DNA of 34,454 nt, taken from NCBI GenBank assembly GCA_003224755.1, contig QHZR01000129.1:1-34454 (forward strand), written 5' to 3'. This document shows, piece by piece, positions 1 through 34,454 of the stretch (positions are counted from its first letter, which is position 1; each line of letters begins with the position of its first letter). The DNA comes from Acidobacteriota bacterium (GTDB lineage: Bacteria > Acidobacteriota > Terriglobia > Terriglobales > Acidobacteriaceae). The notes beneath the pieces are model-generated. The model did not search any database and was not told the DNA's origin. It saw only the letters and a list, made by a program, of their open reading frames with translations. The translations under genes and the position numbers were made by a program.

Positions 1-510
1 TGCCGTTTCCAGGGCCTGCTCGATCACCGGAATCTGGCTTTTGTAGAGCTTGAAATAGATAATCTCCCAGGGTTCGGTTTCTTTCCCGGTCAGCTCCTTT
101 TCCACCTCACGCCGGAACTCGTCTTTTGGCAGCACGCGAGCTCTGTGCAACCAGGTTGCACAGTCGAACTCCTGCCCATCCCTCCTCCTCGCCAGCTTTG
201 CCAGTTCCAACCCTTTTGTCCAGCCTACCTGCTTCAGTTCGCGTTTCACTTGCGGCGGCAGGTGCTCGTGAATCGACATCAGGTAGTAGGCCTTTCTTCT
301 CGATTCCGGAAACCGCCGCTCCAAGAACTCATCAAAGGATTTCAGGTTCTCCAGCCGCCAGTATTGCCCGGCCCGCACTTCGCACAGATATCTTCCCAAT
401 TCCACAAAACGCATGTCTTTCTCCACTTCCTTCCTCTGCTCCCAGGCGAGAATCTCATTGATTTTGGCGAGCACGAATTGTGCTCGCCGGCGGTTGAGCT
501 TGGGCAGCAT
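1..510 (-). CDS. Unrecognised protein of the recombination operon, C-terminally cut by the window edge
   Basis: This reading frame is open for 170 codons from an ATG at 510-508 and runs off the left end, so the C terminus is not seen. The start lies 10 nt after the nuclease gene's stop and has an AGGA-type ribosome site about 8 nt upstream, so it looks like the fourth gene of the same minus-strand operon. The product is highly charged and soluble. It starts MLPKLNRRRAQFVLAKINEI and is rich in Glu, Lys, Arg and Trp, with predicted helices and no membrane segment. A middle part (FLERRFPESRRKAYYLMSIH) has the feel of a helix-turn-helix or DNA-related domain, but I do not recognise the family. 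Its role is inferred only from its neighbours. Confidence 0.7.
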   Translation of the reverse strand, partial: MLPKLNRRRAQFVLAKINEILAWEQRKEVEKDMRFVELGRYLCEVRAGQYWRLENLKSFDEFLERRFPESRRKAYYLMSIHEHLPPQVKRELKQVGWTKGLELAKLARRRDGQEFDCATWLHRARVLPKDEFRREVEKELTGKETEPWEIIYFKLYKSQIPVIEQALETA

Positions 511-520
511 AGGCGGATTC

Positions 521-1324
521 CTAGTAATGAAGCTCGTCAAGCCAATCAAGGCTTTCCGCTCCTTGCTGCCGGATGAGAGCGGCCTCGACCAACTCATGGC
601 TTCCGAGACAAAGCCCAATATAAGGACAGCTGCTGCAGGGGTTCTGAGGGAAACGGATGCCGCTATGGGGCAGGAACTGAGCCGACTCGATCTGTCTGGT
701 CGTGACCTCAACCAGCTGCCCGAACTCGCGCCGCTGCTCATCCGTGATGGTGGTGCGCAGGTATTGAATTTCGACTAACCGCTTGCGCACAAAAGCTACC
801 TGGGCGACTTCCGAAATCCCGCTGATCCAAGAGTAGCAAACCAGCTGGGGATCTAAGGCTAACAATCCATCCGGTTCCGTCGGATAGCGGGCCGAAGTCG
901 TCTTCCATTCCAGCAAGCAGTCGCGGCAGTTCAATCGTCCGATGGCGTCGATATAGGCTACAAATTCGTTTTGGCCAGAAAGCGGCCGCACAAACTTGAT
1001 CTGCAGGTTGCGGCGGGCCTGGCGAATGCGGACGCGATCCTCCTGGCAGAAGCGGTCGAGCAGCTGGATGCCTTGCTCGAGCATGCGGTCCCAGGTATCG
1101 CCATGCGAGTATTCGAGCTTCTGATCCTGATAGAGCTTCCATTCCTGAAACAAGGCAGCCGCCGCGTCTTGCCGCAGGAAGAAGGCGGCCAGAGCCCGTT
1201 CAAAGGCGCGACCGAAGAGCATGGCTGCCCGGGTGTCCTTCTCTTGCCATCCATCCAGATAACGATGACGGTAGCGGCGCGGACAGGCGAGATATTGGCT
1301 GATTTGGGTATAGCTGTAGATCAT
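521..1324 (-). CDS. PD-(D/E)XK nuclease, Cas4/RecB-like, with probable Fe-S cluster
   Basis: The 267-residue product has the layout of the Cas4/AddB/RecB nuclease group. There is an N-terminal Cys14 in YLACPRRYRHRYL, a Glu in GRAFERAL (E42), the catalytic Asp in AYIDAIG (D126) and E139-x-K141 in LLEWKT. A QxxxY motif follows (Q160-Y164), and then a C-terminal cysteine set C230-x2-C233-x5-C239. One early plus three late cysteines is the known 4Fe-4S pattern of this family. Such enzymes resect DNA ends as metal-dependent exonucleases. The start codon overlaps the upstream gene's stop by one base (TGATG), which points to coupled translation. No cas1 or cas2 gene and no repeat array is in the window, so a recombination/repair role is more likely than CRISPR adaptation. 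Confidence 0.85.
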   Translation of the reverse strand: MIYSYTQISQYLACPRRYRHRYLDGWQEKDTRAAMLFGRAFERALAAFFLRQDAAAALFQEWKLYQDQKLEYSHGDTWDRMLEQGIQLLDRFCQEDRVRIRQARRNLQIKFVRPLSGQNEFVAYIDAIGRLNCRDCLLEWKTTSARYPTEPDGLLALDPQLVCYSWISGISEVAQVAFVRKRLVEIQYLRTTITDEQRREFGQLVEVTTRQIESAQFLPHSGIRFPQNPCSSCPYIGLCLGSHELVEAALIRQQGAESLDWLDELHY

Positions 1325-1761
1325 CAGGCCACCTCAGATCCAGGAGAATCGTCAGCGGCGGTGGGCGAGAGTTCCTTCCAGCGGTTAAGCGGAGCGAAAC
1401 CATCGAGGTTGAGGACGGAGATGCCATGCACGATGGCATGACTCACTTTCAGCACACCTTGTAGGCCGACCAGCGCCTGATCATCGATTTCATCTTTTCC
1501 CAGCAGCTCGGTGTCGTATCCGAAATCGCGCAGGAACCAGGTGACTTTCCACATCGCTCTGGCTGTGCAGTAAAGCCGGCCGGTGATCAAGCACCCGGCG
1601 AGGTGCTTGGGTTCGAGAACAGCGAAGCGGATCTGGTAATACGGTTTCTGTGCGTGCCAGCGATACTGCGCTCGCTCGACCCGAACGAGGAATAATCCGT
1701 CGGGAACGGAGTCAATGGCCGACCGATCCGCAGGACGAAGGCTCTCGAAATAGCGCCTCAT
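1324..1761 (-). CDS. DUF669-like small protein, possible ssDNA-binding protein
   Basis: The product has 145 residues, is soluble, and has a predicted beta-rich core of about residues 17-125. The pattern VPDGLFLVRVE, then YYQIRFAVLEPKHLAGCLITGRLYC, then a helix and a second beta segment, resembles phage DUF669 proteins. Those are often found beside recombinases and nucleases and have been proposed to bind single-stranded DNA. The match is from memory of the fold pattern, not a search. The gene overlaps the annealing-protein gene by ATGA (1758-1761) and the nuclease gene by one base. This supports joint translation of annealase, binding protein and nuclease. It could equally be a private accessory subunit of the nuclease. 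Confidence 0.6.
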   Translation of the reverse strand: MRRYFESLRPADRSAIDSVPDGLFLVRVERAQYRWHAQKPYYQIRFAVLEPKHLAGCLITGRLYCTARAMWKVTWFLRDFGYDTELLGKDEIDDQALVGLQGVLKVSHAIVHGISVLNLDGFAPLNRWKELSPTAADDSPGSEVA

Positions 1762-2522
1762 GCGGCACCTTCTTTCGCCGACAAATAGCTGTTGAGCTGG
1801 CAGAGGAGGGCATTGCGGTCTTTCTCGGCCCAGTCAGCGAGGTGAGCAACGAAGTTCTCCACCTTCTCGCGGGTGGCTTCGCGTAGGGTCTTGGTCCCGC
1901 AGAAGTCCACGGCGTAAGACTTGACCAGGTTGGGATCGAGTCGGTGCTGGCGGATGATCTGGCACAAGCGATCGCGGACCTTTGGACCGCCATAGTTTCC
2001 ATTAGCAGGTTGCGGCGGAAGCTTCCTCGTTTGCCGCTGAGGTTGCGCCGACTCGGCAGCGGATCCGAGCTCCTCCACCGAGCACAGGCCGATCCCGTAG
2101 GCCTTGCGCAAGGCACGGTTCACGGCGCGCGTCTCGGCCACGCGCATTTCGGCGCCGCGAACGAGCGGAGAGACGTTAGCGGGACTTGCATCACCGTACC
2201 CCACAAAACCCCGGCAGTGTCTGGTTTTGTAGACCGTCGCCCGGAATGCCCAGCGAGACTCGGACGGCGCCGAGAATTCCCAAACGGGTTGAACTTGAAT
2301 GGCGGAGCAGTGCTTTCGATGAGCTATGTGCAATAATCCTGAATGTGTGACGTACCATTTGCCTTGTAACCAAATCAGATCTCCGGCACTAATTTGGATT
2401 GCGAAAGTCGCGGTTAGCTCTTTTAAACTCTCGAAGGCAACATGAGGTAGGTTTCCCCAAATATGTCGGGCGAGCCGCCTGTTCGCTCGAACGCTATCGA
2501 GGCTGGGCAGAGATGCTTCCAT
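1758..2522 (-). CDS. Rad52/Sak-like single-strand annealing protein (candidate)
   Basis: The 254-residue product has two parts. Residues about 1-155 contain FRATVYKTRHCRGFVGYGDA, then a segment running into the motif AETRAVNRALRKAYGIG (129-145). The TRAxxRAL pattern is characteristic of Rad52/Sak-type and related phage annealing proteins. A proline/glutamine-rich linker (about 158-175) leads to a helical C-terminal domain (about 180-250), as in many phage Rad52 homologues. Such proteins pair complementary strands during recombination. The ATG at 2522 is preceded by GGAGGG at 5 nt, a strong ribosome site. It is the first gene of the operon, and a divergent repressor gene lies 143 bp away. The family assignment is an inference from motif and context; a profile search would settle it. 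Confidence 0.6.
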   Translation of the reverse strand: MEASLPSLDSVRANRRLARHIWGNLPHVAFESLKELTATFAIQISAGDLIWLQGKWYVTHSGLLHIAHRKHCSAIQVQPVWEFSAPSESRWAFRATVYKTRHCRGFVGYGDASPANVSPLVRGAEMRVAETRAVNRALRKAYGIGLCSVEELGSAAESAQPQRQTRKLPPQPANGNYGGPKVRDRLCQIIRQHRLDPNLVKSYAVDFCGTKTLREATREKVENFVAHLADWAEKDRNALLCQLNSYLSAKEGAA

Positions 2523-2610
2523 AGTCCCTCCGCATGGCGAACCTTAGTCAATAATTGCATTCCTCCTAAGATCGTTTAAAAATCAAAGGGAGGAAGTGTA
2601 TTCATTAAAG

Positions 2611-2648
2611 GAATATGCATTGTTTGAATATGCCATAAATGCATATAC
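2611..2648. promoter_or_regulatory. Cluster of three GAATATGCAT-type half-sites, probable repressor operator
   Basis: Between the divergent annealase and XRE genes the sequence holds GAATATGC at 2611-2618 and again at 2626-2633. The inverted copy AATGCATAT lies at 2638-2646 and pairs exactly with ATATGCATT at 2613-2621. Repeated and inverted words in a short AT-rich divergent region are what a small HTH repressor would bind. Binding by the neighbouring XRE protein is inferred. Confidence 0.5.
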
Positions 2649-2665
2649 CTAGTCAAGGGTAGAGT

Positions 2666-2896
2666 TTGTCTAGGCGAAAGAAAAAAGGGGTGGATTTGGG
2701 AGTCATTGGCTCCCGCATCCGGCAGCTACGTGGACACGGCCTCCAGGAGGAACTGGCATCTTACCTTAACGTCAGCCAGGGTCATCTTTCAAAGATCGAG
2801 AGTGGGAGGATTGCTCCGAGCATCGCCATATTGGTCCTTCTAGCGGAGAGGTATCACAAAAGCGTGGATTGGATATTGCGAGGAGAAGGGAGCTAG
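2666..2896 (+). CDS. XRE/Cro-like helix-turn-helix transcriptional regulator
   Basis: The 76-residue product is almost entirely one lambda-repressor-like HTH domain. Its signature is IGSRIRQLR, then LQEELASYLNVSQGHLSKIESGRIAPS (roughly residues 14-52), followed by a closing helix LLAERYHKSVDWILRG. It has no separate dimerisation or cleavage domain. The start is TTG at 2666: an in-frame TAG at 2660-2662 blocks any earlier start, and AAGGG lies 6 nt upstream of the TTG. The gene is divergent from the annealase operon with inverted repeats between them, so it probably represses that operon, itself, or both. This small-repressor arrangement is typical of phages and integrative elements. Confidence 0.85.
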   Translation: MSRRKKKGVDLGVIGSRIRQLRGHGLQEELASYLNVSQGHLSKIESGRIAPSIAILVLLAERYHKSVDWILRGEGS

Positions 2897-3021
2897 CTCG
2901 GAGTGTACTCTTGGTTGTGGTTATCAGAATTCCTGGCCGCGTCTAGAAATAGATGTTGCCGCGCTCCAGAAGCACGTCAGGGGCTGCTCGCGGCTTTCAG
3001 CAAGATATTTGCCCCGGTCGC

Positions 3022-5415
3022 TCAATTTACGATGTGGTAGCTCAGGCAGGCTGGATCGATCACAGGGGCCGCGGACGCGGTGATCGTGAAACTAGTACCG
3101 AGATTGCGAGCGGTTACCGTATAGGTCCGTCCACGAGTCGTGTTGCAGGTGACGGCCAGTGCCGTGCCGCGGGTTGTGTCCTCTTGCAGGAAAATTTGGC
3201 TCTTATCCGTCACAGCGGTTGTGTTCACCGTCAGGGTGGTCGCGCCAGGAGCGATCACAACCGAACCTGCTGCTGCTGACCCGCAGCCGGCGGCGGACGT
3301 GGCGCTCGCGCAGTTTGTGGCAGTCTGGTATGCAGGCGCATTGACGGGGACCTTGAGTAGTTTCAGCGTGGCAGTGAGCCGTTCCTTCCAGTTAACGCCA
3401 TCAGCGAGAGAGTTGACGTAGCTGGAAACAGAAGATGGATCACGCCAGGCTAAGCCCGAGTCAACCGATATAGCGGTATCACGAGGACCGGCGCCGGGAC
3501 GGTGACTGGCAGAACCGAGCGTGGCATCGTAACTTTGATCGAGCAATGTGATTACGTCAGTTCCTGTTGGCTGCCGGAAATAACCGAGATTTAGGACACC
3601 TTTGATGGGGCGGGGAAATCTGGAGTTAGCGGCGGCGAACGGTATCAATACGGCACGGGGTTGCTGGTTGGGAATGTACACCCCAATTCCATTCAAGCTG
3701 GTAGGCGCCACAGGCACTGGGTTATTGGAGAAGCTCAGCTGGCCGGCGGTAAACCATCCGGCGCCGTTCGAGTAATACGAGCCGTAGCCAAGACCGGCCT
3801 CGATCAATGGAAACCCAACCGGACCCGGTCCGATATACCTGGACATTTGATAAGGATTCGTGCTATTTCCTCCTCCGAGAATGATTCCGCCTGGCCAATA
3901 GGGGAGATCCGGGAACCAAGTGGCAGAGCCACTTACCGTCACCGAACTTGGCGATTCGACGTCATCGGTAAATGTGTTGACGCTCCGATTCGAGCATGGC
4001 AGTCCGGTTGCCACCTGAATGGCGGCTGGGGTCCCAAAGGGAAAATCACCGCCGTTTGCATCCGCATTGATGCGGAATAGATTGCAAGTTTTGGCGTTCG
4101 GAATGGATGGGAAGACGACCGAAACCGCATGCGCGCGGTTGATTGTTCCAGGGCCATTCCTAACGTAGCCAGCAAGTAATACATTGCTGGAACCGACGCT
4201 GTTTATGGCTTGCACGTAGTAATGGTAGAGTGTGGCGCCGCTAGTGCCGTTGATCTTGAACTCCGGAGTCGCACCACCGCTCTGCTGAAGATCACTTTCC
4301 AGTGCACCTCCTTGCATGATAGTGCCAGCAGCGCCGACATTGCCCCAGGGATTGGAACAATTTCCACGTTCGTTGTGAACCTTGTTGTATACAACCCTCG
4401 AATCAGCGCCATTGGCTGTTCGATTGAATCTCAGGCCCCATTGGCTGTAAGCCTGCAGGATGACATTGGAAAGGCGGAGATCGTTTCCGCCCTGCCAATC
4501 AACCCCGTTACCAGAACAACCCATTGAAATATTTGAATCATGGATCCAGCCGACTGCAGCATTGTCCGGTCCAGCAGGGTTATACACAGCTGAACCGCAG
4601 AAAGACATATCGCATCGCAAAGCCGTAGTGCTATTCGTGTTGAGGCCAGAGATCTCCATCGACTGATCATTATCGGTCTGAATGTAGTAGCCGAAATAGC
4701 TGCCTGGATTGCCCATCGCAGTCATTCCCAAAATTCTGGTGTGCTGTGCGTTGTCTTCCAAGCACGGACCCGTCGATTTCGTGCCGGGCTTGCAAGTCAG
4801 GTTTGTGATGCTGATATTTGAATAGGCGCCCGGGTTGGAATCGTTGCCTATTTTCACACACGGGCCGTTGTTTGGTACGTTGCAAACCAGCGTGGCCCCG
4901 GAGAGATCCATGTAAGCGTTTGACTTCTCAAGGTGGAGAGGTGCGTACATCGTCGCGATATGCCCGGGAGGGAGCACTAGGACCCCGTGCGCGTCTTCCC
5001 AAGCTTCCTTGATTCCACCTGTCGCCGAAGAGATTGTGTAACCATCACCGTGGACGCTCGTGGCGACCAAACTGATGGTTCCTCCAGCCCCTGGCGTGCA
5101 GTTCACCACAGTGACTTTGACCGCCTCCGGAATGCCCGTGCCTGCAATGTAAAGGAAGTGATCGTTCGTGCTGAGCCCTTTGGGGCAATTGGGCAGGGTA
5201 ATCGTGTTCGGTCCGACCGCAAGGCTAGACGGGAGCTTTGGAGAGACAGTCCAGTTGTACTCACTGACCCGAAAACCACGAGAGCTGGAATCAAGGCTCG
5301 AAGCAGCGCTTTCGTCACTGTGGAACGGTTCATTTGCAATCAGCATCCCGCACCAAGCGAATGCAACGGGATAGCAAACAACAGCGAACAGAAAATAAAT
5401 TGCGGTTCTTTTCAT
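3022..5415 (-). CDS. Secreted right-handed beta-helix protein (pectate-lyase-like fold)
   Basis: The product has 797 residues with an N-terminal signal peptide (MKRTAIYFLFAVVCYPVAFA). Residues about 100-340 show the short repeating Asn/Gly/Ile/Leu strands of a parallel beta-helix, introduced by a DGYTISSATGGIKEAWEDA stretch typical of pectate-lyase-superfamily proteins. A fibronectin-like insert follows near residues 390-490 (YHYYVQAINSVGSSN and FPSIPNAKTCNLFRI). The C-terminal region (about 699-797) is Thr/Ala-rich and ends ACLSYHIVN; I recall similar tails on other secreted proteins. The start has GGGAGA about 8 nt upstream. As the last gene of the minus-strand polysaccharide set, it may cleave, trim or bind the exported polymer. 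I see no identifiable catalytic residues, so enzymatic activity is unproven. Confidence 0.75.
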   Translation of the reverse strand: MKRTAIYFLFAVVCYPVAFAWCGMLIANEPFHSDESAASSLDSSSRGFRVSEYNWTVSPKLPSSLAVGPNTITLPNCPKGLSTNDHFLYIAGTGIPEAVKVTVVNCTPGAGGTISLVATSVHGDGYTISSATGGIKEAWEDAHGVLVLPPGHIATMYAPLHLEKSNAYMDLSGATLVCNVPNNGPCVKIGNDSNPGAYSNISITNLTCKPGTKSTGPCLEDNAQHTRILGMTAMGNPGSYFGYYIQTDNDQSMEISGLNTNSTTALRCDMSFCGSAVYNPAGPDNAAVGWIHDSNISMGCSGNGVDWQGGNDLRLSNVILQAYSQWGLRFNRTANGADSRVVYNKVHNERGNCSNPWGNVGAAGTIMQGGALESDLQQSGGATPEFKINGTSGATLYHYYVQAINSVGSSNVLLAGYVRNGPGTINRAHAVSVVFPSIPNAKTCNLFRINADANGGDFPFGTPAAIQVATGLPCSNRSVNTFTDDVESPSSVTVSGSATWFPDLPYWPGGIILGGGNSTNPYQMSRYIGPGPVGFPLIEAGLGYGSYYSNGAGWFTAGQLSFSNNPVPVAPTSLNGIGVYIPNQQPRAVLIPFAAANSRFPRPIKGVLNLGYFRQPTGTDVITLLDQSYDATLGSASHRPGAGPRDTAISVDSGLAWRDPSSVSSYVNSLADGVNWKERLTATLKLLKVPVNAPAYQTATNCASATSAAGCGSAAAGSVVIAPGATTLTVNTTAVTDKSQIFLQEDTTRGTALAVTCNTTRGRTYTVTARNLGTSFTITASAAPVIDPACLSYHIVN

Positions 5416-5529
5416 TGGCGGTTCTCCCGAGCAGAGTAGGCAAACGCCATATGCTTGAGCCGAAATTTCAAGAAAGGCTATCGGATTTGAGAACTGAAAC
5501 TGTTTTTGGCCGCAAGGTTCTACTACAAG

Positions 5530-6909
5530 TCACAAAGTCTCAAGGCTTGCTGCACATGTGGAACCGCGGAAGGTTCTGAAGCGTGGCTCCATTGCAGCTA
5601 AAGCGCAGAATGTGTAGAAAAGGGCGGCATTCGCCGGGATCTGAAGGTTGAAGTCCACAAAGCTGTGCACCACGATACCGGTACAGCCGAGCGTTGCAGC
5701 CAACGCAACCGGCCCATCCACCGTAGACGGCCAATCTTTCAGCTTTCTGATCGCGTTCCGATAAACGATTACCATGAACCACAGCATCACTGCGAATCCG
5801 AGGCCTCCCATTTCGGTTAGCAACTGCAGGTAATCATTGTGAGTTGCGTTGACAAAAAATGTTGTGTAGAAGCTGCCAAATTGGGGATAAACGGTCGGAA
5901 ACGTACCTAAGCCCCATCCCAAGATCGGCCTGTTCTTAAACATCTGGAAAGCATCGTGATAAATCTCCATCCGCGTTCCGCCAGACAACTCCGCTTGCGC
6001 CTCAGTTTGAACACTTAACACCCGCCTGGTCAATTCGGCGCCACCGAGCCATACAAGCACTGCGCAGACAATCACCCAAAAGATAACTTGCGCGAAAGCA
6101 GACTTGTGTTTCTTTTGCGTGGCTACAATGACGGCCAATACGGTCATTTGCACAATGAATGCTGCCATGCCGCCGCGGGATCCAGAGAGGAAAATCGTGC
6201 CCGCCATCATCGCAGCAGACACTGCGGCAAGGGTCTTTCGCGCACCGTGCGCATATCGAGTGAGCGAAAATACCAGCGGGACGGGCGCAAGCATTTCCAT
6301 TAGGCCGGCGTAATGATTGTGGTTAACGTACGGGCCGTAGATCCATCCCCCCCACTGCGGAGTCCTGACCCAATACAGCTTGCCGTTTGAACTCAGACCT
6401 TGGAGCAATGCGAACATCGCAAGTACAAATCCGTACGCCGAAATCATGAAGGCCAAAGCACTGACCTGCGAAGTTCTGCGCACACACTGGACAACTAGGA
6501 AAACCAGGAGCCCGTAGGCTGTGTACAACAGCGCGTGGGAGCGGGTCACGTACGTATATGCTGTTGCGCCAATCGCAATCTGCACAAAGATAAGCACCGC
6601 AAATGAAGCCATTGGCAGGAATAGCGGGTTCGTTGTGATCAAGGGTTCACCTGAAATCGTTTGGCGGACTGCCCAAAGCAAAAACAGCAGCACCGCCCCG
6701 AGTTCAACAATCAGTAGTGACCACGATTCGACCGCGCCAAATGCCAGGGGTCCAAACATCAGCAGACCGAATATCCCGTGGAGGGTGACAGAATCCAGCC
6801 AATGTAGGTGAACCGGCGCCTGCACCGCAACCCTAGTATCCGGCACGGTTCGCGAATAGGTTTCAGCAAGCACTGGCTGTTTATGAGTTTGCCTTTGCAA
6901 GGCGAACAC
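5530..6909 (-). CDS. O-antigen ligase/polymerase family membrane protein (Wzy-like)
   Basis: The product has 459 residues with about 10-12 hydrophobic segments and one large periplasmic loop, the layout of the Wzy_C/O-antigen ligase family. Visible family marks are NHNHYAGLMEM before a helix, SGSRGG in the middle, and GWGLGTFPTVYP in the loop, with a later HNDYLQLLTEMG. Members join polysaccharide repeat units or transfer chains to an acceptor in the periplasm. The start is GTG at 6909 and the gene overlaps the TPR gene by 29 nt, so the two are probably co-translated. A second, unrelated-looking Wzy-type protein is encoded at 17772-19196. Whether this copy polymerises or ligates cannot be read from sequence. 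Confidence 0.85.
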   Translation of the reverse strand: MFALQRQTHKQPVLAETYSRTVPDTRVAVQAPVHLHWLDSVTLHGIFGLLMFGPLAFGAVESWSLLIVELGAVLLFLLWAVRQTISGEPLITTNPLFLPMASFAVLIFVQIAIGATAYTYVTRSHALLYTAYGLLVFLVVQCVRRTSQVSALAFMISAYGFVLAMFALLQGLSSNGKLYWVRTPQWGGWIYGPYVNHNHYAGLMEMLAPVPLVFSLTRYAHGARKTLAAVSAAMMAGTIFLSGSRGGMAAFIVQMTVLAVIVATQKKHKSAFAQVIFWVIVCAVLVWLGGAELTRRVLSVQTEAQAELSGGTRMEIYHDAFQMFKNRPILGWGLGTFPTVYPQFGSFYTTFFVNATHNDYLQLLTEMGGLGFAVMLWFMVIVYRNAIRKLKDWPSTVDGPVALAATLGCTGIVVHSFVDFNLQIPANAALFYTFCALAAMEPRFRTFRGSTCAASLETL

Positions 6910-8137
6910 CGTCTATCCACAGCTTACCCCGTATGGGACTCCAGGCCGGCACACGATCGACCTCGAGCACGACGAGTTTCGTATCGGTTCCAGTCGTAAA
7001 AGCCCCCCTCACCGGCTTCCAGAAATCTGCACCCTTCAATTCCTCGCTGGAGAAATAGGTCCGGCTACCAAATGCATCGCGAATGGCAAACTGCGGCCCT
7101 CCGGCGCCCTCCATGTCCTCGGCTTTAAAATTGGCGGAGAATTGATAAGCCGTGTTTGCTTCAACCGCTATGAATTGGCGGATGCCAGCATCCTTTATTC
7201 CAGGGCCATCAAAGATGATTGAAAGCGAACGTTGCCCCGTATGAGCCTGAGTCGGATCCAGGGCAAGCGCGATGCTGGTTGATCGCTGATACAGCCAATC
7301 GAATCCGCCGTTGAGGACGTCCAAGCTGAAATCGCCATTGACGACGAGGTTAGCCGGTGATGGTTGGTAGGCTGGCATCCCCCACAAGCCAGTTGCCTGC
7401 TGCCATACCAACCGCGCCTGAACGATTTCTTGTTGGCTGATCAAGTAGCTGATGTAGTTGAAAACGCTTGCACGTTCTATGGGTCGCCCAAGACGCGCCA
7501 GTTCTTGCCAGACTTTGGCTGCGCCAGCCGTTTCCTTTTTTGAAATCAATAATTGTAAGAAAGACAAATAGACATCGGGTACCGGTGGGATAGCATCCCG
7601 CAAAATAATATCTACATCAGGCTCGACCCGCCAACAGAGTTGCAGACTCGCAGCTCGCAGCGCCGGACCGCCTTGGATTGCAGTCCTAAGCTCTCGCAAA
7701 GCCTGCTGTGTTTCGCCGTGGACTACGTAGAAGTTGGCTGCTTCCCAAGCGACTTCGGGGCGCCTTGGATCCGCGTTAATCGCGTGCTCCAAAGCAGCTT
7801 TCTGCCCGCCGCTGTTCCCGAGTAGCTCGTATCCTGCAGCAAGGTCCAACCAGTAAGCTGCTACATATGGATTCAATTCGACCGCGGCTTTGTAGGATTC
7901 GGTAGCCGCTTCAGGAGACTCCTGCACCATAGACAAGTAGCGCCCGAACCTATCGCGATATTTCGCGTTTGCCGGCTGCAGCCTCACAGCTCGCTGCAAA
8001 CTGGCCAAATCTGATTTTTGTGAGTAGTGATCCGCGAGGTACTCTCTTATCGCCGACCCGGAGTATATGGCAGCGAGGATCAGCGTCCCCCCCCACAGGG
8101 CAGTTTTCCTCGCGCGACTCCGAAGCGATACCTGCAT
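6881..8137 (-). CDS. Membrane-anchored TPR protein with C-terminal beta-sandwich (carbohydrate-binding-like) domain
   Basis: The product has 418 residues. One hydrophobic segment near residues 11-30 follows a basic N terminus, so the protein is probably anchored with the rest in the periplasm. Residues about 40-240 form tetratricopeptide-type helical repeats (LQRAVRLQPANAKYRDRFG, YKAAVELNPYVAAYWLDLA, LEHAINADPRRPEVAWEAA). From about residue 264 (NLVVNGDFS) to the end is a beta-rich galactose-binding-like domain with HTGQRSLSIIFDGPG and AYQFSANFKAEDM. It overlaps the Wzy-like gene, and TPR proteins commonly partner with polymerases or ligases. I infer a scaffold that holds glycan near the Wzy-like protein. 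It is not a known enzyme. Confidence 0.75.
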   Translation of the reverse strand: MQVSLRSRARKTALWGGTLILAAIYSGSAIREYLADHYSQKSDLASLQRAVRLQPANAKYRDRFGRYLSMVQESPEAATESYKAAVELNPYVAAYWLDLAAGYELLGNSGGQKAALEHAINADPRRPEVAWEAANFYVVHGETQQALRELRTAIQGGPALRAASLQLCWRVEPDVDIILRDAIPPVPDVYLSFLQLLISKKETAGAAKVWQELARLGRPIERASVFNYISYLISQQEIVQARLVWQQATGLWGMPAYQPSPANLVVNGDFSLDVLNGGFDWLYQRSTSIALALDPTQAHTGQRSLSIIFDGPGIKDAGIRQFIAVEANTAYQFSANFKAEDMEGAGGPQFAIRDAFGSRTYFSSEELKGADFWKPVRGAFTTGTDTKLVVLEVDRVPAWSPIRGKLWIDGVRLAKANS

Positions 8138-8170
8138 TCGTTTTTTTTGGCGTTCGCGAACTATGCTCGC

Positions 8171-10516
8171 CTATGCTCCGCTGGAGGTTGCCTTCGCTTC
8201 CTCCGCGATTGCAGGCTCGTCTTGCCCAAAGTAACGCTGCCCGTGTTTGCCCTGATATTCGTAATAGTAATAATCGCCCGAGTTCAGATCGACTGCATTC
8301 AACAGCACACCCGTCGCGTGAGCGTTGACTTGCAACAGGATGTCACGCGCACGACGCAAAGCTTGTCGGGTAGTTTGCCCTGACCGGATTACCAGCACAA
8401 CGGCATCGGCTCGCGTGGACAAAATGACGGGGTCGGTGACAGAAAGCGTTGGAGGCGTATCCACCACAATGTGATCGTACTGCTCCCGGAGCTCATCGAG
8501 AACTTTCTTCATATTCCCGGAAGACAGCAGTTCGGCTGGATTCGGCGGTGGCGGTCCGGCCGGGAGTATAAACAGCGACGGCAACAGCGCCGACCGAACG
8601 ATAGTCTGTTGGACGTTTGCGCTTCCGGTCAGCACACTGCTCAGCCCCGTCCTTGGCCCCATCCCAAGCGTTTTGTGAATACTTGGTCTTCGCAGGTCCG
8701 CGTCCACGAGGAGAACGCGATTTCCCTTTTGCGCCAATACGATTGCGGTATTGATGCTGGTAGTAGTTTTGCCCTCCGAGGGGAGCGCGCTAGTAACTAC
8801 CACTACCTTAGGTGCCGCCCCTACCGATGAAAGCAGCAGAGCAGTACGCAAGGCACGATAGGCTTCGGCCATCTGCGATTGCGGTCGCGACTGGGTCACC
8901 AGTTCGATCGCTTCCCTAGATGAGGTCAGCGAGAGCCGCCTGCGGGCACTTGATTCGATGCTGAGCTTGGAACCATCAGGAATGATGCCCAAAGACGGAA
9001 GCCCCGAAATGGCTTGTGCCTGTTCTGGGGTCCGCACCGTGTTATCAATCCCTTCAAGGAGGAACGCCAAACTAACGCCTGTGGTTAGACCGAGCACCAA
9101 GGCGAAGGAGAGATTCCGGGGAACATCCGGCTCTGCCGGTTCGATCGGAACCCGAGCCAAGTCGACCGGACGTATGTTGTTGGACCTGAGTCCTGCGGTG
9201 ACGCCGGCTTCCTTCAGTTTTTCTAACAGTCCTTCGTAGAGCGTCCGGTTCGTGTCCACATCACGCTTCAGGAGAGTGTACTCGATGGCGCTCTCATTCA
9301 ACTGGTTGGCTTCTTGTTTTTGCTTCTCCATAGCGGCGCGCAGCATTTCCTCACGATGGACGGACGCCAGATAGTCGCTCCGCACACGAGCGATTACCTT
9401 CTTCATTTCTAGCTGAATCTGTGATTCGACTTCCTGCAATTGACTGTTCAGTTGCGCCACTTTCGGGTAGGCAGGCCCAAATTGAGTACTCAATTGCGAA
9501 ACCTGAATCCTGAAATCGGCCTGCTGTTCGCGTAATTTTTCTAGCAAAGAAGAACTCAGCGATGCATTTCTGGTGCTGTGGTCAGCGCTGATGGCTGCCG
9601 CAGCGGCCGCGTCGCTGTCGGTGGCCTGAACCAAACCGTAGATTGACTCTTTTTCCATCCGGCCGGATTCTGCCGTGGTCAGCTCCCTGTTTAACTCATC
9701 CAGCTTCGCCGTAATGATGTTCTGTTTCTCGTCGATGCCCAAGATCTGATGTTGCTTCTGGTATCGGACCAACTTCTCCTGTGACGTCTCGACTTTTATT
9801 TGCAAGTCGATCAGCTGTTTCGATAGCCAATCGGAGGCTTGCATTGTGGATTCAAACTTGGTTTTAAAGTTCTGCTCGATATAGGTGTTGATCAGTGTGT
9901 TGACGACACGCGCGGCCGAGTCCTTGTCAGTGCTGCGATAACGGATCTCGATGATGCGGGTGTTGGGTTTCAGCAAGACCTTAAGATCGGACTTGAAGCT
10001 TGCCAGAACGGCGGAAGCCTTGACGGAATCAGGCTGCAGAATATCGGTAGTCAGTTCTAGTGACGTGCTCTGAGCCTGCCCGCTGCCGCCGAACTCCGGC
10101 CGCTTATCCAGGTTCAATTGCTTGATTACTTGAAAGGCCAGCAGGTCGCTTTTGAGGATGCCCACTTCCGTATCCAGGTCCGACGGATCGTAGTAATCCG
10201 GCCCTGCATTGGCAGAATCTTTGAAACTGATCAGAGCGGGATCCAGCTTGTTGATTGCGATACTGCCCGTCGCATCGTAAACCGGGGTTGCTTTTAGTGT
10301 TGCAATCGCTACGACTACGAAGATCATCACAACGCTGCTAATCACGACCCATTTACGCTTAATAAGAACTCGTAAATATTCGTGCACCACGGAATCCTGG
10401 AACGTGGCTGGATTGTATATGCCGAACCCAAACTGGCGCCTGAACTCAACTGGGTGGGCCGATGGAAGCTCGCGCAGCACGCGAGTGTTTGCGGCTATCA
10501 GGGGAGCCGAGTCCAT
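8171..10516 (-). CDS. Polysaccharide chain-length regulator / tyrosine autokinase (Wzc-like)
   Basis: The product has 781 residues in the usual Wzc order. A cytoplasmic N terminus precedes a first membrane segment near residues 55-75. A long periplasmic Wzz and coiled-coil part follows (about 80-445), then a proline-rich stretch and a second membrane segment near 468-490, and finally a cytoplasmic bacterial tyrosine kinase domain. The kinase has Walker A (ALPSEGKTTT, 577-586), A' (LLVDADLRRP, 602-611) and Walker B (IVVDTPP, 683-689). The tail carries the autophosphorylated tyrosine cluster (YYYYEY plus a later YF, about 749-763). It controls export and chain length together with the Wza-type protein at 31485-32495. 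GAGGAAGG lies just upstream of the ATG. The gene has an unusual 176-bp hairpin-rich leader. Confidence 0.95.
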   Translation of the reverse strand: MDSAPLIAANTRVLRELPSAHPVEFRRQFGFGIYNPATFQDSVVHEYLRVLIKRKWVVISSVVMIFVVVAIATLKATPVYDATGSIAINKLDPALISFKDSANAGPDYYDPSDLDTEVGILKSDLLAFQVIKQLNLDKRPEFGGSGQAQSTSLELTTDILQPDSVKASAVLASFKSDLKVLLKPNTRIIEIRYRSTDKDSAARVVNTLINTYIEQNFKTKFESTMQASDWLSKQLIDLQIKVETSQEKLVRYQKQHQILGIDEKQNIITAKLDELNRELTTAESGRMEKESIYGLVQATDSDAAAAAAISADHSTRNASLSSSLLEKLREQQADFRIQVSQLSTQFGPAYPKVAQLNSQLQEVESQIQLEMKKVIARVRSDYLASVHREEMLRAAMEKQKQEANQLNESAIEYTLLKRDVDTNRTLYEGLLEKLKEAGVTAGLRSNNIRPVDLARVPIEPAEPDVPRNLSFALVLGLTTGVSLAFLLEGIDNTVRTPEQAQAISGLPSLGIIPDGSKLSIESSARRRLSLTSSREAIELVTQSRPQSQMAEAYRALRTALLLSSVGAAPKVVVVTSALPSEGKTTTSINTAIVLAQKGNRVLLVDADLRRPSIHKTLGMGPRTGLSSVLTGSANVQQTIVRSALLPSLFILPAGPPPPNPAELLSSGNMKKVLDELREQYDHIVVDTPPTLSVTDPVILSTRADAVVLVIRSGQTTRQALRRARDILLQVNAHATGVLLNAVDLNSGDYYYYEYQGKHGQRYFGQDEPAIAEEAKATSSGA

Positions 10517-10559
10517 TCACCTTCCTCGTACATGCTGTCTGCTAGCACTTCCGCTCCAC

Positions 10560-10649
10560 TGCACTGCGATTTAGCAGTGCAAGAGATGCCCTTCGCGACG
10601 AATTCTAGCATTGCGCCGGAAACCAGTCGCCGCGCAATTGCGCGCGACT
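10560..10649 (-). promoter_or_regulatory. Leader with two strong inverted repeats upstream of the Wzc-like gene
   Basis: The 176-bp gap between the acyltransferase stop and the Wzc-like start holds two hairpins. One is an exact 8-bp stem, TGCACTGC/GCAGTGCA, with a 6-nt loop (10560-10581). The other is a 25-nt near-perfect palindrome, AGTCG-C-CGCGCAATTGCGCG-CGACT (10625-10649), with one unpaired base. On the minus strand a TGCTAGAAT extended -10-like element (complement of about 10602-10610) lies between them. The distal palindrome could be an operator or a terminator without a U tract. Function is inferred. Confidence 0.4.
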
Positions 10650-10692
10650 CAGTACAAGTTTGATTCCGGGAACCGCCATGGGGGTCACAACG

Positions 10693-11898
10693 CTAATCCC
10701 GGGTGGCATACACCGCAACAGCATTTGGAGCGGAGAAACAGCGATCTGCTGTTTCAACTGAGGGGCATTTATACGCAACAGGAATGTCTCGCGAAGGCAC
10801 AACTGTAAACTTGTGTTTCAAACGGAGGAAAGGCTGTTCAAGAAATCGGTATGACGGCCAAGCCAACAATACCGTAATGACAAATGCTGAAAACCGGAAC
10901 AAAACAAATTTCGTCAGTGTCCCCCGCGTCGTGATCAGGTGCAGTGCAATGTAGAAAGCTAGCGAATGATATACGTACAAGCCGTAAGAGCGCTTTCCGA
11001 GTTCAACAAATGGCTTCCATTGCAAAGGGCGAAACCCGAAGCTGCCCAAAAGCACCGCCGTCACCCCGAGTGCGGCAATCGGATAGCACACTAGAGGTGC
11101 AAGTGATGCCCCCGAGCGGTTCCAGAAAGCTGAGGAGAGCAGCAAAGTCAGTAATCCACCTCCGATGTACCCGTAATTCTTCCAGGTCGGCATTCTAAAC
11201 TTCCGCCCATGCAGCGCCAATGCTACGATCGTGCCGCACGCGATTGGATCCAGCCTGGAAAATGTATTGGTCCAGAAAACCACGTCATTTCCGTGACGGC
11301 AAGCGATGTAGATCCGTGCAACTGTTGCGGTTAATAAAAGTAAAGCCGCAAGGAGGTAAAGATCACGGCGAGTCAGTTTCTTTATGACCCACGGCCATAC
11401 CAGGTAAAACTGCTCTTCAACTGAGATGCTCCAAAGCGGCGTTATGGTCGACTTTGGGAAGCTGCCAGCGTGTGCGATGACCCAATTCGAAGCGAACAAT
11501 AGATAGCCTAGCAACGTTGCGCCCTCGATCTTTTGTGAGTGATCCACGAATGTTAGCCCAACCGAGATTCCAACGAAAAGAAGATACAGGGGCCAAATGC
11601 GCAGAACCCGGCGGGCGTAAAAGGCAGTTACGTTAACGCTCCCGTTTGCTTCCTTTTCCGATAGGAGCAGGTCGGTAATCAGGTATGCACTTAGAGCGAA
11701 AAATAGATCCACCCCCAGAGCTCCGGCGTTGCCAAGTGTGACCGACACGTGGACGATACTGTTTGGAATCCGAAGACAAGCTGATTGATCTTTCGGCAGC
11801 GCGTGACAAATAAAAACACCAAGGAAGGCAAAGAATCGCAAACCGTCGAGCTCAGGCTTATAGAAACATCCGACCTTGTGGCTACGCTGCGGATCCAT
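10693..11898 (-). CDS. Acyltransferase family 3 (OafA/YrhL-like) membrane protein
   Basis: The product has 401 residues with about ten hydrophobic helices and no SGNH domain. The family signature near the N terminus is KPELDGLRFFAFLGVFICH, with the conserved His32. FFALSAYLITDLLL and an RVLRIWPLYL segment follow, then SISVEEQFYLVWPW. These enzymes move an acyl group, usually acetyl, from a cytoplasmic donor onto sugars of a surface glycan. The ATG at 11898 has AAGGA upstream. It lies between a GT4 gene and the Wzc-like gene on the same strand, so O-acylation of this locus's polymer is the likely job. The C-terminal 40 residues are hydrophilic and probably cytoplasmic. Confidence 0.9.
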   Translation of the reverse strand: MDPQRSHKVGCFYKPELDGLRFFAFLGVFICHALPKDQSACLRIPNSIVHVSVTLGNAGALGVDLFFALSAYLITDLLLSEKEANGSVNVTAFYARRVLRIWPLYLLFVGISVGLTFVDHSQKIEGATLLGYLLFASNWVIAHAGSFPKSTITPLWSISVEEQFYLVWPWVIKKLTRRDLYLLAALLLLTATVARIYIACRHGNDVVFWTNTFSRLDPIACGTIVALALHGRKFRMPTWKNYGYIGGGLLTLLLSSAFWNRSGASLAPLVCYPIAALGVTAVLLGSFGFRPLQWKPFVELGKRSYGLYVYHSLAFYIALHLITTRGTLTKFVLFRFSAFVITVLLAWPSYRFLEQPFLRLKHKFTVVPSRDIPVAYKCPSVETADRCFSAPNAVAVYATRD

Positions 11899-11964
11899 TT
11901 ACGATCATCCTTGGATAAACAGAGGGACGAGCCTGCCGAAGGCACAGTGACCTTAATTTTCGCT

Positions 11965-13293
11965 CTATTTGTTTTGTTCGGATAGTACCGTGTGTTGTTC
12001 GGAATCAAAAGATTTAGCTTTGCCGCCGAGATCAGTACACCTTGCAATATCCTTGGCGAGAGCTGCCGCATAAATTTCCTTTAATTTCGAGACGTTAACG
12101 TCCCATGTCAACTGCCGAGAGGCAAATTCACGCGCTGCTCTGCCAACGGATTCTATAGCATCACGATCGGTAAGAACCTGGAACAATACACGCATAAGAT
12201 CATCCACATTCTTGGGTTGGACCAGGTAACCAGTTTCGCCATCGCAAATGTAATCGCTAGGTCCCTGGCTGTGGCACCCTATGGCAACCTTCCCCAACGC
12301 CATTGCCTCGATGTGCGCTATCGAGCAAGCCTCGCGCCAGCTTGGGAGGCAGAACACATCGCCAGCTTTGATCTCGGCGATTGCTTCAGGATGTGGGAGG
12401 TAGCCCAAAAAGATGACATCCGAGGCAAGGTCTAATTCAGCCGTGAGCATCTTCAGCCTGTTGAATGCCTCGCCGTCGCCAACGATGACCAGTTCCAAAC
12501 CGAGATCACGTTTTTTCAGCTCAGCGACGGAGCGGATGAGCAGATCGATGCCCTTGCCCTCGTGGAGATTTGATACAGCAACGATACGGTGTTGTCGTCG
12601 TCGAGGTACTTTGGAACGGCTAGGATGCTCAGGAATAGCGAAACCGTTTGTGAGAACGACGTAGTTGTCGTGGCCGCCGGAGACGAACTGATAATGCCTT
12701 TTGAGTGGACTTCCGACTAATATTACACACGATGCGGTGCGAACGCCATGTTGTATTTGCAGGTGCATGTGGGAGGAGCCACCGTACCGGTTTGAGCTGA
12801 TCCCATGTATCGTGACAACAGACTCGATGCCTAGCCGCGCAGCTGCTAGTGAAGCAACATAACCGCAGTGCTCTCCGTGCGCGTGAATTAGGTTGGCGTT
12901 CATCGCTTCGACGGCCGTCCGAATAATTGGCCATACTGATCGAAACATCGAAGGCAGCGCCAAGCGCCCAAGCCAGTCTCCAGGCAGCGCAAAAAACGTC
13001 GCATTTTTCACTTCCAAGCCCATAGGTTTGAAGGAATCACAATCAATGGGCCGTCTGTGGCGAGGAAAGCGCCCACGAAGAAGTGCAGGGGTCCATGGTT
13101 TCGGAACGACGACTGTGCAGGCTATGTTCTGTTTCTGCAAAGCAACCATCTGATGAAACACGAAGTTTCCATCCTTTGCATGGGGCTCTATTGGAAACAA
13201 GGATGAGAGTATCAACACCCTCGGCATCCTTGACGATCCTGCAACGTGTGGTGCCGGTTTTTTGCTATAGTTCTTCTTCGCGCCCATTCTCAT
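11965..13293 (-). CDS. Glycosyltransferase family 4 (group 1)
   Basis: The product has 442 residues with the two Rossmann-type halves of GT-B enzymes. The N-terminal domain starts at PRVLILSSLFPIEPHAKDG, with NLIHAHGEHCGYVA further on. The C-terminal nucleotide-sugar domain shows VAVSNLHEGKGIDLLI, LVIVGDGEAF and the donor-site motif EACSIAHIEAMALG. The first 22 residues (MRMGAKKNYSKKPAPHVAGS and two more) are basic and unlike the family; an internal ATG at 13227 with AGGA 8 nt upstream gives a more typical start. It adds one sugar to the lipid-linked repeat unit in the cytoplasm; donor and acceptor cannot be read. It heads the minus-strand block and is divergent from the FkbM gene at 13311. 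Confidence 0.9.
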   Translation of the reverse strand: MRMGAKKNYSKKPAPHVAGSSRMPRVLILSSLFPIEPHAKDGNFVFHQMVALQKQNIACTVVVPKPWTPALLRGRFPRHRRPIDCDSFKPMGLEVKNATFFALPGDWLGRLALPSMFRSVWPIIRTAVEAMNANLIHAHGEHCGYVASLAAARLGIESVVTIHGISSNRYGGSSHMHLQIQHGVRTASCVILVGSPLKRHYQFVSGGHDNYVVLTNGFAIPEHPSRSKVPRRRQHRIVAVSNLHEGKGIDLLIRSVAELKKRDLGLELVIVGDGEAFNRLKMLTAELDLASDVIFLGYLPHPEAIAEIKAGDVFCLPSWREACSIAHIEAMALGKVAIGCHSQGPSDYICDGETGYLVQPKNVDDLMRVLFQVLTDRDAIESVGRAAREFASRQLTWDVNVSKLKEIYAAALAKDIARCTDLGGKAKSFDSEQHTVLSEQNK

Positions 13294-13310
13294 GAAGTGA
13301 GTTTCCTGTC

Positions 13311-14225
13311 GTGAAGATCGAGTTCACGCTGGCCACGCTCAGCAGGAAAGTCGGCCCTTTCGGGTCTCGATACCGCGTCGGACAGCGGGCGACGGAACCA
13401 TTGCGTTCGCATTTCGTTGCACAGGCAACGGGTAAGCATTCAGGGGTAGTAACGATCACAGATTACGATGGAAACCTCAAACTACGTATTGATCGATGGG
13501 GATACATGGGCAGCCGGATCTTTTGGAGTGGGTTTCATGCCCATGACGAGATCTGCGTGCTTCGAAAACTTTTGAACCGACACTCTGTATTTGTTGATGC
13601 GGGAGCAAATTTTGGAGAATTCACGATTTTCGCAGCGAAGCACGCGGCCAGCGTTCTCGCCTTTGAACCACTGCCCAAGGTATATGCTGCTCTTGAAGAA
13701 AACGTCTCCCTCAATCAGTTCGTGAATGTGCGACTCTTCCAACTTGCGCTGGGAGAGAATTCCGCCACGCTTCCGATGTATTCATGCATCGATGGTGAGC
13801 TTAATAATAACGAGGGCCTCTCTACTTTGTACATCTCGGATAACCGCTCAACGCAAGTGGCCAGTGTATCGGTCGAACCGTTCGACGATGTGTTCGACGA
13901 GAGCGGATACAAACGGATCGATGTTTTTAAGGTGGATGTAGAAGGCGCAGAGATCGAGGTCCTTCGTGGTGCCCGAACATCGATCAAGCGCTATCGGCCT
14001 GTTCTGCTTGTGGAATTAAATTCTCTTACCTGCGAGGCAGCGGGCTACACGGTTGCAGATCTATCGAACGAGATTAGAACACTTGACTACGAAATCTGTC
14101 GTATCTTGCGAGGTGGGAGGCTTGAAATATTGTCGGGTAACCCGACGTACGCCAATGTCGCTTGTTTTCCAAAAAAACCAGCCGTTCCGCCGCCGATCTC
14201 AATTGCATATTCGGAAATGGGCTGA
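13311..14225 (+). CDS. FkbM family methyltransferase (copy 1)
   Basis: The product has 304 residues. The SAM-binding core contains VFVDAGANFGEFTIFAA (motif I, about residue 90-107), then LAFEPLPKVYAALEENVSLN, and the family's late motif KVDVEGAEIEVLRG. FkbM enzymes O-methylate hydroxyls, often on sugars of natural products or surface glycans. The start is GTG at 13311 with a GAAGTGAG stretch upstream; no better start is seen. Only 17 bp separate it from the divergent GT4 start as annotated. It is one of three FkbM genes in this locus, with different lengths and little obvious identity outside the motifs. They probably methylate different positions or sugars. Confidence 0.9.
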   Translation: MKIEFTLATLSRKVGPFGSRYRVGQRATEPLRSHFVAQATGKHSGVVTITDYDGNLKLRIDRWGYMGSRIFWSGFHAHDEICVLRKLLNRHSVFVDAGANFGEFTIFAAKHAASVLAFEPLPKVYAALEENVSLNQFVNVRLFQLALGENSATLPMYSCIDGELNNNEGLSTLYISDNRSTQVASVSVEPFDDVFDESGYKRIDVFKVDVEGAEIEVLRGARTSIKRYRPVLLVELNSLTCEAAGYTVADLSNEIRTLDYEICRILRGGRLEILSGNPTYANVACFPKKPAVPPPISIAYSEMG

Positions 14226-14261
14226 CTGCGACGCAAGCTGCGCCGTAGACCTCCGCCTGTG

Positions 14262-14282
14262 ACGCCGAGGACACTCGGGCGT
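14262..14282 (+). terminator. Stem-loop after FkbM copy 1 (weak terminator candidate)
   Basis: ACGCCGAG (14262-14269) pairs with CTCGGGCGT (14274-14282) around a GACA loop, with one bulged G. It lies in the 110-bp gap between the two FkbM genes. No T run follows, so an intrinsic terminator is doubtful; it may only be a processing or pausing structure. Confidence 0.2.
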
Positions 14283-14335
14283 TAACAGCAACGAATCGAC
14301 ATCAATTCACCTACCTGCAATAATGCCTCATCAGA

Positions 14336-15055
14336 ATGGACAGCCGCTCATTTCCGTCAACTACGCTGATTGGACGACTGCTTCGACTGCCGCTGAGAGC
14401 TTTAAGTCCCAATGCCATGGTCCGAGTGCTGTGTGGGCCGGCGCGAGGCATGAAGTGGGTTGCGCACTCCGGTAATCATGGCTTCTGGATGGGCCTTCAT
14501 GAGCCCAAGAAACGCCAACAGTTGATGTCCGTTCTGAATATCGCGTCGGTGTTCTATGACATCGGAGCGAACGTTGGGTACTACACCTTGCCCGCAGCTT
14601 GCTTGGCAAGGTTGGTCATCGCTTTTGAGCCCAATCCAAGAAACACCGCTTATCTTTATAAGCACCTTCATTTGAACAATGTCTCCAATGTGCAAGTGAT
14701 CGAAGCTGCCATAGGGGATTGCGACGGAGAGGCATTATTCAATTCCGATCCGGGCCCCGGAATGGGACACATTGACAAGATTGGGGCTAAGGTGTCTTTG
14801 GTTCGAATTGATACTCTAGTTTCCTCGGGAACCATTCCACCCCCTGACGCCATTGAGATGGATATCGAAGGGGGCGAACTGGCGGCACTGGTTGGGGGAC
14901 GTGAGACGCTTGAGCGTTACCGGCCGATTCTCTTTCTGTCAACTCATGGCCATGAGATCCGTGAGCGTTGTCACGAGTTTCTCTCCTCACTGGGCTATGA
15001 AATCGAGGGAACGGAATCTCACGAGGCGATTTGCCGCCCACGACCGAGCACCTAG
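14336..15055 (+). CDS. FkbM family methyltransferase (copy 2)
   Basis: The product has 239 residues, shorter than copy 1. Motif I is FYDIGANVGYYTLPAA (about 75-90), followed by AFEPNPRNTAYLYKHLHLNN and the FkbM mark EMDIEGGELAALVGG. It is a cytoplasmic SAM-dependent O-methyltransferase, presumably acting on a sugar or lipid-linked intermediate. The ATG at 14336 is clear, but the ribosome site is weak. It is followed after 60 bp by the flippase gene on the same strand. The end (ESHEAICRPRPST) looks complete. Confidence 0.9.
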   Translation: MDSRSFPSTTLIGRLLRLPLRALSPNAMVRVLCGPARGMKWVAHSGNHGFWMGLHEPKKRQQLMSVLNIASVFYDIGANVGYYTLPAACLARLVIAFEPNPRNTAYLYKHLHLNNVSNVQVIEAAIGDCDGEALFNSDPGPGMGHIDKIGAKVSLVRIDTLVSSGTIPPPDAIEMDIEGGELAALVGGRETLERYRPILFLSTHGHEIRERCHEFLSSLGYEIEGTESHEAICRPRPST

Positions 15056-15115
15056 AAAGTTCAACACAAAACGGTTTGCGAATCATGTCGGTCGGTATGG
15101 CTTCCGGTACGGCTG

Positions 15116-16582
15116 ATGCACATTTGGAGGGCAATCATTCCCGTGCCTAAGTTCACGCTCAGAGGCCTAAAACCCACGAAGTCATTAGTTCGCTACGGTG
15201 GATTCGTCTTTTCTACAGGGGGATCGCAGCTCGCCGGATTTTTCATCACTTCACTCACGTTTCCGTTTTTAGTGAGGCGGCTCGGAGTGGAAACGTATGG
15301 GCTCTGGAGCTACGTGGCGGAGATATACGTATTCCTCGACCTCCTTTCCAACCCCGGTCTCACGAATTACGCCACACAGCAGGTTGCAGGACGCAGGAAG
15401 GAGGGAGCGGAAATAATCTCTGATCTCCTGCCTTTACGATTGCTCTGCACGACCGTAGCGGTGATCGCTCTGTTTGTAATTGCTTCGTTTGAACCTCGTT
15501 CGGACGTGCGACATTTACTGAAGTTCTATAGTGTTGGATGCTTCCTAGCCCGCCAGTTTGGTGTTGACTATCTGCTCGTAGCCCTAGAAATGTTCCACAC
15601 CCGTGCGGTACTCGCGGTTTGTCAGCAGAGTCTCTATGCAGCCGGCATTTTCCTTTTTGTACGCGGTCCAGAAGATGCGATCTGGGTTCCTGCAAGCATT
15701 GTTTCTTCTGTATTCCTGGCCGGGGCGGCCGGGTGGATGATACTTTGGCGGAGGGGATTCCGTCCTAGGTTTGTCATCAATCCTGGAAGGTGGAAGGGTA
15801 TTCTTGTCCCGAGCATTCATTACGCTATGTCGTACCTCATGGCGACTGGTTACACGCGCGGCGGACATATTATCGTGCGTTGGTTCCTGGGCCCATATGA
15901 GCTCGGTCTCTACGCAGCAGGTCTGCGGCTGATGGACTTTTTGCGGCAATTTATCGTCATGGTGCCCAACGTCCTTATGCCGAGGCTGGCGCTTTCAGCT
16001 CGATCGGAGGCGGAACTGGGTAGACTTGCCCATTTGCTGGGGACCGCGGTCGCACTCCTGAGTCTTCCAATCACGTTCGGATTGATCGGCACGGCTCATT
16101 TGCTTGTGCCCTGGATCCTCGGCCCGAGATACTTCGAGGACGTTTCTTTTTTGCGCTGGATGGCACCTTGCTTGGTAATTGCGTCCTCCGGTTACTTTGT
16201 GCGAACTGTTGCCTATGCGATGGGGCGTCATCGCGCCTACTTCGCATCCTCAGCAGGAGGAGCGGTGACCGGCGTTCTACTTTATTTTGTACTGATTCCA
16301 ACCTTCCGACTGCGAGGCGCTGGCGTCGCCTATACCCTGGGCGAACTTGTGGCTGCAGCGATGGGCTATGCAATGCTTCCGGCGACACTACGGGACCTGT
16401 GGAGGCCGCCAGTAGTGGTGGCCGCTTTAGTTGGCTCTGTGCTGATGGTAACAGCGGTGAGCTGCGCGAATGTTTACAGCGCTCAACCTTTCGTAGTCAT
16501 CTCAATTGGTGCATTAGTCTACCTCCTGAGTTCTGGTTGGTTCGTTCGAAAGTGGCTGGTCGAGCAATTTACGGCCTCATAA
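15116..16582 (+). CDS. Polysaccharide flippase, Wzx-like (MOP superfamily)
   Basis: The product has 488 residues with 12-14 predicted membrane helices. It begins with a basic segment, then GGFVFSTGGSQLAGFFITSLTFPFLVRRLGVETYGLWSY, the classic start of Wzx/RfbX-type transporters with the conserved G-x-x-x-YG-x-W. A middle part contains RGGHIIVRWFLGPYELGLYAAG, also typical. These proteins flip the undecaprenyl-linked repeat unit across the inner membrane, between the glycosyltransferases and the Wzy polymerase. The stop (TAA) overlaps the next gene's ATG as TAATG, so the downstream glycosyltransferase is translationally coupled. Confidence 0.9.
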   Translation: MHIWRAIIPVPKFTLRGLKPTKSLVRYGGFVFSTGGSQLAGFFITSLTFPFLVRRLGVETYGLWSYVAEIYVFLDLLSNPGLTNYATQQVAGRRKEGAEIISDLLPLRLLCTTVAVIALFVIASFEPRSDVRHLLKFYSVGCFLARQFGVDYLLVALEMFHTRAVLAVCQQSLYAAGIFLFVRGPEDAIWVPASIVSSVFLAGAAGWMILWRRGFRPRFVINPGRWKGILVPSIHYAMSYLMATGYTRGGHIIVRWFLGPYELGLYAAGLRLMDFLRQFIVMVPNVLMPRLALSARSEAELGRLAHLLGTAVALLSLPITFGLIGTAHLLVPWILGPRYFEDVSFLRWMAPCLVIASSGYFVRTVAYAMGRHRAYFASSAGGAVTGVLLYFVLIPTFRLRGAGVAYTLGELVAAAMGYAMLPATLRDLWRPPVVVAALVGSVLMVTAVSCANVYSAQPFVVISIGALVYLLSSGWFVRKWLVEQFTAS

Positions 16583-17730
16583 TGATGGCAACGAATTCAA
16601 CAGTTAGCGACTGCCAAATATCTTTATTAGTTCGTGAAACAGACGCACAACGGCGCTTGACACTCGTTACCGATATTATTTCTCCTTATCGAATTCCGGT
16701 GTTCAATGCCTTGGCTCGTCATCGCGGAATCGATCTAAATGTGGTTTTTCTCGCCGATAACGATCCCTCCCGGCAATGGCCGGTGTATAAAAAGGAGATA
16801 CGGTTCCAATATCTGGTTCTGCCATCGTGGAGTCGAAGGTTCGGAAAACATAACTTGCTGCTTAATTGGAGACTGAGCGCGGTGCTGAGGCAGGCCGCCC
16901 CTGAGACGATCATCTGCGGTGGTTACAACTTCGCTGCTTGTTGGCAAACGCTCTGGTGGGCACGGCACAATCGAGTGCCCTTTCTCCTCTGGTCGGAAAG
17001 CACGGCAAGTGATCTTCGCGGAGGTCATCCATTGCCAGAGTTCCTGAAAAAAAGATTCGTCCTCGCGTGCGACGCATTTGTTGTTCCTGGAAAATCTGCA
17101 TGGCAATACATTGCGAGCTTCGGCATTTCAGAAGAAAGGATTTTCAGAGCCCCGAACGCCGTGGATACTGTTCTCTTCGCTAGGGGCGCTGAAGCGGCCT
17201 GCAGAGATCTCGTACGCCGCCAGGAGTTGAGTTTACCTTCCCGTTTTTTTCTCTTTGTCGGCCGCCTAGTGAAGGAAAAGGGTGTATTTGATCTGATCGA
17301 GGCATACAGCAAAATGAGCCCTGAACTCCGTGAGCGAATGGGTTTGGTTCTCGTTGGCGATGGTAAAGCCCGAGCTGAGCTTCAGCGGCGTGCGGCTGTT
17401 ATCAAGCCGGGCTCAATTCATTTCCCTGGTTTTGTGCAGCGCGAGCACTTGTCCAGCTACTATGGGCTGGCTGAGACTTTTGTCTTTCCGACCCACACCG
17501 ATCCCTGGGGCCTCGTTGTCAATGAAGCACTGGCATGTGGATTGCCTGTTATCTGCACCAATGTGGCCGGCTGTGCCGCAGACTTGGTTCAAGACGGCGT
17601 GAATGGGCGTATTGTTCCTGCCGGCGATATAGGCCAACTCGCTGCGGCGATGCAGGACCTAGTGCGTGATGCCGATTGGCGCTCACGAATGAGCGCACAT
17701 TCTAAACTATTCGCCCGAGGCCTGTGCTGA
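16582..17730 (+). CDS. Glycosyltransferase family 4, C terminus apparently frameshifted
   Basis: The ATG at 16582 overlaps the flippase stop. The open frame extends further upstream, but that part is antiparallel to nothing and simply lies out of frame within the flippase gene, so I reject it. The 382-residue product starts with TLVTDIISPYRIPVFNALA. Its C-terminal half has LFVGRLVKEKGVFDLIEAY, LVLVGDGKARAEL and the donor motif DPWGLVVNEALACGLP. The open frame ends SKLFARGLC. In another frame the sequence just there reads NYSPEACADGMAEAALWFAG and stops at 17777-17779, a far more usual GT4 ending. A one-base lesion near 17698-17710 is likely; the enzyme may be intact in the living organism. Confidence 0.85.
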   Translation: MMATNSTVSDCQISLLVRETDAQRRLTLVTDIISPYRIPVFNALARHRGIDLNVVFLADNDPSRQWPVYKKEIRFQYLVLPSWSRRFGKHNLLLNWRLSAVLRQAAPETIICGGYNFAACWQTLWWARHNRVPFLLWSESTASDLRGGHPLPEFLKKRFVLACDAFVVPGKSAWQYIASFGISEERIFRAPNAVDTVLFARGAEAACRDLVRRQELSLPSRFFLFVGRLVKEKGVFDLIEAYSKMSPELRERMGLVLVGDGKARAELQRRAAVIKPGSIHFPGFVQREHLSSYYGLAETFVFPTHTDPWGLVVNEALACGLPVICTNVAGCAADLVQDGVNGRIVPAGDIGQLAAAMQDLVRDADWRSRMSAHSKLFARGLC

Positions 17731-17771
17731 CGGAATGGCAGAGGCGGCATTGTGGTTCGCAGGTTGGAAAC

Positions 17772-19196
17772 GTGAATAACACGCTGATCAAGGTTCTTCC
17801 GCTTGTCGGACTCCTGGTTTGCAGCTTGAGCTTGCTATGCGTGTTATGGGGATTCCCCGTTAATTTTAGCAGCCTGGAGGTCCTCGGGGGAGTACTCTTT
17901 TTGCAGATTCTCGTCGCAGCACTCTGGAAGTATCGTGAGTGCTTTTTTCCGCTGCTTATTCTCATCTTCCTGTGGGCTGGTAGTGATGTCCCACTGAGGG
18001 AAACATGGGCTTTCGGAAGGTGGTTCGTGCTCATAGGTGGTGCAGTGGTTGGATTCGTCGCCTACCTAAAACATACTCATCATCATTTCGGCTTCTTTCA
18101 TCTGGTCGCGCTATCCGCTGGATTAGTTGCCCTGATTTCCGCTTACCAATCGATGCACCCTACCGTGGCCCTATTGAAAGCCGTTAGCCTGTTGATTCTG
18201 TTCGTGTACGCAGCTTCCGGTGCCCGGCTAGCCATAATAGGAAGAGAAGCAAGATTCTTCTCGGGATTACTGATAGCTTGTGAGTTTCTAATCTATGCCA
18301 GCGCGATTTCCTATTTCATCTTCCACTTTGCAATCTTCGGGAACCCGAATTCGCTGGGCGTCGTAACAGGCGTCGTGGTAACACCGCTTATGGTGTGGGG
18401 AGTGCTTGCCACGGAGCGCGTCACGGAGCGGCATCGTAGGTGTATCGGGTTGGCCTTATCGCTTGTGCTTTTGTTTAGCAGTTACTCGCGTGCCGGAATA
18501 CTGGCCGCCGCTGGTTCGAGTGTGTTGCTCGGTATCGCCCTGCGACGATACCGCTGGTTGATAACGGGGGCGGCGATTGCCACCCTGTTCGCGGTCCTGG
18601 TTGCAACTGTTCTCGCACCGCGATCCGATGCATCTTCTAGTGTTGTCGACGCCTTCTTGTATAAGGGGCAACGAGGACACCTGTTAACCTCCCGAAAATC
18701 GATTTGGGATGAGACCACCTCAGTCATCAGACAACATCCGTGGTTCGGCGCCGGCTTCGGCACGAATGTGGCCAGCAGCGACATTTTCAATGAATCAATG
18801 TTTAAATCGTCATCGCAGGCGACAAAGGAACACGGAAGTAGTTACCTGGCAATACTCGAAGGCGTCGGGCTACTTGGAGTCCTCCCTTTCTATACCTTGC
18901 TCTTCCTCGTCTCGGCAAATATTGCTCGTGTGTTCAGACGGGTGCGGCGAACCGGCGATCCTTTGTCCCCTGCGCTACCGGTCGCGGTCGTTCTGCTGGC
19001 GGGCCTCGTCGGTGGTGCTTTTGAAGATTGGATTTTCGGGGTCGGATATTACGCTTGCGTTTTCTTCTGGAGTTTCGCATTTGTGCTAGCTGATCTTGTG
19101 CCGGCCGAGGCATCCGCTCCTTCGCCGGTGATCATCGGCCCATGGCGCAACGGATTTGCGGCCATTCCTCAGGCTGATCATGCACCTGTTTATTAA
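17772..19196 (+). CDS. O-antigen polymerase/ligase-like membrane protein (second Wzy-like)
   Basis: The product has about 474 residues from GTG at 17772 (MNNTLIKVLPLVG). An earlier in-frame GTG at 17724 exists, but it lies in what looks like the true end of the preceding glycosyltransferase. There are about 11-12 hydrophobic helices, a NPNSLGVVTGVVVTPLM segment, SYSRAGILAAAG, and a periplasmic-loop motif HPWFGAGFGTN, all in line with the Wzy_C family. By position between flippase and glycosyltransferase genes this copy is the better candidate for the repeat-unit polymerase. It overlaps the next gene by 17 nt. Confidence 0.85.
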   Translation: MNNTLIKVLPLVGLLVCSLSLLCVLWGFPVNFSSLEVLGGVLFLQILVAALWKYRECFFPLLILIFLWAGSDVPLRETWAFGRWFVLIGGAVVGFVAYLKHTHHHFGFFHLVALSAGLVALISAYQSMHPTVALLKAVSLLILFVYAASGARLAIIGREARFFSGLLIACEFLIYASAISYFIFHFAIFGNPNSLGVVTGVVVTPLMVWGVLATERVTERHRRCIGLALSLVLLFSSYSRAGILAAAGSSVLLGIALRRYRWLITGAAIATLFAVLVATVLAPRSDASSSVVDAFLYKGQRGHLLTSRKSIWDETTSVIRQHPWFGAGFGTNVASSDIFNESMFKSSSQATKEHGSSYLAILEGVGLLGVLPFYTLLFLVSANIARVFRRVRRTGDPLSPALPVAVVLLAGLVGGAFEDWIFGVGYYACVFFWSFAFVLADLVPAEASAPSPVIIGPWRNGFAAIPQADHAPVY

Positions 19197-20454
19197 TGGC
19201 CTTGCGGCCACTGTGGGCGGCGGGTTGACCTATTTGAGAAACGTCATACCTCACCTTTCAAACCGAACTGAGCTGCAGACCACAATCGCAATCAATCCAC
19301 AACTGGCCCGGGAATTCGTAGACTTACCCTCGATTTCAATGCTCACAGTAGAATGCCCGCGCGGCATGGTGCGCCGCTTCTGGCACGAGCAGAGAATTCT
19401 TCCGCCGATGATTCGGAAATGTCGCGGAGATATATTACTCTCGACGGGCAACATTGCTCTTCGCAAATCACCCGTGCCGCAAATTCTGCTTTCACGGAAT
19501 GCTCTGTATACGTCGGATAATTTCCGTCGGGATCTGCGGTGTCGTGGAGACCACCGTTTGTGGGCGGAGACATGCGTAAAGGCTCAGCTTGCCAAGCGTT
19601 CAATTAAATGTGCAGACTGCACAATCGCGCCCACCCAAGCCTTTGCTGAAGAACTATGCAAGTGGACGGGACGCAATGTCATCAGCATTCACCACGGTTT
19701 TGATGGCGAACGTTTTTTTCGGGATGACGACTTGCCGGAGGATTTGCGACACAAACTGGATTCGCACCGAGATGCGCTGCGTCTGCTGTTCGTGAGCCAC
19801 TATAACTACTATCGGAATTTCGAGACCCTGCTGCAGGCATTGCCCCAGTTGAATGAACGTTTGGGTGGCAGAAGAGCGGTATTGTTTCTCACTTGCAGGC
19901 TGCAGCCGGGCTTAAGAGATGATACGTACAGCACTGATCACGCTCGGAGATTAATTCAACGCCTCGGTGTCTGTAACCAGATTGTAGAACTCGGAACCGT
20001 CCCCTACCATCTGTTGCATCATGTGTATCGTTCCTGCGATGTGTACGTGACTCCTGCTTATGCGGAGTCGTTCGCACATCCTCTGGTTGAAGCGATGGCT
20101 AGCGGAGTGCCAGTAGTGGCATCCGATATTCGAGTCCATCGGGAAATCTGCGGTGCTGCTGCGATTTATTTTCATCCATTCTCGCACCGGGAACTAGCTA
20201 GCCGCTTAGCAGATTTGGCTGATTCTGACGAGGACCAGCGGCAGTTGGCGGGTTCAGGACGGAAAAGGTCGTTGGACTTCTCCTGGGAAGGATCGCCCAA
20301 TGGTTCATGCCAAACTATCTGTCCGGTAACGCAACAGTATCCCAAACTGCTTGTGATAGCCGTGTCCGTGGCACAGGGTCGAGGCTGCCGTTGTACATCC
20401 TGTAATTTGCACCTTGTAGAATCTTGGATACCCGCTCCGCGTTTCGGCTGCTGA
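19180..20454 (+). CDS. Glycosyltransferase family 4, C terminus apparently frameshifted
   Basis: I place the start at the ATG 19180 (MHLFINGLAATVGGGLTYL), where the GT-B fold begins; earlier in-frame codons lie inside the Wzy-like gene. The family features are VGGGLTY near the N terminus, FVSHYNYYRNFETLLQAL, and the donor motif YAESFAHPLVEAMASGVPVVASD. The product is 424 residues, but after LDFSWE (20274-20288) the frame turns into Cys/Pro-rich sequence ending PAPRFGC. This stretch lies over the convergent FkbM gene for 140 bp. Adding one base near 20288-20291 would restore FSWERIAQWFM, the usual GT4 ending, so a frameshift or sequencing error is likely. Confidence 0.85.
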   Translation: MHLFINGLAATVGGGLTYLRNVIPHLSNRTELQTTIAINPQLAREFVDLPSISMLTVECPRGMVRRFWHEQRILPPMIRKCRGDILLSTGNIALRKSPVPQILLSRNALYTSDNFRRDLRCRGDHRLWAETCVKAQLAKRSIKCADCTIAPTQAFAEELCKWTGRNVISIHHGFDGERFFRDDDLPEDLRHKLDSHRDALRLLFVSHYNYYRNFETLLQALPQLNERLGGRRAVLFLTCRLQPGLRDDTYSTDHARRLIQRLGVCNQIVELGTVPYHLLHHVYRSCDVYVTPAYAESFAHPLVEAMASGVPVVASDIRVHREICGAAAIYFHPFSHRELASRLADLADSDEDQRQLAGSGRKRSLDFSWEGSPNGSCQTICPVTQQYPKLLVIAVSVAQGRGCRCTSCNLHLVESWIPAPRFGC

Positions 20455-21076
20455 CCTCACACCATATCTTCGGCCTTGCCTCGGTTAAGAGCCGCACGCC
20501 ACCCGCGAGCACGCGGTCCTCCATACCTTCAACATCAATTTTGAGCACTTGTGGGGTGGGGAGGTTGTCAAATAAGCAATCGAGAGTAACCGCCACCACA
20601 CAGTTTGTTTTGCGAGTACCGCCAGCTTGCGTGGTTGCGCCTTGCTCCATGAAATTCGCTGAGCGACCTCGAGATGCAATATGGAGATTACCCAGTCCTA
20701 TTAGATCTGACACAGCAGCTGGGATTACGGTCACAGGAGCACGTCCGCTTACCGCCAGCTCGGCCGATCGGCGCAGCAAACTGACTAGCCAAGTATCCGG
20801 CTCAACAGCGATGACGCGTCCTCGCGGACCGGCTAATCCGGCTGCAGCAAATGTGAACAGCCCAACGTTTGCTCCAATGTCCCAAACGATGTCCCCCGGC
20901 CGTACGAGTTCCACCGCCATTCGAAACAACGTTGGGTCTGCCGTTTCGAGATCGAGGCGGTAGTACTTGAGTCCAGAATCAGGGGAAACAAATAGCGGTC
21001 CACTCCCGAATTGGGTCGGCAGGCGCCGCTTCAGCACAACTCCCCGACTCAGAATCTCGGCCACTCGTCTCAACAT
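20315..21076 (-). CDS. FkbM family methyltransferase (copy 3)
   Basis: The product has 253 residues. Motif I is IVWDIGANVGLFTFAAAG (about 64-80), followed by AVEPDTWLVSLLRRSAEL and the FkbM mark LKIDVEGMEDRVLAGG. The last residues, AVWDTVALPDR, resemble a natural FkbM end, so this reading frame, not the opposing glycosyltransferase tail, is the real one in the overlap. It is the only gene between 13311 and 23144 on the minus strand. A 154-bp divergent region separates it from the amidotransferase gene at 21231. It presumably methylates a sugar of the same polymer. Confidence 0.88.
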   Translation of the reverse strand: MLRRVAEILSRGVVLKRRLPTQFGSGPLFVSPDSGLKYYRLDLETADPTLFRMAVELVRPGDIVWDIGANVGLFTFAAAGLAGPRGRVIAVEPDTWLVSLLRRSAELAVSGRAPVTVIPAAVSDLIGLGNLHIASRGRSANFMEQGATTQAGGTRKTNCVVAVTLDCLFDNLPTPQVLKIDVEGMEDRVLAGGVRLLTEARPKIWCEVSSRNAERVSKILQGANYRMYNGSLDPVPRTRLSQAVWDTVALPDR

Positions 21077-21230
21077 ACGCGTTCACGCTTGCCGTGTGTG
21101 CATTTCATAGGGCTGGGCAGATTATACGTCGCCTTTCCTCCTGAACTTGGATTCCATATAGAGTCCGGTATTCGACTTGGTACGCTCGCATTGATCTCTG
21201 CTGATTGTCGAACTAAGCTGGAACACACGC

Positions 21231-23144
21231 ATGTGCGGTATTGTTGGAATCCTTGCGCGCAATTGTACTGTCGACCCCAACCTCTTGGAGCGCTCGACGC
21301 AATCCCTTGCACACCGTGGCCCGGACGACTCTGGCACGATCATCATTTGTGCGACTAGCCCAGGGCCAATCGAAATCGGTCTGGGGAACCGGCGCCTCGC
21401 GGTTCTCGATCTTTCGCCCTTGGGCCACCAGCCGATGCAAGATCCAGAGACCGGAAACTGGATTGCATTCAATGGCGAGATCTACAACTTCCGTGAAATT
21501 CGCAAGGAATTGGAGGACGACGGTGCTCGTTTTCGCAGCAACTCCGATACGGAAGTGCTACTGCGAGCTTATGGACGTTGGGCCGAGCATTGTTTGCGGA
21601 GATTGCGCGGGATGTTCGCATTGGCAATCTGGGACGCGCAACGACACAGACTTTTACTCGCCCGTGATCCGATGGGTATTAAGCCTCTGTACTATTCCTC
21701 TTCCGGCGCCTACTTTCTGTTTGCCTCCGAACTCCGCACCCTTCTCGGTACGGGGCTGGTGCCCAGGAGACTAGATCACGCTGGTCTGCTTAATTATCTG
21801 GCATTCGGCTCTCTTTACGATCCCGTGACCCTGATCGAAGGCATCTCGGTTCTGCAGCCAGGGCACTATCTGATCTGGCAAAGCGGTACTGTCCGCAATG
21901 AAACTTATTGGGAGATCGCGCAGGCGGCACAACAAAGACGTTCGGTTTACAGCCTCCCACACCGTGCGGAATTACAACACGGACTCAATACTGACATCGA
22001 CGCAGCGGTTCGGATGCAACTCGTCAGCGATGTTCCCATCGGCGTATTTCTTTCGGGTGGAATTGATTCGAGCTCTCTGGCTGGGATTTTAAGTCGTAGC
22101 GGCATTCGTCCTAACACTTTTTCCGTGGTTTTTCGCGAGCAAGACTACAGCGAAGCGGAGTATTCCCGCTTGGTGGCGCGAAGATTTCGAACTGAGCATC
22201 ACGAGATCCTGGTGTCGCAGCACGACGCCTTGGAAGCCGTACCCTCGGCTCTAAATTCCATGGACCAGCCCACCGTAGATGGTCTCAACACTTATTTCAT
22301 TTCTCGGCAGGCGCGTAAGGCGGGAATTAAGGTGGCGCTCTCTGGCCTGGGCGGGGATGAACTATTTGCGGGATACTCCAGTTTTAACAGCGTTCCGCGC
22401 ATGGAGCGTTTTGAGTCATTCTGGCGTCATCTTCCCAAACGACTGCAGTTATATCTCGCGCGCGCCTTCAATTTCTTCTTCCCCGACACGGATCAGACAC
22501 GAAAGCTCGCCGTGTTGGCAGAGGCGAATGGTAACCTGCTGCATCCTTATTTCCTCTCTCGCATGCTCTTCACTCCTGCACAGCGCTACTTGCTTTGTCG
22601 GAACCAAAAGCCCGACGCAATCGCGCGAGCCAAAGCGCCGCTCTTAGAAAATCTCGGACACAGTTCTGCTATGGATGCCATCAATCGAGTCTCGTATCTG
22701 GAGCTGCGATGCTATATGCTGAACACTCTGCTTAGGGATACGGACGCCATGAGCATGGCGCATGGAGTCGAGATCAGAGTTCCCTTCGTTGATCACGTTC
22801 TAGCCGAGAAGCTGTTGAGCATTCCCGGTCCTTCGAAACTCGAGGGCAGTGTACCCAAACCACTGCTGGTGGGGGCACTTGGTGGTGACTTGCCGAAGAG
22901 AGTTGTCCACCGCAGAAAACGGGGCTTTACTTTGCCGTTTGAGCACTGGTTACGGGATGAGTTGAAGTCTGAAGTCGCGCAGGGTCTTGCGAGAATCGGA
23001 GATGGCCCTCTTGCTTCAGTGCTACACCTTGACACGGTTCGCGGGGTCTGGGAGAACTTCCAACGCGGAACCACTTCGTGGTCACGTCCTTGGTCACTGT
23101 ACGTATTACAGCGATGGTGTGAAATTAACGGGGCGGCTGTTTAG
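21231..23144 (+). CDS. asnB: Asparagine synthetase (glutamine-hydrolysing) family amidotransferase 1
   Basis: The product has 637 residues. The glutaminase half begins MCGIVGI with Cys2 as nucleophile after Met removal, followed by HRGPDDSG, FNGEIYNF and SNSDTEVL. The synthetase half has the PP-loop FLSGGIDSSS (275-281 core) and SGLGGDELFAGY (371-382). Family members make asparagine; within surface-polysaccharide loci close homologues are thought to amidate uronic acids, as with WbpS-type proteins. The ATG is unambiguous because Cys must follow it, and GGA lies about 9 nt upstream. It overlaps the convergent methyltransferase gene by 20 bp. Context favours sugar amidation over asparagine supply, but the sequence cannot prove it. 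Confidence 0.93.
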   Translation: MCGIVGILARNCTVDPNLLERSTQSLAHRGPDDSGTIIICATSPGPIEIGLGNRRLAVLDLSPLGHQPMQDPETGNWIAFNGEIYNFREIRKELEDDGARFRSNSDTEVLLRAYGRWAEHCLRRLRGMFALAIWDAQRHRLLLARDPMGIKPLYYSSSGAYFLFASELRTLLGTGLVPRRLDHAGLLNYLAFGSLYDPVTLIEGISVLQPGHYLIWQSGTVRNETYWEIAQAAQQRRSVYSLPHRAELQHGLNTDIDAAVRMQLVSDVPIGVFLSGGIDSSSLAGILSRSGIRPNTFSVVFREQDYSEAEYSRLVARRFRTEHHEILVSQHDALEAVPSALNSMDQPTVDGLNTYFISRQARKAGIKVALSGLGGDELFAGYSSFNSVPRMERFESFWRHLPKRLQLYLARAFNFFFPDTDQTRKLAVLAEANGNLLHPYFLSRMLFTPAQRYLLCRNQKPDAIARAKAPLLENLGHSSAMDAINRVSYLELRCYMLNTLLRDTDAMSMAHGVEIRVPFVDHVLAEKLLSIPGPSKLEGSVPKPLLVGALGGDLPKRVVHRRKRGFTLPFEHWLRDELKSEVAQGLARIGDGPLASVLHLDTVRGVWENFQRGTTSWSRPWSLYVLQRWCEINGAAV

Positions 23145-24012
23145 CTATTGGAGGTTTACGGCCCGAAATCAGCAGAAAAAGTCCCCACGTCTTGCAAAAC
23201 CTCCTTGCCAAAATGCGTGGGTAGAGGTTCCATACTAGTCGATACAACTGGGATTGGAAGCGCGCTGAAGGCTTATTCAGCAGGAGATCGCCGGGACTGA
23301 AAACTTGCCTTACGATCACCTCTTCAAATCCTTCCATGATCGCGTGTACTTCTGCTTTAGTATAGGTTTTGGTAGCGGGGCTTTCCAGGTACTCGCAAAT
23401 AGTTCCGCGCAGGGTTTTTCCTCTCCATAGACCATAGCGCAGCCACAGCATGGCTCCCGTAAGCGAGGGGTGGTGATAGATCATGATGCGCGCCTCGCCG
23501 CCGGGCTTTAGAATTCGCCACGCTTCCCGAACACACTTCGAGGTGTCCGGACTATGATGCATCACCCCATAGGAATAGACGATGTCAAAGCTCTCGTCGG
23601 GAAATTGAAGCCGCTCCGCATCGGCCACCTGCAAATCAGGAGAGTAGCCGGCCAATGCACATCGCCGGCGCGCCTTCTCAATCGACGCCGCAGAGAGATC
23701 GACACCGGTTGCACGCGCTCCGACCTTTAGCCATTCGAGGTAATCGGCTCCTGTACCGACGCCGATTTCCAGCACTCTGAGTCCACGTGCAGTGGCGAAA
23801 CCGGCGAACTCTGGAATATGGGGTTCGAGCAGGTAGCGGACTCGCGCGTGAGCGGCGAAATCTTCAGCTCTCCCCATATAACGTGTTCCGCACGGATCGG
23901 CGTTCCAAAACCCTCCCACACGATCTTTCAAGTCTAGGGCGGGATCATGAACTAGATTGGAGGTGCTACGAGCACTTGGCATAAGGAATAACTCGAAACC
24001 GGATGCTACCAC
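23125..24012 (-). CDS. Class I SAM-dependent methyltransferase
   Basis: The product has 295 residues with a Methyltransf_11-type core. Motif I is VLEIGVGTGADYLEWLK (about 80-96), then GVDLSAASIEKARRR, ADAERLQFPDESFDIVYSYGVMHH and WRILKPGGEARIMIYHH. The region before the core (FWNADPCGTRYMG) resembles methyltransferases often found in glycan and natural-product loci. The C-terminal 100 residues carry a hydrophobic stretch (LVWNLYPRILARRF, then WGLFLLISG) that may touch the membrane. The start may be ATG 24012 or the later ATG 23982 (MPSARST); both leave the core intact. The substrate is unknown, most likely a lipid-linked sugar or small precursor. Confidence 0.88.
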   Translation of the reverse strand: MVASGFELFLMPSARSTSNLVHDPALDLKDRVGGFWNADPCGTRYMGRAEDFAAHARVRYLLEPHIPEFAGFATARGLRVLEIGVGTGADYLEWLKVGARATGVDLSAASIEKARRRCALAGYSPDLQVADAERLQFPDESFDIVYSYGVMHHSPDTSKCVREAWRILKPGGEARIMIYHHPSLTGAMLWLRYGLWRGKTLRGTICEYLESPATKTYTKAEVHAIMEGFEEVIVRQVFSPGDLLLNKPSARFQSQLYRLVWNLYPRILARRFCKTWGLFLLISGRKPPIAKQPPR

Positions 24013-24091
24013 CGCAGGTGGTGCCGACTTGTGTACCTCTGGGATTCATCCACAGTTCTTGCAGGTACTATTGGCACAGCCGCAAACAACG

Positions 24092-25021
24092 ATGGACACA
24101 CTCGAGGCACCCCGGACACTCCGCTCGCCCAAATCGGTTCCGCGCCTTCCGATTAGCGTGATCGTGCCGACGCGAAATGAGTCCCGAAACCTGCCTCGCT
24201 GTCTGGAATCGCTGGGCGAGGCTGGCGAGGTATTCGTCATCGACTCGCAGAGCACGGATGAAACGGTGGAAGTCGCTCGCGCATATGGCGCAAACGTCGT
24301 TCAGTTCTACTACCAAGGCGGTTGGCCTAAAAAGCGCCAGTGGGCCATGGAGACGTTGTCGTTCGGGTGCGACTGGCTACTCCTACTTGATGCCGACGAA
24401 GCCCTTACTCCAGCGTTGATGGACGAGATCGAGAAGGCCATTCAGAATCGAGGGATAGATGGATACTACCTGTCGCTACAAATGTGTTTCCTCGGGCGTA
24501 GATTGCGGCACAGTGGAGCAAACTTTTATAAGCTCCCTCTTTTCAGGCGGGGCAAAGCCTCATTTGAGTGCCGATTGCAGCAGCAGGACAGTTCGATGTG
24601 TGACATGGAGGTCCATGAACACGTCGTGGTCAAGGGAAAAACAGCCAAGTTGAAGAACCCTCTTCTGCACCAGAATGTCGACTCCCTCTCGCGCTATATC
24701 CGGAAGCACGATGAGTACTCGAATTGGGATGCACACGTCTGGCAGCACCAGACCGAGGCGCAGCCGGACCACAAGGGTGCGTTGGGGCCAAGATTGTTTG
24801 GCACACAGGCGGAGCGCCGTCGCTGGCTCAAGAAATACTTCTTCAGCTTTCCCGGCTCATCTGTTTTGTTTTTCATTTACAAATACATTTTTCGCCTCGG
24901 ATTTCTCGACGGTGTGCCCGGACTCATTTATTGCGGCCTGCAAGGCGTTCAGTTCTTTCATATCAAGGCGAAAATTTACGAATTGCGTATCCAGGGGAAC
25001 CGACGCACGTGTGCGGAATAA
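24092..25021 (+). CDS. Glycosyltransferase family 2
   Basis: The product is 309 residues from the ATG at 24092; the frame is open further back to 23957, but that part lies against the divergent methyltransferase's start and is not family-like. The GT-A fold shows PISVIVPTRNESRNLPRCLESL, EVFVIDSQSTDETVEVA and the DxD motif in LLLLDADEALTP. The pattern, including the GWPKKRQWAME stretch, is close to WaaE/KdtX-type enzymes that add a beta-linked glucose or related sugar. The C-terminal region has hydrophobic segments (SSVLFFIYKYIFRLG) that may associate with the membrane. It overlaps the next gene by 13 nt. Confidence 0.9.
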   Translation: MDTLEAPRTLRSPKSVPRLPISVIVPTRNESRNLPRCLESLGEAGEVFVIDSQSTDETVEVARAYGANVVQFYYQGGWPKKRQWAMETLSFGCDWLLLLDADEALTPALMDEIEKAIQNRGIDGYYLSLQMCFLGRRLRHSGANFYKLPLFRRGKASFECRLQQQDSSMCDMEVHEHVVVKGKTAKLKNPLLHQNVDSLSRYIRKHDEYSNWDAHVWQHQTEAQPDHKGALGPRLFGTQAERRRWLKKYFFSFPGSSVLFFIYKYIFRLGFLDGVPGLIYCGLQGVQFFHIKAKIYELRIQGNRRTCAE

Positions 25022-26997
25022 GTGGACTCGTTAACTGCGGCAGTCGCGAAGTTTTGGCTCGGATGACTTCGGTTCAACTTCACCGCGGCCCGGATGACAG
25101 CGGCATGTGGGAACAGCGCTTCCCAGATGGCTCCTACGTTGGTTTGGGCAGCCGACGCCTCGCCATCATTGATCTTTCGCCAGGCGGCCATATGCCCATG
25201 TGTAACGAGGATGGCACAGTATGGATCACCTACAACGGCGAAATCTACAACTTCGCTGAACTCCGCGCCGAGTTGCAGAGCAAGGGACATCACTTCGCAT
25301 CCAATGCCGACACCGAGGCCCTTATACATCTGTACGAGGAAGAAGGATACGATTGCGTGAAGCGGCTGAACGGCATGTTCGCGTTCGCGATCTGCGATCT
25401 GCGTTCAGGTAAGCCGGTGCTATTTCTGGCCCGCGATCACTTTGGCATAAAGCCGTTCTATTACGCTCAACGCGGTAAGAGATTAGCCTTCGCGTCCGAA
25501 ATTAAAGCATTGTTGCAGGTACCCGGAATCGAGGCCGAGATCGATCCGGAATCATTGCATCAGTATCTGACGTTCCTCTGGGTCCCGGATCCGAAAACAA
25601 TGTTCCGGGAAATCCACAAACTTCCTCCTGGACATTACGCTCTTTTTTGCGATGGGCAACTCAGAATAGCAAAATACTGGGACCTGGCCTTCCCCCCGAA
25701 GGACTATCTGTTTCGGCGCTCAGAGGAGGAACTGGCCGTCGAAATTCGCGAGCGCTTTCGTCGTTCCGTGCAAGGTCAGATGGTCAGCGATGTTCCCGTC
25801 GGCGCGTTTTTGAGTGCCGGGCTGGATTCCTCCAGTATCGTCGCAACCATGGCGCGGATTTCCCAGCGGCCGGTCCGGACCTACACCATTACTTTTCCGC
25901 CGAAGTATCGCGTTGGGGAAAACGCACTCGACGATCCAGACGCAGCTGCTCGATTGGCCCGGAGATTAGGATGTGAGAATCACCAGCTGACGGTTGAGCC
26001 TGACGTTGCTGATTTGTTGCCTCGGCTGGTCTGGCATATGGATGAGCCCACGGCGGACCCCGCCATTATCGCGGCGTACTTGGTATGCCGAGAAGCGCGC
26101 CGCGACGTCAGCGTCCTTTTATCAGGCATAGGCGGAGATGAACTATTCGGCGGATACCGCAAGTATGCTGGCCATTACTGGGCTGAGGTTTATCAGCGAG
26201 TGCCGCAACCGATACGCAAGCTCACCAATCTAGCAATTTCCCGGCTTCCGGGCCTACGCGGAACTCCGGCTAAAGGCGTAATCCGGCTTGCAAAGAAAAT
26301 GGCCCGCAGCGCCTCTCTGGCGCCGCTTGAGCGGTTCATAATGAACTGCACATACTTGGACCGGGAACAGAAAGCAGCCCTCTACACTCCGGCCCTCCAG
26401 GATGAAGTCGGCACATTTGATCCTTGCGTGCGGCATCTCGCGACTTTCGAACAAGTTCAGGACTCGGATTTCTTGAACCAAATGCTGTATCTCGATACCA
26501 AGATTTTCATGCCCTCCCTTAATTTGACCTACAACGACAAAATGAGCATGGCCTCCTCGGTAGAAGTTCGGGTGCCTTTTCTGGATCGCGAACTGGCTGA
26601 GTTCGCCGCTTGGAATTTGCCTCCGAAGCTGAAGGTGAAAGGATCTTTGAGGGCGACGACGAAATACATTTTTCGCGAAGCTATGCGGGATGTTCTGCCC
26701 CGGGAAGTCTTGCAGCAACCCAAAGCGGGGTTGGCGGCGCCGATTGATTACTGGTTGGCGCATGATTTAACAGCCATGGTGGACGATTTGCTATGCGAAT
26801 CGCGCATTCGAACGCGAGGCCTCTTCCGGCCCGAGGCCGTGCGAACCCTGATACGCCAGCAACGTGCAGGCATGCAGGATTGGTCGATGCAAATCTGGCA
26901 GTTGCTCACCCTGGAACTTTGGATGCAGGCATTCCTTGACGCAGGGGCGAGAGGAGCGTCGGAGGTGATGCTAGTGCCGCAGGCCGCGACGGCATGA
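25009..26997 (+). CDS. asnB: Asparagine synthetase family amidotransferase 2
   Basis: The open frame extends upstream to 24724, but the family must start with Met-Cys-Gly-Ile. GTG at 25009 followed by TGC GGA ATA gives exactly that, with AGGGG 11 nt upstream. The product is 662 residues. The glutaminase half has HRGPDDSG, YNGEIYNF and SNADTEAL; the synthetase half has LSAGLDSSS (269-275 core, Ala where most have Gly) and SGIGGDELFGGY (372-383). It overlaps the GT2 gene by 13 nt and the next gene by ATGA, so GT2, amidotransferase and dehydrogenase fusion form one translational unit. Given the neighbouring dehydrogenase and epimerase, I infer amidation of a uronic acid or a related acid sugar. 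Confidence 0.93.
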   Translation: MCGISGLVNCGSREVLARMTSVQLHRGPDDSGMWEQRFPDGSYVGLGSRRLAIIDLSPGGHMPMCNEDGTVWITYNGEIYNFAELRAELQSKGHHFASNADTEALIHLYEEEGYDCVKRLNGMFAFAICDLRSGKPVLFLARDHFGIKPFYYAQRGKRLAFASEIKALLQVPGIEAEIDPESLHQYLTFLWVPDPKTMFREIHKLPPGHYALFCDGQLRIAKYWDLAFPPKDYLFRRSEEELAVEIRERFRRSVQGQMVSDVPVGAFLSAGLDSSSIVATMARISQRPVRTYTITFPPKYRVGENALDDPDAAARLARRLGCENHQLTVEPDVADLLPRLVWHMDEPTADPAIIAAYLVCREARRDVSVLLSGIGGDELFGGYRKYAGHYWAEVYQRVPQPIRKLTNLAISRLPGLRGTPAKGVIRLAKKMARSASLAPLERFIMNCTYLDREQKAALYTPALQDEVGTFDPCVRHLATFEQVQDSDFLNQMLYLDTKIFMPSLNLTYNDKMSMASSVEVRVPFLDRELAEFAAWNLPPKLKVKGSLRATTKYIFREAMRDVLPREVLQQPKAGLAAPIDYWLAHDLTAMVDDLLCESRIRTRGLFRPEAVRTLIRQQRAGMQDWSMQIWQLLTLELWMQAFLDAGARGASEVMLVPQAATA

Positions 26998-29204
26998 AAC
27001 AAGTTCTGCAATACGCTGGGACTGGCGACGTCGAGGTTGTCGAAGTTCCCGCGCCCAAATTGCTTCCTGCATGCGCCCTTGTCCGTCTCGCGGCTTCAGT
27101 GGTTTCAGCCGGTACGGAGCGTGCTTCTTCGGAATTCGCCCGCAAGAATCTCCTGCAGAAGGCGCACGCACGCCCTGATCTAGTGCGTGATGTGATCGGC
27201 AAAGTTCGCCGGGACGGCTTCGCTTCCGCCTTCGCGGCGGTTCGCAGTCGTCTCGATCAGCCGGTCGCGCTCGGATACAGCAGTGCAGGAACGGTGGTGG
27301 AGGTTGGCGAAGGTGTCACAGACGTCGGGGTTGGCGATCGTGTCGCCTGTGCCGGAGCCGGCTACGCCGTCCACGCGGAATTTGCCTGCATTCCCCGCTT
27401 GCTACTCACAAAAATTCCAGCCTCCAATGTGACATTTCAGAATGCCGCTTTCGCAACCATGGGCGCCGTTGCACTGCACGGTGTCCGAACCGCCGATGCA
27501 AAGCTTGGCGATGTAATCGCCGTGGTCGGTCTTGGCTTACTGGGTCAACTGACGGTGCAGATCCTCAAGGCAGCGGGATGCCGTGTCCTCGGCATGGATG
27601 TGGTTGCCGAACGGGTGGCACTTGCCTGCAGATTGGGAGCAGATGCGTCGAGTACTTCGCCGTCCGAGTTTCGCGACCTGTGCCTGCAGCAGTCAGGAGG
27701 TCGCGGTGTAGACGCGATTCTGATCACTGCGCAGACCAGCACTAGTGATCCCGTCAATTTCGCCGCCGAGATTGCGCGGGATCGCGCGGTGGTCGTCGCC
27801 GTTGGGGCCGTAGGAATGGATATTCAACGCAAGCTTTTCTACGAGAAAGAACTCGATTTCCGCATGTCGCGATCATACGGGCCCGGACGATACGATTCCG
27901 CTTACGAACAAAAAGGCATTGACTACCCGATCGGCTACGTGCGCTGGACGGAAACGCGCAACATGGATGCTTTTCTTCGCCTGTTGGCTGATCGCAAATT
28001 GGACACGGAAGCGCTCGTCACTCATCGATTTGCCATCGAACGGGCGCACTGTGCTTATGACCTAATCAGCGGGAGAACCGGCCAGCCGTTCTTGGGCGTA
28101 CTCATCACGTATCCACAGGACAGTGATGAAAAGCGGGTCGTCGAATTGGTCAAAAAGAGCGTTATCCCTGCCGGCATCGCGGTTAAATCATTGTCCATTG
28201 GCCTTCTCGGAGCTGGCGGCTTTGCCATGAGTACGTTATTGCCCGCCCTTAAGAAGGTGGACGGACTGAATTTGGTTGGCGTTTGCAGTGCCACTGGTCC
28301 ACACGCTCGGCATGCTGCCGCGAAGTTTGGGTTCCGCTATTGTGCTACAGATGAGGAAAGTATTTTGAATGACGCCGCGATTGCCACTGTGGTGATTGCC
28401 ACTCGCCATCACCTGCACGCCTCACAAGTCATAGCTGCACTGCAGGCGGGCAAGCACGTGTTCTGTGAGAAACCTCTATGTTTGCGCGAAGAGGAACTAT
28501 TGGCGATCATCCGGACCTACAAAAATGAACGCTTGCGTACCAAGCCCTTGTTGATGATTGGCTTCAACCGGCGTTTTGCCCCCTTGGCACAGCGGATGAA
28601 AGCGTTTCTCCGGCAGGTCCACGAGCCGCTGGCTCTTCACTATCGCGTGAACGCAGGCTTTATTGCTGCCGACGACTGGGTCAACGATTCGAGCCAGGGC
28701 GGCGGACGCATCCTCGGAGAAGTTTGTCATTTCGTGGATTTCCTTTCTTTTCTGATCGGGGCTCCTCCGGTTAAAGTGGAAACTCGCAGCCTGACCAACC
28801 CCGGCAAATACAGCGCTGACAACGTGGTTATCTCTCTTCATTTTCCGGAAGGATCGCAAGGAACTGTTACTTATGTGGCGAACGGGGACAGCTCGTATTC
28901 AAAGGAGCGAGTAGAGGTTTTCGGTGGTGGGGCTGTGGCTGCCCTGGAAGACTTTCGCCGCCTGGAGCTGGTACGGCACGGTCGCAAGCAGATATTCAGA
29001 AGTCTGCTGCATCAAGATAAGGGACACTGTGCCGAGTGGCAAGCCTTTGCAAAAGCCATCCGTACGTCGGAAGAAGCTCCCATCCCGTTTGACGACATTG
29101 TCGCGACAACGTTGGCCACACTGCGAGCCGGGGAATCGCGCTCTGCAGAGAAATGTGTAATCGTGGATGCTGCACACTTTATAGCTTCAGCATCAGCAAA
29201 CTGA
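26994..29204 (+). CDS. Two-domain oxidoreductase: zinc-type alcohol dehydrogenase fused to Gfo/Idh/MocA
   Basis: The product has 736 residues. Residues 1 to about 375 are a medium-chain dehydrogenase-like domain with GYSSAGTVVEVGEGVTDVGVGDRVA and the nucleotide-binding VVGLGLLGQLTVQ (about 177-190). From about 399 a second dinucleotide fold starts (SIGLLGAGGFAMSTLLPAL), with KHVFCEKPL (487-495) and FNRRFAPL, the marks of Gfo/Idh/MocA enzymes. This fusion is known from exopolysaccharide loci, often near heparinase-like and amidotransferase genes, with unproven substrates. It probably oxidises or reduces a nucleotide sugar. Zinc ligands are not obvious in the first domain. The gene overlaps the amidotransferase by ATGA and precedes the C5-epimerase-like gene by 14 bp. 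Confidence 0.92.
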   Translation: MKQVLQYAGTGDVEVVEVPAPKLLPACALVRLAASVVSAGTERASSEFARKNLLQKAHARPDLVRDVIGKVRRDGFASAFAAVRSRLDQPVALGYSSAGTVVEVGEGVTDVGVGDRVACAGAGYAVHAEFACIPRLLLTKIPASNVTFQNAAFATMGAVALHGVRTADAKLGDVIAVVGLGLLGQLTVQILKAAGCRVLGMDVVAERVALACRLGADASSTSPSEFRDLCLQQSGGRGVDAILITAQTSTSDPVNFAAEIARDRAVVVAVGAVGMDIQRKLFYEKELDFRMSRSYGPGRYDSAYEQKGIDYPIGYVRWTETRNMDAFLRLLADRKLDTEALVTHRFAIERAHCAYDLISGRTGQPFLGVLITYPQDSDEKRVVELVKKSVIPAGIAVKSLSIGLLGAGGFAMSTLLPALKKVDGLNLVGVCSATGPHARHAAAKFGFRYCATDEESILNDAAIATVVIATRHHLHASQVIAALQAGKHVFCEKPLCLREEELLAIIRTYKNERLRTKPLLMIGFNRRFAPLAQRMKAFLRQVHEPLALHYRVNAGFIAADDWVNDSSQGGGRILGEVCHFVDFLSFLIGAPPVKVETRSLTNPGKYSADNVVISLHFPEGSQGTVTYVANGDSSYSKERVEVFGGGAVAALEDFRRLELVRHGRKQIFRSLLHQDKGHCAEWQAFAKAIRTSEEAPIPFDDIVATTLATLRAGESRSAEKCVIVDAAHFIASASAN

Positions 29205-29218
29205 CTTTTTCGGTGTAT

Positions 29219-30199
29219 ATGTCGCTATCAGATCGTTTCAATTACTACCACCGAATCCTACCTGTGTACCTCACCCCCCGCCACAGCCAGCTCACTTTCT
29301 GGCATGAAATGCCGGAAGCCAACCCTCGTGCCCGTCGCAACAAGCTCGATCAATACTACATGCGTTTTTCAGCAAAGGCTGACTATTCTGGACATTACGA
29401 TTTAGCCGGTATTCCCATGCTTGATTATCATGGACGAATTGGTTTGCAGTACAACCCGATTGCGATAGCCCAATGGGGGTTGGGCAACTACAACTTGTGG
29501 TGTCGCACTGAGAGCGACGGGCGCAAGAATAAATTTCTTGCCGCAAGCGACTGGCTGCGCTCTCATCTGGAGAAGAATTCCTTTGGCATTTGGGTGTGGA
29601 ACCATCACTTTGATTGGGAATATCGGACTGAGCTGAAAGCGCCCTGGCACTCAGGACTGGCACAAGGACAGGGCATTTCTCTATTAGTCCGGGCATACTG
29701 CGAAACCGGCGACCGGGGTTATTTCGAAGCTGCTGAGCGTGCTTTCACCGGCTTTCTGAAACCGACGACGGAGGGCGGTGTATCTTTCACTGACAATCGT
29801 GCAGATCTTTGGTTTGAGGAATACGTCGTCTCTCCGCCCACGCACATCTTGAACGGCTTCATCTGGGCCATGTGGGGCGTGTACGATTATTTCCTCGCAA
29901 CCGCCAGCAGTTCCGTGCGACTCTTGTTCGAGCGCGCAGTTCGCACATTGGAACGGAATCTCGATTCTTATGACCTCGGCTTTTGGTCCCTATATGAGCA
30001 ATCCAGTCTTCGGATTCCAATGGTGGCGAGCTCTTTCTATCATCAGTTGCACATTGTGCAGTTGCGAATCATGGCCTTTCTGACCCACAAGGAAGTGTTC
30101 GCGCGCTACGCTGCGCGATGGGAGAATTACCGCCGCAGCCGCACCAAACGAACCTGCGCCTTGTGCTACAAAAGCGCATTCAAACTCTGTTACTACTGA
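29219..30199 (+). CDS. D-glucuronyl C5-epimerase C-terminal domain protein
   Basis: The product has 326 residues from ATG 29219; the open frame before this lies in the dehydrogenase gene. It matches the Glce_C family pattern: GIPMLDYHGRIGLQYNPIAIAQWGLGNYN (about 64-92), WHSGLAQGQGISLLVRAY (143-160), and WFEEYVVSPPTHILNGFIWAMWGVYDY (about 198-224). In animals this domain converts D-glucuronic to L-iduronic acid in heparan sulfate. The bacterial family also has members acting on heparosan-like or other uronic-acid polymers. No signal peptide is visible, so the protein appears cytoplasmic. The C terminus is rich in Arg/Cys/Tyr. Epimerase activity on this locus's sugar is an inference from the family. 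Confidence 0.85.
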   Translation: MSLSDRFNYYHRILPVYLTPRHSQLTFWHEMPEANPRARRNKLDQYYMRFSAKADYSGHYDLAGIPMLDYHGRIGLQYNPIAIAQWGLGNYNLWCRTESDGRKNKFLAASDWLRSHLEKNSFGIWVWNHHFDWEYRTELKAPWHSGLAQGQGISLLVRAYCETGDRGYFEAAERAFTGFLKPTTEGGVSFTDNRADLWFEEYVVSPPTHILNGFIWAMWGVYDYFLATASSSVRLLFERAVRTLERNLDSYDLGFWSLYEQSSLRIPMVASSFYHQLHIVQLRIMAFLTHKEVFARYAARWENYRRSRTKRTCALCYKSAFKLCYY

Positions 30200-30205
30200 A
30201 AAACT

Positions 30206-31474
30206 GTGAAGATACTGTATGTATCGCAATATTTCCAGCCGGAGATGGGAGCGCCTGCGGCGCGTGCCGCCGAGTTGGCTCGGTATTGGGCACGTGGTGG
30301 ACACGAGGTTACCGTACTGACCGGGTTTCCGAATCATCCAACTGGTGTGGTTCCACTCGAATATCGCAGCAAGTTTCGACGGATGATCGGACGTGAGGAT
30401 TCTGAAGGAGTGAAAGTCGTTCGCACCTGGCTGCTTCCATTTCCCAATCGCAAGCCTTACGAGCGCATGTTGAATTACAGCTCATTTTGCCTGTCGGCTG
30501 GCATCACTGGCCTGTTTCTGAGGCGGCCCGATGTGATCATCGCGAGTTCACCGCAACTGCTCGTTGGACTCTCCGGTTGGTGGATTGCCCGCAACAAGAG
30601 CGTGCCGTTCATCTTTGAGATCCGCGATTTGTGGCCTGAGTCTCTAGCAGCCGTCGGTATGGGGAGCGAAGCTTCACTGCTTCATCGCTCGCTAGGGAAA
30701 ATCGCAGATTTCCTGTATCGGTGTGCCGACCATGTGGTTGTCGTTACTCCCGCATTCCAGAAGTATCTAGCTGAGCATCGGCGCGTGCCGCCGGAGAAGC
30801 TCTCGGTAATCGAAAACGGAGTTGAAATCGACCTCTTCAGCCCTCAGAGCACAAATCCCGATGTCAGAAAGGAATTGGAGGCAGATGGCAAATTCATTGT
30901 TTCTTATATCGGGACTATGGGCATGGCTCATGGTCTGGAGACCCTGGTCGAGACGGCAGCGCAATTGCAGGGCGTAGCCCGCGAAGTCCTCTTTCTGGTG
31001 GTTGGAGAAGGTTCTGACAAGCAGCACGTTATCGATCTTGTGCGCTTACGGGGCCTGACGAATGTTCGTTTCCTGGGTCAACAGCCACGCGAGAAGATTC
31101 CTGCTTACATCTCTGCCTCCGACGCTTGTCTGGTCCATCTCAAAAAAAGCGATATTTTCAAGACGGTCATTCCCACCAAGATGCTGGAGTTTATGTCATG
31201 CGCGCGTCCGGTAATCCTGGGCGTCGACGGACTGGCCCGAGAGATTGTGGAGGAAGCGCAGGCAGGAATTTTCATCGAGCCGGGAAATGCCGCGGATCTG
31301 GCCCGGGCAGTGATAACACTATTGTCCAACTCTCGGCTCCGCGAGTTTTTCGGCCGCAACGGCCGTCGATACGTCGTTCAGAATTATTCTCGGCAACAGA
31401 CCGCCCGCGCCTACATCGACCTATTGAAAAATGTAGTGGGAGAACGAGTGCAGCATTGTGCGGCAGGAGTCTGA
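30206..31474 (+). CDS. Glycosyltransferase family 4, WbuB-like
   Basis: The product has 422 residues from GTG 30206, 6 bp after the epimerase-like gene. The start MKILYVSQYFQPEMGAPAAR with LTGFPNHPTG is the hallmark of the WbuB/CapM-like GT4 group, which transfers aminosugars such as N-acetylfucosamine in O-antigen assembly. The central part has FEIRDLWPESLAAVG and the C-terminal half VSYIGTMGMAHGLETLVE, LVVGEGSDKQ and PTKMLEFMSCARPVILG. It closes the plus-strand block, and only 10 bp separate its stop from the convergent Wza-type gene. The exact sugar cannot be told from sequence. Confidence 0.92.
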   Translation: MKILYVSQYFQPEMGAPAARAAELARYWARGGHEVTVLTGFPNHPTGVVPLEYRSKFRRMIGREDSEGVKVVRTWLLPFPNRKPYERMLNYSSFCLSAGITGLFLRRPDVIIASSPQLLVGLSGWWIARNKSVPFIFEIRDLWPESLAAVGMGSEASLLHRSLGKIADFLYRCADHVVVVTPAFQKYLAEHRRVPPEKLSVIENGVEIDLFSPQSTNPDVRKELEADGKFIVSYIGTMGMAHGLETLVETAAQLQGVAREVLFLVVGEGSDKQHVIDLVRLRGLTNVRFLGQQPREKIPAYISASDACLVHLKKSDIFKTVIPTKMLEFMSCARPVILGVDGLAREIVEEAQAGIFIEPGNAADLARAVITLLSNSRLREFFGRNGRRYVVQNYSRQQTARAYIDLLKNVVGERVQHCAAGV

Positions 31475-31484
31475 GTACTGGAAT

Positions 31485-32495
31485 TCATGGATGCACTGCC
31501 GCCACACTCATAAAGGTTGCCGTCTGCATCGCGGCTTCGAGGGTGCGCCCGGCCAGAATCTTTCCTCTGCTTGCAGGTACGACGAGAATGTCATCTGCTT
31601 GTAGCGAAATATCCTGTGCTTTTGCATTGAGAATATTTTGCAGGTGTATTGGAGTTTCGGACATTCCGTTGGCACCCTTGCGGATGATTTTTGCACCATT
31701 GAGCTTAGCTGTCCGGTTGGTACCACCAGCCAGAGCGATCGCTTGTAGCACGGTTATCGATCCAGAATCCAAGAGCAGCCCAGTTGGTTTCGCAACGTCC
31801 CCGACCACATAGACAACATCGGCTTTACGCACAGCAATTGTGTCCCCAGGGAATATCTGGATATTACTCTCCGTTTTATCCGCTAGATTCCGAGCCAGCG
31901 TTACGATTAGCGGCCTGTCTGATTGATTGCGATGTGTAACGGTGACGCTGTGCCCTGCTTTCTCTGTAAGACCTCCCGCGGCTGAAATGAGATCGAACAG
32001 CCTCTGTTCCCCTAGAACCGGATATATCCCTGGTTTAGCAACCTCTCCAAGAACGCTGGCACCTGCTGAAGTGTATTCGTTCACGAATAACATCACATGC
32101 GGGCTATTCAGAAACCCACCGTCCGAGAGCCGCTTCTCAATAATCGCCTGGGCCTCTTCGACGGTAAGTCCGGCAACATGGACGTAATCGATCAGAGGAA
32201 GGTAAACGTCTCCATTGTTGCCCACGCGAGTTTTGGTAGAGAGCTCCGGAACGTTATAGACGCTGAATTCCAGCAGATCGCCGGTTCCCAGCCGCAGTGA
32301 CGAATCCGCAGTCGCTTTATGGTCCGATTCTTGGGCCGCGCGTGAATGCTGGCCCTTTGTCGGAACAGCACTAGGAAATACTTCAGGCATGGGCACGAAT
32401 TCAGCCGGCCGATCCTGGGCAATTACTAAACCTGGAACCATGAGAATCAGGAAGAGAAATACCAAGACCACGGGTTTCCATCGAAGACGCGACAT
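31485..32495 (-). CDS. Polysaccharide export protein, Wza-like (SLBB domains)
   Basis: I choose ATG 32495 because AAAAGG lies 8 nt before it and it gives a clean signal peptide (MSRLRWKPVVLVFLFLILMV, cleavage near IAQ-DR). Longer frames start at 32513 or 32537. The product is 336 residues. A Poly_export domain (GTGDLLEFSVYNVPEL, then LPLIDYVHVAGLTVEEAQ) is followed by two SLBB domains (SVLGEVAKPGIYPVLGEQRLFDLISAAGGL and VYVVGDVAKPTGLLLDSGSITVLQAIALAGG). Wza-type proteins form the outer-membrane or trans-periplasmic export channel and work with the Wzc-like kinase. No lipobox Cys follows the signal, so it is probably not acylated, unlike Wza of Escherichia coli. A 3'-end hydrophobic tail (TFMSVAAVHP) is short. 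Confidence 0.93.
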   Translation of the reverse strand: MSRLRWKPVVLVFLFLILMVPGLVIAQDRPAEFVPMPEVFPSAVPTKGQHSRAAQESDHKATADSSLRLGTGDLLEFSVYNVPELSTKTRVGNNGDVYLPLIDYVHVAGLTVEEAQAIIEKRLSDGGFLNSPHVMLFVNEYTSAGASVLGEVAKPGIYPVLGEQRLFDLISAAGGLTEKAGHSVTVTHRNQSDRPLIVTLARNLADKTESNIQIFPGDTIAVRKADVVYVVGDVAKPTGLLLDSGSITVLQAIALAGGTNRTAKLNGAKIIRKGANGMSETPIHLQNILNAKAQDISLQADDILVVPASRGKILAGRTLEAAMQTATFMSVAAVHP

Positions 32496-32537
32496 TGTAA
32501 GAACCTTTTGCATCGCAGTGAGAAGAAAGTCTAGCAC

Positions 32538-32964
32538 AGCAGTTGAAGCGGCGAGCTAGATGCGCCGCGCGCTCTGTTAACTCTGTCGAGTCCGCAACCG
32601 ACCGTGTTTCATCACGCTATAGAATGTCTCCGCCAGAAACTTAATCGTGGGCTGTCGCTCAACAAAACCATGGATGAGGGCGGTTCCGGGAGATGAAGGG
32701 AGAACGTCTACGGCAGTCCGCCGGTTAGAGGTAAGTTGAAGATGGCAGAATGTACCTGCTCGGTCTTTGCAGATTGAGATTAGCGAAGATGAGATTCATC
32801 ACCAGGCAAATGAGCGGTCGGTCGCATTGTGCTGTCCTTGAACAACTGATAGCGGCCACGCCCTCTGAGTTTCCCAATGCTCACCCACCGGATACCGCAA
32901 AGTGCGGGCTGTTCAAGACTCTCGCGATCGCGCAACCGGCGCCAATCATCGCTCAGGAGCAGGT
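32538..32964. other. Gene-free stretch before the tRNA fragment
   Basis: This roughly 430-bp stretch has no convincing coding frame. On the minus strand a weak TTAAGT and TATAGC pair with 17-bp spacing near 32618-32646 could be a promoter for the Wza-type gene. A 10-bp palindrome CGCGATCGCG occurs near 32923-32932. I see no tRNA 5' half and no other structure. Confidence 0.5.
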
Positions 32965-33029
32965 CTTGAAATCCGGTATACCCGGAAGGAAGGAGTATAT
33001 CGAGGGTTCGAATCCCTCCCTCTCCGCCA
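32965..33029 (+). tRNA. 3' fragment of tRNA-Ser(UGA), probable attachment-site remnant
   Basis: The sequence matches a tRNA-Ser from the anticodon loop to the CCA end. Loop CTTGAAA (32965-32971) carries anticodon TGA (32967-32969). The 3' anticodon strand is TCCGG, and a long variable arm follows with TATAC/GTATA pairing (32977-32999). The T arm is GAGGG-TTCGAAT-CCCTC (33002-33018), the acceptor strand CCTCTCC, then G73 and CCA (33027-33029). The expected partners, GGAGAGG and the 5' anticodon strand CCGGA, are absent upstream, so the gene is broken exactly at the anticodon loop. That is a common crossover point for tyrosine integrases, and one is encoded 70 bp downstream. Confidence 0.85.
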
Positions 33030-33098
33030 GACCTTTATTTTTCTTGTGTTTAAAAGCCATGTGTGCCACAATGAGTGCCAGTATTGCTGAGGTGGCAC

Positions 33099-34250
33099 AT
33101 GGCAGGATCACCAGCAGTTCACTTGACGAAACGGGTTCAGACTGCGACAGGATGGACGTTCTGCCCGGTCGCATACGGTGGCCGTGGCCATATCAAGCCC
33201 AATGTCGTCAAAGTCCAAGGGGTAGAACAACGCCACGACGAGGGCGTTTATTACATAGACTGGCGTGCAGACGGCAAACGCTACAGAGTGACAGTCGGCA
33301 GGGATGCGACTGAAGCCGAGAATCGACGCCAAGCCAAAGAGAAGGAACTTGCTGCTATCAGCGCAGGCGTCCCTGTTCTTGCTCGAACAGATGGCCAGGT
33401 TTCACTCACGGCAGCCATCGCTGAATACCTCGAAGAGACTAAGCTCACGAAGAAACCAAAGACCCTCTCTGCGTATACGACTGCCCTGGCGTATTTTCAA
33501 GAGTCCTGCCACAAACAGTTCATTCTGGACATCGAGCGTAAAGACCTTCTGCGATACGCTGCCTTCCTGCGGGATGAAAAGGGACAGTCTCCCCGTTCGT
33601 GCTGGAACAAATTCTCCAATGTGATGATATTTCTCAAGGCGCAGGGCGTTCGAGAATTGCTTGCTAAAAACGACTATCCCAAGTTTGTTGAAGAGGAACC
33701 CGAGGTTTACGAGAAGGAAGAACTGGACACGTTTCTCTCAGCTTGCACCGATGAGGAACGGGTGTGGTTTGAATTCTTTTTGATGACGGGAATGCGTGAG
33801 CAAGAAGTGATGCACGTCTATTGGTCGGACGTAAATCTCCAGCACGCCACAGTGCGAGTTACACATAAACCTGACCGCAATTGGACCCCAAAAGTCTATA
33901 AGGAGCGCACGATTCCAATCCCTGACAAGCTAGTACGCCAGTTGAAGGCGTGGAAGGCGAAATCAGATAAGACCTGTACTCTCGTGTTCCCGACGTCTGG
34001 ATGTAAGCCGAAACTCGATTTCCTTGATTGCTGCAAGGCTGTTGCAGAGCGGGCAGCACTGAATTCAGATGATTTTTACCTGCACAAATTTCGGGCGACG
34101 TTCTGCACATGGCACCTGTGGGCTGGCGTGGATTTGAGAACTTGTCAGGATTGGATGGGGCACGTCGATATTGAGAGCACCATGCGATATTTGAAGCCCC
34201 AGCGTGGACAGCATATGCGGGAGAAGGTAAACCATACTTTTGCGGATTGA
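33099..34250 (+). CDS. Tyrosine recombinase/phage-type integrase
   Basis: The ATG at 33099 (MAGSPAVHLTKRVQ) has GAGG 6 nt upstream; a longer frame begins at 33075. The product is 383 residues. The N-terminal part resembles an arm-binding domain (GVYYIDWRADGKRYRVTVG), followed by a core-binding domain and the catalytic domain. The active-site set is visible: Arg in TGMREQE (R233), Lys in the KVYKERTIPI beta region, His-x-x-Arg in LHKFRATF (H329, R332), His in MGHVDIES (H355) and Tyr in TMRYLKP (Y364). It cuts and joins DNA at specific att sites. Its position just downstream of a broken tRNA-Ser, reading away from it, suggests that tRNA is its target. Confidence 0.93.
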   Translation: MAGSPAVHLTKRVQTATGWTFCPVAYGGRGHIKPNVVKVQGVEQRHDEGVYYIDWRADGKRYRVTVGRDATEAENRRQAKEKELAAISAGVPVLARTDGQVSLTAAIAEYLEETKLTKKPKTLSAYTTALAYFQESCHKQFILDIERKDLLRYAAFLRDEKGQSPRSCWNKFSNVMIFLKAQGVRELLAKNDYPKFVEEEPEVYEKEELDTFLSACTDEERVWFEFFLMTGMREQEVMHVYWSDVNLQHATVRVTHKPDRNWTPKVYKERTIPIPDKLVRQLKAWKAKSDKTCTLVFPTSGCKPKLDFLDCCKAVAERAALNSDDFYLHKFRATFCTWHLWAGVDLRTCQDWMGHVDIESTMRYLKPQRGQHMREKVNHTFAD

Positions 34251-34454
34251 AAAAGCTATTTTCTTGCCTGTCTTCGTAGCCAGCCCGTCTGTTCGAACCT
34301 GTTAGAATCCGCCGCATGGCGCTTGCGATTCGTCTAGCAGGATGATTCATCCAGGTTGTCATGGCTGTAGGCCTTTTCGGAGATAGGCTGGGGGAACGAG
34401 AGGCAATTTAAGGTAAGCTATTTCAGCCGAAGGTCGCTATTGTACTGCTGGATA

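Follow-up and report, generated by a model that had tools for sequence, protein, structure and literature searches.

Glucuronyl C5-epimerase (GLCE)-like activity is already known from bacteria: the report on Bermanella marisrubri RED65_08024, a bacterial GLCE homologue, describes the conversion of GlcA to IdoA in vitro, with desulfated heparan sulfate as the substrate of the published assay, and presents the host polysaccharide as uncharacterised (PMC4432689). In archaea, Agl32 of Halobacterium salinarum, a C5-epimerase comprising the helical domain only, epimerises GlcA in a lipid-linked oligosaccharide before this is flipped across the membrane (PMC13308652). Two further systems, both from surface-polysaccharide contexts, resemble the one analysed here in that a dehydrogenase gene lies next to one for an alpha/alpha-toroid enzyme of uronates. 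The zbdP-hepP operon of P. aeruginosa PA14 encodes an MDR plus Gfo protein, i.e., with the domain order of the bi-domain oxidoreductase (BiOx) described below, and a heparinase-like protein in which no export signal was detected; clearing of heparin has been reported for recombinant HepP, and transposon mutants in hepP and in zbdP do not share the same phenotype (PMC5732420). Judging from its occurrence in few strains, one of them of serotype O10, and from the names ORF_10 and ORF_11, this operon probably lies in the O-antigen cluster, and the PA14 O-antigen contains alpha-L-GalNAcA (PMC2997053). In V. vulnificus YJ016, deletion of either VV0357 (known as a "zinc-binding dehydrogenase") or VV0358 (heparinase III-like) abolished the capsule (PMC6037467), which agrees better with a part in biosynthesis than with one in clean-up. 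In contrast with the present locus, the partner in both of these systems is a heparinase II/III and not a PF06662 protein. No description of the cassette context reported here as a pathway was found in the literature searched.

The window, i.e., the whole stretch of 34,454 nucleotides that was analysed, is an entire contig (C492) of a draft genome of 5.68 Mb in 628 contigs, the nearest relatives of which are Acidobacteriota of subdivision 1 (gp1), Terriglobia. It carries five consecutive forward-strand ORFs encoding a GT2 glycosyltransferase, an AsnB-type amidotransferase, BiOx, an epimerase and a GT4 glycosyltransferase (24092-31474; Table 1). GT2 and AsnB overlap by 13 nt and AsnB and BiOx by 4 nt, with gaps of 14 bp between BiOx and the epimerase and 6 bp between the epimerase and GT4, and the five-gene order, coordinates and spacing (overlaps of 4-13 nt, gaps of 6-14 bp) given in the first-pass annotation were thus borne out by the ORF calls. 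GT2 keeps its position upstream of AsnB and BiOx in relatives, GT4 (1e-47 against the WcaI family model PRK10307, under that model's cut-off) follows the epimerase in nearly all of them, and the Wza gene, unchanged in place and strand, forms the conserved downstream border of the cassette.

Table 1. Features of the window and, in the last three rows, of related loci.
Feature	Position	Strand	Length (aa)	Domain matches
Minus-strand ORF	3022-5415	-	797	
Second Wzy_C protein	5530-6909			Wzy_C
Wzc	8171-10516			Wzz/AAA_31
FkbM-type methyltransferase	13311-14225			
FkbM-type methyltransferase	14336-15055			
Wzx-type flippase	15116..16582	+		PF01943 (Polysacc_synt) 3.3e-23
Wzy-type polymerase / O-antigen ligase	17724..19196	+		PF04932 (Wzy_C) 3.4e-16
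FkbM-type methyltransferase	20315-21076			
Second AsnB-type amidotransferase	21231-23144		637	
Fourth methyltransferase	23125-24012	-		
GT2 family glycosyltransferase	24092..25021	+	309	PF00535 (Glycos_transf_2) 5.2e-15
AsnB-type glutamine amidotransferase	25009..26997	+	662	PF13537 (GATase_7) 5.2e-45, PF00733 (Asn_synthase) 2.1e-98
Bi-domain oxidoreductase BiOx	26994..29204	+		PF00107, PF08240, PF01408, PF22725
D-glucuronyl C5-epimerase family protein, helical domain only	29219..30199	+	326	PF06662 1.1e-48
GT4 glycosyltransferase, WcaI/WbuB-like	30206..31474	+	422	PF00534 (Glycos_transf_1) 3.9e-25
Wza-type polysaccharide export protein	31485..32537	-		PF02563 (Poly_export) + SLBB
tRNA-Ser 3' fragment	within 32970-34250			
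Tyrosine-type integrase	33075-34250			
Beta-propeller protein	L018:8873-9958		360	none in Pfam
Formyltransferase + alpha/alpha-toroid protein	L110:4184-6267			weak GH127, C5-epim_C
DUF362 + CapK-type adenylating enzyme	L113:5524-8489			

With flippase, polymerase, Wzc and Wza genes together, the cluster is, judged by its gene content, a Wzx/Wzy-type exopolysaccharide locus, and the presence of the flippase implies that repeat units are assembled in the cytosol. Neither a sulfotransferase nor an N-deacetylase/N-sulfotransferase was found among the window ORFs scanned with Pfam, and since the remainder is an ordinary Wzx/Wzy locus, the "glycosaminoglycan-like" polymer proposed in the first-pass annotation is left unsupported. 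A promoter and terminator scan gave a site count not above that of shuffled sequences.

The cluster also includes three FkbM-type methyltransferases, a fourth methyltransferase and, some 2 kb upstream of the cassette, a second AsnB-type amidotransferase that is conserved in relatives. The 797-aa ORF shows weak C-terminal matches to the K1-lyase C-terminal domain and to a phage polysaccharide-deacetylase family. At the other end of the window, a 3' fragment of tRNA-Ser, identical over 26 nt to the complete tRNA-Ser(GCT) at G000:C256, is immediately followed by the integrase ORF, which makes it a probable attachment site for an integrative element flanking the polysaccharide genes.

The epimerase matches C5-epim_C (PF06662) with 165.6 bits against a curated cut-off of 23.3, covering positions 2-187 of 188, and phmmer searches of the PDB returned animal GLCEs only (6hzz, 2.8e-29), as did a 45-sequence profile. 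An AlphaFold2 model (pLDDT 89.5) compared by means of Foldseek and VIA-align placed five GLCE entries on top (Z 31-32, 275-277 residues, rmsd of about 3), led by human GLCE 6i02 (Z 31.9, rmsd 3.0, 275 residues), with the cellobiose 2-epimerases as the next structural family (Z 17). The five catalytic residues of human GLCE listed in PMC13308652 (E499, Y500, N510, Y560 and Y578) correspond to identical residues of the window protein (E201, Y202, N212, Y259 and Y274), the numbering having been cross-checked through the residue spacing in the human chain, which reproduces it. Agl32, in contrast, is without the GLCE catalytic residues. Sequence and model thus agree in identifying a true GLCE-family protein; a possible loss of the catalytic tyrosines was checked for, all three (Y202, Y259 and Y274) are present, and the first-pass assignment to this family stands. 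Among 45 relatives E201, N212, Y259 and Y274 are invariant, while Y202 is replaced by T or A in the four distant relatives L038, L039, L049 and L060, which keep the other four catalytic residues and may serve as a natural test of the need for Y500.

The window protein differs from animal GLCE (PDB 6HZZ, 4PW2), with which it shares the helical catalytic domain, in having neither a counterpart of the central beta-sandwich (about 180 residues, human ~224-402) nor a signal or Golgi anchor. The phmmer alignment accordingly skips from chain position 133 to 313, and the structural alignment places its 275 residues over a span of 457, so that the bacterial protein would essentially be the GLCE helical catalytic domain. 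Whereas the animal enzyme acts on finished heparosan, the window protein sits in a bacterial Wzx/Wzy locus, and neither it nor its relatives show evidence of a signal peptide by hydropathy, which supports the cytoplasmic location suggested earlier.

BiOx consists of an N-terminal MDR/alcohol-dehydrogenase-like domain (ADH_zinc_N, 4e-13), with GLGLLG at 179, and a C-terminal Gfo/Idh/MocA domain (GFO_IDH_MocA, 1e-21), with EKP at 492; both motifs (G179-L-G181-L-L-G184 and E492-K493-P494) are conserved across 74 sequences, and annotated plasmids name the homologues "bi-domain-containing oxidoreductase". By eye, the positions that usually hold the catalytic zinc seem to be replaced in the MDR domain (GYS for GHE), and the Gfo/Idh/MocA domain shows a weak resemblance to UDP-GlcNAc 3-dehydrogenase and inositol dehydrogenases. 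We know of no established activity of BiOx; an epimerase working by oxidation and reduction could make use of two dehydrogenases joined in a single chain.

AsnB begins with a GTG start followed by TGC, giving an N-terminal Cys (Cys2), and contains the ATP-pyrophosphatase motif SAGLDSS at 269; with the glutaminase Cys and this motif intact, its designation as an amidotransferase is supported. It scores 490 bits against TIGR01536 (cut-off 267) and shares full-length GATase_7 and Asn_synthase domains with the AsnB-type polysaccharide amidotransferases of TIGR03108 (XrtA/PEP-CTERM amidotransferase), but at 538 bits it falls under the cut-off of that model (817) and is therefore placed in a sister group. 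Other AsnB-type polysaccharide amidotransferases are WbpS and WbtH.

PF06662 is rare in the phylum, being found in 8 of 396 sampled genomes. The window genome has two copies, each adjoining a BiOx gene, and three BiOx genes in total, so that the adjacency of the two families is far beyond chance. The second copy (contig C196) lies in the order AsnB, BiOx, carbamoyltransferase, propeller, epimerase, GT4, Wza; the arrangement of the cassette is found again in dozens of named loci of Acidobacteriota, and a scan of reference genomes yielded 48 relatives, mainly from Acidobacteriota with a few from Chloroflexota, Myxococcota and Gemmatimonadota. The comparative data thus mark BiOx, to which the first-pass annotation had given no role, as the core partner in the cassette. 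Many PF06662 loci, those of the Sulfotelmatobacter group, lack a neighbouring BiOx.

The usual arrangement is GT2, AsnB, BiOx, a NodU-like carbamoyltransferase, a beta-propeller protein, epimerase, GT4 and Wza. The window locus is without the carbamoyltransferase and the propeller, as are L055, L065 and L021, and in the 14-bp gap between BiOx and the epimerase of the window no remnants of either were found. As these gaps fall inside a clade of the epimerase tree in which the pair is usual, loss is the simplest reading, with weak branch support near the window. The propeller protein (about 39 relatives), whose gene immediately precedes that of the epimerase in the majority of Acidobacteriota loci, has many invariant residues, no Pfam family and no signal peptide; its fold is supported by structure prediction, and no specific relative was found in the PDB. 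The idea that it substitutes for the missing beta-sandwich was rejected, because it folds as a propeller and, being absent from the window and other loci, is not essential.

The neighbours of BiOx were also compared in loci chosen by BiOx alone within the class, with flanks of 5 kb or more in both directions (n=36). PF06662 was present in 6 of these, heparinase II/III in 18, neither in 12 and both in none, an exclusion with a Fisher p of 0.019 when kinship is ignored; outside this set, L049 has PF06662 and a heparinase-like gene together. The heparinase-like proteins of this slot match heparinase III (5jmd, 2.6e-59), retain its Asn-His, Tyr and His-Asn motifs and, by hydropathy, have no signal peptide. 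The nearest such exchange is seen in a locus from the window's own family (L110 in genome G013), which keeps GT2, AsnB, BiOx, GT4 and Wza but carries a heparinase-like gene and lacks PF06662; genes for a formyltransferase and an alpha/alpha-toroid protein are inserted there as well. In the window itself no heparinase or alginate lyase was found, the best tblastn match (E 0.006) lying within the GT4 gene. In other phyla, viewed through annotated plasmids, comparable groupings are seen in Sphingobium (wecB, wecC, CapK, BiOx, heparinase), Parabacteroides (BiOx, heparinase, wecC, wecB) and Streptomyces (AsnB, BiOx, alginate-lyase family). The animal glycosaminoglycan epimerases GLCE and DSE represent one fold of each of these two general kinds, GLCE-type and heparinase-type. 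The possibility that the heparinase-slot proteins are closer to DSE than to heparinase III found no support, DSE and DS-epimerase being absent from the PDB sequence matches of the slot profile.

The AsnB slot is exchangeable as well. Between L018 and L020, whose BiOx and epimerase are 92% and 90% identical, AsnB is replaced by a DUF362 protein and a CapK-type adenylating enzyme, and these two, mostly paired, also stand beside BiOx in the place of AsnB in L113, L025, L123, L132, L142 and L145. Both alternatives are carboxyl-activating, which suggests an amide-forming slot, and from this exchange with a CapK-type ligase the carboxylate of a uronic acid would be the acceptor of AsnB.

With regard to the identity of the sugar, the BiOx and epimerase genes of several related loci flank one for a UDP-GlcNAc 2-epimerase (WecB), an arrangement that points towards sugars of the ManNAcA type. 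Among BiOx loci, a gene for WecB or a nucleotide-sugar dehydrogenase is present in 11 of the 24 that also have an epimerase-type gene and in 1 of the 12 that do not (p = 0.03, kinship ignored). Neither gene was found in the window, and the genome encodes homologues of both UDP-glucose dehydrogenase and WecB, so that GlcA and ManNAcA cannot be chosen between by genome content. Of the original proposal, uronic-acid handling holds up, but the WecB genes of relatives speak for a ManNAcA-type sugar and not for iduronic acid as the product; iduronic acid and a glycosaminoglycan-like polymer must be regarded as unsupported guesses, the substrate being beyond what can be derived from sequence.

We propose, with a confidence slightly short of even, that the five genes may form a cytosolic module by which a D-hexuronic acid of the Wzx/Wzy exopolysaccharide repeat unit is remodelled. 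As a GLCE-type enzyme without a signal peptide is encoded in a Wzx/Wzy locus, the candidate substrates would be cytosolic, i.e., a lipid-linked repeat unit, for which Agl32 offers a precedent, or a nucleotide sugar. The substrate, order of steps, lipid-linked stage and BiOx role that we infer would be as follows: the glycosyltransferases would build the lipid-linked repeat unit; BiOx, by means of its two dehydrogenase domains, would oxidise and then re-reduce one ring hydroxyl, most likely that at C3, resulting in its inversion; the helical-only GLCE-family enzyme would invert C5, giving an L-hexuronic acid; AsnB would turn the carboxylate into an amide; and Wzx would flip the completed unit, with polymerisation taking place afterwards. 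Inversion of D-Man at both C3 and C5 yields L-Gal, and L-GalNAcA, the sugar known from the PA14 O-antigen, is related to D-ManNAcA in the same way; a D-ManNAcA precursor would thus give L-GalNAcA (as the amide), and a D-GlcA precursor an L-talo acid, or L-IdoA should BiOx have a different sugar as its substrate. That BiOx is a two-domain redox epimerase and carries out, together with a GLCE-fold or heparinase-fold C5-epimerase, a double inversion of a D-hexuronic acid in the cell is a tentative possibility, kept well below even because no precursor gene was found in the window and the 12 BiOx loci counted above have no epimerase-type neighbour, and lowered also by the PF06662 loci without BiOx, the differing hepP and zbdP phenotypes and the clearing of heparin by HepP.

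It is rather unlikely, on balance, that the epimerase simply converts GlcA to IdoA on a cytosolic lipid-linked repeat unit, with AsnB amidating a uronic acid and BiOx serving another sugar or step. This would agree with the closest solved relatives being GLCEs, whose substrate is GlcA, with the IdoA made from GlcA in vitro by RED65_08024 (PMC4432689), with the UDP-glucose 6-dehydrogenase homologue in the genome and with the finding of no WecB gene in the window, but a separate pathway for BiOx is made unlikely by its gene lying 14 bp upstream and by both PF06662 copies adjoining BiOx, and related loci place WecB between the two.

To our knowledge no GLCE-family enzyme acts on UDP-GlcA, which counts against a route at the nucleotide-sugar level, where BiOx and the epimerase would convert a cytosolic UDP-D-hexuronic acid into a UDP-L-hexuronic acid for addition by a glycosyltransferase. 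The GLCE-type enzymes named above and Agl32, moreover, use GlcA that is glycosidically bound and flanked by other sugars (PMC13308652), making this route improbable in spite of the cytosolic location of the enzymes, the frequent adjacency of UDP-sugar genes and the resemblance of the C-terminal domain of BiOx to UDP-GlcNAc 3-dehydrogenase and inositol dehydrogenases.

In alginate synthesis, AlgL provides a precedent for quality control at export. That the PF06662 protein is an AlgL-like lyase, hydrolase or binding protein of this kind and not an epimerase is very improbable: heparinase-like genes can occupy its slot and were taken for heparinases or clean-up lyases in PMC5732420 and PMC6037467, but neither family has a signal peptide, which leaves periplasmic polymer out of reach, all five GLCE catalytic residues are kept, and deletion of either Vibrio gene abolishes the capsule (PMC6037467).

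In conclusion, the cassette is real, conserved and ordinary-looking, and its epimerase is a minimal GLCE-family member in an exchangeable context. A small, signal-free GLCE catalytic domain could help in making heparin-type sugars. If the cytosolic remodelling of a D-hexuronic acid is true, it provides a route, open to testing, by which bacterial polysaccharides acquire L-configured uronic acids, and double inversion would supply the general route, so far missing, to L-GalNAcA and other L-hexuronic acids. The slot exchange suggests that GLCE-type and heparinase-type alpha/alpha-toroid families would stand in for each other in bacteria, and, if the double inversion holds, many of the cytosolic "heparinases" and alginate lyases of surface-polysaccharide loci (capsule, O-antigen) would be biosynthetic epimerases.
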